Made by a program: the position numbers and the translations under genes
Source: Achromobacter xylosoxidans A8
GTDB lineage: Bacteria; Pseudomonadota; Gammaproteobacteria; Burkholderiales; Burkholderiaceae_B
Assembly: GCF_000165835.1 (NCBI RefSeq)
Contig: NC_014640.1
Coordinates: 4,030,001 to 4,094,000, forward strand
Direction: 5' to 3'
DNA: 64,000 bases
Notes under the pieces: model-generated
What the model was told of the DNA's origin: nothing
Database searches by the model: none
The model's input: the letters and a program-made list of their open reading frames with translations, nothing else
Shown: in pieces, positions 1-64,000 of the stretch
How positions within the stretch are numbered: position 1 is the first letter of the stretch
How the letters are laid out: each line of letters begins with the position of its first letter

Positions 1-335
1 AATACGTGGAAGCCGCCCGCTGCCTGGACATCCCCAACTGGCGCATCATGTTGAAGCACATCCTGCCCAACTGTTTGCCGCCGCTGATCGTCATCGGCAC
101 CCTGCAGATCGCGCGCGCCATCACTCTGGAAGCCACACTCAGCTTCCTGGGCCTGGGCGTGCCCGTGACCGAACCGTCGCTGGGGCTGCTGATTTCCAAC
201 GGCTTCCAGACCATGCTGTCCGGCGAATACTGGATCAGCTTCTATCCCGGCATCGCGCTCTTGGTCACCATCGTGGCCATCAACCTGGTGGGCGACCGCC
301 TGCGCGACGTGCTGAACCCGAGGACCCACAAATGA
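1..335 (+). CDS. ABC transporter permease, dipeptide type (5'-truncated)
   Basis: C-terminal part of an inner-membrane permease of the DppC/OppC class; the gene starts before the window. The first visible residues (YVEAARCLDIPNWRIMLKHI) are the EAA loop that docks on the ATPase subunits, and hydrophobic segments follow (LEATLSFLGLGV, ISFYPGIALLVTIVAINLVGD). The stop overlaps the start of the next gene (ATGA), so it is translationally coupled to the ATPase subunits downstream. The substrate cannot be read from the sequence. Confidence 0.93.
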   Translation, partial: YVEAARCLDIPNWRIMLKHILPNCLPPLIVIGTLQIARAITLEATLSFLGLGVPVTEPSLGLLISNGFQTMLSGEYWISFYPGIALLVTIVAINLVGDRLRDVLNPRTHK

Positions 336-1339
336 GCGCCGACCGCGACAACGCCGGCGCGCCGACGCTGGAGGTGCGCAACCTGCGCACCCACTTCCAT
401 ACCCGCGCGGGCGTGCTGCCCGCCGTGGACGACGTGTCCTTCACGCTGGAACGCGGCAAGATCCTGGGCCTGGTCGGCGAGTCCGGCTCGGGCAAGTCCG
501 TCACGGGCTTCTCCATCATGGGCCTGGTCGACGCCCCGGGCCGCATCGTCGGCGGCGAAGTGCTGTTCCAGGGCCGCGACCTGACCAAGCTGGCGCCGCG
601 TGAACTGCGCAAGCTGCAAGGCAACCGCATCGCCATGATCTTCCAGGATCCGATGATGACGCTGAACCCCGTACTGCGGGTGGACGCGCAAATGATCGAG
701 ACCGTGCGCGCCCACAACAAGATGAGCGCGGCCCAGGCCCGCGCCCTGTCGCGCGACACCCTGGGCATGATGGGCATTCCCAGCCCCGAAGAGCGGCTGC
801 TGGCCTACCCGCATCAGCTGTCCGGTGGCATGCGCCAGCGCGTGGCCATTGCGATTGCCATGCTGCACCGGCCCGACCTGATCATCGCCGACGAGCCCAC
901 CACCGCGCTGGACGTCACCATCCAGGCGCAGATCCTGTCCGAAGTGCAGAAGCTCGCGCAACAGCACGGCACCAGCCTGATCTGGATCACCCATGACCTG
1001 TCGGTGGTGGCCGGCCTGGCCGACGATGTGGCGGTGATGTACGCCGGCCGCATCGTCGAACACGGCACCGTCGACGACGTGCTGGACCGTCCGCAGCACC
1101 CCTACACCGTGGGCCTGATCGACAGCCTGCCCAGCAACAACCGGCGCGGCCAACGCCTGCGCCAGATTCCCGGCATGACGCCCAACCTGCTCAACCTGCC
1201 CGCGGGCTGTGCCTTCGCGGCGCGCTGCTCGCGCGCCACCGCGGCCTGCGACCAGCAGCCCGGCATCACCCAGGCCCTGCCCGAACACAAAGTGCGCTGC
1301 TTCCACCCCACGATCCAGACCAGCGAGGTAATGGCATGA
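332..1339 (+). CDS. ABC transporter ATP-binding protein, DppD-like
   Basis: Cytoplasmic ATPase subunit of a peptide/nickel-type importer, 335 aa. Walker A GESGSGKS is at residues 49-56, the signature LSGGMRQR lies mid-protein, and Walker B is LIIADEPT. A Cys-bearing C-terminal oligopeptide-transporter extension ([14 protein letters not shown]) is present. It overlaps both neighbours by ATGA and pairs with the next gene as a heterodimer. Length and motif order are typical of the family. Confidence 0.95.
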
Positions 1340-2349
1340 GCACGACCGCCCCTACCCCGCTGATTGATCTCAGCCAAGTCAGCAAGCGTTTCGGCGAACG
1401 CCCCTCCGGCCCCGCCACGCGCGCCATGCAGCGCCTGGGCCTGTCCAAGCCGCCCGCCGTGACCCGCGCCGTCGACAACGTGGACCTGATCGTCAACCCC
1501 GGCGAAGTGGTCGGCCTGGTCGGCGAGTCCGGCTGCGGCAAGTCCACGCTGGGCCGCATCGCAGCGGGCCTGCTCACGCCCTCCGGCGGCGAGATCCGCA
1601 TCAACGGCGTGCGCCCGGCCGACATGAACTCGGCCCAGGCCCATGCCGCGCGCCTGCAAGTGCAGATGATCTTCCAGGACCCCTACGCCAGCCTCAACCC
1701 GCGCCTGCGCGTGGACGAGATCGTGGGCGAAGCGGCCCGCATCCACGGCCTGGTCGGCAACGGCGACTTCGACGACTACGTCAGCGCCCAGCTGGAACGC
1801 GCCGGCCTGGACCCCGCGCTGCGCCAGCGCTATCCGCACCAGTTCAGCGGCGGCCAGCGCCAGCGCATCGGCATCGCCCGCGCCCTGGCCGTGCAGCCCA
1901 CCATGCTGGTGTGCGACGAAGCCGTGGCCGCGCTAGACGTGTCGATCCAGGCGCAGATCCTGAACCTTTTCATGGACCTGCGCGAAGACCTGGGGCTGAC
2001 CTATCTCTTCATCAGCCATGACCTGGGCGTGGTCGAGCACCTGTCCGACCGCGTCGTGATCATGTACCTGGGCCGCGTGGTGGAAACGGCCACGGTGGAA
2101 GAAGTCTTCCGCCATCCCAACCACCCGTACACGCAAGCCCTGCTGGCCGAGATCCCCAGCCTGAAGTCGCGCCACAAGACCTTTACCGCGATCAAAGGCG
2201 AGATCCCCAGCCCGCTGAATCCGCCCGGCGGCTGCCATTTCCATCCGCGCTGCCCGCATGCGATGCCGCGCTGCAAGACCGAGGTTCCCACCTTGAAGGG
2301 AATCGCCATCAACCACCTGAGCGCCTGTCACCTGAACGACATGGCGTGA
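1336..2349 (+). CDS. ABC transporter ATP-binding protein, DppF-like
   Basis: Second ATPase subunit of the peptide-type importer, 337 aa. It has Walker A GESGCGKS, signature FSGGQRQR and Walker B MLVCDEAVAALDVS. Pro of the usual DEPxxALD is Ala here, away from the catalytic Glu. It also carries the C-terminal oligopeptide extension (CHFHPRCPHAMPRC). ATGA overlap with the preceding ATPase; a 65-nt gap leads to the solute-binding protein gene. Confidence 0.95.
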   Translation: MSTTAPTPLIDLSQVSKRFGERPSGPATRAMQRLGLSKPPAVTRAVDNVDLIVNPGEVVGLVGESGCGKSTLGRIAAGLLTPSGGEIRINGVRPADMNSAQAHAARLQVQMIFQDPYASLNPRLRVDEIVGEAARIHGLVGNGDFDDYVSAQLERAGLDPALRQRYPHQFSGGQRQRIGIARALAVQPTMLVCDEAVAALDVSIQAQILNLFMDLREDLGLTYLFISHDLGVVEHLSDRVVIMYLGRVVETATVEEVFRHPNHPYTQALLAEIPSLKSRHKTFTAIKGEIPSPLNPPGGCHFHPRCPHAMPRCKTEVPTLKGIAINHLSACHLNDMA

Positions 2350-2414
2350 ACCCAGTCGCCGCGCCGCGGCTCCCGGATTAACCGCCAGTTCCCCCTATAC
2401 CAAGGACTCCGAAC

Positions 2415-3986
2415 ATGAAACGCCTGCTTCTCACCACCCTGACCGCCGCCATCCTCGGCGCTTCCGCCGCCGCCAGCGCCGACGACCTGTCCATCGGCTT
2501 CGCCGACCCGCTGTCGTCCCTGGACCCACAGTTGAACAACCACGCCGGCGACCGCTCGGTGGCCCTGCACTTCTGGGACCTGCTGATCGAGAACAAGTGG
2601 AACAAGCTGCAGCCCGGCCTGGCCGTCAGCTGGAAGCCGCTGGACGACAAGACCTGGGAATTCAAGCTGCGCGAAGGCGTCAAGTGGCAGGACGGCACGC
2701 CCTTCACCGCCGACGACCTGATCTACTCCTACACCCGCGCGCGCGCCGTGCCGGGCAGCGTGGCCACCTATGCCGGCTACCTGCGCACCATCGACACGAT
2801 GACCGCCAAGGATCCGCTGACGCTCATCGTCAAGACCAAGGCCCCCAACCCCGACCTGCCGCTGAACCTGGCCTCGGTGCACGTGGTCAGCAAACACGTC
2901 GGTGAAAAGTCCACCACCGAGGACTACAACTCGGGCAAGGCCATGGTCGGCACCGGCCCCTACAAGTTCGTGTCCTACACCCCCGGCGACCGCGTCATCA
3001 TGGAACGCAACGACGGCTACTGGGGCGACAAGCAGATCTGGGACAAGGTCAACTACCGCTACATCAACAACGCCGCCGCCCGCACCGCCGCGCTCTTGGC
3101 TGGCGACGTGGACGTGATCGACAAGGTCTCGGTGTCCGACCTGGCCAAGCTGCAAAAGGCCGCCAACGTGTCGGTCTACCCGTACGACGGCCTGCGCGTC
3201 ATGCTGCTGCAGCCCAGCTTCAACCCCGCGCCCAACCAGTACATCACCGACAACAACGGCAAGCCGCTGGACAAGAACCCGCTGCTGGACGTGCGCGTGC
3301 GCCAGGCCCTGAACCTGGCCATCAACCGCAAGGCCATCGCCGACCGCATCCTGCAAGGCGCCGCCACCGAAGCCAACCAGTGGATGCCCAAGGGCACCAT
3401 CGGCTACAACCCCGACGTCAAGGACATCCCCAACGACGTCGCCCAGGCCAAGAAGCTGCTGGCCGAAGCCGGCTACCCCGACGGCTTCAAGCTGACCATG
3501 CACGTGCCCAACGACCGCTACCCGCAAGGCCCGGAAACGGCCCAGGCCGTGGCGCAGTTCTGGACCCGCGCCGGCGTCAAGACCCAGGTGGAAGTCGTGC
3601 CATGGGCCGTGTACTCGGGCCGCGCCAACAAGAACGAATTCGCGGTCAGCATGCTGGCCTGGGGCAACGGCACCGGCGAAGGCAGCTACGCGCTGGTCAA
3701 CATCCTGGCCACCGCCGACGCCAAGAAGGGCCTGGGCGCGTCCAACTGGGGCCGCTACAGCAACCCCAAGGTCGACGCCGCGCTGGAGCAATCCACCTCG
3801 GAATTCGACGTGGCCAAGCGTGAAGCCATCCTGCGCGACTCCGTCAAGATCGTGTACGACGACGTCGGCATCATCCCGCTGTTCCACTACAAGAACATCT
3901 GGGCCACCAAGAAGGGCCTGAAGGTTACCCCCATGACCAGCGACCGCACGGCCGCCATGATGGTGACGAAAGAATCAGGCAAGTAA
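2415..3986 (+). CDS. ABC transporter periplasmic solute-binding protein, family 5
   Basis: 523-aa periplasmic binding protein of the SBP_bac_5 family, the receptor of the importer upstream. The N-terminus is a signal peptide (MKRLLLTTLTAAILGASAAASA). Family hallmarks follow: SSLDPQL near the mature N-terminus, FKLREGVKWQDGTPFTADD, a GTGPYKF region and VRQALNLAINRKAI. The following hydrolase starts 3 nt after the stop, so these genes are one operon. Ligand unknown: family members bind peptides, opines, nickel, glutathione and other solutes. Confidence 0.94.
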   Translation: MKRLLLTTLTAAILGASAAASADDLSIGFADPLSSLDPQLNNHAGDRSVALHFWDLLIENKWNKLQPGLAVSWKPLDDKTWEFKLREGVKWQDGTPFTADDLIYSYTRARAVPGSVATYAGYLRTIDTMTAKDPLTLIVKTKAPNPDLPLNLASVHVVSKHVGEKSTTEDYNSGKAMVGTGPYKFVSYTPGDRVIMERNDGYWGDKQIWDKVNYRYINNAAARTAALLAGDVDVIDKVSVSDLAKLQKAANVSVYPYDGLRVMLLQPSFNPAPNQYITDNNGKPLDKNPLLDVRVRQALNLAINRKAIADRILQGAATEANQWMPKGTIGYNPDVKDIPNDVAQAKKLLAEAGYPDGFKLTMHVPNDRYPQGPETAQAVAQFWTRAGVKTQVEVVPWAVYSGRANKNEFAVSMLAWGNGTGEGSYALVNILATADAKKGLGASNWGRYSNPKVDAALEQSTSEFDVAKREAILRDSVKIVYDDVGIIPLFHYKNIWATKKGLKVTPMTSDRTAAMMVTKESGK

Positions 3987-3989
3987 GCC

Positions 3990-5297
3990 ATGACGCCCAC
4001 CCTCACCATCACCCCGGCCGTCGACCTGATCGACGTGCCGCGCCAGATCCGGGTCGAACACGTCGCGCCCGGCCAGACGGTGGAGATCACCGCCCTGACC
4101 CGCCGCAACGGCGTGCTCTGGCAAAGCCAGGCCGCCTTCGTGGCGAACGCGAACGGCACGGTCGACCTGGGCCGCGACGCGCCCGTGTCCGGCGACTACG
4201 CCGGCGTGGCGCCCATGGGCCTGGTCTGGTCGCAGTCCCCCGTGGACTCGTCCAGCCGCGAACACTTCAACCACCCGGTGACCGAGGCCCTGGTCACCGA
4301 CGTGGTGGCGCGCGTCGCCGGCTCGCAGGCCCAGGCCTGCTTCACCCAGCGCCTGGCGGCTGACGGCGTCACCCGCCAGGACGTGCGCGAAGAAGGCCTG
4401 GTCGGCACGCTGTACCTGCCGCCCGGCCCCGGCCCGTTCCCTGCCGTCATGATCCTGAACGGCTCCGGCGGCGGCATCAACGAACCGCGCGCGGCGCTGT
4501 ATGCGTCCCGCGGCTATGCCGCCTTCGCCCTGGCCTACTTCAAGGCGCCGGGCCTGTCGGACTACATCTCCAACACCCCGCTGGAATACTTCCAGACCGG
4601 CCTGCGGTGGCTGCGCGAGAAGGTCAGCCCCAAGCACGACTTCGTCGCCATCAGCGGCCAGTCGCGCGGCGGCGAACTGGTGCTGCTCTTGGGCGCCACC
4701 TTCCCCGAGGAAGTCTCGGCCGTGGTCGCCTACGTGCCCGGCGCCGTGGTCCACAGCGGCCAGAACGCCTGCGATCCCAAGATCGGGCGCGAAGGCCCCA
4801 CGTGGCTGCTGGGCGGCAAGCCCATTCCCCACGTCTGGGAAAACAACCGCACCGCCACCTGGGCGCCCTTCGACGAAGGCCCCTCGCCGCACCGCCACGA
4901 GAAAGCCATCCTCACCGCCCTGCAAGACCCCGACGCCGTGGCCCGCGCCCGCATCAAGGTCGAAGACATCCAGGGCCCCGTCATGCTGCTGTCCGGCACC
5001 GACGACGGCTCCTGGCCGTCCAGCATCTATTCCAAGATGGTGCAGGACAAGCTGGCCGAGGTGAACCACCCCTATCCGGTCGAGTGGCTGGACTACGAGA
5101 ACGGCGGGCACTCCATCCTGTTCCCCTACGTGCCCACCACCCAGCTCGTCTACGCCCACCCCGTGTCCGGCAAGATCAGCACCAGCGGCGGCAACCCCAA
5201 GGACAACGCCCGCGCCGACCAGGAATCCTGGGAAGGCGTGAAGCGGTTCCTGGACGCGGCTGTCGCAGCTGCCAACCCCGCCCGCGCCGCCAAGTAA
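3990..5297 (+). CDS. Acyl-CoA thioester hydrolase/BAAT-like alpha/beta hydrolase
   Basis: 435-aa protein with an N-terminal Ig-like domain of the acyl-CoA thioesterase/bile acid-CoA N-acyltransferase (BAAT) type (about residues 1-125) and a C-terminal alpha/beta-hydrolase domain. The nucleophile elbow is ISGQSRGGE with Ser225; the acid is probably in SGTDDGSWP and the His in NGGHSILF. In animals the two-domain form hydrolyses or transfers acyl-CoA; the bacterial role is open. Placed 3 nt after the binding-protein gene, it may act on the imported compound. Confidence 0.82.
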   Translation: MTPTLTITPAVDLIDVPRQIRVEHVAPGQTVEITALTRRNGVLWQSQAAFVANANGTVDLGRDAPVSGDYAGVAPMGLVWSQSPVDSSSREHFNHPVTEALVTDVVARVAGSQAQACFTQRLAADGVTRQDVREEGLVGTLYLPPGPGPFPAVMILNGSGGGINEPRAALYASRGYAAFALAYFKAPGLSDYISNTPLEYFQTGLRWLREKVSPKHDFVAISGQSRGGELVLLLGATFPEEVSAVVAYVPGAVVHSGQNACDPKIGREGPTWLLGGKPIPHVWENNRTATWAPFDEGPSPHRHEKAILTALQDPDAVARARIKVEDIQGPVMLLSGTDDGSWPSSIYSKMVQDKLAEVNHPYPVEWLDYENGGHSILFPYVPTTQLVYAHPVSGKISTSGGNPKDNARADQESWEGVKRFLDAAVAAANPARAAK

Positions 5298-5315
5298 AGC
5301 ATCAAGGAGATCCGC

Positions 5316-6485
5316 ATGGCTGAACCCATCGTCTACAACGTCACGGACGACCTCGTCGACCGCCTGATCGGCCTGGCCCCGGGCGCCAAGACCTACGAAG
5401 TGCGCCACTACCGCGAAAAGGTCGCCGCCGCCACCCAAGGCAGCTACGACGCCCTGTTCGACCCCGCGCTGCCCGGCCTGTCCCTGGCCGAGCGCCTGCT
5501 GGTCGCGCTGTACGCCACCCGCATCACCCCGTCGCCGCTGCTGGCCGCGCACTACCGCGCCCGCCTGAACGACGCCGGCGCCCCCCCGGCCGATATCGCC
5601 GTCGCCGAATCCGGCAAGCCGTCCGACGCCGCCACCCCGCGCCTGGCCGCCATCCTGGAATTCACGCGCAAACTGATCGAGAAGCCCGTCGAAGGCGACG
5701 AAGCCGCGCTGAAGACCCTGCCCGCCGCCGGCGTCTCCACGCCCGCCGTGGTCACGCTGTCCCAGCTCGTTGCCTTCCTGTCCTACCAGGTCCGCCTCGT
5801 CGCCGGCCTGGAAGCCATGAAGGCCCTGGAAGCCGGCCCTGCGCGCGCCGCCAGCGAGCCGCCCGCGCCCTTCCCCGCCAACACCGCCGCCACCGCACCC
5901 GGCGCGGAGATCAAGGCCCACGGCTTCACCAACGAGTCGCTGGAGTGGAAGGCCTGGCTGGACGTCGTCAACGTCGAAACCGCCACGCCCGAACAGGTCG
6001 CCGTCCTGGAAGAAAGCCACCCCAAGGCCAAGGTCTCGGACTACTACCTATTCCTGGTGCATCAGCCCGAAATCCTGCGCCAGCGCTCCACGGCGTTCAA
6101 CGCCATCATGTATGCGCCGGGTGGCCTGTCGCGTGCGGAGCGTGAACTGGGTTCGACCTACGTGTCGCGTATCAACGGCTGCGTGTACTGCGCGTCCGTG
6201 CATGCCCAGCGTTTTGAGCAACTGGCCAAGCGCAATGAGGTCATCGCGCAGGTGTTCGAGGATCCCGCGACTGCCGGCACCACGGCGCGGGAACTGGCTA
6301 TCGGCAAGTTCTCGATCCAGATCACCGAGGCGCCTGCCTCGGTAAATGCGGACAGCATCCAGGCTTTGAAGGATGCGGGCTTGAATGAAGGTGAGATCCT
6401 GGATCTGCTGCATTCGGATGCGATCTTCGCTTGGGCGAATCGCTTGATGTTGAATCTGGGCGAGCCGGTTTTTCCGAAGGCTTGA
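5316..6485 (+). CDS. Tandem carboxymuconolactone decarboxylase/AhpD-like peroxidase protein
   Basis: 389-aa protein with two CMD/AhpD-type helical modules joined by an Ala/Pro-rich linker (about 185-200). The C-terminal module has the AhpD redox motif: Cys289-x2-Cys292 and His296 in NGCVYCASVHA, with Glu in the preceding ERELG. The N-terminal module lacks a CxxC. This resembles the Avi_7170-type CMD plus Avi_7169-type alkylhydroperoxidase pair, here fused. It starts 18 nt after the hydrolase with the SD AAGGAG and is the last gene of the ABC operon. Likely role: peroxide or hydroperoxide reduction linked to metabolism of the imported compound (inference). Confidence 0.8.
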   Translation: MAEPIVYNVTDDLVDRLIGLAPGAKTYEVRHYREKVAAATQGSYDALFDPALPGLSLAERLLVALYATRITPSPLLAAHYRARLNDAGAPPADIAVAESGKPSDAATPRLAAILEFTRKLIEKPVEGDEAALKTLPAAGVSTPAVVTLSQLVAFLSYQVRLVAGLEAMKALEAGPARAASEPPAPFPANTAATAPGAEIKAHGFTNESLEWKAWLDVVNVETATPEQVAVLEESHPKAKVSDYYLFLVHQPEILRQRSTAFNAIMYAPGGLSRAERELGSTYVSRINGCVYCASVHAQRFEQLAKRNEVIAQVFEDPATAGTTARELAIGKFSIQITEAPASVNADSIQALKDAGLNEGEILDLLHSDAIFAWANRLMLNLGEPVFPKA

Positions 6486-6492
6486 TCCTGTG

Positions 6493-6565
6493 GCGTCCGG
6501 CCGATTGCGTGCCGGACGCTATGCCTGGAGCTTGTCATCGCCGACACTGGTCGGCGATGACAAGC
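6493..6565. terminator. Pair of hairpins between convergent genes
   Basis: Two perfect stem-loops sit between the convergent AhpD-like and LysE genes: GCGTCCGGC/GCCGGACGC (6493-6501/6511-6519) and a 15-bp stem starting GCTTGTCATCG (6530-6544/6551-6565) with the 6-nt loop CACTGG. The long second stem is well placed for bidirectional termination, though it has no clear U-tract. Confidence 0.65.
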
Positions 6566-6572
6566 CGCCATA

Positions 6573-7202
6573 TCAACGCTGCCAGGTCAGCAGCTTGACG
6601 CCCGCAACGGCAAACACCACGGCCACCGTCCCTTCGATCCAGCGCCGCAGCCTGGCGTACAGCGCAATCATTGGCGCGGTCGAGAACGCGATGGCATAGC
6701 CGCCGAACACCATCACGCCGAGCAACGCGCAACCGCCGATGATGGCGGGTAAGGTGCCGTTCGACGCGCTCTCCCCCAGCCCCAGTGACATGATCGCCAT
6801 CCAGGCCAGCACCGCCTTCGGATTGCCGATATGCATGAGCACGCCCTGTCGGTAGAGCACCCGATAGCGCGGCGTCACACGGCCCGTTTCCACGTTCACA
6901 AAGGCCGCGCCCGGCCTCAGCGCCGACCTGCCGGTGCGGAACGCCAGATAGAGCAGATAGACTCCCCCCACCACCTTGATGATGAATAGCGCCTGGGCGG
7001 AAGCCGCCAGCACGGCGGAAATCCCAGTCGCAGCCAGCGTCGCCCAAAACAACGAACCCGTAATGACGCCCGCCGCCAGCGCCAGAGCCGGCACACGGCC
7101 GTCACGCATCGCCGTTGCCATGATCGCCATATTGCTGGGTCCGGGACTGGCGGTGGCAATCAGATAGGTGCCGTACACAAGAGCAAGCTGACTCACGAGC
7201 AT
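6573..7202 (-). CDS. LysE/RhtB family amino-acid exporter
   Basis: 209-aa inner-membrane protein with about six hydrophobic segments. The family signature ATASPGPSNMAI is in the first helix region and GNPKAVLAWMAI in the middle. LysE/RhtB proteins export amino acids or their analogues. The ATG at 7202 is preceded by GGAG, which sets this start over longer upstream options. It lies 34 nt downstream of the VOC gene on the same strand, so the two are probably cotranscribed. Confidence 0.92.
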   Translation of the reverse strand: MLVSQLALVYGTYLIATASPGPSNMAIMATAMRDGRVPALALAAGVITGSLFWATLAATGISAVLAASAQALFIIKVVGGVYLLYLAFRTGRSALRPGAAFVNVETGRVTPRYRVLYRQGVLMHIGNPKAVLAWMAIMSLGLGESASNGTLPAIIGGCALLGVMVFGGYAIAFSTAPMIALYARLRRWIEGTVAVVFAVAGVKLLTWQR

Positions 7203-7236
7203 TTGCGTTTCTCCAGGAATGTCGGGCCTCTCCGCT

Positions 7237-7641
7237 TTACAGCGGGAGGTCTCCGCGATGAACGATATGGACCTTGTTGCCGTCAGGATCGCGCAGATAC
7301 GCGCCAAAGTAGCCGTCACCGTAATGAGGACGTACCCCCGGCGCACCCTCGTCCGTCCCGCCCTGCACCAGACCGCCCGCATGGGCCGTGCTCACGGCTT
7401 CCTGCGTAGGAGCCAGAAAAGCGACCATGCTGCCATTACCCACCGTCGCCGGCTCGCCATCGTAGGGCATGTAGACGTAGAAGCGCGGCAGCAGCGCCTG
7501 ACCAGTCACCCAGCAAAGCGCCAAGGGCCCGCCATCCGGCGTGACAACGCGACGCTTCAATCCAAGCGGAAGCAGCACCGCGTCATAAAAACGGCCCGCG
7601 CGTTCTAGATCACGCGTCCCGACAGTGATATGGCTGAACAT
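7237..7641 (-). CDS. VOC-family (glyoxalase/dioxygenase-like) protein
   Basis: 134-aa vicinal-oxygen-chelate protein beginning MFSHITVGTRDLERAGRFYD and ending with FGAYLRDPDGNKVHIVHRG, the usual start and end of a two-module VOC domain. Candidate metal ligands are His4 and the C-terminal region around YLRDPDGNKV. Start ATG 7641 has GGAGAG seven nt upstream. First gene of a probable VOC-LysE operon; substrate unknown. Confidence 0.88.
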   Translation of the reverse strand: MFSHITVGTRDLERAGRFYDAVLLPLGLKRRVVTPDGGPLALCWVTGQALLPRFYVYMPYDGEPATVGNGSMVAFLAPTQEAVSTAHAGGLVQGGTDEGAPGVRPHYGDGYFGAYLRDPDGNKVHIVHRGDLPL

Positions 7642-7833
7642 TTGACGACTCTCCACGCGCCCGCCCTGATGGTCAGGCGCTTTCAGAAATGCATGACATG
7701 CCTCAATCGCATCGGGCATGTTACTCGCATGCCAGATAACCTGGATCGCAAAATACTGCACAGTCCAGGGCCGGTTTTCCCGGTTCGCCAGCGTCGGCGG
7801 CGTTTTCGTTAAACTGACGCTTTCCGCCTACTT

Positions 7834-7860
7834 ATGCGCCCCGCCCATCGCGGGGCGCAT
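7834..7860. promoter_or_regulatory. 11-bp perfect stem-loop just upstream of methyltransferase start
   Basis: ATGCGCCCCGC (7834-7844) and GCGGGGCGCAT (7850-7860) pair perfectly around the loop CCATC. The hairpin ends 11 nt before the ATG at 7872 and no strong Shine-Dalgarno is visible, so it may affect translation. It lies in the divergent gap with the VOC gene. Confidence 0.5.
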
Positions 7861-7871
7861 TGCCTTACCCC

Positions 7872-8732
7872 ATGTCCGACAAAACCCACGACATCCGCCC
7901 CGGCCAGTCGATCGAACTGCTCAAGGCCCTGCACATCCTGACCCGCGACGGCAAGATGAACCAGGACAGCCGCCGCAAACTCAAACAGGTCTACCACCTA
8001 TTCCAGTTCATCGAACCGCTGCTCAAAGACGTCCAACAACAACGCGGCGCCGTCACCCTCGCCGACCACGGCGCGGGCAAGTCGTACCTGGGCTTCATCC
8101 TCTACGACCTGTTCTTCAAGGAACAGCCCGAGGCGCTGAAGAACGGCTCCCACATCTACGGCATCGAAACCCGCGAAGAGCTGGTGAAGTCGTCGGAAGA
8201 ACTGGCCAAACGGCTGGGGTTTGGCGGCATGTCGTTCCTGAACCTGTCGGTCGCCGATTCGATCACGTCGGACAAACTGCCCGCCACAATCGATGTGGTC
8301 ACCGCCCTGCACGCCTGCAATACCGCCACCGACGACGCGATTCATTTCGCCTTGGAGAAGAAAGCCAAGTACATCGTCGTCGTGCCCTGCTGCCAGGCGG
8401 AAGTCGCTTCGGTGCTGCGCAAGAACAAGGCGAAGGCGCTGGCCGATCCGCTGGCTGAGATTTGGCGGCATCCGCTGCATACGCGGGAGTTTGGGAGCCA
8501 GATCACCAATGTGCTGCGCTGTCTGCAACTGGAAGCGCACGGGTATCAGGTCAGCGTGACTGAGCTGGTCGGGTGGGAGCATTCGATGAAGAATGAACTC
8601 ATCATTGCGCAGTACAAGGATTTGCCGCGCAGGAAGCCGGCTGAGCGGCTGACGGAGATGCTGGATAGGATCGGGTTGCAGGAGTTGAAGGATCGGTTCT
8701 TTGTGCCGCAACCTGCAGAGGCGGCGGCGTAA
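7872..8732 (+). CDS. SAM-dependent methyltransferase-like protein (METTL25/RRNAD1 type)
   Basis: 286-aa protein. After a helical N-terminus (LLKALHILTRDGKMNQDSRRKLKQ) comes a Rossmann-like core with TLADHGAGKSYLGFIL as motif I, YGIETREELV as motif II, IDVVTALHACNTATDDAI and IVVVPCCQAEV. The DxGxGKSYL and PCCQ elements resemble the methyltransferase domain of METTL25/RRNAD1-like proteins. ATG 7872 is preferred over the in-frame TTG 12 nt upstream. Neither target nor activity can be read off. Confidence 0.75.
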   Translation: MSDKTHDIRPGQSIELLKALHILTRDGKMNQDSRRKLKQVYHLFQFIEPLLKDVQQQRGAVTLADHGAGKSYLGFILYDLFFKEQPEALKNGSHIYGIETREELVKSSEELAKRLGFGGMSFLNLSVADSITSDKLPATIDVVTALHACNTATDDAIHFALEKKAKYIVVVPCCQAEVASVLRKNKAKALADPLAEIWRHPLHTREFGSQITNVLRCLQLEAHGYQVSVTELVGWEHSMKNELIIAQYKDLPRRKPAERLTEMLDRIGLQELKDRFFVPQPAEAAA

Positions 8733-8841
8733 GCGCCTGTCCTGCATCATGCCGCAGCGTCAGCATCCGTGGTGCGTGCCGTAATCTGCTGTCGGATGCA
8801 CCGCATGACGCGGTGAACGCCATTCGAGCAACATTCCCCAC

Positions 8842-9417
8842 ATGTCTTCTCGCCCGCGCAAGGCATCCCCAGAACAGACGGCGCTGCTAACAGCGGCCTT
8901 CCCCGCGCGACTGCGAGCCGAAGCAGCGCATATCGCCGAGGAGATCTGCCCCTCGGTCATGAGCGGCCGCGGCTTGTCCGTCATCGTGCAGGACGAGCCA
9001 TTGACGCTGCCCTATCGCGTTCAGCATGGGGGCAGCGATTCCCTGTTTTCCAAGCTGGACGAACCCCAGGCTCTGATCTACGCGTGCATGCAGTCACGCC
9101 ATCACGACGGCCACGTGCGCCAGCGCCAGATTGAGCGGCTGGCTGGGGCATCCGAACCTTGGGTTGTGCCGTTCGTGGTGCAGCTCTGCAGCGAATACCT
9201 CGTTGAAATCCTGCAGGACATCGAGGCGCGCTTGCCCTTGCTGGACAAGCGCGTCTATGGACCGGTTCTTCGAAGCAATCCGGCCTTTCTGGATCTGGCG
9301 CAGCAACGCATGACCAGCTACTGGGATTGCTACTACCGGCGGCGCGGAGTCAGAAGCGAAACCTATGTCGGGTTTCGCTTGTTCAAGCAGTTTCACGACT
9401 GGCAAGTCTCCGGCTAG
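8842..9417 (+). CDS. Hypothetical protein
   Basis: 191 aa, no family recognised. Mostly soluble, Arg/Leu/Glu-rich and probably alpha-helical; the middle (PFVVQLCSEYLVEILQDIEARL) looks amphipathic and the C-terminus is basic (YYRRRGVRSETYVGFRLFKQF). Base composition matches the core genome. It stands alone, 109 nt after the methyltransferase gene. Confidence 0.72.
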   Translation: MSSRPRKASPEQTALLTAAFPARLRAEAAHIAEEICPSVMSGRGLSVIVQDEPLTLPYRVQHGGSDSLFSKLDEPQALIYACMQSRHHDGHVRQRQIERLAGASEPWVVPFVVQLCSEYLVEILQDIEARLPLLDKRVYGPVLRSNPAFLDLAQQRMTSYWDCYYRRRGVRSETYVGFRLFKQFHDWQVSG

Positions 9418-9450
9418 GACCTCACCAGCCTGAAACGCCCGATCCGCGGA

Positions 9451-9663
9451 TCAATTGCCAGAGCTGCGGCGCAACCGATCGGACGAGTTCTTGTTCAAGC
9501 GCTTCGCCTCGTCTTCCGCGTAGTCTTCCTCACCCTCTTCGTACTTGCCTTCATACATGCAGCTGCTGCGGTTCCATCCGCACTCGCCGCCTAATGAACA
9601 ACCGGAACCCAACGCGGCGAGAAACAAGAAGATGCTGCAACGGCCTAATCTTTGAATCGACAT
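9451..9663 (-). CDS. Small lipoprotein
   Basis: 70 aa with a type II signal peptide: MSIQRLGRCSIFLFLAALGSGC, lipobox LGSGC. The mature part is very acidic (YEEGEEDYAEDEAKR) and short, with two further Cys (GGECGW, SSCMY). Function unknown. Convergent with the preceding hypothetical gene. Confidence 0.68.
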   Translation of the reverse strand: MSIQRLGRCSIFLFLAALGSGCSLGGECGWNRSSCMYEGKYEEGEEDYAEDEAKRLNKNSSDRLRRSSGN

Positions 9664-9943
9664 ATCGCTCCCTGGTGATCGGGGTTAGTGTACGGGATGG
9701 GGATGACGACTGAGCCGGCGTGACCTGAGCCTGAACTGGAAACGACCGCCACCCATGGCGCGGATTTCGGCTCAAGTGTGCTCAATTTGGCACGGGTCAC
9801 GCTTGATTGCGATGCCCGTCGGACTCGATACTGGCACCGCAATCCCACAAAGATCGCCCAGATTGACAGCTGGAAAAGACGGACGACATGGTCGCTGCAA
9901 TGGCGGCTGCCTTCTCTTCTTTACGTCAAGCCTGGAGCGACTG

Positions 9944-10255
9944 ATGGACGATCACCCTTTGACTCATGACCGATGGGCCACGCCGGACGATCCGGAGCTC
10001 GTCTCCGTACGGTTTGCTGAACTTCGGAAAACGGAACGGGCTTGCTTGGGAATTTGGGCAATAAGTCGAATTGTTGGGAATAGTGCAAATGAGTTGGATC
10101 GCACTAGCACCCAGCCGCTAGATTCTTGGATTATCTCCAATCTGCTAGGCGCGGTTGAAAGTCTCTGCGATCACATTGCTGACGTTGTGGGGTCTGCGCT
10201 TGCGGAGCCTACAGGAGAGCTTCAAGTCGCGACGGAGCAGAAGCCAATTCATTGA
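9944..10255 (+). CDS. Small conserved helical protein (full-length copy)
   Basis: 103 aa beginning MDDHPLTHDRWATPDD. The C-terminal two-thirds (CLGIWAISRIVGNSANEL, ISNLLGAVESLCDHIADVV) looks like a two/three-helix bundle and ends KPIH. A paralogue with a missing N-terminus lies at 15206-15439, so the accessory island sits between two copies of this gene family. Function not recognised. It marks the left edge of the island. Confidence 0.65.
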   Translation: MDDHPLTHDRWATPDDPELVSVRFAELRKTERACLGIWAISRIVGNSANELDRTSTQPLDSWIISNLLGAVESLCDHIADVVGSALAEPTGELQVATEQKPIH

Positions 10256-10269
10256 ATGACTTGCCTAGA

Positions 10270-10300
10270 ACGAGCCCACGTCCAAGTGGCACGGGCTCGT
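10270..10300 (+). terminator. Stem-loop after small helical protein gene
   Basis: ACGAGCCC (10270-10277) and GGGCTCGT (10293-10300) form a perfect 8-bp stem, with a smaller CCAC/GTGG pairing possible inside the loop. It begins 15 nt after the stop codon. No U-tract follows, so intrinsic termination is only probable. Confidence 0.5.
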
Positions 10301-10678
10301 CTTCCGGTGGCACCTAGATCGAATAAGAAAAAGTCTGCTTACGAGCCGAAGCGCCCCCTCATGGCACCTTGCACGATCCTCCGCACTCTGGCTGAGTGAA
10401 CGCAATAACGTCTTTCAGACTTCGCTAGCATTTCGCAATTGATAGGTGCGTCCTTCCGTTGGGGAGCCCCATCGACCAAACATTAAACGGTCGTCCTGAA
10501 CTCTGGAATTTCGTCTTAGCGCCCATGCAAAAAAACACTTCAACACGGTAACGAAGTGTTATGCAGTACTATCGTCGAGCAAATTGACTTCAAGGCCCGA
10601 CTCGACCGAAAAGGCGTGAGCCACCGCCGATCGAGTGGCCCTTTCCGGCAACATGAAACATTGTAACGGTGCGGTTCA
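10301..10678. other. Gene-free stretch at the left of the island
   Basis: No convincing coding region. It holds one clear hairpin, AACACTTC (10534-10541) with GAAGTGTT (10553-10560). On the minus strand the stem is followed by seven T, so it is a textbook intrinsic terminator reading leftward, although no leftward gene now precedes it. This may be a relic of a lost gene. Confidence 0.5.
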
Positions 10679-11108
10679 ATGAATACTGACGAACGTTGGC
10701 TCCTTCTCAATATGCTCGATGAAGAACTACTAAAAGGGGGGCGTTGTTCTATCCGAATGGTGTTCTTTCATCGTTCGAGAAACCGATATTGCTTTCGTCA
10801 ACGGCGCACACTTAGCGACAATTTGCACCGCGGTTTCCGGTATTGAGGCTCACCTCCGATCGGAATCTACAGCGAAAGGCAGTGACCGCCTTGTGCAGTT
10901 GATAGAGAATTCGCCAATCTCGGACGACTTAAAGGCGGATCTCCATAAGCTACGAAAATACAGAAATCGCTGGGTACATGTAGATGAACCTTGGAGCGAC
11001 AGAATGTTGATCGACGAACCTACCGCAATGGAAAGCGAGCTCGAGAACATGGCATTCTTTGCAGCGCGAACCCTGCGAAAGGCGATCTATGCAAACCAAT
11101 GTATCTAA
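10679..11108 (+). pseudogene. HEPN-like small protein, frameshifted at a G6 tract
   Basis: An ATG at 10679 opens a frame (MNTDERWLLLNMLDEELLKGG) that is lost at a run of six G (10736-10741). Skipping one G joins it to VVLSEWCSFIVRETDIAFV and runs without a stop to 11108, giving about 142 aa. The joined protein contains KLRKYRNRWVH, which fits the R-x4-6-H motif of HEPN ribonuclease-like domains. First gene of the island operon, 55 nt before the PIN fusion gene. The shift may be a true mutation, a slippage-controlled switch or a sequence error. Confidence 0.6.
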
Positions 11109-11163
11109 GCATTGTGCTCCTTAGGCCAGCCGAAACATCTTTCACAAATGTCAGGGGGTGAAG

Positions 11164-12654
11164 GTGCCGCAACGTTTAAGATTCTTGTTGGATACAAACG
11201 TTCTTATCCCACTTCAAGATTCACTTCAAATTCTTGAAGGCAGCCTAGCTAACTTCGTACGACTGGCAAGCATTGGTGGTCATCAGTTGATGTATCACCC
11301 GGCGAATATCGCTGACTTCGAACGAGATCCTAACGCGGACCGCCGCCAAAGAAATCTCCAACGAATCAGACAGTACCCCGCACTAGTTGCGCCGGCGTCA
11401 TGCATTTGGAACACTCCCGAGACTGGCCCAAACGACGCATGTGACAATGAGCTTCTCTATGCACTTCACTGTGATGCCGTTCACGCATTAGTTACGGAAG
11501 ATCGAGGCATCCATGCGAAGGCCCGCTTACTTGGGCTTGCGCGTCGAGTCTACACAGTGCAGACGGCGGAAGACTGGCTAAAGCGTCTTCACGAAACGCG
11601 TCAGATCGTTTTGCCGAACATCCAAGACGTGCCATTGCACAGTCTGACGCCAGAGTTGCGTGGAACTTTTTTTGACAGTCTACGAGAGGGCTATCCAGCG
11701 AAGGCTGGCCGCGATGGCTTCGATGATTGGTTCCGCCGCAAGGCAAGAGAGGATAGGTACGCATGGATATACCGACACGATAGCGGCGCCTTGGGTGCCC
11801 TTTGCATCTATCAGATCCAGAACGATGAGATTCTGAACGACGCTGGCGATGTCCTGTCCGGCCCGGCTCTAAAGCTATGTACTTTCAAGGTAGGCGAAGC
11901 CGTTCGTGGCCGGAAGATTGGTGAGCTGTTTCTCAAAGCAGCTTTCCGCTTTGCGACTGAAAACCAATGCCAATACCTTTTCATCACAGCAAAGGCACAG
12001 AGCCAGGATTATCTTATTCGAGTTTGTTCGGATTTTGGTTTCGAAGAACGTGGCACCTATCGCGGAGACTTGGTGCTGGTCAAATCCCACCCTGTCGGCC
12101 AGCCACCGGCAGAGAGTATCACTCCGATCGAATATGTGAGACGGTATTTTCCGCACTACAGGTCAGACTCCTCAGTGCAAAAATTCCTCGTCCCGATTCA
12201 ACCGCGTTATCACGGCATCCTATTTCCTGACTACACATCGATTCAATCTAGTCTTTTTGCTCCTTCAGGCCACGTGGGCAACGCGATTAAGTTGGCATAT
12301 CTTTGTCACGCACAGACAAAGTCCATACGCCCCGGGGATGTTTTGCTTTTTTATCGAACCAATGACGAAAAATCCGTGACTTCGCTAGGCGTTGTCGAGC
12401 GATTTGAAGTTTCCAGCGATGGTGCCGAAATCGCTAGCTTGGTCAGTCGTCGCACGGTCTACAGCCTTGCTGAAATTGACGAGTTGGCGAAGAAGCCAAC
12501 CAAAGTTATTCTCTTTCGCCTAGTCACCCATCTTTCCAACGGCGTCTCGTATGACCAGCTCATACTAGACGGCGTCGTGACGGGACCGATTCAATCTATT
12601 CGCAAGGTTTCTGATGTCTCTTTTTCCAGAGTCCTCGCCGCATCCAAGCGGTAG
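11164..12654 (+). CDS. PIN-GNAT-PUA/EVE-like three-domain fusion protein
   Basis: 496 aa. Residues 1-140: PIN-type nuclease domain, with acidic residues in FLLDTNVLI (Asp10), in ADFERDPN, and in CDNELLYALH and VTEDRGIHAKA. About 165-310: GNAT acetyltransferase, with the AcCoA-loop region RGRKIGELFLKAA followed by FITAKAQSQDYLIRVCSDFGF. About 335-490: PUA/EVE-like domain (SIRPGDVLLFYRT, SLGVVERFEV). GTG 11164 is chosen because AGGGGG lies 6 nt upstream; GTG 11158 has no spacing. The downstream ASCH gene overlaps by 41 nt. Suggests an RNA-targeting effector or tRNA/RNA modifier (inference). Confidence 0.7.
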   Translation: MPQRLRFLLDTNVLIPLQDSLQILEGSLANFVRLASIGGHQLMYHPANIADFERDPNADRRQRNLQRIRQYPALVAPASCIWNTPETGPNDACDNELLYALHCDAVHALVTEDRGIHAKARLLGLARRVYTVQTAEDWLKRLHETRQIVLPNIQDVPLHSLTPELRGTFFDSLREGYPAKAGRDGFDDWFRRKAREDRYAWIYRHDSGALGALCIYQIQNDEILNDAGDVLSGPALKLCTFKVGEAVRGRKIGELFLKAAFRFATENQCQYLFITAKAQSQDYLIRVCSDFGFEERGTYRGDLVLVKSHPVGQPPAESITPIEYVRRYFPHYRSDSSVQKFLVPIQPRYHGILFPDYTSIQSSLFAPSGHVGNAIKLAYLCHAQTKSIRPGDVLLFYRTNDEKSVTSLGVVERFEVSSDGAEIASLVSRRTVYSLAEIDELAKKPTKVILFRLVTHLSNGVSYDQLILDGVVTGPIQSIRKVSDVSFSRVLAASKR

Positions 12655-13081
12655 AGTCGTTCTGCTCTCCATTAAACCAAAATACGCCGACTTGATACTT
12701 GCAGGGTCAAAACGTGTCGAGTTTCGTCGGTCTTGGGCTGCTCAGGATGTAAGCGCTATTGTGCTCTATTCAAGCTCACCAATTCGGAAAATCGTTGGCG
12801 TAGTAGAAGTACTGGATTCTATCGTCGCATCGCCTTCCTCTCTTTGGATGATATGCCGAAACAACGGTGGCGGCCTGACGAGAGCCGACCTCCGGTCTTA
12901 CTTTGCTAACAAGTCGAAAGGCGTTGCCGTGCTATTGGGAAAGGTATTAGAGCTGCCTCAACATCTAGAACCGTCCGAGGTGATCAAGGACTTTGCACCC
13001 CCGCAATCTTTCCGATATATGGCTAGTATCGAATGCATGAAACTTGAAGAACAGATGAAAAAAAGAAAGGGTCAGCCATGA
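12614..13081 (+). CDS. ASCH domain (PUA-like) protein
   Basis: 155 aa. The ASCH signature VVLLSIKPKYADLILAGSKR-VEFRR is at residues 14-38, followed by IVLYSSSPIRKIVGVVEV. ASCH domains belong to the PUA-like superfamily, and characterised members bind RNA or hydrolyse acetylated nucleosides. The start overlaps the PIN-GNAT gene by 41 nt and the stop overlaps the ATPase gene (ATGA), so all three are translated together. Two PUA-superfamily modules in one operon point to nucleic acid or modified base recognition. Confidence 0.8.
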   Translation: MSLFPESSPHPSGRVVLLSIKPKYADLILAGSKRVEFRRSWAAQDVSAIVLYSSSPIRKIVGVVEVLDSIVASPSSLWMICRNNGGGLTRADLRSYFANKSKGVAVLLGKVLELPQHLEPSEVIKDFAPPQSFRYMASIECMKLEEQMKKRKGQP

Positions 13082-13659
13082 CGCTCTTCGTTGGCGGAGT
13101 TCATGCTGTCGGGAAGACGTTCATCCTTAGCTCTGTCTGCAACGAGTTAGGGTTGAGACATGCAACCGCGAGCCAGCTAATCAGAGAGCAACGAGGGTTT
13201 GCTAACTGGACAGCTTCTCGACAGATAGAGGATATCGACGAAAACCAACGGACTTTGGTCGCAGCGACTAGACGACTCGAGAAAAACGGCGAAACTATCG
13301 TTCTCGATGGACACTTGGTTTTACGTCGGGCGGAGAACGTCCACGAAAAAATAAAAATAGAGACATTTAACCAATTGATGATTCAGGGGGTAATCCTTAT
13401 CGAGGCGTCCGCCGAAGTGATCACCAATAGGCTTCGCAAGCGAGGAGACCTAACGTGGCAGCACTCCGAGATCGAAGTGTTTGCTCAAAAGGAACTCGAA
13501 CATGCCGAGGACGTATGTGCGCAGCTAGGCATTTCGCTTGTGAGATTACGCTCCCCGACTTCGTTGGAAATGAAAACAGCACTCGCAGCCCTCATGGCCA
13601 AAATGCAAATAAAACAAGAGCATCAGACCACGCCCCCCTCGCAGTCAGGCTTCGCTTGA
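13078..13659 (+). CDS. P-loop ATPase/nucleotide kinase-like protein
   Basis: 193 aa, adenylate-kinase-like. Walker A GVHAVGKT is at residues 7-14, TIVLDGHLVL is a Walker-B-like strand, and ITNRLRKRGDLTW resembles a lid-region Arg motif. It contains no long membrane or DNA-binding segment. Last gene of the island operon, coupled to the ASCH gene by ATGA. It could phosphorylate a nucleotide or RNA end, or act as the regulatory NTPase of the PIN-GNAT effector; neither is established. Confidence 0.75.
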   Translation: MTLFVGGVHAVGKTFILSSVCNELGLRHATASQLIREQRGFANWTASRQIEDIDENQRTLVAATRRLEKNGETIVLDGHLVLRRAENVHEKIKIETFNQLMIQGVILIEASAEVITNRLRKRGDLTWQHSEIEVFAQKELEHAEDVCAQLGISLVRLRSPTSLEMKTALAALMAKMQIKQEHQTTPPSQSGFA

Positions 13660-13714
13660 ACGTTCACATTTTTATGGGCGCACACGAGGAAGCGTCATGA
13701 ATTAAAAGGAAAAC

Positions 13715-13729
13715 GTGTCAGACTACAAT
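13715..13729 (+). repeat. Dispersed repeat copy GTGTCAGACTACAAT
   Basis: One of several copies in this window of an A-rich tract followed by GTGTCAGACTACAAT. It lies exactly between two modules of the island: after the ATPase gene (stop 13659) and before the metallo-beta-lactamase gene (start 13763). See also 15151-15200, 19371, 19750/21035 and 56687. Confidence 0.75.
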
Positions 13730-13762
13730 CTGTCGGTTTCCCTCCAATGGAAGAATAGTTGA

Positions 13763-15052
13763 ATGGGATTGCATAAGTTCGAAATCTTGCCCGAGACGCT
13801 ACCACTCCCCAGGCCGCTTTATCTCTGGGCCCGTGTTGAGTCCGTTGATGTTGTGGAACGACCGAACGATAAAAGTACGCCCACGGCAGTATCTCTGGAT
13901 GCCTTGGCGTGCGAAGATCTTCGAGACTTGGAGTCTCTTACTCCTCTCGAGCCTAAGTGGCTTCGACATATCACTCTACATTTTCCACGCCCAGATTCCC
14001 GAGGTGGGCCCGCTGAGTTCGATAGTGGCTACAAGGAGGGCGACTGGCTACGATTGACGCTATCCATTCATGCTCACGGACCACTAGGCTTCATCGAAGG
14101 CCCCTTTCCTTCACTTCTACCTGGGGAGGACACGGCGGCCAGCGATCATCCGGTCTTTTTCGGAAGACTCGCCTGGATTCGGCGTACAGAGCCCCACGAA
14201 AGCCGCCTGCTATCGGACCGATGTAAGTGTGAAGTCGTCGACCAGTTGGGGCCGAAATCTCTTTCAATCATTTCGGAGGTCGATGGTTCAACAGTGCGAT
14301 TACCAGACCTTCTGGTGAGAGTTGTCGATGTAGGCCAAGCCAGTTGCAACGCCATTCATAGTCAACACCATCTCAGTCGTGTGGTGGGCTACTTCGACGT
14401 TGGTCGTCCGCTATGGTTTCAATCCAAATCGTGGCCGACTACGCCCCCTTCCATCCCCACGCCAAAGAATGCTTTCGTAGTTTTATCACACTGGGACTAC
14501 GACCATTACTCAATGGCCTTGGGATTTCAAAAGGCATTATTGAACCTCAGTTGGTTTGCGCCAGCACCACAACATCCAGGTCCGACGGTCGCAGCTCTGA
14601 TAAAACGTCTTGGCAGGAATCTGAGTCTCTGCTCTGCAGGCATGCATGCGATCAATAGCAACGTGCGCGTCTATGCATGCACAGGACCGACCAACGATAA
14701 GAATCAATGCGGCTACGCCATGCAAGTACAAACAACTCAGGGCAACATCCTGATGGCGGGAGATGCCGATTACCAATACATACCATCGCCAGCGAAGCGA
14801 GACCTCAAAGGGCTTGTAATATCCCACCATGGGGGAGGTAACACTGGAACTCCACCAACGCCTTCCGGGCCGGGTAACGCAGTCGTATCGTTTGGTGTAC
14901 CCAACAAATACCACCATCCCGTAGCCGCACAAATCAAGCAACATACCGCAGCCGGTTGGGTAGTGGTCGCCTCAAATTGGGCTAAACACCCAGATCTGGC
15001 ACCAATGAAACGAATTGCTGGAGCAACGCGTCGTAAGGATCATTGGCTATAA
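13763..15052 (+). CDS. ComEC-type metallo-beta-lactamase fold hydrolase
   Basis: 429 aa. About 190 N-terminal residues of unassigned beta-rich sequence precede an MBL domain of the ComEC/Rec2 kind: VVDVGQASCNAI, then SHWDYDH (Ser242, His243, Asp245, Asp247, His248) as the metal-binding HxHxDH variant with the first His replaced by Ser, LMAGDADY, and LVISHHGGGNTG. Soluble, with no membrane segments, unlike ComEC itself. Such stand-alone proteins recur in bacterial conflict loci, and nuclease or phosphodiesterase activity is likely. Bracketed by copies of the GTGTCAGACT repeat. Confidence 0.8.
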   Translation: MGLHKFEILPETLPLPRPLYLWARVESVDVVERPNDKSTPTAVSLDALACEDLRDLESLTPLEPKWLRHITLHFPRPDSRGGPAEFDSGYKEGDWLRLTLSIHAHGPLGFIEGPFPSLLPGEDTAASDHPVFFGRLAWIRRTEPHESRLLSDRCKCEVVDQLGPKSLSIISEVDGSTVRLPDLLVRVVDVGQASCNAIHSQHHLSRVVGYFDVGRPLWFQSKSWPTTPPSIPTPKNAFVVLSHWDYDHYSMALGFQKALLNLSWFAPAPQHPGPTVAALIKRLGRNLSLCSAGMHAINSNVRVYACTGPTNDKNQCGYAMQVQTTQGNILMAGDADYQYIPSPAKRDLKGLVISHHGGGNTGTPPTPSGPGNAVVSFGVPNKYHHPVAAQIKQHTAAGWVVVASNWAKHPDLAPMKRIAGATRRKDHWL

Positions 15053-15150
15053 GAAGGTAAGCGAGGTAAATCAACGCCTGCTATGGTGACCTGCCCCCAG
15101 ATCTAGTACGGCACCAACATAGAGTCCAAGGGTAAATGGCCATCGTAAAA

Positions 15151-15200
15151 AATGGTGCCAGACTACAATTTAAGGAGCGAAATTGTAGTCTGACACCATT
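15151..15200. repeat. Inverted pair of the dispersed repeat (21-bp arms)
   Basis: Left arm 15151-15171 (AATGGTGCCAGACTACAATT...) and right arm 15180-15200 are inverted copies differing at one base, with an 8-nt loop AAGGAGCG. The arms carry the same GTGTCAGACTACAAT core seen at 13715. The structure looks like a REP/BIME-type hairpin. Homology between the two small helical protein genes resumes a few nt after the right arm. Confidence 0.8.
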
Positions 15201-15205
15201 ATTTT

Positions 15206-15439
15206 CGATTTTCAGACCTTCGGAAGATGGAGCGGGCTTGCCAGGGGATCTGGGCAATTAGCCGAATCGTTGGCAACGGAGCAAATGACTTGGAGACGGC
15301 CGGTAGCCAGCAGCTCGATCCTTGGGTTGTCTCCAACTTGCTAGGCGGCATTGAAAGTCTATGCGATCACATCACAGATCTTGTTGAATCTGCTCTTGAT
15401 GAAGTCAGATTCACCGATGAAGCAAAACCGATTCATTAA
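15206..15439 (+). pseudogene. N-terminally truncated paralogue of the small helical protein
   Basis: From 15206 the frame reads RFSDLRKMERACQGIWAISR, matching RFAELRKTERACLGIWAISR of the intact copy at 9944-10255, and continues collinearly to the same KPIH ending. The first 23 or so codons are replaced by the inverted repeat at 15151-15200. An internal ATG at 15227 could still give a 70-aa product. Nucleotide identity to the other copy is roughly three quarters by eye, so this is an old duplicate. Confidence 0.65.
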
Positions 15440-15454
15440 GAGATTTTTCTGACA

Positions 15455-15481
15455 GAGTCAGCATTGACACGATGCTGACTC
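15455..15481 (+). terminator. Stem-loop after truncated paralogue
   Basis: GAGTCAGCAT (15455-15464) pairs perfectly with ATGCTGACTC (15472-15481) around a 7-nt loop, 15 nt after the stop codon. No U-tract follows. It lies between rightward and leftward genes. Confidence 0.6.
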
Positions 15482-15602
15482 GCGATAGTACAGCCAGAGC
15501 GTCAGATGCAAGAGGGTCAGCTTACGACCCAAAGCGGGCATTCAAGAATGTCGTTCTCTATGGCGAATTTGGAATATAGCGATCTATTTTCGACAGCAAT
15601 TG

Positions 15603-16583
15603 TTATATGTTGTCTCCCAGGATTAGTGAATCAACGTTACTTTCAAACTCTCGCTGTTGCGCTGTGTCAGCATTAAGTTTTGTTTCTTGACCTTTCAGAT
15701 TATCGAGAAAGAAAATAATTGAATCTATATTTTGAAGTAGCTTGCACAGAATCTTAACTCTATCGATACTAGCGTTTGAAGCCTTCGGCCAGCTTACTGT
15801 GTACTCGCGCCTTGCGCTATATCCATCATCTCTATCTTCAGTTTTTGCCGTGTTAAGAATTTTTTCTCTTAAATCATTAACATTAACGCACGAACCTATT
15901 TGAAGAAGAATCGCGGCGGGACTAATTTTCATGTCTTCCATGCAAAGCTGAAAAATCATGCTGTTGCGATTAAACTCCCCATTCCTATAATTTAGTTCAT
16001 TATTTAAGATATCAACAATCACGCCTCTGATGTTAATGCAATGCTGACTAAGAATAAATTCAGTTTTGAAATACCCAATATCAACCTTGGTCGTGGCGTG
16101 AATGTGGCACAGCAAAACTTCAAAAAAAGTTTCTATCTCACTAGAGAGTTTTAAAATAGCAGAGTTCTTTTCACTCGCCGCCCCCCTCGAGGAATAGTCA
16201 CTAGCTGAATGATAAATTTCTTTCAAATCAGGAATTCTTGTGTATATCCAATTGAGCACTTCTTCAGCGTCTCTGGATACTTGGAAAGCCGTATGGATAA
16301 GCATTGAATCATTTGTTAGCGATCTCAATCTCACCCATGTATTAAATACAGTCCCTCGCTTTACAGTCAAATCTCTGTGATCCCTGGCGGCCAGTTGTTT
16401 ACTCAGGTTTTCATGAAAAAGACTGACTGCTTTGGAAAAATCAAATATAACTACTTCTGATTTTTCGGTCCTCTTGGAAAACAAATTAACGTAGTCAGCC
16501 AGGCCGTGCTCGTCGACCGCTTTTATATATTTACCCGTACTTCTATCCAAGAGCAGTGACCTTACTGCTAAATCAGTGTTCAT
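15603..16583 (-). CDS. Hypothetical protein, AT-rich
   Basis: 326 aa, no family recognised. The gene is strikingly AT-rich compared with its surroundings, which indicates recent acquisition. The protein looks soluble and largely helical, with a putative amphipathic C-terminus (ILCKLLQNIDSIIFFLDNLKG) and several Cys/His (LLCHIHATTKVD, ILSQHCINIRG). It is the last gene of the leftward group that includes the caspase-like protease and membrane nuclease; whether it belongs to that system is unknown. Confidence 0.7.
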   Translation of the reverse strand: MNTDLAVRSLLLDRSTGKYIKAVDEHGLADYVNLFSKRTEKSEVVIFDFSKAVSLFHENLSKQLAARDHRDLTVKRGTVFNTWVRLRSLTNDSMLIHTAFQVSRDAEEVLNWIYTRIPDLKEIYHSASDYSSRGAASEKNSAILKLSSEIETFFEVLLCHIHATTKVDIGYFKTEFILSQHCINIRGVIVDILNNELNYRNGEFNRNSMIFQLCMEDMKISPAAILLQIGSCVNVNDLREKILNTAKTEDRDDGYSARREYTVSWPKASNASIDRVKILCKLLQNIDSIIFFLDNLKGQETKLNADTAQQREFESNVDSLILGDNI

Positions 16584-16631
16584 TAAACGATCCTAGAAGG
16601 TTGGTTGCCTACAAATTTCTTAATGCGTGCA

Positions 16632-16901
16632 TTACTCAACTGGTTTGCTGGTCTGAATGTTGAAATCTGAAAAATTGCCGTTTTGATGCAATCGCTTGAA
16701 TCGCTGTGCAAAAACTTCAGGATACTTCCCACGCAGCGAATGACAGTACGGATAGGTTAATATTATGTCGAAATACAACTTTTTTTCGAATAACCCCCAT
16801 GAAGAAAAACCTTCATCGACCGCCTTTTGGCAAAAGCGGATTGGACATTGGTTTTCAACCCAGAGCCGCCCGCCGCCCCACGACAAAGCACCGAAACCCA
16901 A
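16632..16901 (-). CDS. Possible small protein
   Basis: 89-aa open frame between two leftward genes. The C-terminal part (YCHSLRGKYPEVFAQRFKRL) looks like real protein sequence, but no family is recognised, there is no clear Shine-Dalgarno, and the composition of the first 15 residues (WGGGRLW) is suspect. It could be a remnant. Confidence 0.3.
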   Translation of the reverse strand: MGFGALSWGGGRLWVENQCPIRFCQKAVDEGFSSWGLFEKKLYFDIILTYPYCHSLRGKYPEVFAQRFKRLHQNGNFSDFNIQTSKPVE

Positions 16902-16942
16902 CCCATTTTTTCTCTTAGCGGCATGAGGTTTTGGTCGCGCTA

Positions 16943-17833
16943 CTACGCTGCCGCAGATGGCTTCTGAGCGTTGAAAAAACTCGTTGCTTGAGCCTTTGCT
17001 TTCGCCAGTGAGGCCGCGAAGCGATCCGCATTCTCCGGGATTTCCTCTATCATGAAAAACTCTGAGAATCTGCGATCAAGAAAGCCGAATGCCAAAGTCT
17101 CCCCTATTTTTTCGATCTCGGCCTGCTGTTCGGAATTTACTGTTTTCGATTCTCGCTTCAATTGTTCGATGATTTTTTCGGCTCGCTCTTTTAGGCGTTC
17201 GGGCGTGCAGTCATTTCGGAGGTAAGCATCTGCGAGCTTAAAGAACCAGTCTTCCACCGACGTGGTGAGAAAGCCGCCAACAGTCAGGCGGTGTGCGAGT
17301 AGCGCTTGAAGAGCAGCCGGCGCAGTTGGCGTCGTCAAAAGTGCTCTGTAAAAGTCACGGAAGCTACGGAGAAGTTCGTCGGGCAAGACCGTATGAGTAG
17401 GGCCGACCAAGGCGAAACAGGGCGCAGGTGCCGTCGGCTTGATGCTGCCCACGAAGTGACCACCAAAGCAAGCCGCTACGCACACAACCAAGTTAAAACG
17501 CGTCGCCTCGTTCAGTAAACCGAGCGACTGTGCCAAATCATCCCAGCCCAGGGACGAGCCATCGGCAAACGCGAGGCCGGACTTGTCGCCCCAGCCGTGG
17601 GTCTCGATATGTAGGATAGGGAATTCATCGTTATCCCGGGCAGACAACGTGAGTTCGCGAATTTTGGCGAGAAATCCGTCGCACCCCTGTACCGTCTCTA
17701 GTTCCGCGAGGGGCGCTTCGGGATTGTCTTCTCTGAGGCCATTGATGGACTCGCACAGCGAAGTGCCGGATTTAAAGTCGGTCGGCTTTAACGACTCGAT
17801 GATTGTGACTTTGCTAAAGCTGAAATTAGACAT
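16943..17833 (-). CDS. Caspase/CHAT-like (clan CD) protease
   Basis: 296 aa. The catalytic pair of clan CD cysteine peptidases is visible: His79 in FPILHIETHGWGD after a hydrophobic strand, and Cys122 in NLVVCVAACFGGHF after the next strand, the usual H-G ... C-x-G layout. The C-terminal half (about 190-296) is charged and helical (LKERAEKIIEQLKRESK) and may be a regulatory or substrate region. ATG 17833 is chosen because the family-like sequence starts there and GGGG lies upstream. Bacterial caspase/CHAT proteins commonly act in abortive-infection systems by cleaving partner proteins; here the likely partner is encoded upstream (membrane nuclease). Confidence 0.7.
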   Translation of the reverse strand: MSNFSFSKVTIIESLKPTDFKSGTSLCESINGLREDNPEAPLAELETVQGCDGFLAKIRELTLSARDNDEFPILHIETHGWGDKSGLAFADGSSLGWDDLAQSLGLLNEATRFNLVVCVAACFGGHFVGSIKPTAPAPCFALVGPTHTVLPDELLRSFRDFYRALLTTPTAPAALQALLAHRLTVGGFLTTSVEDWFFKLADAYLRNDCTPERLKERAEKIIEQLKRESKTVNSEQQAEIEKIGETLAFGFLDRRFSEFFMIEEIPENADRFAASLAKAKAQATSFFNAQKPSAAA

Positions 17834-17935
17834 TCTATGGCCCCGATTGGGTTTTTTTATATGGATCGAATGATAAGACACTGAGATGCCAAGCGTCAGT
17901 AAATGCATAGCTCAACTATTGCCATTGACTGCGCA

Positions 17936-18124
17936 TCAGTTAGAAGCCGTTGCTAAAAAGACAACGGTAATTACTGCTTTTCGCCAATAGCCGACCTTCA
18001 TAACGCACCACTGTCGGCACGGAGCGGACGCAGCCAGCCCAAAAGAGTGGACGCTCAATGCTGAAAATGTGGTGCACCCCGCGCATATCGCCGCGTTGAG
18101 TTCACGCAGATTATCAATCTTCAT
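17936..18124 (-). CDS. Possible small protein between nuclease and protease genes
   Basis: 62-aa frame whose ATG overlaps the stop of the membrane nuclease gene (ATGA), the arrangement of a coupled gene. It is Cys-rich (ICAGC, APCRQWC) with a hydrophobic C-terminus (VITVVFLATA). No family recognised; the overlap is the main support. The 102 nt from its stop to the protease gene hold no other gene. Confidence 0.3.
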   Translation of the reverse strand: MKIDNLRELNAAICAGCTTFSALSVHSFGLAASAPCRQWCVMKVGYWRKAVITVVFLATASN

Positions 18125-19110
18125 TCGACCTTCGATAGGCCGGATGGGCGTTTCAAATAAACCGCCAATTGTCCTTCGGTGAGAAAGGTCACTCCAGGAA
18201 GATCGATATTTTCATCCGCGGAAATAATCGGCGCCTTAGTTACTACGATGCACTCATCAGCACCAAGGCTGGATGCAGCAGCGCGCAATCTCTCGGCCAA
18301 TTGAGCCAGGACAGGTATCGGAACCCTGCGCGTCCAAGACTTTACCTCGATAAGAAATTTACGTCCGTCGCGTTCGACCAAAAAATCGCCGGCCACCACC
18401 TCAGAAGATAAGACTTGAAGATTGGCGCCGGACTTTTTGAGTGTGCTCGCCACATTTCGTTCAAAGCGAATTGACTGTTCGATTCCCTGACTTTTTGTCG
18501 TCGGTTCTTCTTGCGCGGCGCGAATTCTGTAGGCGGTGAGAAACAATGCGATCATGGCCAGGCTGGCGATCGCGGTCAAAATGGCGGGCCAAAGAAGTTC
18601 GGGGCGCTCGGTATCAAGATTCGCAATACTCGGAAGCGCAGCGACTATCGCGCCAACTATAGACGCCAGGACAGCCATGAGCGTAACCGCCCGCATTCTC
18701 TCGATCTGTGCATGCTTAATTTCAACCTCTTCGGCGGCCACCGCCTCGACCGGCTTCGCTTCACTTTCTAGAAGTGCCGGAGTAATTCGGTCGACCATCT
18801 TTCGACGTTCGTCGGGAGGTACGAGATCGCTTTCCACTATGCGCGTATAGAGAGTATTTAGAGTTTGCAGGACGGATAGTAAGTCGTCTGGCTGAACCCG
18901 GAAGTCACGAGCCTTTCCGTCTATGAGACGTTCAATGTCAAGACGGTTCGGGACATAGCCTTCGAGAATGAGTCGACGAAAGATAATCTTCTCCACCTCG
19001 ACGTTGCATGCTGCAATGCGCTCTTTCTTCGCACCGATAGTTTGTCGATAGCCAATCAGGAATAGCCCAAACGATACGACGATCCCAAAAATCGAAAGAA
19101 ATGTGTCCAT
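18121..19110 (-). CDS. Membrane-anchored PD-(D/E)XK nuclease-like protein
   Basis: 329 aa. Membrane segments at about residues 3-22, 141-161 and 173-193, with a charged helical region between the first and second. The C-terminal cytoplasmic domain (about 205-329) has the restriction-endonuclease core: Glu217 in IRFERNVA, Asp242 in AGDFLVERDGR and Glu255-x-Lys257 in FLIEVKSW, as in Mrr/NERD-like domains. ATG 19110 has AGGGTAGG just upstream. Head of the leftward group with the caspase-like protease. A membrane-tethered nuclease fits an effector that attacks DNA (inference). Confidence 0.72.
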   Translation of the reverse strand: MDTFLSIFGIVVSFGLFLIGYRQTIGAKKERIAACNVEVEKIIFRRLILEGYVPNRLDIERLIDGKARDFRVQPDDLLSVLQTLNTLYTRIVESDLVPPDERRKMVDRITPALLESEAKPVEAVAAEEVEIKHAQIERMRAVTLMAVLASIVGAIVAALPSIANLDTERPELLWPAILTAIASLAMIALFLTAYRIRAAQEEPTTKSQGIEQSIRFERNVASTLKKSGANLQVLSSEVVAGDFLVERDGRKFLIEVKSWTRRVPIPVLAQLAERLRAAASSLGADECIVVTKAPIISADENIDLPGVTFLTEGQLAVYLKRPSGLSKVE

Positions 19111-19312
19111 CCTACCCTGACTCCGTCTTGACTCATGATCCAGCGGCAGCACTTCCGGCTAGTTCGTGCTCTCGCCGCTCTATTTAATCACGGCGTGCGG
19201 CGCCTCTCCACCGACGTTGTGAACCTATATAACGGCTATTGAGGCCAAAACTTGAGTTCGGGTTGAGCATACATTCTGAGATGCGTCGATTTAAGTCTTC
19301 TAACGGTCGCTT

Positions 19313-19336
19313 CCTCTTTGCCTCTTTGCCTCTTTG
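19313..19336 (+). repeat. Short tandem repeat, CCTCTTTG x3
   Basis: Three perfect copies of the 8-mer CCTCTTTG in a row, in the non-coding stretch between the nuclease gene and the insertion sequences. Possible slippage tract with no evident gene to control. The rest of 19111-19540 shows nothing else apart from the repeat copy at 19371. Confidence 0.7.
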
Positions 19337-19370
19337 CCGGAAGCAGCTATTTTCAAATGACAGGAAAAAA

Positions 19371-19380
19371 GTGTCAGACT
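19371..19380 (+). repeat. Dispersed repeat copy, GTGTCAGACT (short)
   Basis: GTGTCAGACT preceded by an A6 run (GGAAAAAA), as in the other copies, but diverging afterwards into CTGAGGTTTCC. It lies between the nuclease gene and the IS4-type fragment. Confidence 0.6.
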
Positions 19381-19540
19381 CTGAGGTTTCCCCGCGAAGT
19401 TCCAGGGAAACTCATTCTGAATCAATGGCTTGTTGCGCGGGGCGGAGGCAAGCTTTTGGCTTGTAGATGATCAAGGGCGTGCATGGCGCCAGTCTTATAC
19501 CCTTCATAGGGCGACCAAACCGTTTGAAGGAAGACAGGCC

Positions 19541-19740
19541 ATGCACGCAGTCGGAGTATTGCAGAAGCTGCTCCAGGATTCGATCCCCAGCCTGCATCTA
19601 AGCCAGCTCAAGGCCTTGACGAGCACTGTGCGAAGTACGATGACAACCCGGCGGCTGACTCTCAGTGGACTGGCGCGTGGTTTGCCGGCCGACCAGGCAA
19701 TCAGGCATCGGATCAAGCGGGTGGACCGGCTGCTGGGCAA
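19541..19740 (+). pseudogene. IS4-family transposase, 5' fragment
   Basis: MHAVGVLQKLLQDSIPSLHL...IRHRIKRVDRLLG is the characteristic N-terminus of IS4-family transposases. About 66 codons remain; at 19741 the sequence switches into an A-run and the GGTGTCAGAC repeat, so the rest of the element (normally about 400 codons) is gone. The frame then reads into unrelated sequence. The upstream 60 nt probably belong to the original element, but no end could be identified. Confidence 0.75.
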
Positions 19741-19749
19741 GAAAAAAAG

Positions 19750-19758
19750 GTGTCAGAC
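19750..19758 (+). repeat. Dispersed repeat copy split by the IS3 element
   Basis: GTGTCAGAC stops at the left end of the insertion sequence, and GTCAGACTACAA resumes right after its right end (21035-21046). Removing the element restores GGTGTCAGACTACAA, matching the copies at 13715 and 15151. GTCAGAC (7 bp) is therefore present on both sides as a direct repeat. Confidence 0.75.
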
Positions 19759-19819
19759 TGAGCTAACCCGGGTTTTCCGGACACCCGAAGAAGTAGACAA
19801 TACTTGAAGGAGGTGTCCC

Positions 19820-20152
19820 ATGGATAAATCCAAACCCGAAGGCAAGCCGCTTGAAGCCAAACGCCAGTATCACAGTCGGGAGTTCAAGATCGAGGCGGTC
19901 AGACAACTGGAGGAAGGCAAGGTCAGCGGCACGCAACTATCGCTGATGCTGGGCGTGAAGCGGTCGATTATTTACCGATGGAAGAAAGAGCTGGCGACAC
20001 ACGGCCCAGACGTCTCATTTCCCGGTAAAGGCAAGGCTCGCACCGACGAGCAGACCGAGATTCAGCGCCTCAAGCGTCAGTTGGCCGAGGTCACCGAAGA
20101 GCGCGATATCTTAAAAAAAGCGGCAGCGTACTTTGCGCGGGAACTGCCGTGA
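19820..20152 (+). CDS. IS3-family transposase OrfA
   Basis: 110 aa. N-terminal helix-turn-helix (REFKIEAVRQLEEGKVSGTQ to LGVKRSIIYRWKKEL) and a C-terminal leucine-zipper-like coiled coil (EIQRLKRQLAEVTEERDILKK). Near its end lies the slippery run of seven A plus G (20113-20120). A -1 shift there enters the orfB frame without meeting a stop, so an OrfAB fusion transposase can be made. Confidence 0.93.
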   Translation: MDKSKPEGKPLEAKRQYHSREFKIEAVRQLEEGKVSGTQLSLMLGVKRSIIYRWKKELATHGPDVSFPGKGKARTDEQTEIQRLKRQLAEVTEERDILKKAAAYFARELP

Positions 20153-21003
20153 GGTACGCCTTTGTGCAGGCTCATCAGCAGCAGTTCCGGGTCGCTCGGT
20201 TATGCCGGGCCTTGCACGTCAGCCGCAGCGGGTATTACGACTGGCAACGTCGTGAACCCTCGGCAAGGCAGCAAGAGGACGTCAAGCTGCTCGCGGCCAT
20301 CGAGCAGACCCATCAGACCTGCCGGCAAGCGTATGGCGCGGAAAAGACCTGGCGCGCGCTTAACGCCAACGGCGTGGCGTGCGGCAAGCATCGCGTCGCA
20401 AGACTGCGACGCCAAGCCGGCATCGAGGCGCTGCGCAAGCAGCGGTTTCGTCGGCTGGAGAAGCATTCGCTGCTGGGGCCAGCCCCGAACCGCCTGCAAC
20501 GTCAGTTCACCGTGCAATGTCCCAATAAAGTCTGGGTGGGCGACATAACGGTTGTACCAACACGGACAGGCTGGCTATATCTGGCCGTACTGCTGGATCT
20601 CTACTCTCGGTCGGTGATCGGCTGGAGCATGGCCGAGAAGGCCGACCGCAGGTTGTTGATCCATACACTTCAAATGGCCCTAGCCCGGCGCCGTCCCGAT
20701 CCTGGACTGTTGCACCACAGCGATCGCGGTGCGCAGTACAGTTCGGCAGAGTACCGAGGCATGCTTAAGGACCACGGCATCATCATCAGCATGAGCGCCA
20801 AGGGGGATCCCTACGACAATGCCGTCGCAGAGAGCTTCTTCAGCAACTTAAAGAACGAATTAACGCATCACAAGGTCTTCCACAGCAGGGAGCATGCGCG
20901 GCTGGCGATCTTTAACTACATTGAGGTCTTCTATAACCGCCAGCGAATCCACCAGGGGCTAGGTTATCGAACCCCTGCCCAGGTCGAGGCCTCCGTGTCT
21001 TAA
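20149..21003 (+). CDS. IS3-family transposase OrfB (DDE catalytic subunit)
   Basis: 284 aa from GTG 20149 overlapping the orfA stop; normally produced as part of OrfAB by -1 frameshifting. The DDE residues are visible: Asp in WVGDITVVPT, Asp in LHHSDRGAQYSS and Glu in NAVAESFFSNLKNEL. The N-terminal HTH_21-like region (HVSRSGYYDW) is also present. No interruption seen. Confidence 0.93.
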   Translation: MRYAFVQAHQQQFRVARLCRALHVSRSGYYDWQRREPSARQQEDVKLLAAIEQTHQTCRQAYGAEKTWRALNANGVACGKHRVARLRRQAGIEALRKQRFRRLEKHSLLGPAPNRLQRQFTVQCPNKVWVGDITVVPTRTGWLYLAVLLDLYSRSVIGWSMAEKADRRLLIHTLQMALARRRPDPGLLHHSDRGAQYSSAEYRGMLKDHGIIISMSAKGDPYDNAVAESFFSNLKNELTHHKVFHSREHARLAIFNYIEVFYNRQRIHQGLGYRTPAQVEASVS

Positions 21004-21103
21004 CCAAACTGTCCGAGAAATCCGGGTCAGCTCAGTCAGACTACAACTCTCTCGGCAGATTGCAGCCAAACACCATTTCTCCCACGCGCAAAGGGGATAA
21101 CCC

Positions 21104-21433
21104 ATGCCAAAGTTCGTTACCATCGGATATGGCGATCAAGAGGGCTACGACCGTACGCCCGCAGCCATCCGAAACGCAGCGCATGCGCACGACGCAAAAT
21201 TGCGAAAAGACGGGGTATTGATGGGCGTCGCAGGCAAGCCCATACAAGTGCGCAACCACGAGGCCGCCCGGGTCGAAACAACGCCCGGTCCATTCATGAG
21301 ATCGCCCTTACCAGTAGCAGGCTTCGCCATCATCGAAGCCGCCGACATGGCCGAGGCTATAGCAATGGTGTCGCAAACGCCCTGCGCCGTCGCGCACGGG
21401 GTCGTTGAAGTGTGGCCGCTAGAACAGCCGTAG
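21104..21433 (+). CDS. YciI/DGPF-type small protein
   Basis: 109 aa. Contains RNAAHAHDAKLRKDGVLMGVAG and FAIIEAADMAEAIAMVSQTP, the helix-strand pattern of the YciI/YCII-related (dimeric alpha/beta-barrel) family. Family members are small enzymes or accessory domains, often near sigma factors; the reaction is unknown here. AAGGGG precedes the start. First core-like gene right of the island. Confidence 0.8.
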   Translation: MPKFVTIGYGDQEGYDRTPAAIRNAAHAHDAKLRKDGVLMGVAGKPIQVRNHEAARVETTPGPFMRSPLPVAGFAIIEAADMAEAIAMVSQTPCAVAHGVVEVWPLEQP

Positions 21434-21515
21434 CGACACCGCTCATCCGCACCGCAGGTTTATGTCTCGCAAGAACAAGGGAATAACAGCCCAGCGCCTA
21501 TCCCCTACCCCGCAT

Positions 21516-22316
21516 TCACAAATGCCGATGGCTGCAAACCATAGCCTGCCCGGTCAGCCCCTCGATCAGCCTGGCCAGCCCCCTCGCACTGCCATCATCC
21601 AGCCATTCAGTCCGAACCATCCGAAACCCCATCGCCAAGCTGAACCGCCAATCCAGCTCCAATATCCGGTAATCGCGCCCATTCTCCGCGCAATGCCACT
21701 GCGCCGCCGGATCCTCGTAAGCCGCCCCAATAAAATCAACATGCGAGTCAAACGGCGGCATGGATTCCAGCAGTTCATCTGACCCCGGCAAACTAGGCTC
21801 GGACAGATTCTCCCCCACCGCCACATGTGGCTCAGGCCCGTCATAGGCCAGCAGCATCAACGGAAAATTCTTGGGGTCTGCGTCATAGGAAGCCCGCGTA
21901 TCGTCAGTCAGATAGGCACGCGCCGCCGGCCCCAGGCAGTACTGCGGACTATTCCAATCGCTGCTCTCGTTATCCGCATACCGATCCCCCGGCGTAATAC
22001 CGTGCTCAGCCAGCAACGCCATGGCCTCTGCCATCGTGTCGTTATGGCGTATCGGTATCTCCACCGGCAGATACCCCGCCCCCACGTACATGGCGATCAC
22101 GTCTCCCGTGGTGCGCAGGCCTTCCTGATATTGGTACGAACCTTCGTTCAAGCTCGCCAGATCGAAGCTCAGATTCAACAGCGCGCGATACGGAACACCG
22201 TCACCGCGCGGCTCCAGCACATATCCGCCTTCCAGCAGTTTTATTTCCAGCACCCGCCAATCGGGCGGCGGCAAATGCATGTCGCGGGGGCACAGAAACT
22301 GGTGGTGTTCAGACAT
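21516..22316 (-). CDS. Hypothetical protein
   Basis: 266 aa, soluble, acidic, no family recognised. Sequence is well behaved for a real gene (few rare codons, even composition), with DWRVLEIKLLEGGYVLEPRG near the N-terminus and a Trp/Asp-rich middle (NESSDWNSPQYCLGPAARAYL). Faces away from the YciI-like gene. It stands 97 nt from the Bug receptor gene on the same strand, which could place it in the same transcript. Confidence 0.7.
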   Translation of the reverse strand: MSEHHQFLCPRDMHLPPPDWRVLEIKLLEGGYVLEPRGDGVPYRALLNLSFDLASLNEGSYQYQEGLRTTGDVIAMYVGAGYLPVEIPIRHNDTMAEAMALLAEHGITPGDRYADNESSDWNSPQYCLGPAARAYLTDDTRASYDADPKNFPLMLLAYDGPEPHVAVGENLSEPSLPGSDELLESMPPFDSHVDFIGAAYEDPAAQWHCAENGRDYRILELDWRFSLAMGFRMVRTEWLDDGSARGLARLIEGLTGQAMVCSHRHL

Positions 22317-22412
22317 GGGCGGGACTCACTCTGCTGAGGTAGTTGGGGCCGGCGAATTGTATGCTGGCGCCCCGCGCATTTCCCTAGGCAGGGAATCAGG
22401 CAACGCAAACAC

Positions 22413-23393
22413 TTAATCCACTTTCGCCCCCGACCGCTGCACCAGCGGCACCCATTTGGCGATATCGGCCTGGATAAAAGCAGCCAGTCCGCTGGGTGGC
22501 CCGTCGTGGAAGATCTCATACCCCAAGCCCTGCAGCCGCTGGCGCTGTTCGGCGCTGCCCATGACTTTGCGTGCCGCGGCGTTGAGTTTTGCCACGACAT
22601 CCGGCGGTGTGCCGGCGGGCGCCATCAAGCCGAGGTCGACGGTGATCACGTAGCCCGGCACGCCCTCTTCCATCATGGTTGGCATGTCTGGCAGCAAGGG
22701 GGATCGGGCCTCGCCGGTGACCGCCAGGGCGCGCAGCTTGCCCTCCTTGACCAGGCCGGACACGCTGGGCGTGTTGTAGAAGGCGAAGGCGACTTCATGT
22801 GCCATGACGGCGGCCACGCCTTGCGGCGCGCCGCGGTAGGGGATGTGCGCGGCCTGGGTGCCGGTGATCGACAGCAGCAGTTCGGCCGAGAGGTGGTGCG
22901 TGGTGCCGTTGCCGCCGGATGAGTACATCAGCTTGCCGGGTTGGGCTTTCAAGGCCGAGACCAGTTCGGGTACGGAGCGGTATGGGCTGTCGGACGGCAC
23001 GACCAGTACATTGGAGCCGCCGGCCAGATAGGCGACCGGCACGAAGTCCTTGTTCGGATCGTAGGACAGCTTCGAGAACAGTCCCAGGTTGATGGCCCAG
23101 GTATTGTTGGAGCCCAGCACCAGCGTATAGCCATCGGGCGAGGCCTTGGCTACGTAGCTCATGGCGATCTGGCCGCCGCCGCCGGGCTTGTTCTCGACGA
23201 CGACCGTTTGCCCCAGTTGCTGGCTCAGGCCGGGTTGGATGGACCGCGCCAGGATATCGGCCGTGCTGCCCGCCGCAAGGGGCACGACCAGCGTGATGGG
23301 ACGATCCGGAAACGGCGCCGCCTCGGCTGGCGTCGCGACTAGCGACGCACAGGCCAGTACAGCCCCCAGTAGAACCCCTTGTAGTGTTTTCAT
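22413..23393 (-). CDS. Tripartite tricarboxylate transporter receptor (Bug family)
   Basis: 326-aa periplasmic receptor. Signal peptide MKTLQGVLLGAVLACASLVA...AEA, then the Bug hallmarks FPDRPITLVVPLAAGSTADI, VVVENKPGGGGQIAM, SPDGYTLVLGSNN and HIPYRGAPQGVAAVMAHEV. Bug proteins bind carboxylates and other small ligands for TctAB-type membrane components, which are not encoded nearby; orphan receptors are common in Alcaligenaceae. The divergent-side LysR gene immediately upstream on the same strand probably controls it. Confidence 0.95.
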   Translation of the reverse strand: MKTLQGVLLGAVLACASLVATPAEAAPFPDRPITLVVPLAAGSTADILARSIQPGLSQQLGQTVVVENKPGGGGQIAMSYVAKASPDGYTLVLGSNNTWAINLGLFSKLSYDPNKDFVPVAYLAGGSNVLVVPSDSPYRSVPELVSALKAQPGKLMYSSGGNGTTHHLSAELLLSITGTQAAHIPYRGAPQGVAAVMAHEVAFAFYNTPSVSGLVKEGKLRALAVTGEARSPLLPDMPTMMEEGVPGYVITVDLGLMAPAGTPPDVVAKLNAAARKVMGSAEQRQRLQGLGYEIFHDGPPSGLAAFIQADIAKWVPLVQRSGAKVD

Positions 23394-23506
23394 GATGCCT
23401 CCGCGCTGGCGCGAGCAATGGAAACCATGCGGGCTTGCATGATGCCAAGCAGCGTATCGGAGCAGGCAACCCCGAAAAATAGGCGGGGTGCTATAGCGTC
23501 ATGCCA

Positions 23507-24433
23507 TCACGGCATGGCGGCGTCGCGGCGCAGGCGTTGGGAGACGGAACGGACCACGGCGACGAAGGCCTGGGCCGCGGGAGACAAAGGGTAGTTGGCC
23601 AGGCGCGCGATGGAGATCGGCCATTCCAGCGCCGGATTGCGCAAGGCGATGCCCTTGATGCCGGCGGGCATCTGCCCGCGCGCGATCTGCGGCAGCATGG
23701 CTACTCCCATGCCCGCCTGTATCAGGCCGATGGCCGTGGACAGCAGGACGACGCGCTGTTCGACGCGCGGATAGATGTTCGCGGCGATCAAGCGGCGGCT
23801 GATGTTGAGCCAGGCGGGCGCTTCGGGATTCAGCTGGATGCAGGGCAATTCGGCTAGCACCTTGGCGTCGACCTCGTCCAGCCTGGCCAGGGGGTGATCC
23901 ATGCGCGCGAAGAGCGCGACGCCGCTGTCCGAAAGCTGTTCCACCATGATGCGGGAGTCGTCGTCCTGCATGACCGCGCCCAGGCCGACATCGGCCTCGT
24001 GCGAGAGCAGGCGCGTGCGGATCTGCTGCACCATGCAATCGACCACGATCAGGTCCAGTTGGGGGTGGCGCTGGCGGAACTCCATCAGGATGTGCGGCAA
24101 CAAGGTGGCCGCGCTGACGTGGCCCACGGCGACCATGACTTTGCCGCGCTTCAGGTCGGAGTGTTCGCGGCATTCCTGGATGGAACTGTCGATGGCCAGG
24201 ATGGCGCGCCGCGCCGCGTCGACCATGGCCTGGCCGTCGCGCGTCAAGGAGACCTCGCGGCCGCGCACCACCAGCGGCTGGCCGACTTCGGTCTCCAAGC
24301 GGCGGATCAGGTGGCTGACCGAGGGTTGCGACAGGCCCAGGCGTTCGCCGGCGGCCGTGAAACTGGCCGTTTCACCGATAGCGACCAACGCGCGCAGTTG
24401 GCGCAGGGAGACGGACTCGATCGGCTCGGTCAT
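23507..24433 (-). CDS. LysR-family transcriptional regulator
   Basis: 308 aa. N-terminal winged helix (SLRQLRALVAIGETASFTAA, LGLSQPSVSHLIRRLE) followed by a LysR substrate-binding domain. It is transcribed in the same direction as the Bug receptor (113 nt downstream) and divergently from the DUF3604 gene, with a palindrome between. A short CATGCC/GGCATG stem (23500-23516) overlaps its stop codon. Confidence 0.93.
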   Translation of the reverse strand: MTEPIESVSLRQLRALVAIGETASFTAAGERLGLSQPSVSHLIRRLETEVGQPLVVRGREVSLTRDGQAMVDAARRAILAIDSSIQECREHSDLKRGKVMVAVGHVSAATLLPHILMEFRQRHPQLDLIVVDCMVQQIRTRLLSHEADVGLGAVMQDDDSRIMVEQLSDSGVALFARMDHPLARLDEVDAKVLAELPCIQLNPEAPAWLNISRRLIAANIYPRVEQRVVLLSTAIGLIQAGMGVAMLPQIARGQMPAGIKGIALRNPALEWPISIARLANYPLSPAAQAFVAVVRSVSQRLRRDAAMP

Positions 24434-24452
24434 GTAGCGACGTCATGATGGA

Positions 24453-24468
24453 ATAGTTTGCATACTAT
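24453..24468. promoter_or_regulatory. LysR-type operator candidate
   Basis: ATAGT-N6-ACTAT, a dyad containing the T-N11-A spacing typical of LysR boxes, in the gap between the LysR gene (start 24433) and the DUF3604 gene (start 24526). Confidence 0.55.
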
Positions 24469-24525
24469 AGCTATATGGATGTGCGGTCCCTAAGATGGGA
24501 TTTCCCTAACCCGCCAGGAACCGCA

Positions 24526-26793
24526 ATGCCCCACTCTTCCTACGCCGCCGACCGCATGGGATCGGCCATCGTCGAACCTACCGGCCGCTTCGAAGCGGGC
24601 AGCTTCGCGTCGTTCACGCTGACGTACACCGCAGGCTATTTCGGCATCGACGACACCGGGTCGATCAAGATCGTGCACCGCTTCGCCAGCGACATGGGCA
24701 AGCCGCAGTTCGATCAGCCGGACGGCTGGAACTACACCACGGTCGAGGCTTCCAACGGCGCGGTATTGCAGGTCGAGTACGACGGCAAGCGCAACATCCG
24801 GCCCTGGGACAAGACGCTATTCATCCGGGTGGTGCGCGGCTACCTGGAGGAAGGCGATCGCATCGTGGTGCGCTTCGGCGATACGCGGCAGGGCTCGCCC
24901 GGCATGCGGGTGCAGACGTTCAGCGAGCCAACTTTCGAATTCAAGGTGCTGGTGGACGCCTTCGCCACCTACAACTACACCGAACTCCAGCACTCGCCCA
25001 CCATCGCCGTGGTGGCCGGGCTGCCGGTCGCCTACAAGGCCATCCTGCCCAGCCAGGCGGTGGCGGGCGTGCCCTTCGGCCTGGGTTTCAAGGGCGAAGA
25101 CAAATGGGGCAACCCCAGCGATCAGGTAACCGGCGAGTTCACCCTGCGCAGCAGCCTGCCGCTGCACGGCCTGCCTGCCACGCTCACTATGCGCGAGGGC
25201 GAGCTCTCGTCGAGGCTTGAAGGATTGGTGGCCGAAGCGCCCGGCGAGCTGCGCATCGAGGTGCTGCGCGATGGCGTGCCCGTGGCGCAAAGCACGCCCT
25301 GCCGCATCGTCGCGGCCGGCAGCGGAACGCGCGGGCACTACTGGGCCGACCTGCACGGGCAGTCCGAGGAAACCATAGGCACCAATTCGGCCGAGGACCT
25401 GATCCTGTTCGCGCGCGACCGCGCCTTTCTGGATGTCATGAGCCACCAGGGCAATGACTTCCAGATCACCACGCCGTTCTGGGAACAGTTGAACAAGCTG
25501 ACCGCGCAATACAACCAGGACGGATCGTTCATCATCTTCCCCGGCTATGAATGGTCGGGCAACACCGGCCTGGGCGGCGACCGCAACGTGCTGTACCTGA
25601 AGGAAGGCCGTCCCATCCATCGTTCCTCGCACGCGCTGATCGACGACCTGTCGGACCTGGCGCTGGACGCCAACGATGCCGATGCGCTGTTCGACGCGCT
25701 GAAGGACGAGGATGTGGTGGTGTTCGCGCACATCGGCGGCCGCTACGCCGACATTACGCGGTCCCATGACGCGCGGCTGGAGCGCTCCATCGAGATCCAC
25801 TCCGACTGGGGCACCTTCGAATGGTTGCTGGAGGACGCCTTCCGGTTGGGCTACCGCGTGGGCATCCTGGCCAATAGCGATGGACACAAGGGCCGGCATG
25901 GCGCCAGCCATCCTGGCGCATCGATGTTTGGCGCGTATGGCGGCCTGAGCTGTCTGATTGCCGACCAGCTAACCCGCCAGTCGATCGCCGAGTGCCTGCG
26001 CCAGCGCCGCCACTACGCCACCACCGGATGCCGCGCCTACCTGGATGTGCAAGCGCATTTCGACAGGCCGGCGCAGCGCTATTCCGACGATCCCAAGCTG
26101 GGCGCCCCGCTCACGCGCGAGCCTGTCACGCAGGCCGATATGGGTGCCATCCTGTCGTACGACGGCGACTCGCTGGAACTGTCCTTCGAGGTCCTGACCC
26201 ATGGCGCCATCGAGCGCGTGGAAGTCCGCAACCGCATGGACGTGGTGCAGACGCTGTACCCCTACGACGAGGCTGCGCTGGGCAGCCGAATCCGCATCGT
26301 GTGGGAAGGATCCGAGTACCGCGGCCGCGGCCGCCAGACGGTCTGGGACGGCAGCGCGACCCTCGAGGGCAATACCTTCGTCGATCCGCTGCCCATCAAT
26401 TTCTGGAACCTGGACAAGACCTTGACGCAACCTCGCCCCGACATGCTGAGCTGGCGCTCGCTGACCACCGGCGGCTATAGCGGCATCGACGTGCGGCTGA
26501 GCAATCCGCGCGCCGGCGTGCTGAAAATCGACACGCCGGTGGTGCGTGCCGAGATCCCCGTCGACCAGATCGGACTGGAGCCGGTCGTCGTGGAAAACGG
26601 CGGCATCCGGCGCCGGCTCCAGGTCTATCGCCTGCCTGACGAGAACCCGGTACAGCGGATGCAGGCGCGGGTGCGCGTGCCGCTGCACACAGACTCCGAC
26701 AATGCGGTGTACCTGCGCATCACGACTGAGGACGGCTTCTTCATCTATTCCAGCCCGATCTATGTGGAGCGGACCGGGTCCGGGCCGAAATAA
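24526..26793 (+). CDS. DUF3604 family protein
   Basis: 755 aa, cytoplasmic-looking (no signal peptide). A beta-rich N-terminal half is followed by a PHP-like region with YWADLHGQSEETIGTN, DVMSHQGNDFQ, FIIFPGYEWSGN, VVVFAHIGGRY, IEIHSDWGTF and LANSDGHKGRHG, whose His/Asp residues resemble a metal-dependent phosphoesterase/hydrolase site. ATG 24526 with AGGA upstream is preferred over ATG 24475, which has no ribosome site. Its last 113 nt are duplicated at 29479. Probably acts on the compound handled by the neighbouring Bug receptor (inference). Confidence 0.82.
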   Translation: MPHSSYAADRMGSAIVEPTGRFEAGSFASFTLTYTAGYFGIDDTGSIKIVHRFASDMGKPQFDQPDGWNYTTVEASNGAVLQVEYDGKRNIRPWDKTLFIRVVRGYLEEGDRIVVRFGDTRQGSPGMRVQTFSEPTFEFKVLVDAFATYNYTELQHSPTIAVVAGLPVAYKAILPSQAVAGVPFGLGFKGEDKWGNPSDQVTGEFTLRSSLPLHGLPATLTMREGELSSRLEGLVAEAPGELRIEVLRDGVPVAQSTPCRIVAAGSGTRGHYWADLHGQSEETIGTNSAEDLILFARDRAFLDVMSHQGNDFQITTPFWEQLNKLTAQYNQDGSFIIFPGYEWSGNTGLGGDRNVLYLKEGRPIHRSSHALIDDLSDLALDANDADALFDALKDEDVVVFAHIGGRYADITRSHDARLERSIEIHSDWGTFEWLLEDAFRLGYRVGILANSDGHKGRHGASHPGASMFGAYGGLSCLIADQLTRQSIAECLRQRRHYATTGCRAYLDVQAHFDRPAQRYSDDPKLGAPLTREPVTQADMGAILSYDGDSLELSFEVLTHGAIERVEVRNRMDVVQTLYPYDEAALGSRIRIVWEGSEYRGRGRQTVWDGSATLEGNTFVDPLPINFWNLDKTLTQPRPDMLSWRSLTTGGYSGIDVRLSNPRAGVLKIDTPVVRAEIPVDQIGLEPVVVENGGIRRRLQVYRLPDENPVQRMQARVRVPLHTDSDNAVYLRITTEDGFFIYSSPIYVERTGSGPK

Positions 26794-26953
26794 GATGGCC
26801 GGCCGCTAAGCGCCGGCGGCATCGATCAATTCCGCCGAGGACTCCCGCAGGCACTCGGCGAATAGCTGCGTGGTAGATGTCGTGGTGTCTTCGCGCCAGT
26901 ACAGGATGGCCTCGCCCAAGGGGCCCAACGGCGGCAGCGGCAGCATCCGCATG
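26681..26953. repeat. 273-bp direct repeat, copy A
   Basis: Aligns without gaps to 29479-29751, with about 20 differences (about 93 % identity, counted by eye). Copy A spans the last 38 codons of the DUF3604 gene and the C-terminal codons of a LysR gene read on the minus strand. The two copies bracket the LysR/MFS cassette. Confidence 0.9.
26806..26953 (-). pseudogene. C-terminal fragment of LysR gene (copy of 29604-30575)
   Basis: On the minus strand this encodes the last 49 or so residues of the LysR protein whose complete gene is at 29604-30575 (...PLPPLGPLGEAILYWREDT..., ending at a TAG in the same place). It is cut at 26953, where unrelated sequence begins, so it has no start. Confidence 0.8.
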
Positions 26954-27121
26954 CAACATGGCAAGCAGCAGAAACGTTGCCTCACATGAGGTCAACCCGA
27001 CAAGCGTCAGATGCGCGCCGAGCAACTCCACCAACACCAGCGCGCGGAGCATCATCAAGGTCGGCCCATCGAGCCGCGGCCGGTGGTGGGAAATCTCCTG
27101 CAACGCAGCTTCTGCTCGGGC
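26954..27121. other. Short stretch between repeat copy A and cassette LysR gene
   Basis: 168 bp that belong to neither the 273-bp repeat nor the cassette LysR gene. A minus-strand frame (LDGPTLMMLRALVLVELLGA) looks protein-like and faintly STAS-domain-like, but runs into the LysR fragment and has no clear start. Probably a coding remnant carried with the cassette. Confidence 0.35.
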
Positions 27122-28051
27122 TTATGCGACGGAATCGGCGAGGGGCAAACGTACCGCATCCCTTTCCAGCGTTTCGATCAGTGCGTCGCGCATCACCGCG
27201 ACGGGTCGCACAAGACGGCCTGGCAGCACGCCATGCACGAGCCATACGCTCAGCCCGCTATTGAACTCCGGCACATCGACGATCTGCAGCGCATTGCGAT
27301 GCGGGCTGCGCGCCAGCACTTCAGGCGCAGCGAGCCCGACGCCCAAGGCGCGCGCGACCAGCGACAACTGCAGTTCCGAACCGAACGCTTCGACAGCGAC
27401 ATTGAACGGCAAACCCGCCGCAGACATGGCGCGGCTCAGTGCTGAACGCATTCCGCAGCCGTCCTGGTTCAGCACCCAGGGATAAGCCGCTAGATCGGCG
27501 AGCGAGACGGGTTTGTCGGGCAGACTGAACGAGCGCGGCGCGACGACGACCGTGGGCTTATAGGCGAGAAGCGTCGACGTCAGGCCTTCCGGCAACGGCA
27601 CGCTTTCGGGTAAAAGCACGACGACCGCGTCCGCCTTCGCCTTTTCGATGCCCTCCAGCAGTCCTGGCGACCAGCCCGCTGTCACGCGCAGCGTCAGATT
27701 CGGAAAGGCGGCACGCAGACGGTCGATGGGTTGTTCCAACGCCAGCTCAGACAAAAACGGCGGCACCCCGATCCTAAACTCGCCTGTCGGCTCGCTATCA
27801 GGCGACGCGACGGCCAGCAGGTCGTCGACCGCGCGTAGCACCGCACGCGCAAGGCCATAGACATCGCTTCCTGCCGCCGTCGGCTTGAGCGGCTTGCTCT
27901 GCCGGTCGAGCAACTCGATGCCGAGCATCGTTTCCAGATTCTGGACACGGCGCGTGAGTCCCGGCTGAGTCAGAAACAGCCTCTCTGCGGCCCGCACCAT
28001 TGAGCCGTTTTCGACCACTGCCACGAAAGCCTGCAAGTCACGCGTGTTCAT
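27122..28051 (-). CDS. LysR-family transcriptional regulator (cassette)
   Basis: 309 aa: winged helix with FVAVVENGSMVRAAERLFLT and TQPGLTRRVQNLE, then a LysR effector domain. Divergent from the MFS gene at 28151 with a 99-bp shared control region, so it most likely regulates that transporter. ATG 28051 begins at MNTRDLQAF, the standard family start. It lies inside the segment bounded by the 273-bp repeats. Confidence 0.92.
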   Translation of the reverse strand: MNTRDLQAFVAVVENGSMVRAAERLFLTQPGLTRRVQNLETMLGIELLDRQSKPLKPTAAGSDVYGLARAVLRAVDDLLAVASPDSEPTGEFRIGVPPFLSELALEQPIDRLRAAFPNLTLRVTAGWSPGLLEGIEKAKADAVVVLLPESVPLPEGLTSTLLAYKPTVVVAPRSFSLPDKPVSLADLAAYPWVLNQDGCGMRSALSRAMSAAGLPFNVAVEAFGSELQLSLVARALGVGLAAPEVLARSPHRNALQIVDVPEFNSGLSVWLVHGVLPGRLVRPVAVMRDALIETLERDAVRLPLADSVA

Positions 28052-28070
28052 AAAACAATCTCGCATAAAC

Positions 28071-28084
28071 ATTATCAAGATAAT
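28071..28084. promoter_or_regulatory. Palindrome between LysR and MFS genes
   Basis: ATTATCAAGATAAT is a perfect dyad (ATTATC/GATAAT around AA) in the 99-bp divergent intergenic region. Candidate LysR binding site; no proof of use. Confidence 0.5.
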
Positions 28085-28150
28085 TCAATTGTCGCATAAC
28101 GTTCTTGTCCTTAGGATGGGCCACACTCGTACACCCGGAAGCCCAAACCC

Positions 28151-29440
28151 ATGAGTCAACCCGCTGACGCCTGCGCTCGCAAACTGCCCTCCGCTTCGCT
28201 GCCCTCACTGCAAGCGGATGCGCCCCCAGGCGGTGGCCTGACCACGTCATTGACGATCTTTTTTGCCGCCGCCGTCGGCGTGATCGTCGTGAACCTGACG
28301 GCCGCGCAACCTCTGACGGGGCCTGTCAGCCGAGCACTGACTCTGCCGCCCGAGCTTGCCGGCGTGATCGCGATGCTCCCGCAACTCGGCTACGCCGCAG
28401 GTCTGCTATTGCTCGTACCGCTATGCGACCTCCTCGAAAATCGCCGCCTGATCGTGTGGACGCTCGCCTGCTGCGCGATGTTCCTCGGACTGGCGTCGCT
28501 CGCGCGATCAGGCTGGCTGTTCCTGGCATCGGTGTTCATGGCGGGGGCGACATCGAGCGTGATCCAGATGCTCGTGCCGATGGCGGCGTCGATGGCGCCT
28601 GAAAGCCGGCGCGGACGCGCAGTCGGCAACGTGATGAGCGGCCTGATGCTTGGCATCCTGTTGTCACGACCGCTCGCGAGCCTGATCGGCGGAACGTTTG
28701 GCTGGCGTGCGTTCTATTGCATCGCGGCGTTGGCCGACTTGCTGCTTGCAGTCGTGCTGCTGACACGGTTGCCGAGTCACACGCCGCACACGGCCGCTCG
28801 CTACCTGGACTTGCTGCGCTCGCTGTGGACCTTGCTGCGCACCGAACCCGTCTTACAGCGTCGCGCGACGCTTGCCGCGCTCGCGCTCGGTGCGTTCAGC
28901 GCGTTCTGGACAGCCATCGCACTGCTTCTCGCCCAGCCGCCGTTTTCGCTGGGTATGCAAGGCATTGCCGCCTTCGCGCTGGCGGGTGCAACCGGTGCGA
29001 TGGTGACGCCGCTCGCGGGCTACCTTGGCGATTGCGGCGCGGGGCGTGCGACACAAATCGCCGCGCATCTGGTGATGATCGCGGCGGTACTCGTGCTCGC
29101 GGCTGCCGGGGCTGGCTGGGGCGGGTTCTCCGCGGCCATGCATCCCGTCCTTGCACTCGCATTGCTGGTAGTCGGGGCGGCGGCGCTCGACGCCGGTGTG
29201 ATCGCCGATCAAACGCTCGGCCGACGCGCGATCAACCTGATTAATCCGGCGGCTCGTGGCCGATTGAACGCGCTCTTTGTCGGCATCTTTTTCGTCGGCG
29301 GCGCAATTGGTGCTGCGCTGTCAGGCGCGGCATGGGCATGGGCGGGATGGAATGGCGTGTGCGTCGTCACACTGGGATTCGCAATTGCCGTGTTTTTGTT
29401 CGGCTGCTTCGACCGTGCCGCGGAGTCAAGCCGCCGATGA
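28151..29440 (+). CDS. MFS transporter (cassette)
   Basis: 429 aa with about 12 predicted membrane segments after a cytoplasmic N-terminus of about 30 residues. MFS features include LLLVPLCDLLENRRLIVWT between helices 2 and 3 and MAPESRRGRAVGNVMSGLM between 4 and 5. Resembles YnfM-like drug/metabolite exporters. Divergent LysR upstream. Sits inside the repeat-bounded insertion; repeat copy B begins 38 nt after the stop. Confidence 0.9.
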   Translation: MSQPADACARKLPSASLPSLQADAPPGGGLTTSLTIFFAAAVGVIVVNLTAAQPLTGPVSRALTLPPELAGVIAMLPQLGYAAGLLLLVPLCDLLENRRLIVWTLACCAMFLGLASLARSGWLFLASVFMAGATSSVIQMLVPMAASMAPESRRGRAVGNVMSGLMLGILLSRPLASLIGGTFGWRAFYCIAALADLLLAVVLLTRLPSHTPHTAARYLDLLRSLWTLLRTEPVLQRRATLAALALGAFSAFWTAIALLLAQPPFSLGMQGIAAFALAGATGAMVTPLAGYLGDCGAGRATQIAAHLVMIAAVLVLAAAGAGWGGFSAAMHPVLALALLVVGAAALDAGVIADQTLGRRAINLINPAARGRLNALFVGIFFVGGAIGAALSGAAWAWAGWNGVCVVTLGFAIAVFLFGCFDRAAESSRR

Positions 29441-29478
29441 AGTGAACACGGTCACCGCCGACGGCGCAGTGCGCGAGG

Positions 29479-29751
29479 CGCTGCACACAGACTCCGACAA
29501 TGCCGTGTACCTGCGCATCACAACCGAGGACGGCTTCTTCATCTACTCCAGCCCGATCTATGTGGAACGGACCGGGGCCGGGCCGAAATAAGGCGGCCAG
29601 CCGCTAGGCGCCGGTGGCGTCGATCAATTCCGCCGACGACTCCCGCAAGCACTCGGCGAACAGCTGCGTGGTGGATGTCGTGGTGTCTTCGCGCCAGTAC
29701 AGGATGGCCTCGCCCAGTGGCCCCAGCGGCGGCAGCGGCAGCATCCGCATG
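29479..29751. repeat. 273-bp direct repeat, copy B
   Basis: Second copy of the segment at 26681-26953, same length and no indels. It carries a headless copy of the DUF3604 C-terminus (ALHTDSDNAVYLRITTEDG... to GPK, stop at 29591) and the true 3' end of the LysR gene at 29604. Confidence 0.9.
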
Positions 29752-30575
29752 GTTCCGCGCTGCACGTAGCGGCGCGCGAGCGACAGCGGCAGGATCGAGA
29801 CGTATCCGCCGTCGCGCAGCAAGGACAGGTTCAGTGCCAAGGAACTGGACTCGATGGTCGGGCGCAGCAGGGTCACGCCATGTTCGGCCAGGATTTCGAC
29901 CATGGTCGCAAAAGCGGGCGAACCCTGCATGGGCGTGATCCAGCGCACGTCCTGCAGGTCGCCCCAGGCCACGGGGGTGTCGGGGCCGCCCAATGGGTGG
30001 CGCGTGCCCACCACGAACACGAACGGCTCGTGATGCAAGGATTCGTGGCGCATCACCGGCAGATACCCGGTCACGCGGTTGCGGCCCAAGGCCAGGTCGA
30101 GGTTGCCTTCATCCATCATCTTGAGCAGGCGATCGAGCGTGGCTTCCACGAACGAGAACGAGGCGTTCGGCGCGCGCCGCGTGAACAGTTCGACGGCATG
30201 CGCGATCAGGGGTTGGGGAATCGTCACCACGGCGCCGAATCTCACATGGCCTGCCGTGCCAGAGGCCAGCGCCTTGACGTCGCGCCGCGCCAGTTCGATC
30301 TGGCGCAGGATCTCGCGCCCGCGTTCGACCAGCACGCGTCCTATGCGCGTCAATTCAATGGCGTTGCCCACGCGGCGCACGACCGGCGTGGCCAGCGCTT
30401 CCTCGATCTCCGCGATCTGCTTGGAGATGGCTGGCTGCGTGACGTGGAATGCCGCGGCCACCCGTGTCACCTGACGAAGCTCGCCCAGCGCCACCAGGAT
30501 ACGCAGATGCCCTAGCTTCAAGCCGCTGCGGAAGAAACGTTCTATCGAGTTGTCGGACGGCGTGCTGGCGGACAT
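29604..30575 (-). CDS. LysR-family transcriptional regulator of the catabolic operon
   Basis: 323 aa: helix-turn-helix in LGHLRILVALGELRQVTRVA to VTQPAISKQIAEIE, then an effector domain of the GbpR/PcaQ-like type (GRNRVTGYLPVMRHESLHHE). ATG 30575 (MSASTPSDN) is chosen as the family-like start. Divergent from the MFS-SDR-dehydratase-dehydrogenase operon with a 286-bp gap, so it is the likely regulator. The 3' end lies in repeat copy B. Confidence 0.92.
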   Translation of the reverse strand: MSASTPSDNSIERFFRSGLKLGHLRILVALGELRQVTRVAAAFHVTQPAISKQIAEIEEALATPVVRRVGNAIELTRIGRVLVERGREILRQIELARRDVKALASGTAGHVRFGAVVTIPQPLIAHAVELFTRRAPNASFSFVEATLDRLLKMMDEGNLDLALGRNRVTGYLPVMRHESLHHEPFVFVVGTRHPLGGPDTPVAWGDLQDVRWITPMQGSPAFATMVEILAEHGVTLLRPTIESSSLALNLSLLRDGGYVSILPLSLARRYVQRGTMRMLPLPPLGPLGEAILYWREDTTTSTTQLFAECLRESSAELIDATGA

Positions 30576-30861
30576 GTCGGGAGTGGAAAGACTGGGGAAT
30601 CTGTCGCCATCGGGTAATGGCGCAAGCCGCCAATCATAACCAAACGGTAATGCCGAATGCGGAAAGTGTGATTTGCCGCCGGGTCCAGGCAGCCCGTACC
30701 CTTCGAACGGACAGCACTGTAGCGCGGGCCTCTCATGAAGCATCGATGAATCACCGGGAGCAAGGATTGATCCCGCGTCGATGCCGCATCGCATAACCGA
30801 ACTCGCAGTCTGCCGAATAACTCGATGTGCCCCATGGCACACACCCACGGAGACAACACCC

Positions 30862-32190
30862 ATGAGCTCGTCCCTTTCCGGCGGCGCGCCGGCCTATGCC
30901 GGCTCGCAGGCCGCGCAGAATCCTGCGCAGCTAGACGCGCTGTACCGCAAGCTGGCCTGGCGCATCATGCCGTTCCTGTTCCTGTCGTTCATCGTCGCGT
31001 ACATCGACCGCGTGAACGTGAGCTTCGCCAAGCTGCAAATGCTGGCCGATCTGTCGATGTCGGAAACGGTCTACGGCTTGGGGGCCGGCATTTTCTTTCT
31101 GGGCTACTTCATCTTCGAGGTGCCCAGCAATCTGATCCTGCATCGCGTGGGCGCGCGCATCTGGATCGCGCGCATCATGGTCACGTGGTCGATCATTTCG
31201 TCGCTGACGATGTTCGCGCAAGGACCGCTGTCGTTCTATCTGCTGCGTTTCCTGCTGGGGGTGGCCGAAGCCGGCTTCTTCCCGGGCATCGTGCTGTATC
31301 TGTCGACCTGGTTCCCGTCGAGCCGTCGCTCGCAGATCATCGCCCTGTTCATGGTGGCCATCCCGGTGTCGGGCGCCATCGGCGGCCCGCTGTCCGGCTG
31401 GATCATGGAGCGGTTCGGTGGCATGCATGACCTCGCTGGCTGGCAGTGGCTGTTCCTGGTCGAGGGTATCGGATCGCTGCTGGTCGGGATCGCCGCCTTC
31501 TTCATGCTGCAGGACCGGATCGAGACGGTGAAGTGGCTGAACGCGGACGAAAAGCGCCTGCTGGCGCAGGATCTGGCCGCCGACGACAGCACCCGGGCCC
31601 GCCATAGCGTGAGGCAGGTGTTCGGCGACCGCAAAGTGTGGCTGCTCGGCCTGCTCTATTTCTGCATCGCCATGGGCAACTATGGCCTGGTGTTCTGGCT
31701 GCCGACGATGATACGGGCCGCGGGCGTGGCCAACCTGGGCAGTATCGGCCTGCTGTCGGCGGTGCCGTCGCTGGTCAGCGCGGTGGCGATGATACTCATC
31801 GCGCGCCATGCGGACCGCACCAACGAACGCCGTATCCACGTTGCCGTGTGCTGTGTGCTGGGCGCCGTCGGCATGCTGGTTTCCGTGCTGCTTGCCGAGC
31901 ACCTGTGGTGGTCGATGGCCGCCCTCATCGTCGCCGCCATCGGCATCAACTCGATCGCGCCGGTCTTCTGGGGCATCCCCACGGCGATGTTGAGCGGCGC
32001 GGGCGCCGCGGCGGCCATCGCGCTGATCAATTCCGTCGGCAACCTGGCCGGCTTCGTCAGCCCCTATGTCATCGGCTTTCTCAAGGACACCACGGGGCAG
32101 CTGCTGCCCGGCATGATCCTGCTGGCCTGCGCGCTGGTCGGCGGGGCCTTCATCGCCCTGTCGCTGCGCACGAAGCGGGGTCAGGCATGA
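30862..32190 (+). CDS. MFS transporter, anion:cation symporter family
   Basis: 442 aa with about 12 membrane segments. ACS-family features: IVAYIDRVNVSFAKLQM in helix 1, FFLGYFIFEVPSNLILHRVG, and LLGVAEAGFFPGIVLYLSTW. Family members import tartrate, phthalate, glucarate, 4-hydroxyphenylacetate and similar organic anions. ATGA overlap with the SDR gene downstream. First gene of the catabolic operon and its presumed uptake system. Confidence 0.93.
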   Translation: MSSSLSGGAPAYAGSQAAQNPAQLDALYRKLAWRIMPFLFLSFIVAYIDRVNVSFAKLQMLADLSMSETVYGLGAGIFFLGYFIFEVPSNLILHRVGARIWIARIMVTWSIISSLTMFAQGPLSFYLLRFLLGVAEAGFFPGIVLYLSTWFPSSRRSQIIALFMVAIPVSGAIGGPLSGWIMERFGGMHDLAGWQWLFLVEGIGSLLVGIAAFFMLQDRIETVKWLNADEKRLLAQDLAADDSTRARHSVRQVFGDRKVWLLGLLYFCIAMGNYGLVFWLPTMIRAAGVANLGSIGLLSAVPSLVSAVAMILIARHADRTNERRIHVAVCCVLGAVGMLVSVLLAEHLWWSMAALIVAAIGINSIAPVFWGIPTAMLSGAGAAAAIALINSVGNLAGFVSPYVIGFLKDTTGQLLPGMILLACALVGGAFIALSLRTKRGQA

Positions 32191-32966
32191 GCGTGCCCGT
32201 CTGTCTGGTAACCGGCGCGGCCAGCGGCATCGGCGCCGCCACGGCCCTGCGTTTCGCGCGTGAAGGCTGGGCCGTGGCCATCAACAATTTCGACCAAGGC
32301 ACCCGGGCGTCTGCCGAGGCGGTGGCCGCGCAGTGCGGCGACGCCGGCGCCCAGACCCTCATCGTGGATGCCGACGTGGGCGACGACGCCGCTTGCCGCC
32401 GCATGGTCGATGCCGTCGCGGCACGGTGGGGACGGCTGGACGCGGTCGTGAACAGCGCGGGCACGACCCGTGTGATTCCGCACGGCGATCTGGAAGCGGT
32501 CGACGCCAGCGAGTTCGAACGCGTCTATCGCGTCAACCTCATCGGCATGTTCCAGGTGACGCGCGCTGCGGCTCCCCTGCTGCGCGAGCATCCGGCGGGC
32601 GCGGCGTCGGGCTGCGTCATCAATATTTCTTCGCTGGCGTCCTTGAATGGCACGGGATCGTCCATCGCCTATGCGGCCTCGAAGGGCGCGGTCAATTCGC
32701 TGACGCTGTCGCTCGCGCGCAATCTCGCCCCGCAGGTCCGCGTGAACGCCATCGCCCCGGGCATGGTCGACGACGGCCTGCTGCGGCGCGTGCTCGGCGA
32801 CGAGGCCTACGCCCGCGTGGTCGACGGCATGCGCGAGAACGCGCCTCTCAAGCGGGTATCCCAGCCGTCGGAAGTGGCGGAACTGGCCTGGTTCATCGCC
32901 GCCCGAGCGCCGGCGATGACTGGCCAGGTGCTGGCCATCGAAAACGGCTTGATGCTCAACACCTGA
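32187..32966 (+). CDS. Short-chain dehydrogenase/reductase
   Basis: 259 aa, classical SDR: NAD(P)-binding TGAASGIG near the N-terminus, VNSAGT, catalytic Ser in [13 protein letters not shown] (Tyr/Lys pair) and NAIAPGMV. Oxidises or reduces a hydroxyl group of the operon's substrate. Coupled to the transporter by ATGA. Confidence 0.93.
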
Positions 32967-33000
32967 GCCTCCCCCGAGACTGATACTAGGAATTCCATCC

Positions 33001-34743
33001 ATGAAAGATCTGCACAAACACCGCTCCCGCACGGTCACCGAGGGCGTGACGCGCGCGCCGCACCGCGCTTTCCTGCGCGCCACGGGCCTGGACGACGAGG
33101 CCATCGACAAGCCGTTCGTCGCCATCGTCGACACGTACGGCGAGAACACGCCCTGTTCCATGTCGCTGAACCAGATTTCGGACAACGTGCGTCTCGGAAT
33201 CGCGGCGGGCGGCGGCGTGCCGATACGCGGCTCGGCGATCTCGGTCTCCGACGGCACGTCGATGAATCACTCGGGCATGCGCTTCTCGCTGGTGTCGCGC
33301 GAGACCATCGCCGACAGCGTCGAACTGTTCGTGCGCGCCCACTGCTACGACGCGCTGGTCGGCGTGGCCGGTTGCGACAAGACCCTGCCCGGCATCCTGA
33401 TGGGCATGGTGCGCGTGAACGTCCCCGGCGTGTTCCTTTTTGGCGGGGCGATGCTGCCGGGCGTGGCCCCGGACGGCTCGCAGGCCACGATCCTGACGGC
33501 CATCGAGGCCGTGGGCGCGGCGCAGCGCGGCGACATGTCGGCCGAGACGCTGCGCGGCATAGAAAAGCGTTGCACGCCGACCGCCGGTTCCTGCCCGGGG
33601 CAATTCACGGCCAACACCATGGCGATGGTCGCTGAGGTGCTGGGGTTGGCTCCGCTAGGCTCGGCGATGGTGCCGGCCGTCTACAGCGAACGCATCGCGA
33701 TTGCCCGCCGCGCCGGTGAAAGCGTCATGCGCACGCTGCGCAACGGCGGGCCGCTGCCGCGCGACCTGGTGACGCGCAAGAGCCTGGAGAACGCCTGCGC
33801 GGCCGTCGCCGCCACCGGGGGTTCGACCAATGCCATGCTGCACATCCCGGCCATCGCCCACGAGGCAGGCATTGCATTCACGCTAGATGACGTCTCGGAC
33901 GTCCTGGCGCGCACGCCGCTCATCGGCGACATGCAGCCGGGCGGACGCTATCTTGCCGTGGACCTGCATCATGTCGGCGGCGTACCGGCGGTACTCAACG
34001 CCCTGCTCGCGGGCGGGCATATACACGGCGACACGCTCACGCAAAGCGGCGAAACGCTGGAAACGGCGCTGCGCGCCTTCCCCGGCCCCGACGGCCGCGT
34101 GGTCAAGCCGCATGACGAACCGCTCTCGCCCAACGCGGGGCTGGTGGTCCTGCGCGGCAATCTGGCCCCGGACGGCGCCGCGCTGAAAACCGCCGGCCTC
34201 AAGCAGCTGGTGTTCTCGGGCACGGCGCGGGTGTTCGAGACGGAAGAGGACTGCATGGCGGTGGTGGCCGCCGGCGCCTATCGGGAAGGCGACGTCCTCG
34301 TGATACGCAACGAAGGGCCCAAGGGCGGCCCGGGCATGCGTGAAATGCTGAGCGTCACCGCAGCGATCTATGGGCAAGGCATGGGTGAAAAGGTCGCGCT
34401 GCTGACCGATGGCCGGTTCTCGGGCGCGACGCGCGGCATGTGCATCGGCTATGTGGGGCCAGAAGCGGCGGCGGGCGGCCCGATACGCCTGCTGCGCGAC
34501 GGCGACCGCATACACATCGATGCGATCAAGGGGAGTCTGGACGTCGAACTCCCCGACGAGGAACTCGCGGAGCGGGCGAAGGCCAGCCAACCGTTCGTGC
34601 GCGGCAGGCTGGGCGGCGTGCTTGAGAAGTATGAAGCGCTGGTGCGTCCGGCCAAGCTGGGCGCCGTGACCCATTCCGGGGCCGTGACGTGGCCTTACGA
34701 AGCATCTCTTGGGGAAACGCCAGCCCAGGGAGGTCAACAATGA
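33001..34743 (+). CDS. IlvD/Edd-family dehydratase (dihydroxy-acid or sugar-acid)
   Basis: 580 aa. Conserved Fe-S ligand Cys in [20 protein letters not shown] and [14 protein letters not shown], and the C-terminal [22 protein letters not shown] motif. The family covers dihydroxyacid dehydratase of branched-chain synthesis and sugar-acid dehydratases (arabonate, xylonate, gluconate); location in a transporter/dehydrogenase operon favours a catabolic sugar-acid or related substrate. ATGA overlap with the next gene. Confidence 0.92.
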
Positions 34744-35633
34744 CGAAGACGCCACGCATCGGGTTTTGCGGCATCGGCCGCATGGGCGAACCCATGACCC
34801 GGCGGCTGTTGGCCGCTGGGTATGAGGTCGCTGTCTGGAACCGCTCCAGCGCGAAGCTCGGCTCCCTGCTCGATGCCGGGGCCGTGGCAAGCGCCACGCC
34901 TCGGGCGCTGGGCGCAAGCGTGGACATCGCCCTGCTTTGCCTGGGCGACGGCAAAGCCGTCGTGGACGTGGTGTTCGGCGAACACGGGCTGGCGCACGCC
35001 GCCACGCCGCCCTCTTCTCTCATCGACCATTCGACCTTGTCGCCCGCACTCACCCGCGCCCTGGCCCAGCGCTGGACGGCAGCAACAGGCGGCGTGTGGA
35101 TCGATGCTCCTGTCTCGGGCGGCACGGACGGCGCGGCCGCCGGCAAGCTGGCCATCATGACGGGCGGCCCGGCGGACACAATCGAATTGGTAACGCCCGT
35201 GCTGCGCACGTACGCCGCGCGCGTCACGCGCATGGGCGATGTCGGCGCGGGCCAGACCACCAAGCTGGCCAATCAAGCCATCGTCGCGACCACGCTCGCC
35301 GGTTTGGCCGAAGCCTTCGTGCTGGCCAAGCGCAGCGGCATCGATACTGCCGCCCTGCCGTCGGCCCTGCAAGGCGGCTGGGCCGATTCCGTGCTGCTGC
35401 AAACCTTATGGCCGCGCATGGTGACCCCGCCCGAGCATGCTACCGGTACGGTGCGCGTGTTGCTCAAGGATCTCGACGCGATTGCCGAACTCGCCGAAGC
35501 GAGCGCCACAATCCAACGCGTGCTGCCGGAAGTTCGCCGGCTGCTGCAGGATGCCGCGCAGCGTGGGATGGGGGACTGGGATCTGTCGCAGGTATTCCGG
35601 ATCGGCGAAGCGGAGAGTCAGGCCGGCGTGTAG
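34740..35633 (+). CDS. Beta-hydroxyacid dehydrogenase (HIBADH-like)
   Basis: 297 aa. N-terminal Rossmann motif [34 protein letters not shown] substrate-binding signature and the catalytic Lys region [11 protein letters not shown]. The family oxidises 3-hydroxyisobutyrate, tartronate semialdehyde and similar acids. Last gene of the MFS-SDR-dehydratase operon, coupled by ATGA. Confidence 0.92.
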
Positions 35634-35671
35634 CGGACTGGGCGTCAGGGAGCGTTTGGCGGCGCGGGACG

Positions 35672-35737
35672 CGTCGGGATGGAATTCGATCCCGGCGCTG
35701 CCCTGCCGCCTATCGGAAGCAGTTTCGGCAGTGGTGA
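35672..35737. pseudogene. Collapsed vestige of an isochorismatase/GlxA gene pair
   Basis: Minus strand: GSAGIEFHPD is identical to part of the isochorismatase-like protein at 37909-38526. Directly beside it on the plus strand, YRKQFRQW followed by a stop matches the last residues (YRKQFRQR) of the GlxA-type regulator at 38679-39629. Order and orientation equal the intact pair, with the intervening 1.3 kb missing, so this is most simply an old duplicate with an internal deletion. Confidence 0.6.
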
Positions 35738-36014
35738 TGGCGGCAGGGGAAGCGTGGGCGGCTTCCACATTTCCGAGGTAAGAGCAGCCTCAAACTGACA
35801 CCACTTGACCGGCGTTGAAACCCGTCTCTGCAACGCGCCTGGATGGGTTCACTGGGCCTTGGGCATCATGCTTTTGGATGGCTAGGCGCGTCGACGCCTC
35901 GTTGCTACGCTGGCTACCAGCATTCGTCAGAAACGCTCGGTCCAGTTATCGACACCCAAAAACATGCTCAGGCGCCGGACGCGTAATACCCCTCTTGCTC
36001 CGCGATTGCACGGA
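35738..36014. other. Non-coding stretch
   Basis: No convincing gene. The minus-strand sequence around 35765-35830 (VKWCQFEAALTSEMWK) looks like possible decayed coding or insertion-sequence end material, and 35798-35804 carries TGACACC, part of the dispersed-repeat core, but the match is too short to call. Confidence 0.35.
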
Positions 36015-36851
36015 ATGGCGTTCGTACGCCGCGGGATGCCATCAGTCCTGGTACTGGTTCTATTGACCGCCTGTGCCGCCCGCCCCCCAGGCGCCTATCC
36101 GATATTCACTCCAGAGTCCCGTGAGCCCTTCGCCACCGTCGCCGACGGCGGCAAACGCCTTATCGAAGAACGGAAAAAATACCAAGACCGCGCGGATCAG
36201 GCGCAACTTGGACTATATGAACAAAGCGATTGGACGCTGGCAGGCGTGGTCGTCGGCGTCACGGGCGGCTTGATTGGAAATGTGGCCACCACGGCCGCTG
36301 GCGCCGGCATTGCGGCAGGCGCGAGTCAATTGGCCGCGCGGTATCACTTAGAGGCTCAGCGCGGCTTTTTCGATGCGGCGGCGAAGAAGGCGGGCTGTGT
36401 GGTCACGGTGACGTACGTCTTGCAGAACAGCGCCCCACCGTCGTTGGTCGAAGCGCTCGACAAGCTGCCCATGCTGGTACGGTCCATGAATTTTGCGTCG
36501 ATGGAGATTCAATCGCAGCTGCGCCAGAATCTCAATACGCTGACGCCGGCCCCCATCGATGCTGCGGCGGTACTGGCGGCGTACAACAGTTACTACAAGA
36601 TGCAGAGCACACCGCTACAGGGTTCAGGCAAGAAGGTCGCAGGCGTCGCCATTCAAAATTATCAGGCGGCTGAACTACTCGCCAAGGAGGTAAAGCTGGC
36701 CCTCCTGGATATCGAGTCGTGTGTAAAGACGGGGGCTCCGGTCGCTCCATCCACACCGGCAGCTGCCCCGTCTTCAGCCGATACTGCGACGCCCTTGACG
36801 CAAGCCGATCCAGTCTTCGGTTGGTTGTTGAACGCCCCTGCAACGCAATGA
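36015..36851 (+). CDS. Putative lipoprotein with glycine-rich membrane segment
   Basis: 278 aa from ATG 36015 (MAFVRRGMPSVLVLVLLTAC): type II signal peptide with lipobox LLTAC. A second hydrophobic Gly/Ala-rich stretch (LAGVVVGVTGGLIGNVATTA to AGIAAGASQLAA) lies near residue 80, as in small inner-membrane or phage-related lipoproteins. The C-terminus is Pro/Ala/Thr-rich. An upstream in-frame ATG (35964) would mask the signal peptide, so the internal start is preferred. It precedes the M15 peptidase gene by 49 nt and may act with it. Confidence 0.65.
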   Translation: MAFVRRGMPSVLVLVLLTACAARPPGAYPIFTPESREPFATVADGGKRLIEERKKYQDRADQAQLGLYEQSDWTLAGVVVGVTGGLIGNVATTAAGAGIAAGASQLAARYHLEAQRGFFDAAAKKAGCVVTVTYVLQNSAPPSLVEALDKLPMLVRSMNFASMEIQSQLRQNLNTLTPAPIDAAAVLAAYNSYYKMQSTPLQGSGKKVAGVAIQNYQAAELLAKEVKLALLDIESCVKTGAPVAPSTPAAAPSSADTATPLTQADPVFGWLLNAPATQ

Positions 36852-36900
36852 CACTCCGCCCCCGCGCATAGACGACGCACCAAAAACACTGGAGACAATC

Positions 36901-37776
36901 ATGCCTAGATTCAACCCGGGTGATTCAGGACTGCTGGTCGAGCGCTGGAATCAGTTCCTGAAGGACCACAACTTCGCGCATGGGGCAAAGCAGTTCGATG
37001 GGGAAAGCGAAAAGGGAACCCGCAGTTTCCAGGTCGCGTTCAACAAGAAGGCGAACGCGAGCATCCTCACTGTCGATGGGATCGTGGGGAACATGACCTT
37101 GGGTTGCGGCCTGGCCTTCGACACCACGGACGATTTCGATGCTCGCCTGGCGGCCAAGCTTTGGGGCTATTCCTATCCCGAAATCGCCGCGCAAACCAAA
37201 AGCCCGCTCAGCCAGGAACAGATGCACGACGTGTTCGGCCGCATCGAAGCCAAGCCGGCGGGCGAACCAGGCAATAAGGAACGCCTGATCATTACCAACG
37301 GGTGGGAGGCGAAGCACTTGCAGTCGGTGGCCCTGCCGCAATTGAAGGGCATTGCTGGCGGGCAGCCCAAGGTGCCGTTTCATAAGGAGCTGGCGTATCA
37401 GCTGACTGCGCTATGGAGCGCCTGGGAAAAAGCCGGCCTGTTGCCGGATGTGAAATCCTTCGAAGGCACTTTCAGCCGGCGCTACAAGCGCGGCAGCACG
37501 CATGAGTTGAGCAACCATTGCTGGGCAACCGCGTTCGATATCAATTACAGCGCGAACAAGTTGAATGCCTTCCCGGCGACACCGGACGAGATCGGCTGTG
37601 TCTATCGGCTGGTTCCGGTGGCTCAGGATTTCGGCGCTTATTGGGGCGGCTTTTATAGAGGCCGTCTGGATGGCATGCATTTCGAATTCACCCGGATCAT
37701 GAGTTCCGATGAGGTGGATGCGGCGTCGGAGCGCGTGGTCAAAGCGGCCGGGACCGGGGTGCGCAGGCGGCGCTGA
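36901..37776 (+). CDS. Peptidoglycan-binding and M15-type D-Ala-D-Ala peptidase
   Basis: 291 aa. N-terminal peptidoglycan-binding-like repeat (SEKGTRSFQVAFNKK, LTVDGIVGNMTL) and a C-terminal VanY/M15-type zinc peptidase with the ligands in STHELSNHCWATAFDINYS (His...Asp) and GMHFEF (His). No signal peptide is visible, as in phage or tailocin endolysins that rely on a holin or secretion apparatus. No other phage genes surround it. Confidence 0.78.
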   Translation: MPRFNPGDSGLLVERWNQFLKDHNFAHGAKQFDGESEKGTRSFQVAFNKKANASILTVDGIVGNMTLGCGLAFDTTDDFDARLAAKLWGYSYPEIAAQTKSPLSQEQMHDVFGRIEAKPAGEPGNKERLIITNGWEAKHLQSVALPQLKGIAGGQPKVPFHKELAYQLTALWSAWEKAGLLPDVKSFEGTFSRRYKRGSTHELSNHCWATAFDINYSANKLNAFPATPDEIGCVYRLVPVAQDFGAYWGGFYRGRLDGMHFEFTRIMSSDEVDAASERVVKAAGTGVRRRR

Positions 37777-37908
37777 TCAAAAAGCGGAACCGGCCTGCAA
37801 TTTCAGCAGAGATGGAGCAGACCGACACCACGCGACCGTAGGCGCGCTCAAAAGCAAAACGCCCACGAGCGCGCATCAGGTCGGCTCACGCCCAACCCCT
37901 TCCCGTTA

Positions 37909-38526
37909 TCAAGCCAGCGGCAGTTCCAGCACCCGCTTCGTCGTCATGATGTCCCCGAAGGTGTCATCGATGCTCGCCAGCGCAGCGCGATGCAGCATCG
38001 CATGCGGCAACGCAGCCTGCTCCCCCGCACCCGTATCCAGGTCGCGCGTGGCGCAGGCATCGGCCGCCACGATCACCTGATAACCCAGCGGCACCGCGTC
38101 GCGGGCCGCGCCTGCAACGCAAGCGTGGGTCATGAGACCGGTGATCAGCAGCGTGTGCACGCCTGCTGCCTTGAGGCGCTGGTCGATGTCGGTGCTGGGA
38201 AACACGCTGACGGTGGACTTGCGCAGCACCGTATGGCCCGGCGCGGGGCTCAGATCGGGATGGAATTCAATGCCGGCGCTACCGTCAGCGAAGACGGGAC
38301 TGCCGGCCGGGGTGCCGTGCTGGATGTGGAAGACCGGGATGCCGTGCCGATCGGCGTGGGCGACGAGCTTGGCGGCGTTGCGCAGGGCCGCGGGGCCTTC
38401 GGGAATGGGCAGCCTGCCGCTGAAGTATTCGTTCTGGAAGTCGATCACCAGCAAGGCGGTGCTGGCCGGGTCTATGGACTGCGGGGCGGTGGCGCCGGCG
38501 ATGGCGCGGATGGTCGGGTGGTTCAT
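37909..38526 (-). CDS. Isochorismatase-family hydrolase
   Basis: 205 aa. Catalytic triad positions are recognisable: Asp in ALLVIDFQNEYF, Lys in HTVLRKSTVSVF and Cys in ITGLMTHACVAGAARDA. The family includes isochorismatases, nicotinamidases and N-carbamoyl amidases; the substrate is not evident. AAGGACC precedes the ATG. Divergent from the GlxA-type regulator, a frequent pairing in which the regulator controls the hydrolase. Confidence 0.9.
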   Translation of the reverse strand: MNHPTIRAIAGATAPQSIDPASTALLVIDFQNEYFSGRLPIPEGPAALRNAAKLVAHADRHGIPVFHIQHGTPAGSPVFADGSAGIEFHPDLSPAPGHTVLRKSTVSVFPSTDIDQRLKAAGVHTLLITGLMTHACVAGAARDAVPLGYQVIVAADACATRDLDTGAGEQAALPHAMLHRAALASIDDTFGDIMTTKRVLELPLA

Positions 38527-38678
38527 CGTAGGTCCTTGATCTGTAGGCGTTTAGTGTGCAGTTCACGCATGAGGGCGAACAGCATCAAGGATCCGCCATC
38601 GGCCCAGCACCGGAAAGTGGCCCGAATACCAATAAATGATAGGATCGGGCCAAATCCGCATTTTTTGCCTCAAGCGCC

Positions 38679-39629
38679 ATGCACACCATCGCCGTCGTCG
38701 CCTTCGCGGGCATCAGTTCCTTCCACCTGTCCGTGCCCTGCATGGTGTTCGGCGACGACCTGGCCCGGCTCGGCGTGCCGCGCTATCGCCTGCTGGTCTG
38801 CGGCGAAGCGGTCGGGCCGGTCGCGACCATGTCGGGGTTCGATATCCATGTGCCGCACGACTATTCGGCCCTGGCCGAAGCCGACACCGTGATCGTGCCG
38901 GCCTGGCGCGATCCGGACGAGCGCCCGCCCGAGACCATGCTGCAAGCGTTGCGCGATGCACATGCGCGCGGCGCGCGGGTCATCGGCTTGTGCCTGGGCG
39001 CCTTTGTGCTGGCCGAGGCCGGTCTGCTCGACGGCCGCCCCGCGTCGACGCACTGGGTCTGGAGCGACGACTTCGCCCGCAAGTACCCGCGGATCCGGCT
39101 CGACCGCAAGGCTTTGTACGTGGACGACGGCGACATCCTGACCTCGGCCGGCACTGCCGCCGCCATCGATTGCTGCCTGCATCTGCTGCGCTGCGACCAT
39201 GGCGCGGAGCTGGCGAACCGGGTGGCCCGCCGCATGGTGATGGCGCCGCACCGCGATGGCGGGCAGGCGCAGTACATCGAACGACCGCTCACGCGGGAGG
39301 ACGGCGGCGACCCGATAGGCGTCGCGATGGAATGGGCCATCGAGCATTTGCAGGAGCCGCTGGGGCTGGACCGCCTGGCCAGCGAGGCCGGGCTCAGCCG
39401 CCGCAATTTCACGCGGCGCTTCAAGCTGAAGACGGGCACGACGGTGACGCAATGGGTGCTGAACCACAGGCTGGCCGCGGCGCAGCGGCTGTTGGAGACG
39501 GGCGGATTGTCGGTGGACCGGGTGGCCGAGGCGACGGGGTTCGGGTCGACGGTGTCGCTGCGACAGCACTTCACGGCGGCGTTTTCGGTGTCGCCTGCGG
39601 GGTATCGGAAGCAGTTCCGGCAGCGCTAA
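38679..39629 (+). CDS. GlxA-family AraC-type transcriptional regulator
   Basis: 316 aa. N-terminal DJ-1/PfpI-like domain (residues 1-185) with the elbow Cys in VIGLCLGAFVLAEAG, C-terminal AraC DNA-binding domain with two helix-turn-helices (LGLDRLASEAGLSRRNFTRR; VDRVAEATGFGSTVSLRQHF). Divergent from the isochorismatase-like gene across 152 bp, so it is probably its regulator. Confidence 0.92.
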   Translation: MHTIAVVAFAGISSFHLSVPCMVFGDDLARLGVPRYRLLVCGEAVGPVATMSGFDIHVPHDYSALAEADTVIVPAWRDPDERPPETMLQALRDAHARGARVIGLCLGAFVLAEAGLLDGRPASTHWVWSDDFARKYPRIRLDRKALYVDDGDILTSAGTAAAIDCCLHLLRCDHGAELANRVARRMVMAPHRDGGQAQYIERPLTREDGGDPIGVAMEWAIEHLQEPLGLDRLASEAGLSRRNFTRRFKLKTGTTVTQWVLNHRLAAAQRLLETGGLSVDRVAEATGFGSTVSLRQHFTAAFSVSPAGYRKQFRQR

Positions 39630-39707
39630 GCGAGGCGGGCGCCGAACCGCCTATCAGATAGCGCCGGCCTATCGGATCGCCCGCCGCAGATCAGAAAAAG
39701 ATCTTCC

Positions 39708-39751
39708 AATACTTGCTTAAAGCAAATAATAATATGCTTTAGGCAAGTATT
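39708..39751. promoter_or_regulatory. Palindromic operator upstream of the MarR-GNAT gene
   Basis: 17-bp arms AATACTTGCTTAAAGCA (39708-39724) and TGCTTTAGGCAAGTATT (39735-39751), with one mismatch, separated by AATAATAATA. It ends 12 nt before the start codon and so overlaps the promoter/ribosome site region. Symmetry, AT-richness and position are as expected for a MarR autorepression site. Confidence 0.75.
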
Positions 39752-39763
39752 TGGATTCCCCCC

Positions 39764-40687
39764 ATGACCGAGCAATCGCTCCACGACCGCGCCGAAGCGG
39801 TCCGATACTTCAACCGTTTCTACACCCGCCAGATCGGCGTCCTGCACGAACACCTGCTGGCCAGCGAGTTCTCCCTGACCGAAGTCCGCATTCTTTACGA
39901 GCTGGCTCACCGCCCCGCACTCAGCACCTCGGACCTGTGCCGGGAGCTGAACCTGGACGCAGGGTATGTCAGCCGGGTGATATCGGGCTTCGAGAAGAAG
40001 GGTTTGATTGCCAAGACGCGCTCGGCGGCAGACGCCCGCGTGGGCGTGCTGGAGCTGACCGACGCGGGCCGGGCGGCGTTTGCGCCGCTCAATGAGGCGT
40101 CGCGCAACGAGATCATCGCCATCCTCAAACAGCTATCGGAGCCGGCGCAAGCGCAGCTGGTTAATGCCATGAACGAGATCCAGAACCTGCTCGGCGACAA
40201 AGCCCCCCTGCCCTATGTGCTGCGCGATCCGCGGCCAGGCGACATGGGGCTGGTGGTGGCGAACCAGGCCATGGTCTATGCGCAGGAGTTCGGCTGGAAC
40301 TCGGAGTACGAGGCGCTGGTGGCCGAGATCGTGGCGAAGTTCATCCGGGAGTTCGACCGCAACAGCGAGCGCTGCTGGATCGCGGAGAAGGACGGGAAGA
40401 TGGTGGGCTCGGTCTTCGTGGTGCGGCAGGACGAAACCACGGCGAAGCTGCGCCTGTTATATGTGGACGGCTGCGCGCGCGGGCTGGGCATGGGCCACAG
40501 GCTGGTGGACGAATGCCTGCGGTTTGCCCGGCAGGCGGGCTATAAGCGCATGGTGTTGTGGACCAATAGCGTGCTGACGGATGCGCGCCGGATCTATGAG
40601 AAGGCTGGTTTCGAGCTGATCGAGGAAGAACAGCACCACAGCTTCGGCAAGGATCTGGTGGGGCAATACTGGGCGCGGGATCTGTAG
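39764..40687 (+). CDS. MarR-type regulator fused to GNAT acetyltransferase
   Basis: 307 aa. Residues 1-145: MarR winged helix (FSLTEVRILYELAHRPALST, CRELNLDAGYVSRVISGFEK, KTRSAADARVGVLELTDAG). Residues 150-307: GNAT domain (MVGSVFVVRQDE, LRLLYVDGCARGLGMGHRLV, RRIYEKAGFELIEEE). This fusion is a known architecture; small-molecule acetylation and self-regulation are likely. A 17-bp-arm palindrome sits just upstream. Confidence 0.93.
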   Translation: MTEQSLHDRAEAVRYFNRFYTRQIGVLHEHLLASEFSLTEVRILYELAHRPALSTSDLCRELNLDAGYVSRVISGFEKKGLIAKTRSAADARVGVLELTDAGRAAFAPLNEASRNEIIAILKQLSEPAQAQLVNAMNEIQNLLGDKAPLPYVLRDPRPGDMGLVVANQAMVYAQEFGWNSEYEALVAEIVAKFIREFDRNSERCWIAEKDGKMVGSVFVVRQDETTAKLRLLYVDGCARGLGMGHRLVDECLRFARQAGYKRMVLWTNSVLTDARRIYEKAGFELIEEEQHHSFGKDLVGQYWARDL

Positions 40688-40747
40688 GCAACGCCATGCA
40701 TCCCTGCCGTCTGATGAAATCCGTGTTTGCGGACAGGCGCGGCTCAG

Positions 40748-41644
40748 ATGAGTGAACGCGCCCAAGCTGTTGCTGCTGCCGCCGTCACAGGCGCATTGGT
40801 GGGGGCCGCGATGGTGTCCACTCGCGCGGTGTCGAACGACGTCTCGCCGGAGACGCTGGCCTTCCTGCGTTATGCCATAGGAGCGGTCGTGCTTGCCGCG
40901 CCCATGCTGCGGCGATGGTCGGTGCCGTTTACGGCCAAGGATTTCTGTGCCGTCGCGGGCCTGGGCATTCTGCAATTCGCGATGCTCATACTGCTGTTGA
41001 ACTATGCACTGGCCCGGCTGCCGGCCGCCACTTGCGCCCTGGTGTTCTCCACGCTGCCGCTGGTGACCCTATGCCTCGCGATCGCCACGGGACGCGAACG
41101 CTTCAGTTGGGCCCGCTTGACAGGTGCGGTCGTGGCGGTCTCGGGGATTGCCCTGTTGCTGCAGCCCACTGCTGCTGCGGTTGGCGGCGCTTCCAATGGC
41201 TGGGCTTGGGCCGCCTTGCTGGGCGCGACGTTCATCGGCGCGGCTTGCAGTCTTTTATATCGTCCCTACCTGCAGCGTTATCCGTCGATGTATATCAGCG
41301 TGGTGGCGATGTTTGTCTCCGTTTTGTTCCTGGCGGGCGTCTGCCTGATGCGAGGCGCACCGCTATTGCCCAGCCTGTCGGGCTTTCAATGGGCGAATGT
41401 GGTCTTCATCGGGCTTTCCAGTGCGGTGGGCTATTTCTGCCTGCTGTGGGCGCTGACTCGATTGGAAGCGAGCCGGGTAATGTCGTTTCAGGCGCTGGCG
41501 CCGATCACGGCGGTATTGATCGAGTTGCTGAGCGCCTCGTATCCGCTGACCTGGCGCCTGACGGGAGCATTTATCCTGGTGCTTTCCGGCGTCTGGTTTG
41601 GCACGCATGAACGGCCTGCGGCTTCACGCGAGACCGCGACGTAG
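40748..41644 (+). CDS. DMT superfamily (EamA) transporter
   Basis: 298 aa, about 10 predicted membrane segments in two EamA repeats (ATMVSTRAVSND/ETLAFLRYAIGAVVLA; SSAVGYFCLLWALTRLEASR with AFILVLSGVWFG). Family members export amino acids, nucleosides or other metabolites. ATG 40748 is chosen over 40727, as the family-like sequence begins there. Base usage as for the core genome. Confidence 0.9.
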   Translation: MSERAQAVAAAAVTGALVGAAMVSTRAVSNDVSPETLAFLRYAIGAVVLAAPMLRRWSVPFTAKDFCAVAGLGILQFAMLILLLNYALARLPAATCALVFSTLPLVTLCLAIATGRERFSWARLTGAVVAVSGIALLLQPTAAAVGGASNGWAWAALLGATFIGAACSLLYRPYLQRYPSMYISVVAMFVSVLFLAGVCLMRGAPLLPSLSGFQWANVVFIGLSSAVGYFCLLWALTRLEASRVMSFQALAPITAVLIELLSASYPLTWRLTGAFILVLSGVWFGTHERPAASRETAT

Positions 41645-41667
41645 TTAGCCGCCAGGTCGCTAACTTC

Positions 41668-42240
41668 TCAGGTTTCCGGATCCATGCGCTCGCGCGTTTT
41701 CTCATCCAGGACACTGCGCACCAATGCAAACAAGGGATCCGCGTCGGTGTGCTTCTGGCCATAGGTCAGGTTGAACCCATAATCAAAATCCGGCGGATTC
41801 TGGCCTTGTGTGTGCTGGAGGATGGTTTCCAGCTTATCCAGGGCCTTGACGGCCTTGGCCTCCGGCGTGGCGGCATCCTCATATTCTTGCCAAAGCGCCA
41901 TGATGCCGGCTCGCTGTGTCTCGTCCAGAGAGCGGGTCAGATGCAGCAGGTCGGTTTTCTCCTGCTCGCTCTTGTCCGGATGCTGGTGTTTCTCGATGGC
42001 CGGAACGTCGCCATGTATGGCCTCGCCCAGATCGTGGAGCACGCACAGTTTCAGGACTTTGAGCATATCCAGGCCGGCCAGTTCGTCCTCGAAAGCCATG
42101 GCCATCAGGCACAGGCGCCAGCTGTGTTCGGCCGTACTTTCGGGACGGCCGGTGGACGTGAATCCGCTACGCAGCACGCTTTTGAGTTTTTCGGCTTCCT
42201 GCAGAAAGGCCAGCCGGCCTTTGATGTTCTCGATATTCAC
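41668..42240 (-). CDS. HD-domain hydrolase (HDDC2/YfbR-like)
   Basis: 190 aa from a GTG start. HD motif residues: His in STAEHSW, His-Asp in LCVLHDLGEAIHGD and the distal Asp in VKALDKLETILQH. This set is typical of 5'-deoxynucleotidase YfbR/HDDC2-like phosphohydrolases of nucleotide salvage. Convergent with the DMT transporter gene. Confidence 0.88.
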   Translation of the reverse strand: MNIENIKGRLAFLQEAEKLKSVLRSGFTSTGRPESTAEHSWRLCLMAMAFEDELAGLDMLKVLKLCVLHDLGEAIHGDVPAIEKHQHPDKSEQEKTDLLHLTRSLDETQRAGIMALWQEYEDAATPEAKAVKALDKLETILQHTQGQNPPDFDYGFNLTYGQKHTDADPLFALVRSVLDEKTRERMDPET

Positions 42241-42286
42241 GCTCAGTCTCAGCCCATTGCAGCGCGGCCATAAGCCGCGCCCGTCA

Positions 42287-42667
42287 TCACAAGGTCGGCT
42301 GCGGAATGGGGATATCCTTCGATATCAGGTTCCCGCCATTGATCCTCGTGTCGCAGCCGGAGCTCAGGCCCCACTTGGTGACACTGCCATCGTCAATCCT
42401 GAATTTCTCCGTGCATCGGTAGATGGTGTTGTTGATGATGCCACGGACGTATTCGTACGAAATGATCTTGCCGCCGCTGGACAAGGTATAGCTGTTGGTG
42501 GGCGGCCCCCATTTGGAAACCAGCTTTTCTTCGCTCTCGCCGACCCACGATTGCATCATGTCAGCCCGGGTTTCCTGGCGTTCATTATTGATCATGTTGC
42601 TTATCGGGGACCCCGCACACCCGGCAAGCAGTTGAGTCGCAAGAACCGTCAAGACTAGCTTCTTCAT
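42287..42667 (-). CDS. Small lipoprotein
   Basis: 126 aa with signal peptide and lipobox (MKKLVLTVLATQLLAGC). The mature part contains the recurring SWVGESEEKLVSKWGPPTNSY motif of SmpA/OmlA-like or DUF-type small lipoproteins that pack Trp-Gly-Pro turns; two Cys (IYRCTEKF, SSGCDTR) may form a disulfide. Function unknown. Confidence 0.8.
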   Translation of the reverse strand: MKKLVLTVLATQLLAGCAGSPISNMINNERQETRADMMQSWVGESEEKLVSKWGPPTNSYTLSSGGKIISYEYVRGIINNTIYRCTEKFRIDDGSVTKWGLSSGCDTRINGGNLISKDIPIPQPTL

Positions 42668-42736
42668 TTTATTGTTTTCCCCTGGAATCGGCCTGGCATG
42701 GCCGTGGATTACAAAGACAGCAGTTCGCAGCGCGAC

Positions 42737-43381
42737 CTAGCGGCAAGATTCCTTCGGCAGATCAAACCCGATCTTGACGCTGGTCGCGGTCACGTTCTTG
42801 AAAGCGGCCGCCGCCACATTGTTGTAGCGGGCGTCGCAATTGAATTTGTTGTTAAGCAGGTAATCCTTGCCTTCCGCCTTTTCCATCTGCGTGGCCCATT
42901 TGTCGGCCGCGTCCAGCGCGTCGCCTCCGGCCTGCACGAAGCCCAGCATGACTTCCATGCCGCCCGCCGCACGGGGCGCGGTCCAGCTTGCGTAGACCCA
43001 CGGGTCGGCGGCATTGCCGCAGTCCGTCAGGCAATCGGCCGTGTACGTCAGGCCCGAGTCGAAGGCGGCGGGGATGATTTTCTGCCCAGGCTTGGGCGCA
43101 TATTCGCCAATGAAGCTGGCGAGGTCGGGCTGGCAGGTTTCGGAAGGCTCCATGCTCAGCGCCGATACCTTGCCCGACTTGATCGTCGCGGTGATCAGGC
43201 AACCCTGCACGTCGAACACGCGATCGTCGCCGTAGGATTCCTGCGGCGCGCCGGCTATCGTTTCGAAATGCGCCTGGCTCTTGCCCAGCATTTTTCCGTT
43301 GAAGACTTCCTGCACCGTGGCAGCCTGCGCAACACTGGCGCCCGCCATCAGCAACCCCATGGTCAAAACTCTGAAACGCAT
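42737..43381 (-). CDS. Secreted hypothetical protein
   Basis: 214 aa with signal peptide MRFRVLTMGLLMAGASVAQA. Cys-rich mature part (VQGCLITA, ETCQPD, ADCLTDCG, NCDARYNN, KESC) suggests periplasmic disulfides. No family recognised. Followed at 69 nt by the small lipoprotein gene on the same strand. Upstream 43382-43624 holds only a probable promoter and a short TGCGCC/GGCGCA stem (43555-43569). Confidence 0.75.
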   Translation of the reverse strand: MRFRVLTMGLLMAGASVAQAATVQEVFNGKMLGKSQAHFETIAGAPQESYGDDRVFDVQGCLITATIKSGKVSALSMEPSETCQPDLASFIGEYAPKPGQKIIPAAFDSGLTYTADCLTDCGNAADPWVYASWTAPRAAGGMEVMLGFVQAGGDALDAADKWATQMEKAEGKDYLLNNKFNCDARYNNVAAAAFKNVTATSVKIGFDLPKESCR

Positions 43382-43624
43382 ACTGGACAAAGCTCCGTGG
43401 AGTATGAGTCGCGCGGCTGGCGCAACCGCGCGCAAACGGAGCGTATTCAACCATAGATGCCATTGCGCGGATGGCAAAAAAATCAGCTATCCCTGGCCAT
43501 AAGCCGCGGATTTTCCGCATGCCCTCGAAGCCGCCGATTCAAGCGGTAACAACTGCGCCGACGGCGCAACAAATTATCACGTTTACGACATCGCCCTGGC
43601 AACGCGTGGATAACCGGCGGCCTA

Positions 43625-44008
43625 TTACTGCTTGGGCGCGAATGTCACCTGAACTGGCGAATTCTGTTTGAACGTCCGGGCCCATGGGCCATTCTTCGGC
43701 TCGAACGCAGGATGCCAGGCCCGGAGTTCCGTATCGGAAAGCCATTCAAGCTGCAGTTGCTCGTCAGGCGTATACGATCGGAACTGCGTCAGCGCCACGA
43801 TGAACGCATTGCACTTTTCCGACACGCCCGCTTCAACCACGGAAACCTGGGTCTGCTCGTCCCAGGTCAGCGACCCGCGCTGCGGGCATTTGCGGACCTC
43901 AACGTGATACTTCCCGTCAGGCGAAGGCAGATCGGCGATGATTTTGTCGGGACCACAAGCCGTCAGCAGCATGGACGACAGCAATACCAACGGAATGCTT
44001 TTTTTCAT
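43625..44008 (-). CDS. Small lipoprotein
   Basis: 127 aa from ATG 44008, lipobox in MKKSIPLVLLSSMLLTAC. The mature part begins GPDKIIADLPSPDGKYHVEV and has two Cys (VRKCPQRG, SEKCNAF). No family recognised. Third small exported protein in a row on the minus strand. The 17 nt after the SD-like GGCTT are tight, which supports this start. Confidence 0.75.
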   Translation of the reverse strand: MKKSIPLVLLSSMLLTACGPDKIIADLPSPDGKYHVEVRKCPQRGSLTWDEQTQVSVVEAGVSEKCNAFIVALTQFRSYTPDEQLQLEWLSDTELRAWHPAFEPKNGPWARTFKQNSPVQVTFAPKQ

Positions 44009-44145
44009 TGAAAAGCCTTCTGACCCGTGAAGGAGGTCGATCCGTGAAAACCTGCGCATGATACCTTGCGACGCTTGTGTCATTGAGGATTGCCAGCATT
44101 TGCGAAGAGCGCGCCATCGCCGCGCTTTCCGCCTGCCGACTTGTC

Positions 44146-44159
44146 TTGACCCACATCAA
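44146..44159. promoter_or_regulatory. ANR/FNR-like box upstream of alcohol dehydrogenase
   Basis: TTGACCCACATCAA matches the FNR/ANR consensus TTGAT-N4-ATCAA at nine of ten fixed positions. It lies about 80 nt upstream of the dehydrogenase start; oxygen-limitation control of such dehydrogenases is common in related bacteria. No well-spaced -10 could be confirmed. Confidence 0.6.
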
Positions 44160-44238
44160 TTGATTGCGGCACTACAGTTGGCCTGCGGACCGCTCCGGTT
44201 TAGCCTGAGGAATCACCTACCGCCCCAAGGAGACTCTG

Positions 44239-45339
44239 ATGCCCGCTCTCATGAAAGCTGCAATCTTCGTCGCGCCTGGCCGGATCGAGCTGACCGACAA
44301 GCCCATCCCGGACGTCGGCCCCAATGACGCGCTGATCCGCATCACCACCACCACCATCTGCGGCACGGACGTGCACATCTTGAAAGGCGAGTACCCCGTC
44401 GCCCAGGGGCTCACCGTTGGCCACGAACCAGTGGGCGTGATCGAGAAACTGGGTAGCGCCGTGATCGGGTACCAGGAGGGCCAGCGCGTCATCGCCGGCG
44501 CCATCTGCCCGAGCTTCACCTCGTATCCCAGCCAGGATGGATTCCCCAGCCAGGACGGCGCTTATCTAATCCCCAGCGGGCGCTGCGGCTGCCACGGCTA
44601 CAAGGCCACGGCGGGCTGGCGCTTCGGCAATCTGATCGACGGCACGCAGGCCGAGTACGTGCTGGTGCCCGACGCGCAGGCCAATCTCGCGCCCATTCCG
44701 GACGGGCTGACCGATGAACAGGTTCTGATGTGCCCGGACATCATGTCCACGGGATTCAAGGGCGCGGAGAACGCCAACATCAAGATCGGCGACACGGTGG
44801 CCGTGTTCGCGCAAGGACCTATCGGCTTATGCGCCACGGCGGGCGCCAAGTTGCGCGGCGCCACCACCATCATTGCCATCGACGGCAACGACCACCGCCT
44901 GGACATCGCCCGCAAGATGGGCGCGGACGTGACGCTGAACTTCAAGAACTGCGACGTCGTGGCCGAGATATTGAAGCTCACGGGCGGGCGCGGCGTGGAT
45001 TCGTCGATCGAGGCGCTGGGCACTCAGGGCACGTTCGAATCAGCCCTGCGCATCCTCAAACCGGGCGGCACGCTGTCCAGCCTGGGGGTGTATTCCTCCG
45101 ACCTGCGCATTCCCATGGATGCGTTTGCCGCGGGCCTGGGCGATCACCAGATCAACACCGCGCTGTGCCCGGGCGGCAAGGAACGCATGCGCCGCCTGAT
45201 GAATGTGATCGAATCGGGCCGTGTGGATCTGGGTCTGCTCGTCACGCACCAGTACAAGCTGGATGACATCGTCGCGGCATACGAACTGTTCGCCAACCAG
45301 CGCGATGGCGTGCTGAAAGTCGCTATCAAGCCTCATTGA
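44239..45339 (+). CDS. Zinc-dependent alcohol dehydrogenase
   Basis: 366-aa medium-chain dehydrogenase. Catalytic zinc region TTTTICGTDVHILKG (Cys41) and VGHEPVGVIE (His62, Glu63); NAD(P) binding in VAVFAQGPIGLCATAGAKL. It lacks the four-Cys structural zinc loop, as in isopropanol/TBADH-like secondary-alcohol dehydrogenases. ATG 44239 follows CAAGGAG. An ANR-like box lies upstream and a hairpin terminator downstream. Confidence 0.93.
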   Translation: MPALMKAAIFVAPGRIELTDKPIPDVGPNDALIRITTTTICGTDVHILKGEYPVAQGLTVGHEPVGVIEKLGSAVIGYQEGQRVIAGAICPSFTSYPSQDGFPSQDGAYLIPSGRCGCHGYKATAGWRFGNLIDGTQAEYVLVPDAQANLAPIPDGLTDEQVLMCPDIMSTGFKGAENANIKIGDTVAVFAQGPIGLCATAGAKLRGATTIIAIDGNDHRLDIARKMGADVTLNFKNCDVVAEILKLTGGRGVDSSIEALGTQGTFESALRILKPGGTLSSLGVYSSDLRIPMDAFAAGLGDHQINTALCPGGKERMRRLMNVIESGRVDLGLLVTHQYKLDDIVAAYELFANQRDGVLKVAIKPH

Positions 45340-45347
45340 CCGCCGCT

Positions 45348-45415
45348 CCCCGTGCGGCGGCGCTGATCGCACGGGGGGAATACGGCATGGCCAAGATCAT
45401 CGAATCTGGCCATGC
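45348..45415 (+). terminator. Hairpins after alcohol dehydrogenase gene
   Basis: CCCCGTGCG/CGCACGGGG (45348-45356/45368-45376, 11-nt loop) followed by GCATGGCCA/TGGCCATGC (45385-45393/45407-45415). Both 9-bp stems are perfect and the first starts 8 nt after the stop. The remaining sequence to 45582 is AT-rich (45460-45530) and probably carries the promoter of the DUF4034 gene. Confidence 0.6.
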
Positions 45416-45582
45416 TCCGGCCGACCGAGGGCAATAGTGCGGCGGAGACACTGCAAAAACACATTTAGAAATATTTATTTATTTTTTATCGCTTTTATTC
45501 CTTGGGCTGACTTCCAAGTAAGGCATCATTTGCCCCGCCCCGCCCGTGGGCAGATTCCCGTTCATCCCCCTCAGGTGCCTCC

Positions 45583-47592
45583 TTGCAATCCCTCACCGCC
45601 ATCCGCCGCGACGTCCGCGCTCTGGTTCAATCCCGCGCCTACGCGCAGCTCGACGCCTATTACGCCGACCTGGAACAGCAAGACTGGGCAAATACGGAAG
45701 ACCCTGGCGCGCCCTATTTCGAGGCGGCCAATTCCGGCACCCTGTTCGACTATTCGACGGTGCCATACCAGGACGCCTCGGATTTCCTGCAAGCCTGGAT
45801 CGCCGCCTGCCCGGACTCGTATCACGCGCAGCTGGTGATGGGTAATTTCTGCTACGGCCGCGCGGCGGACATACGCGGTTATGGCTGGGCGGACAGCGTG
45901 ACCCAGGACCGCTGGCTGGGCGCGGCACTGGCTTGCGAGCGTTCAGCCGCTGCCTTGCTGCAGGCGATGGCGCTTTCTCCGCGACCGATTGCGGCCTGCG
46001 TGACGATGATGCAGCTGGCCGCCCACTTCAAGGAGCCGTACTGGCTGCGTGCGCTGTACGCGGGCAATCCGCCCGAGACCTTGACGCATGACGATATCGA
46101 GGAAGAAGGCCTGATGGATGCAGCGCTGGCGCATCTGGCGTCAGTGGGCGTGCCGCGTCTCGCGCAGGCGCCGCAAGCCTTGCCGGCTTGGCTGGCGCCG
46201 CGCGCCGAGCATGAAATGGAGCAGGCCAAGGATTATTGGCTGCTGCGCGCCCTGGAGCTGCGGCCCGGGCATCTGGGCGCGCTGACGGCTTACGCGCAAT
46301 ACCTGCAGCCGCGTTGGGGCGGCAGCTATGAGGATATCGACGGCATGGCGGGCGGCCCGCTGTGCGAGGCGCTGACGGAGCCGCAGCGCAACGCGATCCG
46401 CTGGATCGGCATTCATGACGCGCTGGACAGCTATCCGGAGCCGGACGACGTCGAGGCCGTGGAAGAGTACCGCCGCATTTTCGAGTCGTTCCTGGCGCGC
46501 GAGCTGCGGCCGACGGAGCGCGGCATGGCGCTGGGCTATTACGCGCAATTCGCCAGCTATTCGCTGCAAGATCAGGCGCGCGCCCGCGCACTGCATGGCC
46601 AAAGCGTGGCGGCGTTTGGGCCGAACGAGTATCTTGCGCAGGTGGACGGGCCGTTCCGCAGCTTCGCGCACGTGAGCATCATCCATCATCAGCCGGACGA
46701 GGATGGCGCGTTCAAGCGCGTGCTGGAACGCATGTGCGGCTGGGACCAGGTGGCCACGGCGCAGGCGCTGGCGGCAGTGGCGCATCAGTTCGGCCGCTGG
46801 GGCTTTGCGCAGGATCCGGTGCGGGCGCAGCAGTTGCTGGACCGCGCGGCGGAGCTGGCGGCAGACCAGATGGACGACGATTTCAACGTGCTGGCGGCGG
46901 CCGCGATGTTGTGGGACGGCGGCGACCATGAGCAAGGCTATTTCCTGACACGCCAATTGGCGGACCGGCGCGTGCCGGACGCGGCCAGCAGCATGTATGA
47001 CATCCACCGCGGCTTCCGCGACAACACGCCCGACAGCTACCTGGACGACGCCGTGCGCGACCAGTGGCTGCAGCGCGCCGTGGACGACGGCTCGCCGCTG
47101 GCCATGTACAACATGGCCCATCGCAATATCTTCGACGGCGGGACGGACTTCTCGCGCCGCGAGAACCTGGACAAGGTGCTTGGACTGCTGCAAGGCGCCC
47201 GCGAGGAGCCGCGCGCGGAAGCGTTGGCGCGCCTGCGCATCGGCGTGCTGCTGCGCGACCATGGCACCGGACAGGAACAGCAGGAAGGCGTGCGCGCTTA
47301 TCTGCGTCCGTTGGTCGAGGAAGACGACGACTGGCGCGCCGGCCGCGCCAGCGCCGAGATCGCGCTGGCCTACACGCATGGCCGCGGCGCCAAGAAGAAC
47401 CGCTTTGCCGCGATCGAATGGGCCCAGCACGCCTGCCGCCTGCAACCGGACGACGAGGACATTGAAGATATCCAGGCGCAGGTGATGAACTCGCACAGCC
47501 TGGTCAAGACCATAGGCACGGTGTTCGGCGCCTATCTGGGCCGCGGCGGCGTGTCAGCCGAAGACCTGCCGCCCAAGCCGGCCGCACAGTAA
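45583..47592 (+). CDS. DUF4034 protein with Sel1/TPR-like repeats
   Basis: 669 aa from TTG 45583 (AGGTG upstream). The N-terminal half matches the DUF4034 pattern (FDYSTVPYQDASDFLQAWIA, PDSYHAQLVMGNFCYGRAAD). The C-terminal half contains Sel1-like helical repeats (GSPLAMYNMAHRNIF, GRASAEIALAYTHGRGAKKN). Probably a scaffold. The M48 protease gene begins 4 nt later, so the two proteins are likely made together. Confidence 0.82.
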   Translation: MQSLTAIRRDVRALVQSRAYAQLDAYYADLEQQDWANTEDPGAPYFEAANSGTLFDYSTVPYQDASDFLQAWIAACPDSYHAQLVMGNFCYGRAADIRGYGWADSVTQDRWLGAALACERSAAALLQAMALSPRPIAACVTMMQLAAHFKEPYWLRALYAGNPPETLTHDDIEEEGLMDAALAHLASVGVPRLAQAPQALPAWLAPRAEHEMEQAKDYWLLRALELRPGHLGALTAYAQYLQPRWGGSYEDIDGMAGGPLCEALTEPQRNAIRWIGIHDALDSYPEPDDVEAVEEYRRIFESFLARELRPTERGMALGYYAQFASYSLQDQARARALHGQSVAAFGPNEYLAQVDGPFRSFAHVSIIHHQPDEDGAFKRVLERMCGWDQVATAQALAAVAHQFGRWGFAQDPVRAQQLLDRAAELAADQMDDDFNVLAAAAMLWDGGDHEQGYFLTRQLADRRVPDAASSMYDIHRGFRDNTPDSYLDDAVRDQWLQRAVDDGSPLAMYNMAHRNIFDGGTDFSRRENLDKVLGLLQGAREEPRAEALARLRIGVLLRDHGTGQEQQEGVRAYLRPLVEEDDDWRAGRASAEIALAYTHGRGAKKNRFAAIEWAQHACRLQPDDEDIEDIQAQVMNSHSLVKTIGTVFGAYLGRGGVSAEDLPPKPAAQ

Positions 47593-47596
47593 GCAC

Positions 47597-49519
47597 ATGG
47601 CGCGCCTCGGGCTGTCGGGATTGAAGCTGTCGGCCCGGCTGCTGCTGGGTGATGCTGCACTGGTAAGTGCGGGCGTGGCGCTATGCACCGCGCCCGCATG
47701 GCTGTATGCGGCGCTGCCGGGTGTGCTGGGCGTTGCAGCAGGAGCTCTCGCCCTGCCGCTGCCTTTCGCGGGCTGGGCAATGCTGCGGCTGCCATTCGCG
47801 GCACGGCCGCCAGCCGCGGAGGATGGCATCCGCCTGCGGGCCGAAGACGCCCCCGCGCTGTTCCGCGAGATCGAGCAGGTGCGCGCGCGCTTGGGCGCGC
47901 CGGCGCTGGACGCGGTCTATCTGAACGGCGAGTTCAACGCCAGCATCCGGCAGCACCGGCAACTGCTGGGCCGCACGCGCAACGTGCTGTGGCTGGGGCA
48001 GCCGCTGCTGGAGATGCTGTCGGCCGATGCTTGCCGCGCCATCCTGGCGCACGAATGCGCGCACATCGCCGGCAGCCATGGGCGCTACGCCAGCCGGGTG
48101 TATTTCGCACGGCTGCAATGGCAGGAGGCGGCGCGGCAGCTGGAGCGGCGCAAGGGACTGTCGACGGGGCCGCTGCGCCTCTTCATGAATTGGCATGTGC
48201 CGCGCTTTCTGACGGCCAGCCTGGGTTTTGCCCGGGAATGCGAGTACGAGGCCGATGCGCAATCGGCGCAAGCCTGCGGCGCGGCTGCGGCTGCGAATGC
48301 GCTGGTGGCGGTGTCCCTGCAAGCCAGGGCGCTGCGCGAGTATTGGCCGGCCGCCTACGCGCAAGCCGCCGACGCTCAGCCGCCCTCGCCCCATGCGCGG
48401 CTGGCCGGACATACCGAACTGGCCTTGCCGCGCGACGAAGCCGAGGCGCAGGCCTGGCTCGATCAGGCGCTGTGCCGTCCGACCACTGGCGACGACACTC
48501 ACCCTTCCCTATCTGACCGTCTGGCCGCGCTGCACACCACGGCATCGCCGGAACAGCGAGCTACCGGACCTTCGCGCCAAAGCGCAGCACAAACCTCAGC
48601 CCCGCAAGCGGCGCCAACAAGCACCAACCCACTACCCTGGCGCCGCGCCTCGCCCACCGCAGCTGAAGAATGGCTCGGCGACCAACGCCTGCCGCTGGCC
48701 CAGGCCCTGGACGCATCGCAACGCGACGCCATCGAGCAGACTGCCCGCGAACTGCGGAACGAACGCGACGAAGCCATCGCCGGCCATCATGACCTGATGC
48801 GCAAGCAACGCTTGCGCGCGCTGTCGGCCGACGAACGGGCCAGCATGGCCTGGTACGCCGACATGCTCACCGGCGATGCGGACAGCGCCGCCATCCTGCT
48901 GGAACAGAACCTGCGCGCACACCCCGGCCACGTGCCTACGCTTTGCCAACTGGCTGCGCTGCAGCTGCGCAGGGCCCGCATGGCCCCTACCGAGGCCTCG
49001 CGCCTGGAAGCAGCGGCGGAAGTGTTGTGGACGCAGGCCGCCAACGAGCCCGGCCCGCAGCGCCTGCCCTGCCTGCGCCAACTGACGGCGGCGGCGCTGC
49101 GGCGCGGCGACCTGGAGCAGGCGCGAGCCTGGCGCCTGGAAGCGGACCTGCTGGAACGCCAGACCCAGGCCGGCGACGCCACGCCGCGCTTTCAGGCGCA
49201 CGGATTGAACGAGTCCGATCTGCGCAAACTGGCCGACACGCTGGACCCGCTGCTGCGCACTGCCACCGGCGTCTGGCTGCTGCGCAACACCGACAGCAAC
49301 CGTCTGGCGCTGCTGGTACTGGCGCGGGACTCTGCATTGGCGCGCGCCATCGGCAAGCTGACAGGCGAGCAAAGCTATCTGCGGCGCGATTGCGAAATGC
49401 TGTTGGCGCGGCTGCTGCCGCGCGTGCGACAGCCTGTCGAACCAATACTGATGGAAGCCGGCGATCCCTTGCTGAACCAGTGCACGCAAGCCTGCCTCCT
49501 GCGCAAAGCCGGAGCCTGA
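47597..49519 (+). CDS. M48-family metalloprotease with TPR-like C-terminus
   Basis: 640 aa. Two N-terminal membrane helices (ALVSAGVALCTAPAWLYAAL; VLGVAAGALALPLPFAGWAM), then the HExxH zinc site in AILAHECAHIAGSH and the third-ligand region FARECEYEADAQSA. The C-terminal half, after about residue 330, is Ala/Arg-rich and helical, TPR-like, with no recognised catalytic motif. Follows the DUF4034 gene at 4 nt. Role probably in envelope protein quality control (inference). Confidence 0.85.
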   Translation: MARLGLSGLKLSARLLLGDAALVSAGVALCTAPAWLYAALPGVLGVAAGALALPLPFAGWAMLRLPFAARPPAAEDGIRLRAEDAPALFREIEQVRARLGAPALDAVYLNGEFNASIRQHRQLLGRTRNVLWLGQPLLEMLSADACRAILAHECAHIAGSHGRYASRVYFARLQWQEAARQLERRKGLSTGPLRLFMNWHVPRFLTASLGFARECEYEADAQSAQACGAAAAANALVAVSLQARALREYWPAAYAQAADAQPPSPHARLAGHTELALPRDEAEAQAWLDQALCRPTTGDDTHPSLSDRLAALHTTASPEQRATGPSRQSAAQTSAPQAAPTSTNPLPWRRASPTAAEEWLGDQRLPLAQALDASQRDAIEQTARELRNERDEAIAGHHDLMRKQRLRALSADERASMAWYADMLTGDADSAAILLEQNLRAHPGHVPTLCQLAALQLRRARMAPTEASRLEAAAEVLWTQAANEPGPQRLPCLRQLTAAALRRGDLEQARAWRLEADLLERQTQAGDATPRFQAHGLNESDLRKLADTLDPLLRTATGVWLLRNTDSNRLALLVLARDSALARAIGKLTGEQSYLRRDCEMLLARLLPRVRQPVEPILMEAGDPLLNQCTQACLLRKAGA

Positions 49520-49647
49520 GCGAGACTTGAGACCGGACGCCACGCTGCTTATCCGCGCCGCGTCCGCAACACTATTGCTACCGGTTGCGGCAACACGACA
49601 ATGCTCTGCGCATGGACAGCCGATTAATCACACGCCGCGCACAGCCC

Positions 49648-49661
49648 TTGATTTACATCAA
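49648..49661. promoter_or_regulatory. Perfect FNR/ANR box
   Basis: TTGATTTACATCAA fits TTGAT-N4-ATCAA at all ten positions. ATTAAT at 49682-49687 is centred 30 nt downstream, near the class II spacing, so an oxygen-controlled transcript starting near 49694 is plausible. Confidence 0.65.
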
Positions 49662-49971
49662 TCGCGCCCGGATTTTCCAGCATTAATCTGAACTTGACCT
49701 CCTTTGCAAAACCCTCGTTCGTGCATTTCCAGACCATGTGCTGAATCCGGAGGTCCAAGCAGCTCTGCCATGGAACAGAACTACTGAGGCTAGGCATTTT
49801 TTTGTCGGTTCTATCTGCCATGCGCGTTGCCTGTACGTCCCCCCTCCTCCCCGGCCAGACCTGCCATCGCTCCGCCTTGCGCGCGCGCCTTGGCCTGGAC
49901 ACCGTCCCTATTCAGCCTCTGATCGGAACCGCTTCGGTTCCCTGATCGCCCGGCTCTTCCACGCACACCCA

Positions 49972-49999
49972 AGGCTCCCGTTTGAAAAAGCGGGAGCCT
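49972..49999 (+). terminator. Stem-loop in the intergenic region
   Basis: AGGCTCCCG (49972-49980) pairs perfectly with CGGGAGCCT (49991-49999); the loop TTTGAAAAAG is A/T-rich. It would end a transcript started near the FNR box at about 300 nt. No U-tract follows. Confidence 0.5.
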
Positions 50000-50177
50000 A
50001 GACATCGCTGCGCCTCCAGCATCCGCCCCTTTTTATTGTTGTAACCACAGCAATAAACAGGCTTATGCTAAATGCCTGCCCTTGCCCGGGATCAGACCCG
50101 CCGGCAACTTCAATTGGCAGGCATTACGCGCAGACGATCACTTCACTGAATTTCTTTTGATTAAGTGAGTAGAGAAG

Positions 50178-53100
50178 ATGCAGCCCTTGTCACCAATTGA
50201 CGTCCGCTTGTCATTCAAGCTTTCCAGCGCATTCCTGATCGCGTTGGGCGCTTTCCCCGCCTATTCCCAGACCATCGATGGCGGTTCGGTGGTCACCGTT
50301 CCGGGGTCGCAGAGTTCACCCTGGAACCTGGGCGCCAGCTCCCTGACGGTAGGCAACACCAGTACCGGGACATTGCAGATCGGCGCGACCGGCGTGGTGT
50401 CCAACGGCTCCGGCTTTGTTGGCCGGCAGGTCGGCAGCACCGGCCATGTAACCGTGAGCGGCGCCGGGGCGCAATGGACTAACAGTTCGGGCCTGTCCGT
50501 GGGATTCTCGGGCACTGGCACGCTGGGCGTTTCGAATGGCGGCATTGTAAGAAGCACCACCAACACCTATGTGGGCGTGGCGGCTGGCGGCACCGGCACC
50601 GTGACGGTCAGCGGCTTGGGATCGCAGCTGAACAGCACCGGTTTCATGCGCGTCGGCCAGACCGGCAACGGCACGTTGCAGATCAGCGACAGCGCGGTCG
50701 TGAGCAATGGGCTGGCCTACGTAGGCTATGACTCGGGCAGCGTGGGTCTGGTGACGATCAGCGGGGCGGGAACGCAGTGGAACAGCAGCGCCGAACTTAC
50801 TGTGGGCTTTTCCGGCAACGGCCGGGTCAACGTCACCAATGGCGGCGCGGTTGCCAGCACGAATGGCACCATCGGCGCCGGCGCGAATTCGACGGGCGCG
50901 GTCACAGTCGACGGCACCGGCTCCTCTTGGACCAACTCCGGCGTCCTCACGGTGGGCAACTCCGGCTCCGGCGCGCTGACCATTTCGAACAACGCCACCG
51001 TCAGCGCAGCCAGCGCGCGCGCAGGCGTGGCGGCCGGCTCGCAGGGCGTCATCAATATCGGCGCGGCCGCATTGTCCGCGGCGGCGGCCCCCGGGACGCT
51101 GACGTTGACGGGTCCCAGCCCTAATCTGACGCTGGGCGCCACCGGCGGGCTGGTGTTCAACCACACCAATACCAGTGGCTATCTGTTTGTCCCCGGCATC
51201 ACGGGCGCGGGCAAGCTCAGCACCTACAGCGGCACCACGATCCTGACCGCCAACAACAACTACACGGGCGGCACCACGATAGCCGGCGGCACGCTGCAGT
51301 TGGGCAATGGCGGCACCAGCGGGGCCATCGTCGGCAATGTGAGCAATAACGGGGCCTTGAACTTCAACCGCAGCGATAGCGTCACGTTCGCGGGCCTGGT
51401 CTCGGGCAGCGGCGTGGTCAATCAGAACGGCACGGGCGCCACGATACTGACGGCCAACAATACCTATACCGGCGGCACCACCATCTCGGCGGGCACCTTG
51501 CAGCTGGGCAATGGCGGCACCACCGGCGCCATCGTCGGCAACGTGGCCAACAACGGGACGCTGGTATTCAACCGGTCCAATACCCTCTCGCTCGGCGGCC
51601 AGATTTCCGGCAGCGGCTCGGTCAGCCAGATCGGCGCCGGCACCACGGTCCTGACGGGAAACAACACGTACACGGGCGGCACCACGATTTCGGCGGGCAC
51701 GCTGCAACTGGGCAATGGCGGCACCTCGGGGGCAATCGTCGGCGACGTAGCCAACAACGGCATGCTGGCCTTCAACCGCTCCGATAGCGTCACGTTCACG
51801 GGCCTGGTATCGGGCGGCGGCGCAGTCAACCAGATCGGTACAGGCACCACGATCCTGACGGCGGACAATACCTACACCGGCGGCACCACGATTTCCGCGG
51901 GCACGCTGCAACTGGGCAATGGCGGCGCCACGGGCGCCATCGTGGGCAACGTGGTCGACAACGGCGCGCTGACCTTTAACCGCTCCGATGTAGTGACCTT
52001 CGCCGGCCAGGTATCCGGCAGCGGCGTGGTCAACCAGATCGGCGCAGGCACCACCATCCTGACCGCAGACAACACCTATACCGGCGGCACCACGATTTCG
52101 GCGGGCACGCTGCAACTGGGCAGTGGCGGCACGTCGGGTGCCATCCTGGGCAATGTGATCGACAACGGCGCGCTGACCTTCAACCGCTCCGATGTCCAGA
52201 CCTTCGCGGGCCAGATCTCCGGCAGCGGCGTGGTCAACCAGATCGGCGCCGGGACCACGATCCTGACCGCAGACAACACCTATGCCGGCGGCACCACGAT
52301 TTCGGCGGGCGCGTTGCAGCTAGGCAATGGCGGCACTTCGGGGTCCATCCTGGGCAATGTGGCGAACGACGGCTTGCTGGCCTTCAACCGCTCCGACACC
52401 ATGACGCTTGCCGGCCAGATATCCGGCAGCGGCGCGGTCAACCAGATAGGCTCGGGCACCACCGTGCTGACGGGCAACAACAGCTACACGGGCGGGACGA
52501 CAATCGCCGCAGGCACCCTGCAATTGGGCGACGGCGGCACCTCTGGCGCCATTGTGGGCAATGTGGCGAACAACGGGGCGCTTGCGTTCAATCGTTCCGA
52601 CGTCCAGACATTCCCGGGCCTGATCTCTGGTAGCGGCACGGTCAGCCAGATCGGCGCCGGCACCACGATCCTGACGGCCGACAATACCTACACCGGCGGC
52701 ACCACGATTTCGGCAGGCACGCTACAGCTGGGCAACGGCGGTACTACGGGCGCCATCCTGGGCGACGTGACGAACCATGGCGCGTTGAATTTCAACCGCT
52801 CCGATGTCCAGACCTTCCCTGGCCTGATTTCTGGCAGCGGCGTGGTCAACCAGATCGGCGCCGGCACCACGATCCTGACGGCCGACAATACCTACACGGG
52901 CGGCACCACGATTTCTGCGGGCACGCTGCAGTTGGGCGACGGCGGCACCTCCGGAGCCATTTTGGGCGATGTGGCGAACAATGGAGCACTGACGTTCAAT
53001 CGCTCCGACGTCCAGACGTTCCCGGGCCTGATCTCCGGTAGCGGCACGGTCAACCAGATCGGCGCCGGCACCACGATCCTGACGGCCGACAATACCTACA

Positions 53101-54935
53101 CGGGCGGCACCACGATTTCTGCGGGCACGCTGCAGCTAGGCGATGGCGGCACCTCCGGCGGCATCCTGGGCAATGTAGCCAACAACGGCGCACTGAGTTT
53201 CAACCGCTCTGACAGCGTGACGTTCGCGGGCCTGATCTCCGGCAACGGCACGGTCAATCAGAACGGCAGCGGCACCACGATCCTGACCGCCCAGAACACC
53301 TATGGCGGCCCGACCAACATCAATAACGGCGTGCTGCGCGCCGGCGCGGTCTCCACGCTCAGTCCGAACTCGGCCGTGAACGTGACGGCTGCTGGCACGC
53401 TCGATCTCAATGGCTACAGCCAGGCCACGGCCGGCGTGATCAACGCCGGACTCATCAACATGGGCAGCGGCACCGCGCCCGGCACCACGCTGACGACGCC
53501 GAACTACGTCGGCCAGGGCGGCAGGATCGCCATGAACACCTTGCTGGGCGGCGACGGTTCGCCGTCGGACCGGCTGGTGATCAATGGCGGGACCGCTTCC
53601 GGCTCGTCGTCGCTGATCGTCGCCAATGCCGGCGGCGCGGGCGCAGTGACCACCGGCAACGGCATCCTGCTTGTCGATGCCGTCAATGGCGGCACGACCG
53701 CCGCCAGCGCGTTCACGCTGGGCAATGCCGGCGGCTATGTCGCCGCGGGCCCCTACGCCTATACGCTGCAACGCTCCAGCGTGGACGGCAGCGGGCTGCA
53801 GAACTGGTACCTGCGTTCGACGGTGGACTGCGCCGCCGCGCCCAGCAATCCCGCCTGCAAGGACCCGGAACCCCCGGTGCCGCCGAATCCGCCCGTGCCG
53901 CCGATTCCGCCCAATCCGCCCACGCCCACGCCGCCGGCGCCGCCCAACTACCGGCCCGAAGTCTCCACGGCCGTGGCGACGCCGGAGCTGGCCTTGCGCT
54001 ACGGCGCGACCTTTCTGGACTCGCTGCACGAGCGCATCGGCGAGGCGCGCTACGCCCTGCCCTCCACCCCGGCCGGCGGCAATTCCCTGGCCTGGGGCCG
54101 CGTCATCGGCGTGACCGGCGAACGCAACGGCAGCAACTCGGGCATCCTGGGCTCCAGAGGCCCCGACTACGACTACAAGATCTATGGCCTGCAATCCGGC
54201 GTGGATCTCTACCGCCGCGCCAACGCCAACGGCAGCATGGACCACGCAGGCGCCTACGTCGCCTTCGGACGCGCCACGGCCGACGTCGACCACCTCGACG
54301 GCCGCTCCGCTGGCCAAGCGGCCATGAATGGCGTGACGCTGGGCGGCTACTGGACGCATATCGGCAAGGAAGGCTGGTATGTCGATGCCGTGATCCAAGG
54401 CACGCGCTACGACGTCGACAACGGCCGTTCCCCGGCCGGCTACAACCTGGACACCCGCGGCTTCGGTTTCGCGACCTCGCTGGAAGGCGGCTATCCGTTC
54501 CGCCTGAACGACGAGTGGGTCATCGAACCCCAGGCGCAGCTGGTGTTCCAGAACGTCAATCTCAATGACGCCAACGACGGCGCCGCCAAGATCCGCTTCA
54601 ACGACGTCGACAGCCTGAGGGGCCGCCTGGGCGTGCGCCTGGCGCGCACGGTGGAACTGGATCCGGGACCGGACGGCAAGCGCATCGCAACCACCTGGCT
54701 GCGCGCCAGCCTGGTCAATGAGTTCCTGACCAACCCGACCACGGAGTTCTCTTCCCAGAACGGCTATGTGCCGTTCCGGGCTGACATGAAGGGCACGTCG
54801 GTGCAACTGAATCTGGGCGCGGACGTGGGCGTCAAGCGCAACGTCTCGGTGTACGGCAGCGTGGGCTCGGAGATCAGCCTGCGGGGCGATGGGCAGAGCT
54901 TCAACGGCAAGCTAGGCGTGAAGATCGCGTTCTGA
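50178..54935 (+). CDS. Type V autotransporter with PATR-repeat passenger
   Basis: 1585 aa. Extended-type signal region (MQPLSPIDVRLSFKLSSAFL...AYS), then a beta-helical passenger whose first 350 residues have GTG-rich motifs (TGTLQIG, VTVSGAGAQW). Ten 68-aa repeats (about 354-1033) of the passenger-associated transport repeat kind follow (TILTADNTYTGGTTISAGTL). After a Pro-rich linker (about 1228-1258) comes the C-terminal beta-barrel translocator (about 1265-1585) ending in aromatic Phe (KIAF). Likely surface-exposed or secreted; adhesion or biofilm roles are typical of the family. Confidence 0.95.
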   Translation: MQPLSPIDVRLSFKLSSAFLIALGAFPAYSQTIDGGSVVTVPGSQSSPWNLGASSLTVGNTSTGTLQIGATGVVSNGSGFVGRQVGSTGHVTVSGAGAQWTNSSGLSVGFSGTGTLGVSNGGIVRSTTNTYVGVAAGGTGTVTVSGLGSQLNSTGFMRVGQTGNGTLQISDSAVVSNGLAYVGYDSGSVGLVTISGAGTQWNSSAELTVGFSGNGRVNVTNGGAVASTNGTIGAGANSTGAVTVDGTGSSWTNSGVLTVGNSGSGALTISNNATVSAASARAGVAAGSQGVINIGAAALSAAAAPGTLTLTGPSPNLTLGATGGLVFNHTNTSGYLFVPGITGAGKLSTYSGTTILTANNNYTGGTTIAGGTLQLGNGGTSGAIVGNVSNNGALNFNRSDSVTFAGLVSGSGVVNQNGTGATILTANNTYTGGTTISAGTLQLGNGGTTGAIVGNVANNGTLVFNRSNTLSLGGQISGSGSVSQIGAGTTVLTGNNTYTGGTTISAGTLQLGNGGTSGAIVGDVANNGMLAFNRSDSVTFTGLVSGGGAVNQIGTGTTILTADNTYTGGTTISAGTLQLGNGGATGAIVGNVVDNGALTFNRSDVVTFAGQVSGSGVVNQIGAGTTILTADNTYTGGTTISAGTLQLGSGGTSGAILGNVIDNGALTFNRSDVQTFAGQISGSGVVNQIGAGTTILTADNTYAGGTTISAGALQLGNGGTSGSILGNVANDGLLAFNRSDTMTLAGQISGSGAVNQIGSGTTVLTGNNSYTGGTTIAAGTLQLGDGGTSGAIVGNVANNGALAFNRSDVQTFPGLISGSGTVSQIGAGTTILTADNTYTGGTTISAGTLQLGNGGTTGAILGDVTNHGALNFNRSDVQTFPGLISGSGVVNQIGAGTTILTADNTYTGGTTISAGTLQLGDGGTSGAILGDVANNGALTFNRSDVQTFPGLISGSGTVNQIGAGTTILTADNTYTGGTTISAGTLQLGDGGTSGGILGNVANNGALSFNRSDSVTFAGLISGNGTVNQNGSGTTILTAQNTYGGPTNINNGVLRAGAVSTLSPNSAVNVTAAGTLDLNGYSQATAGVINAGLINMGSGTAPGTTLTTPNYVGQGGRIAMNTLLGGDGSPSDRLVINGGTASGSSSLIVANAGGAGAVTTGNGILLVDAVNGGTTAASAFTLGNAGGYVAAGPYAYTLQRSSVDGSGLQNWYLRSTVDCAAAPSNPACKDPEPPVPPNPPVPPIPPNPPTPTPPAPPNYRPEVSTAVATPELALRYGATFLDSLHERIGEARYALPSTPAGGNSLAWGRVIGVTGERNGSNSGILGSRGPDYDYKIYGLQSGVDLYRRANANGSMDHAGAYVAFGRATADVDHLDGRSAGQAAMNGVTLGGYWTHIGKEGWYVDAVIQGTRYDVDNGRSPAGYNLDTRGFGFATSLEGGYPFRLNDEWVIEPQAQLVFQNVNLNDANDGAAKIRFNDVDSLRGRLGVRLARTVELDPGPDGKRIATTWLRASLVNEFLTNPTTEFSSQNGYVPFRADMKGTSVQLNLGADVGVKRNVSVYGSVGSEISLRGDGQSFNGKLGVKIAF
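51237..53276 (+). repeat. Ten tandem 204-bp repeats in the autotransporter passenger
   Basis: Each unit is exactly 204 bp (68 codons) and begins at ACSATMCTGAC (TILTADNTY). Units start at 51237, 51441, 51645, and so on. A partial eleventh unit begins at 53277. Neighbouring units are very similar at the DNA level (for example 52685-53092), so unequal recombination or gene conversion is likely. Confidence 0.92.
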
Positions 54936-54987
54936 GGCGCAAGCCTGCGGATCGGGGCGCCCGGCCCGATCCGCCAAGCGCTATCGA

Positions 54988-56133
54988 TCAGCGGAACCGC
55001 AAATGCCGCCGCTGCAATTCCGCGACGGTCCTGCAGCCCATCAGCTTCATGGCGCGCTCGATCTCGACGCGCATCAGTTCCAGCGCGCGCTCCACCCCCG
55101 GCCGGCCCGCGGCCGCCAGCGGGAACAAATAGTAGCGGCCCAGGCCCACCGCCTTGGCGCCCAGGGCCAGGGCCTTGAGCACATGGGTGCCGCGCTGCAC
55201 GCCGCCATCCATCATCACATCGATGCGGTCGCCGACCGCGTCGACGATTTCGGCGAGCTGGTCGAAGGCGCTGCGCGAGCCGTCCAGTTGGCGGCCGCCG
55301 TGATTGGACAGCACGATGCCGGTGCAGCCGATGTCGGCCGCGCGCCTGGCGTCTTCCACCGACATCACGCCCTTCAGGCAAAACTGTCCGCCCCATTCCT
55401 GCACCATGGCGGCGACGTCGTCCCAGGTCATGGCCGGGTCCAGCATGTCGGTGAAATAGCGGCTGATGGACATGGCGCCCCCGCCCATGTCGACGTGGGT
55501 GTCCAGCTGCGGCAGCCGGAAGCGTTCATGCGTCAGGTAGTTCAGCGCCCAGGCCGGCTTGATGGCGAACTGCGCGATGCCGGCAAGGTTCAGCCTGAAC
55601 GGAATGGCGAAGCCGGTGCGCTTGTCGCGTTCGCGGTTGCCGCCGGTGATGCTGTCCACGGTCAGCATCATGACCTGCACGCCAGCATCCTTGGCGCGCG
55701 CCATCATCTCGCGGTTCAGGCCGCGGTCCTTGTGGAAGTAGAACTGGTAGACCTGGGGGCCGCCGCTGATCTTGCGGGCTTCTTCCAGGCTGACAGTGCC
55801 GAGCGAGGAGACGCCGAACATGGTGCCGAATTTGCCCGCCGCGGCGGCCACGGCGCGTTCGCCATCGTGATGGAACAGGCGCTGCAAGGCGGTGGGCGAA
55901 CAATAGACCGGCAGCGCCAGCTTCTGGCCCATGACGGTCACCGACATGTCCACGTCGGACACGCCGCGCAGCACGTCAGGCAGCAGGTCGCAGGATTCGA
56001 AAGCGGCGGTGTTGCGGCGGTAGGTGGTTTCATCGTCGGCGGCGCCGTCGATGTAATTGAAGATGGGGCCCGGCAGCCGCTGGCGGGCCATGCGGCGAAA
56101 GTCGTGGAAGTTCTGGCACTGGTTCAGACGCAT
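54988..56133 (-). CDS. FMN-dependent alpha-hydroxyacid dehydrogenase (LldD-like)
   Basis: 381 aa. FMN-binding and catalytic signatures: FNYIDGAADDE, SPTALQRLFHHDGE, LTVDSITGGNRERDKR, FCLKGVMS (catalytic Lys region), LSNHGGRQLDG (His active site) and GGVQRGTHVLKALALGAKAV. Oxidises lactate, mandelate or related alpha-hydroxyacids to the oxo acids. ATG 56133 is the family-like start. Convergent with the autotransporter gene. Confidence 0.95.
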   Translation of the reverse strand: MRLNQCQNFHDFRRMARQRLPGPIFNYIDGAADDETTYRRNTAAFESCDLLPDVLRGVSDVDMSVTVMGQKLALPVYCSPTALQRLFHHDGERAVAAAAGKFGTMFGVSSLGTVSLEEARKISGGPQVYQFYFHKDRGLNREMMARAKDAGVQVMMLTVDSITGGNRERDKRTGFAIPFRLNLAGIAQFAIKPAWALNYLTHERFRLPQLDTHVDMGGGAMSISRYFTDMLDPAMTWDDVAAMVQEWGGQFCLKGVMSVEDARRAADIGCTGIVLSNHGGRQLDGSRSAFDQLAEIVDAVGDRIDVMMDGGVQRGTHVLKALALGAKAVGLGRYYLFPLAAAGRPGVERALELMRVEIERAMKLMGCRTVAELQRRHLRFR

Positions 56134-56295
56134 GGGTAGACCCTTATCGACACTACACGTACGGACAGCCTGAGCCCCCGGATGGAGCGGGGGGAATTGT
56201 AGACCGACAGCCGCATTTACCAGGGCGTCGGCGGGAGCCCTGTCGCAGATCGTGTTAAATGCGGTCTTTCGCAATACGAACGGAACTGCCCCGCA

Positions 56296-56634
56296 ATGCC
56301 CCATCCCTTGCTCAAACCGGCCGCCTGGGCCGCGGCCGCCGTGCTGGCGCTGGCCGCCGCAACCGCCTCGGCGCAGCAGAACCTGGAGCGGGCCACCTCG
56401 CTGGCCCAGATCCACGCCATCATGGAGTATTGCAAGGTGCTGACCCCCGAGCTGCTGGAGATACTGAAGAAACGGCAGCAGTCGTCCGCCCGCGAGTCCG
56501 GCGTGTCGTCCCTGGTGTTCGATGCGGAGTATCTGCGCGCCTACACCAAGGCGCGCAAGGACCTGGCGGAATTCGGAGAGGAAGAGAATGAGCTGACCTG
56601 CCAACCCATGCGGGCCATGGCCGGCAAGGAGTGA
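56296..56634 (+). CDS. Small secreted hypothetical protein
   Basis: 112 aa with a cleavable signal peptide (LLKPAAWAAAAVLALAAATASAQ, cleavage after ASA). The mature part is helical with two Cys (YCKVL, LTCQPM) that could pair. No family recognised; Alcaligenaceae carry many such short exported proteins. Confidence 0.72.
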   Translation: MPHPLLKPAAWAAAAVLALAAATASAQQNLERATSLAQIHAIMEYCKVLTPELLEILKKRQQSSARESGVSSLVFDAEYLRAYTKARKDLAEFGEEENELTCQPMRAMAGKE

Positions 56635-56686
56635 GCGCGGCATCCAAGACGGCTGCGCGGCAGCTTGAAACAGGAACCCGGCAAGC

Positions 56687-56699
56687 GTAGTCTGACACC
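56687..56699 (-). repeat. Dispersed repeat copy outside the island
   Basis: GTAGTCTGACACC is the reverse complement of GGTGTCAGACTAC, the core of the repeat found five times in the island at 13.7-21.0 kb. It lies in the 102-bp gap before the VOC gene at 56737. Confidence 0.6.
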
Positions 56700-56736
56700 G
56701 CTGATTCTCCCCCCACTCGATAGCCAGGAGCGATTC

Positions 56737-57168
56737 ATGGCGCAGAAAGAACGACATAAGGGCCGCTTGATCGATCACATCGGGCTGGTCGTGCGCGACC
56801 TGTCCGCCAGCAAGGCGTTCTATACCGCGGTCTGCAATGCGCTGAAGATTCCCATCGGCGGCTCCGACGACAAGAACTTCTGGGCGGACGAGCTGTTCAT
56901 CTCCGCGCCCGGCAGCGCCGAGGTACAGGGCGAACTGACCGGCCGCATACACCTGGCCTTCCAGGCGGAAGACCAGGCCATGGTGGATGCCTTCTACCAG
57001 GCGGCGATGGCGCACGGCGGCCGGGATAACGGCCCGCCGGGCGAGCGTCTTGCCTACCATCCCGGCTACTACGCGGCATTCGTGCTGGATCCGGACGGCA
57101 ACAACATCGAAGCCGTCTCCCGCACGCGGGCCGAGCGCAGCGCGGCCTCGGTGCGGATCACCTACTGA
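56737..57168 (+). CDS. VOC-family protein
   Basis: 143 aa. RLIDHIGLVVRDLSASKAFY at the N-terminus and YYAAFVLDPDGNNIEAVSR at the C-terminus are the standard VOC edges; His15 and Glu in NIEAV are candidate metal ligands. CCAGGAG precedes the start. Substrate unknown. Convergent with the second VOC gene. Confidence 0.88.
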   Translation: MAQKERHKGRLIDHIGLVVRDLSASKAFYTAVCNALKIPIGGSDDKNFWADELFISAPGSAEVQGELTGRIHLAFQAEDQAMVDAFYQAAMAHGGRDNGPPGERLAYHPGYYAAFVLDPDGNNIEAVSRTRAERSAASVRITY

Positions 57169-57196
57169 TCATGCCTTCATCGCCCGGGGCCGGATG

Positions 57197-57613
57197 TCAT
57201 GCCGCGCCCCGTGGCGCCTGGATCATCTTCCAACCGTTGCCCGCCGGATCGCGGAAACCCGCGTCCACGCTGCCGTAGCGTTCGATCGGTTCCTGCGTGA
57301 ACTCGACGCCCTGCGCCTGCAGCCGGGCGTAGCTTTCCCGGCAGTCGGCCACGTGCAGCACCAGAGGCGGCATCGCGCCCTTGGCGACCATGGCGCGCAA
57401 GGTCTGCGCGGTGGCCTCGTCGTGGATGGGCGGACCGGGCGCGAACAAGCCGAGCTGAAACGAGGGCTGATCCGGATGCTGCACCGTCAGCCACCGGTAC
57501 GGTCCGTTGCGCACGTCCGTATGGACGCGGAATCCGAGCTTGTCGACGTAGAACGCCAGCGCCGCGTCCTGATCGTCCACGTACACGCCCGCCACATTGA
57601 TGCCTAAGTTCAT
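57197..57613 (-). CDS. VOC-family protein coupled to MocR-AraC regulator
   Basis: 138 aa. GVYVDDQDAALAFYVDKLGF and DAGFRDPAGNGWKMIQ mark a VOC domain. Its ATG overlaps the stop of the preceding regulator gene (ATGA), and the SD GGAGG lies inside that gene. AraC-type regulator next to a VOC gene is a very common pair. Confidence 0.88.
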   Translation of the reverse strand: MNLGINVAGVYVDDQDAALAFYVDKLGFRVHTDVRNGPYRWLTVQHPDQPSFQLGLFAPGPPIHDEATAQTLRAMVAKGAMPPLVLHVADCRESYARLQAQGVEFTQEPIERYGSVDAGFRDPAGNGWKMIQAPRGAA

Positions 57614-59637
57614 AAGACCTCCTGGGTTGATGGCGGAAATTTACCGTCGGCCTCGCGCCGCCGCTTCTCCAAAACAGCGATATTGAGATCGGGGCGCTGC
57701 GCGGCCTTCACCACGCAGGCGGGCATCCGGTCCAGCGGCTGCGCTTCGGTCCGCGCCTGCGCGCGCATGGCGCTGGGACTCAGCCCGGTGATATCACGGA
57801 AGATGCGGCTGTAGGTGCCCAGGCTTTCCCAGCCCGTGGCGTAGGCGATTTCCGTGACGCTCTGCTCCGTATCCCGCAGCATGGCCACGCTTTGCTCGAT
57901 GCGCCGCGTCAGCAGGTAGCGATGCGGCGGCAGGCCGAAGGCGCGTTTGAAGGAATGCGCGAAGTGCGCCTTGGAAATGCCGCTGACCTCGGCCAGGCGC
58001 TCCACCGGCCAGGCCTCGTGCGAGGCGGCGTCCATGCGGTCCTTGACTCGCAGCAGGCGGCGCAGCAGCGCCGGGTCCTGCTGCGGGCCTTCGCCCGGCG
58101 CCGCTTGCGCCAGCAGCGTTCCCAGCCTCGACAAGGCGTCTTCCTGCACCGCGCTATAGCCCACCACCACGCCCGGCGGCAGGTCTACCTTGCGGCAGAA
58201 ATCCGCCAGCGGCTGCATGCCCACACCCGCAGCCCGCGCCGCCACCACGGCCTGCGTCATATCCCAGCCCGGCGGCAGCCGCCACAGCAGATGGAAGCCG
58301 GCGTGCTCGCCGCTGACGCGCAGTTCGTCGCTGCCAACCGCCTGGCGCAAGGCGCGCAGCGCGGCGTCGCGGCGGCGCGCGTAGACGCCGCGCGCCTTGC
58401 GCACGTGGCGCGCGAAACTGCCGTCCTGCAGGAACGCTGCCAAGGTCATCTGCTCGATGATGCTGGGCGAGCGCCCCGCCCGGCGGCGTGCCTGCACGAA
58501 ATCGGGCGCCAGCGCCTTGGGTACCACCGCATAGCCGATGCGCAAGGCATTGAACAGGGTCTTGTTGAAGCTGCCGCAGTGGATGACGCGGTCGGCCGTG
58601 TCCAGGCTTTTCAGGGCGGCCAGCGGCGCGCCGTCATAGCTGAATTCGCTGTCGTAGTCGTCCTCGACGATCCACCAGCCGGCTTGCGCGGCCCAGTCGA
58701 GCAGCTCCAGGCGGCGCGAGACCGGCATGGTGACGCCGGTGGGCGCCTGGTGGGCGGGCGTGACGTGCACCAGCTTCACGCCGCGTTGATTGCGGGCCCG
58801 CGCAACCGGAAAGCCTTCGGCGTCGATGGCCAGCGGCACGACGTGGCGGGTGTACTGGCCGAAGATGGGTTCGGCGTTCAGGTAGCCGGGATCCTCGATC
58901 AGCACCCTGTCCTGCGGCTGCAACAGGAGATGGCCGCAGAGGTCCAGGCCGTCCCGGATGCCGCCCAGCACGATGACCTGGTCCGGATCGCAGCTGATGC
59001 CACGGGCCGCGCCCAGGTAGCGGGCGATCTGCTCGCGCAGCGGGCGCCAACCTTGCGGCTCGTCGTTGGCCAACTGGGCCGGCGTCACGCGCCGGGCGCT
59101 GGCCATCAAGCCCTTGCGCCAGCGTTCCATGGGAAAGAGCGCGGCGTCGGCGCTGCGCGAGAAGAACAGGGAGTTGGACGGGAACGGCGCCAAGAGCGCG
59201 GCCACGTGCGGCGCAGGCGGCGGCGCGCTGGCGTCTGGCGCGGGCGCGGCCATGGCTGCTTGCGATGCGGACATCGGCCCCCGCGCCTTGGGCGTAGCGG
59301 CGCCCTCGCCTGGCAGCCCCGTCCGGAAGAAGTTGTCCGGGATCACCGCCGCCACATAAGTACCCGATCCGACCGTGCCCGCGGTATAGCCTTCGCTGCG
59401 CAGCTGATCGTAGGCAGCCTCGACCGTGGAGCGCGCAATATGCCAGCGTCCGGCCAGGCTGCGCGTGGACGGCAGGCGCGCGCCGGAGGGCAACGCACCC
59501 TTCAAGATGCGTTCGCGGATCTCGCGGTAGACCCAGGCCTGCTTGGACTCCCCGGGCCGCGCCGCATCCCGCGGCAAGTCCAGGCTGGCTTCCTGGCGCT
59601 TCGCGCCTGACTGTTTCGCGGAAAGTGGCTTGTTCAT
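57610..59637 (-). CDS. GntR/MocR aminotransferase-like regulator fused to AraC domain
   Basis: 675 aa, three modules. About 35-105: GntR winged helix (WVYREIRERILKGALPSGAR, STRSLAGRWHIARSTVEAAY). About 150-505: fold-type-I aminotransferase domain with the PLP Lys in GSFNKTLFNALR and the ligand region EDDYDSEFSYD, as in MocR/PdxR. About 520-640: AraC helix-turn-helix pair (VERLAEVSGISKAHFAHSFK; VTEIAYATGWESLGTYSRIF). The last 35 residues match the tail of stand-alone AraC regulators paired with VOC genes. ATG 59637 is preferred over GTG 59643. Divergent from the reductase-M24 fusion. Confidence 0.85.
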   Translation of the reverse strand: MNKPLSAKQSGAKRQEASLDLPRDAARPGESKQAWVYREIRERILKGALPSGARLPSTRSLAGRWHIARSTVEAAYDQLRSEGYTAGTVGSGTYVAAVIPDNFFRTGLPGEGAATPKARGPMSASQAAMAAPAPDASAPPPAPHVAALLAPFPSNSLFFSRSADAALFPMERWRKGLMASARRVTPAQLANDEPQGWRPLREQIARYLGAARGISCDPDQVIVLGGIRDGLDLCGHLLLQPQDRVLIEDPGYLNAEPIFGQYTRHVVPLAIDAEGFPVARARNQRGVKLVHVTPAHQAPTGVTMPVSRRLELLDWAAQAGWWIVEDDYDSEFSYDGAPLAALKSLDTADRVIHCGSFNKTLFNALRIGYAVVPKALAPDFVQARRRAGRSPSIIEQMTLAAFLQDGSFARHVRKARGVYARRRDAALRALRQAVGSDELRVSGEHAGFHLLWRLPPGWDMTQAVVAARAAGVGMQPLADFCRKVDLPPGVVVGYSAVQEDALSRLGTLLAQAAPGEGPQQDPALLRRLLRVKDRMDAASHEAWPVERLAEVSGISKAHFAHSFKRAFGLPPHRYLLTRRIEQSVAMLRDTEQSVTEIAYATGWESLGTYSRIFRDITGLSPSAMRAQARTEAQPLDRMPACVVKAAQRPDLNIAVLEKRRREADGKFPPSTQEVL

Positions 59638-59647
59638 ATTCACGGAA

Positions 59648-59682
59648 ATGGCTCTATTTCATGTAGCCATTCTATCGGTAGA
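59648..59682. promoter_or_regulatory. Operator candidates between MocR-AraC gene and reductase fusion
   Basis: ATGGCT (59648-59653) and AGCCAT (59665-59670) form a dyad with an 11-nt spacer, directly followed by TCTATCGGTAGA (59671-59682), a second dyad. Both are in the 92-bp divergent gap, where a MocR-type regulator would bind. Confidence 0.5.
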
Positions 59683-59729
59683 TTGAAGGCCTGCGCCCCT
59701 TTTGTGGGGCAATTTTTCCGGAACCTGCC

Positions 59730-61457
59730 ATGACCGCTACCTGCCATACCATCACCCTGGAGACCGGCCCCTTCCTCACGGACGGCAAGACCTCGATCCT
59801 GGAAGCGGCACTGGCGCAGGACATACCCGTACCCTTCTCCTGTCAGCGCGGGGCCTGCGGCTCGTGCCGCGCCGTGGTGGTGGACGGCAGCTACGAACGC
59901 ATCGCGCCGCCCACGGACGGCAGCTACCAGACCGCCAACGACGAACTGCTGATGTGCCAATGCCGCGCGGCCAGCGACCTGACGCTGCGCTTCCCGCACT
60001 GGCGCGCCCCCGAGCAGCCCACGCCGCCGCGCCGCGCCAGCGTGGTGTCGCGCCTGCCGCTGGCGCCGGACGTCACCCAGCTCATCGTTGAACTGCAAGA
60101 TGGGGATGACTACAGCTACCTGCCCGGCCAGCATGCCCAACTGATCCTGGACGGCGGCGCCCGCCGCAACTTCTCGATCGCGAACGCACCCGGCGCGGCC
60201 GGGCCTGCACGGCTGGAATTCCATATCCGCCGCATGCCCGGCGGCGCTTTCACCGACGGCATCCTGCCCGGGCTGCGACCCGGCGACGCACTGACCCTGG
60301 ACGCCGCGCAGGGCGACTGCACCTGGCCCGCGGAGATGCCCCCAGGCATAGACCACCTGCTGCTGCTGGCCACCGGCACGGGCTACGCGGGCGTGGCGCC
60401 CATCCTCATGGCCGCGCTGCAAAGCCGCGCCCTGAAGACGGTGACGCTCTACTGGGGCGGCCGCGAGCCCGACGATTGCTACGCCGGCCAGATGCTGAAC
60501 GCCTTGCAGGGCAAAGGCGACGGGTTCCAGTGGCATGCGGTGCTGTCCAAGGCCCAGGACGGCCAGGACGCCGATGCGGCTGATGGCGCGCAGCATCGCC
60601 ATGCCGGCCGGCACGTGCAGGACGCAGCCGTGGCGGCCGGCCATGACTGGTCCCGCAGCCTGGTTTACGCCTGTGGCAATCCGGCGATGGTGAGCGCGGC
60701 CCGCGAACGGCTGCTGGCGGCCGGCCTGCCCGCAGACCGGTATCGCGCCGAAGCCTTCCACCCGGCGGCCGGCGGCGCGGCCGACATCGCGCCACAGCCT
60801 GAAGCGCATCCCTGGGAACGCATCAGCCCGCGCTACACGCTGGCCGGCATCCTGGACGCGCGCCGGCGTTCCATGCAGGCGGTAGAAGAAATCGCCGCGC
60901 TGATGCGGCCCGGCATGACCACGCGCGAGGCCATCGCCGTGGCGGACGACCACCTGCGCCAGATGGGCGCGTCCAACAACTGGCACCCGACCTACGTGCG
61001 CTTCGGCCCGGACACGCAATCGCCGCCCGTCCAGCCCACCGACTACGACCGCAAGCTGCAGGAGCACGACATCTTCGTGCTGGACATCGGGCCCGTGTGG
61101 GACGGTCATGAAGGCGACTACGGCGACACCTTCGTGCTGGGCGCGGACGCCGACCGCCAGCGCTGCGCCGAGGCCGCGCGCGAGGTGTTCAAGCGCGCCC
61201 GCCTGGCATGGCTGGAAGGCCTGACGGGCGCTGCCCTCTACGATCGGGCCTCAGAATATGCGCGCGAGCTGGGCTGCGAACTGGTGCGGGAAATTCCCGG
61301 ACACCGGGTATCCGACTTCCCGCATGCGCTGTATGGCAAGCACCTGCTGGCGCAGGCGGACTTCGTGCCCGCCGACGGCATCTGGGTGCTGGAGATTCAG
61401 GTGCGCGATGCGCAGCGGCCCATCGGCGCGTTCTACGAGGACGTACTGCTGCGCTAG
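59730..61457 (+). CDS. 2Fe-2S ferredoxin reductase fused to M24 peptidase-like domain
   Basis: 575 aa. About 1-90: 2Fe-2S ferredoxin with Cys38, Cys43, Cys46 (SCQRGACGSC) and Cys76 (LLMCQC). About 95-335: FAD/NAD reductase (PGQHAQLIL, RRNFSIANAP, LLLATGTGYAGVAPIL, YACGNPAMV). About 345-575: M24 aminopeptidase-P-like domain with acidic/His positions in FVLDIGPVWDGHEGDYGDTF, IPGHRVSDFPH and VLEIQV. The two halves are normally separate proteins. SD GGAACC. Target of the divergent MocR-AraC regulator (inferred). Confidence 0.82.
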   Translation: MTATCHTITLETGPFLTDGKTSILEAALAQDIPVPFSCQRGACGSCRAVVVDGSYERIAPPTDGSYQTANDELLMCQCRAASDLTLRFPHWRAPEQPTPPRRASVVSRLPLAPDVTQLIVELQDGDDYSYLPGQHAQLILDGGARRNFSIANAPGAAGPARLEFHIRRMPGGAFTDGILPGLRPGDALTLDAAQGDCTWPAEMPPGIDHLLLLATGTGYAGVAPILMAALQSRALKTVTLYWGGREPDDCYAGQMLNALQGKGDGFQWHAVLSKAQDGQDADAADGAQHRHAGRHVQDAAVAAGHDWSRSLVYACGNPAMVSAARERLLAAGLPADRYRAEAFHPAAGGAADIAPQPEAHPWERISPRYTLAGILDARRRSMQAVEEIAALMRPGMTTREAIAVADDHLRQMGASNNWHPTYVRFGPDTQSPPVQPTDYDRKLQEHDIFVLDIGPVWDGHEGDYGDTFVLGADADRQRCAEAAREVFKRARLAWLEGLTGAALYDRASEYARELGCELVREIPGHRVSDFPHALYGKHLLAQADFVPADGIWVLEIQVRDAQRPIGAFYEDVLLR

Positions 61458-61508
61458 CGCGGCGGCGGCCCCGCGCGCGGGTGCGACTGTCCGCCCGCCG
61501 CGCCCGCT

Positions 61509-63422
61509 CTACCCCCGCTGGCTCAACGCCCGGCTGATCCGGTGCTTCGACACCGTGGTCTTCGGCACGTTGAACGGGAACCAGCTGCGCACGTCCTCGT
61601 CCAGCCCGATGCCGTGCATGTAGTTGTAGATGGCCTTTTTCAATGCCTTACCCAGCGCGTCGTGGTCCACGCCGGTGGGATCATGGAAGCCGACGTCGTT
61701 CTTGGCGAACGTGACCGGCGGCAAGGGCTTCAAAGTGACGCCGTATTCCTCCGGGTTCTTGCCCACCGGCGAATGCACCGTACAGGCGAAACGGTGGAAA
61801 AAACCGCTCTGGATGCAGCCGTTGTCGAACAGCTGCCGCACGTATTCCAGCGCGTCCACGGTGTCCTGCACGGTCTGCGTGGGAAAGCCGTACATCAGGT
61901 AGGCGTGCACCAGGATGCCGGCGTCGGTGAAGGCGCGCGTGACCCGCGCCACCTGCTCCACCGAGACGCCCTTCTTCATCAGGTTGAGCAGACGGTCCGA
62001 CGCGACCTCCAGGCCGCCCGATACGGCGATGCAGCCGCTATCCGCCAGCAGTTCGCAGAGTTCGGGACTGAAAGTCTTTTCGAAGCGGATATTGCCCCAC
62101 CACGAGATGCCGGTGTTGCGGGCGATCAGTTCGGTCGCCAGCGCCTTGAGCGACTTGGGCGGCGCGGCTTCGTCGACGAAATGGAAACCGGTCTGCCCGG
62201 TTTCGCGCACGATGGCCTCGATGCGGTCGGCCAGCACCTCGGCGGACGCGCCTTCGTAGCGGCCGATGTAGTCCAGGCTGACGTCGCAGAAGCTGCATTT
62301 CTTCCAATAACAGCCATGCGCCACGGTCAGCTTGTTCCAGCGCCCGTCGCTCCACAGCCGGTTCATGGGATTCAGCATGTCCAGCAGCGACAGGTAGCGG
62401 TCCAGCGGCAGGCCGTCCCAGGTGGGCGTGCCCACTTCGGCGAAGGCGATGTCGGGCTCGACCATGTTCACATAGCGCACCGCGCCCGTGTCGGCCTCGC
62501 GCAGGAAGGTGCGCACCAGGCGCTGGCGCGAACGCTTGCCCTGCACGTGCTCCAGCAGCGACAGCAAGGGCCGCTCGCCCGCGTCCAGAGTCACATAGTC
62601 GAAATAGTCGAAGACCCGCGGGTCCTTCAGCTCGCGCAATTCGGTGTTGACGAAGCCGCCGCCCAGCACGGTGATGATGGAGGGATCGTGCGCCTTGATG
62701 GTCTGGGCGATGCGGAAGGCGGCGTAAACGGCGCCCGGGAACGGCACGGACAGCAACACCATGGTCGGCGTGTGGCGGGCCAGCGCCTCCGCGGTCAGGC
62801 TGCGCAGCATGTCGTCCACCAGCGTCGGCGCGGCCGCCAGCGCCTGGGCCAAGGGGTCGAACGTGGGCTGGCTGCCCGCGAGCGATTCGGCGTAGCGCAC
62901 GAACTCGAAGCGCGGATCGACGGCGTCGCGCAACACGTCGGCCAGATCGTTCAGATACAGCGTCGCCAGATGCTTGGCGCGGTCATGCAGGCCCAGCGCC
63001 CCGAAGGCCCAGCCCAGCGGATCGCCGCCCTCTTCGTCCAGGTATACGTCCAGCGAACTGAAGCGCGGCCCCTCGGGCAGGAAATTGCGGCCGACGATGC
63101 GGTGCGCCAGCGTCGAATCGCGGCCCTGCAGGAAGGCGATCACGGGCGCGATGGTCGCCAGGTAGCGCGCCTCCTGTTCCGCGAAGGCCTGGACCGCGGG
63201 GCTGCGCTTATTCGCCGGCAAGGCGGCGACGCGTTCCGCCACGGCGCGCAGGCCGTCGGCCGACAGCAGGCGCAGCACCAGGGCCAGCGCCAGGTCTTCC
63301 TGGAACGAGGTCACGCCGCGCGACCGCAGAAAGCCGGTCAGGTAAGCGGTGGACGGATACGGGGTATTGAGCTGCGTCATCGGCGGAATGACCGACAGCA
63401 CGCGTAGAGGCAAAGAGGACAT
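61509..63422 (-). CDS. B12-binding-type radical SAM protein
   Basis: 637 aa. N-terminal segment (PLRVLSVIPPMTQLNTPYPS, LLSVPFPGAVYAAFRIAQTI, TVLGGGFVNTELRE) matches the cobalamin-binding-like domain of radical SAM methyltransferase-type proteins. The radical SAM site follows at VAHGCYWKKCSFCDVSLDY. The three Cys are spaced CX4CX2C rather than CX3CX2C. Later strands (FHFVDEAAPPKSLKALATEL, GIAVSGGLEVASDRLL-type region) complete the barrel. An upstream ATG (63464) is possible. Substrate unknown; neighbours give no hint. Confidence 0.85.
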   Translation of the reverse strand: MSSLPLRVLSVIPPMTQLNTPYPSTAYLTGFLRSRGVTSFQEDLALALVLRLLSADGLRAVAERVAALPANKRSPAVQAFAEQEARYLATIAPVIAFLQGRDSTLAHRIVGRNFLPEGPRFSSLDVYLDEEGGDPLGWAFGALGLHDRAKHLATLYLNDLADVLRDAVDPRFEFVRYAESLAGSQPTFDPLAQALAAAPTLVDDMLRSLTAEALARHTPTMVLLSVPFPGAVYAAFRIAQTIKAHDPSIITVLGGGFVNTELRELKDPRVFDYFDYVTLDAGERPLLSLLEHVQGKRSRQRLVRTFLREADTGAVRYVNMVEPDIAFAEVGTPTWDGLPLDRYLSLLDMLNPMNRLWSDGRWNKLTVAHGCYWKKCSFCDVSLDYIGRYEGASAEVLADRIEAIVRETGQTGFHFVDEAAPPKSLKALATELIARNTGISWWGNIRFEKTFSPELCELLADSGCIAVSGGLEVASDRLLNLMKKGVSVEQVARVTRAFTDAGILVHAYLMYGFPTQTVQDTVDALEYVRQLFDNGCIQSGFFHRFACTVHSPVGKNPEEYGVTLKPLPPVTFAKNDVGFHDPTGVDHDALGKALKKAIYNYMHGIGLDEDVRSWFPFNVPKTTVSKHRISRALSQRG

Positions 63423-63533
63423 GAAGCACGGCACAACTGCCGTCGAAGCGGGGATCGGAGCCATTATAGGCAGCGCGGCGGAACCGGCCCCGCCGCCCGG
63501 ACAATGGCCGACGGGTTGCGCCGGCCGCAGGCG

Positions 63534-64000
63534 TCAAAGATCGCCGAGCACGCTGGGATCGAACCGCCAGCGGTGATCGCCATTGACGCTGCACACCGCC
63601 GTCGTCTTCTTGTGGCGCTTCGGGCCGATCTCCCTGAGCTTCAATTCACCGTCGCATACAGGGCACTGGCCACCAATCTCCGTGTAGAAAACCTCGCCGG
63701 CGCGATTGGCCTCCAGGTTGCACATCATGAAAAACCGCGAATAGCGCCTACGCTTCAGATCACCGCCGGTGTCCAGGCTAATGAAACTCAAGAAAATCAG
63801 GATGAACCACCACGCCGACATCCCCCAGGCGTAGACGCCCAGGGCGGTGATCGCCAAGCCTGCAGCGCCGCCTGTCAAGAGCCAGGCCGCCTTGACGGGT
63901 TTGCCGCGCAGCCGCAGGGGCACGATGCTGTAGCGCTGGAATGCTTCAGCCCAGCTGCCGCGAGAAGCCGCAGCGGCTGGCGGATTGGCGGCGGGCTGCG
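63534..64000 (-). CDS. Membrane protein with C-terminal zinc ribbon (5'-truncated)
   Basis: The reading frame is open to the window edge, so the start lies beyond 64000; at least 155 codons. Two membrane segments (AAWLLTGGAAGLAITALGVYAW; WWFILIFLSFISL), then a cytosolic region with Cys-x2-Cys in GGQCPVCDGEL and Cys...His in AVCSVNGDHRW, a zinc-ribbon arrangement. An Ala/Pro-rich leader with RGSWAEAFQRYSIVPL precedes the membrane part. No family recognised. Confidence 0.72.
   Translation of the reverse strand, partial: QPAANPPAAAASRGSWAEAFQRYSIVPLRLRGKPVKAAWLLTGGAAGLAITALGVYAWGMSAWWFILIFLSFISLDTGGDLKRRRYSRFFMMCNLEANRAGEVFYTEIGGQCPVCDGELKLREIGPKRHKKTTAVCSVNGDHRWRFDPSVLGDL

Follow-up and report, generated by a model that had tools for sequence, protein, structure and literature searches.

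Gene organization of the locus

The window, a stretch of 64,000 nucleotides from Achromobacter xylosoxidans A8, harbors an intact operon of three complete ORFs, all on the forward strand, at 11158–12654, 12614–13081, and 13078–13659 (genes 1, 2, and 3, respectively). Genes 1 and 2 overlap by exactly 41 nt and genes 2 and 3 by exactly 4 nt (ATGA), and the GC content of the operon genes is 0.48–0.51 as against 0.66 in both flanks; both the overlaps and the foreign composition had been noted in the original prediction. It had also described four tightly packed rightward genes, which holds for the three ORFs but not for the first gene, a HEPN-like gene at 10679–11108 on the same strand, which is broken into two frames and ends 49 nt before gene 1 without overlapping it. 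A DNA block at 10676–13505 (forward strand) is kept as a unit in a prophage-like contig, L187, which it matches in a single continuous blastn alignment with 76% identity and in which all four genes are present in the same order. The dN/dS values between the window and L187 are 0.07–0.13 for the four genes, and are approximate because dS is 1.2–1.8. Together with the continuous match, they indicate that the four-gene arrangement is not due to chance.

A search with Rfam gave no match at the gathering score within 8000–22000 of the window. An MBL-fold gene at 13763–15052 was considered as a further operon member and rejected, because the phmmer matches among 85 records were confined to the window itself and a record of the same locus. 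The span outlined at the outset from the letters of the window, 10679–13659, almost equals the block matched in L187.

The HEPN-like gene

The 5′ piece of the HEPN-like gene occupies 10679–10846, and its C-terminal piece, in another frame, is open at 10734–11105 with the stop codon extending to 11108 and carries the motif RNxWVH, of the Rx4H form; a whole-genome profile search likewise returned the gene as two pieces. A database protein of 142 aa, P0001, is identical to the HEPN-like sequence over the 124 aa compared. Intact copies of the gene therefore exist, and what separates the two frames here is either a lesion at the strain level or a mistake in assembly. RNxWVH is invariant in 11/11 HEPN-like sequences, while Pfam HEPN models were unmatched and PADLOC matches were weak (about 0.002). 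Open relatives of 142 aa are encoded in L187, giving an open four-gene version there, and in L192, with a similar ORF in L191, and a 142-aa gene lies at the equivalent position in close relatives. The first gene of the plasmid operon of B. anthina was also considered as a HEPN gene, and was rejected as it does not match the HEPN-like gene.

It is quite possible, if somewhat short of an even chance, that the HEPN-like gene is a defence-island passenger functionally unlinked to the operon and brought beside it by shared hot spots, an explanation compatible with any other reading of the system. Besides its break in the window, the gene shows decay in another locus (L006); it was undetected in most of the PIN-GNAT-EVE loci examined, and in L099 and L100 stands without the operon within the 9–11 kb fetched around it. 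Against this, the gene is rare: of 399 genomes sampled from the order, it was found in three, the window's own genome among them. Yet all three viral loci found by HEPN alone have it no more than 1 kb from the system, one of them with the gene adjoining AAA_17 together with a divergent PIN-GNAT-EVE protein of 31% identity. The HEPN-like gene is a recurrent, though optional, partner of the operon, and its original inclusion in the system stands as to recurrence but not as to a constant, intact component.

The PIN-GNAT-EVE protein

Gene 1 (11158–12654, forward strand) encodes a protein of 498 aa that corresponds to PDC-M11A of PADLOC and consists of a PIN domain (about residues 7–147), a GNAT domain (153–316), and a PUA/EVE-ASCH-like domain (337–498) in this order. 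The PDC-M11A model matches residues 8–497 of 498 (E 4e-142). The ORF opens with GTG 11158, and an in-frame GTG at 11164 is a possible alternative start; the PIN residue first numbered Asp10 does exist when counted from 11164, but is Asp12 from 11158.

The PIN domain is predicted from a profile match to the PIN protein 3ix7 (E 0.0011) and from its acidic residues, of which D12, D96, and D115 are present in 78/78 family members and D93 in 77/78, consistent with an acidic active site; Pfam PIN_3 matched 5 of the 78. The predicted structure (pLDDT 92.5) shows the GNAT domain at 153–316 and the PUA/ASCH-like fold at 337–498, and its fold matches consist of GNAT and ASCH chains, with no PIN chain among the matches listed and the PIN part barely covered. 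The C-terminal domain finds its best fold match in the ASCH protein of Zymomonas mobilis. The model therefore agrees with a central GNAT domain and a C-terminal EVE (PUA-like) domain, and the proposal that PIN, GNAT, and PUA-like domains share one chain is upheld, the first by profile and residues and the other two by predicted structure.

K239, G251, G255, and E256 of the GNAT domain are conserved in 78/78 members. The acetyl-CoA loop of GNAT proteins is canonically Q/R-x-x-G-x-G/A. The corresponding loop of gene 1, R250-x-x-K253-x-G255, departs from this motif: the middle Gly is replaced by Lys in 76/78 members and by Arg in 2/78, while G255 is retained in 78/78. Acetyl transfer by gene 1 is therefore not assured.

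The ASCH and P-loop proteins

Gene 2 (12614–13081, forward strand; 155 aa) encodes an ASCH protein of the PUA fold, the second PUA-type module expected in the operon, and is matched by the PDC-M11B model of PADLOC over residues 10–147 of 155 (E 2.1e-53). Among solved structures, it is most closely related to the Zymomonas mobilis ASCH protein (5guq/5gus; Kim et al., 2017, PMC5615036), whose Lys53 is not a conserved feature of the operon family: this column is basic in just 23 of 67 ASCH sequences, which makes an RNase activity of the ASCH protein uncertain. The idea that the EVE and ASCH domains are recent duplicates was discarded, since their profiles do not match (hhalign probability 1%, E 0.055) and the folds alone agree; a joint alignment of ASCH and PIN-GNAT-EVE rows was left out, as ASCH was apparently placed on the EVE part.

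Gene 3 (13078–13659, forward strand; 193 aa) was taken at first for a P-loop ATPase. AAA_17 is its best Pfam match, AAA (PF00004) falls below its cut-off (E 0.053), and its profile matches are mostly adenylate and UMP/CMP kinases. The protein is thus a P-loop enzyme nearer to nucleotide kinases than to AAA+ ATPases, and judging from these matches is better called adenylate-kinase-like. In common with archaeal adenylate kinases such as 1nks, 1ki9, and 7owe it has the P-loop, conserved arginines, and an Asp-x-His motif, but it differs from them in being encoded within an operon and in belonging to a family often fused to ASCH. ASCH-kinase fusions are frequent across the loci and speak for the kinase as a member of the core control unit. 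An alignment in which 40/40 AAA_17 rows were split was left out.

Co-occurrence, mobility, and genomic neighborhood

As anticipated, the three intact genes strongly co-occur in other genomes: ASCH adjoins PIN-GNAT-EVE in 78/79 genome loci and AAA_17 accompanies it in 57/79, the 22 loci without AAA_17 including at least three (L039, L060, and L064) whose sequence ends too early to tell. The system also decays: in 3/79 loci (L053, L056, and L078), gene 1 is divided among separate ORFs. Among 399 genomes of the order, a full-length PIN-GNAT-EVE match was found in five and a partial match only in six more.

The (PIN)-GNAT-EVE family is distributed over bacteria, archaea, plasmids, and phages, and its loci include phage, plasmid, and restriction-modification (R-M) neighborhoods. 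Pattern scans of viral contigs gave 166 GNAT-EVE relatives versus three PIN forms, a comparison between different short patterns, the second of which failed to detect the PIN forms carried by L191 and L192; PIN-GNAT-EVE is present on the viral contigs L187–L189, L191, and L192. Composite loci also occur: PIN-GNAT-EVE, ASCH, AAA_17, GNAT-EVE, and ASCH follow one another on one strand in L101, and AAA_17, GNAT-EVE, ASCH, and PIN-GNAT-EVE in L058. The largest neighbor family (45 loci) was taken for antisense ORFs and discarded. cI-like proteins were found near just 13/83 viral loci, and the copies in prophage Lj965 and in the Helicobacter prophage are located elsewhere.

In prophage Lj965, four tRNA genes adjoin the GNAT-EVE gene, and in L108, which carries one of the closest relatives of this copy, a single doubtful tRNA was called some 0.3 kb upstream. 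Any tRNA was found in only 3/83 viral loci (L107, which is Lj965 again, L108, and L185), and the distances of tRNAs in PIN-GNAT-EVE loci are scattered. A general association with tRNA genes was therefore rejected, and tRNA as the target has little genomic support.

Proposed working and alternatives

It is about as likely as not that the operon, a mobile (PIN)-GNAT-EVE/ASCH/AAA_17 module (PDC-M11) with an added HEPN-like gene, works as a toxin-antitoxin-like, RNA-targeting, anti-phage system, close to the single RNA-targeting conflict system originally envisaged. The PIN-GNAT-EVE protein would be the effector: its PUA-like domain may bind a particular RNA, perhaps a modified one, with tRNA as a plausible candidate, and its GNAT and PIN sites would acetylate and cut this RNA or its charged amino acid, so that translation would stop in the infected cell. 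Its partner, ASCH, which is frequently fused to the adenylate-kinase-like protein, would restrain or license the effector, probably through RNA binding, the P-loop enzyme would couple it to the nucleotide state, and HEPN would be an accessory, dispensable second RNase. The analysis itself establishes the gene structure, the GNAT and PUA-like folds, the conservation of active-site residues, the linkage by operon and by fusion, and the presence on phages and plasmids, whereas RNA as the target, the toxin and antitoxin roles, the action against phages, and the part played by the kinase are inferred.

A fuller version, fairly improbable in our estimate, is a four-component RNA-conflict system with two or three RNases (HEPN, PIN, and possibly ASCH) plus an acetyltransferase, in which the ASCH-adenylate-kinase unit would exert control as an antitoxin or a nucleotide-gated sensor, and HEPN would be a conditional extra effector that joined distant lineages more than once and was repeatedly lost. 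If so, the kinase would be a control part and not the "non-essential" accessory of the 2020 proposal (Bell et al., 2020, PMC7641849).

An unlikely alternative makes the module an accessory of DNA-base modification or modification-dependent restriction, in which GNAT would acetylate a DNA base and EVE/ASCH would read modified phage DNA together with type I R-M. Bell et al. (2020, PMC7641849) credit Iyer et al. (2013) for DNA-base acetylation, and report that PIN-GNAT-EVE is found close to type I R-M and that ASCH occurs fused to HsdS. HsdM-like neighbors, named by eye, are found in 18/79 loci, and specificity subunits account for 5 of the 127 neighbor proteins scanned; however, a scan of the window ORFs at 8–21 kb revealed no gene of a type I R-M system. 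PIN domains act mainly on RNA, and the invariance of D12, D96, and D115 also speaks against this reading. In phages, the PIN-less homologs show no link to type I R-M (Bell et al., 2020, PMC7641849). That PIN-GNAT-EVE is a host counter-measure destroying the RNA acetylated by phage GNAT-EVE toxins, a proposal of the same authors (Bell et al., 2020, PMC7641849), would suit the excess of GNAT-EVE in the viral scans, differing patterns notwithstanding, and the pairing of both forms in L101 and L058, but is quite improbable, as PIN-GNAT-EVE itself is carried on viral contigs and keeps its GNAT residues, and the composite loci are equally explicable as stacked modules.

Comparison with known systems

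The operon is not undescribed, contrary to the original prediction, but is a HEPN-bearing variant of the known (PIN)-GNAT-EVE/ASCH/AAA_17 type. Bell, Wolf, and Koonin (2020, PMC7641849) present operons in which (PIN)-GNAT-EVE is accompanied by ASCH and often by an AAA_17 ATPase, and credit them to Iyer et al. (2013); the PIN-GNAT-EVE architecture, the ASCH partner, and the AAA_17 third gene are shared with the window operon, which differs in its extra HEPN-like first gene, broken in this genome. The main text of that paper contains no occurrence of "HEPN," and neither the 142-aa HEPN-like gene nor frequent ASCH-kinase fusions were found in it. PDC-M11 of PADLOC-DB (phage defence candidate M11A and M11B) matches genes 1 and 2 over nearly their full length, while the AAA_17 and HEPN genes of the window found no counterpart among the M11 models; a literature search found no paper under the name PDC-M11. 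In Escherichia phage PhiR47_2 (PV340567.1), GevT and GevA are a GNAT-EVE toxin and an ASCH antitoxin according to the depositor's labels; GevT is 25% identical to gene 1 but lacks PIN, and no P-loop or HEPN gene is annotated in the 6.9-kb stretch. Literature searches gave nothing relevant by title on GevT/GevA among the matches listed, no paper on an ASCH domain with adenylate kinase and toxin, and no experiments on (PIN)-GNAT-EVE family proteins. What is new with respect to the known type is the extra HEPN-like gene, which recurs beside the system in some viruses and bacteria.

Organization and identity of the operon

Three genes of the operon are complete ORFs on the forward strand, encoding a PIN-GNAT-EVE protein (gene 1, 11158-12654), an ASCH protein (gene 2, 12614-13081) and an AAA_17 P-loop protein (13078-13659), with overlaps of 41 nt between the first two and 4 nt between the last two. 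The original prediction of four tightly packed genes holds for these three but not for the HEPN-like gene (10679-11108, forward strand), which lies directly upstream of gene 1 as two pieces in different frames and ends 49 nt before it. A 142-aa database protein is identical to the HEPN-like sequence of the window across the 124 aa compared, and therefore intact copies exist. The proposed foreign composition is borne out by a GC of 0.48-0.53 in the measured island genes versus 0.66 in the flanks, and gene 1 has a single match in its own genome.

The PIN-GNAT-EVE/ASCH/AAA_17 grouping was recognized correctly. In PADLOC-DB, gene 1 is PDC-M11A (E 4e-142) and gene 2 is PDC-M11B (E 2e-53), PDC being given as 'phage defence candidate' in the available text of PMC11514479. 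PIN-GNAT-EVE with ASCH, often accompanied by an AAA_17 ATPase, is an architecture already described in the available text of Bell, Wolf and Koonin (2020; PMC7641849), which credits Iyer et al. (2013) and presents all these modules as experimentally uncharacterised at that time. Therefore, the system cannot be called undescribed, as first proposed. The window operon is a HEPN-bearing variant of a known, uncharacterised kind; 'HEPN' has 0 occurrences in the searched main text of PMC7641849, where this variant is without mention.

Conservation and gene fusions

The expected co-occurrence of the three intact genes is found in genome contigs, where the best 80 of 251 relatives were kept and gave 79 loci, so that the counts refer to the closer members of the family. 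In 78 of the 79, an ASCH gene lies next to PIN-GNAT-EVE in the same orientation; the sole exception is L064, whose contig stops 34 nt past the PIN-GNAT-EVE gene. A same-strand AAA_17 gene is present in 57; among the other 22, three contigs (L039, L060 and L064) stop within 0.6 kb, and many of the remainder are recorded as Bacteroidota. Gene 1 is divided between ORFs in three loci (L053, L056 and L078). ASCH and AAA_17 form a single ORF in 6 of the 57 AAA_17-bearing loci, and 104 of the best 120 of 163 relatives found in a protein search with one such fusion have at least 295 aa; thus, the fusion is a real architecture. Gene 1 and ASCH share an ORF only in L047, a MAG, which may reflect an assembly indel.

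The HEPN-like gene

Members of the HEPN-like family are 142 aa long, and R95-N96-x-W98-V99-H100 is invariant in 11 of 11 aligned proteins. The gene is rare among sampled genomes, occurring in 3 of 399 of the order, its own included, and in its own genome alone among 268 genomes of the family, 369 sampled from the class and 398 sampled from the phylum. Viral contigs searched with HEPN alone yielded three loci, all with the PIN-GNAT-EVE system. First, L190, on the same prophage-like contig as L187, has HEPN, PIN-GNAT-EVE, ASCH and AAA_17; this operon lies between baseplate genes and a group made up of lysis genes and a tail terminator, and matches window positions 10676-13505 continuously at 76%. 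Second, L191 has HEPN followed by a PIN-GNAT-EVE gene truncated at the contig end (80% identity across 366 aa). Third, L192 has HEPN followed by AAA_17, while its opposite strand carries PIN-GNAT-EVE (31% identical) together with an ORF of 275 aa that matches ASCH. In L192 (2796-3860) and L191 (2545-3918), the immediate neighbours of the HEPN/PIN-GNAT-EVE genes include a PDC-S33 candidate and a nuclease of the HNH type.

Starting from HEPN, the system is found in four of six independent loci (the window, L187, L191 and L192), within the DNA fetched; the HEPN relatives of L099 and L100 are without it in that span. Starting from PIN-GNAT-EVE, the 79 loci give only a more distant downstream relative in L031 and a remnant with an in-frame stop in L006, whose gene 1 is 86% identical and where the remnant holds the same position next to an assembly gap. 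HEPN is therefore a recurrent yet optional, easily lost partner, and, separately from what the rest of the operon does, it may be a mere passenger. In L099 (5294-6712), the HEPN relative lies beside AbiTii-like and DUF4238-like proteins, as judged by eye.

Carriage by phages and plasmids

Relatives of gene 1 occur in 32 plasmid records (18 covering at least 80% of the gene) and 16 phage records (2 at that coverage). In viral contigs, 80 of the 166 loci found for the PIN-less form, GNAT-EVE, were kept, and a scan with two short patterns gave at least three PIN-GNAT-EVE loci, a lower bound because it missed L191 and L192. ASCH is present in all 83 viral loci, and in 82 of them it lies adjacent in the same orientation; 13 of the loci have AAA_17. 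Two loci carry both forms: L101 (PIN-GNAT-EVE, ASCH, AAA_17, GNAT-EVE, ASCH, all on one strand) and L058 (AAA_17, GNAT-EVE, ASCH, PIN-GNAT-EVE).

In the three lambdoid coliphage records examined (eight Escherichia records being listed), the homologous pair lies directly 3′ of the repressor gene, a site occupied in lambda by the rex exclusion genes. In one of these records, the two genes are annotated as toxin and antitoxin. Other phages carry the pair at different sites, and cI-like proteins are near only 13 of the 83 viral loci. In prophage Lj965 (L104, 1843-3938), four tRNA genes lie directly 5′ of GNAT-EVE and ASCH, and L108 has one doubtful tRNA placed similarly; this pattern, which is not general, could hint at a tRNA target. 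In the archaeal phage psiM100 (L004, 1858-4846), PIN-GNAT-EVE and ASCH follow two ORFs, one possibly HATPase-like as judged by eye and the other DUF4325 STAS-like (Pfam E 6.5e-7), the group lying mostly inside an annotated inserted fragment.

Other features of the island

Two copies of a 193-nt direct repeat (10010-10202 and 15206-15398, 75% identity), with related short ORFs, enclose the operon and an MBL-fold-like gene (13763-15052, forward strand; Lactamase_B E 0.019). The latter has 41 protein-database relatives, one named ComEC/Rec2-like, and was not found in the other PIN-GNAT-EVE loci. At 13710, 15142-15209, 19366 and 19745 there are a REP-like palindrome, whose 30-nt arms are 90% complementary, and dispersed copies resembling GTGTCAGACT. 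Nearby lie an IS3-type orfA/orfB pair (19820-21003) and what may be part of a transposase gene (19430-19807; judged by eye, without a Pfam match). On the reverse strand, a caspase/CHAT-like gene (16943-17908; by eye, Pfam only 0.06-0.13) adjoins a gene with a weak Mrr-type nuclease domain (18121-19152; Mrr_cat E 0.0006, just under the cut-off). The two are possibly a second defence module, and the pair has no PADLOC match.

Proposed function and comparison with described modules

As judged from sequence, the likeliest reading is a putative RNA-targeting, toxin-antitoxin-like anti-phage module. This is because, first, the lambdoid coliphage records examined have the pair after the repressor gene and, in one of them, under toxin and antitoxin labels; second, RNase-type domains are combined with two PUA-fold modules; and third, the genes are carried by plasmids and phages and have type I R-M genes among the neighbours of relative loci. 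Rival explanations are that the operon modifies or reads DNA bases, or that it is a counter-measure against phage GNAT-EVE toxins. In the putative anti-phage module, ASCH and the kinase together would be the control unit, as the ASCH-kinase fusions suggest. The available text of Bell, Wolf and Koonin (2020; PMC7641849) proposes for AAA_17 a 'non-essential, regulatory' function, which a control unit of this kind would exceed.
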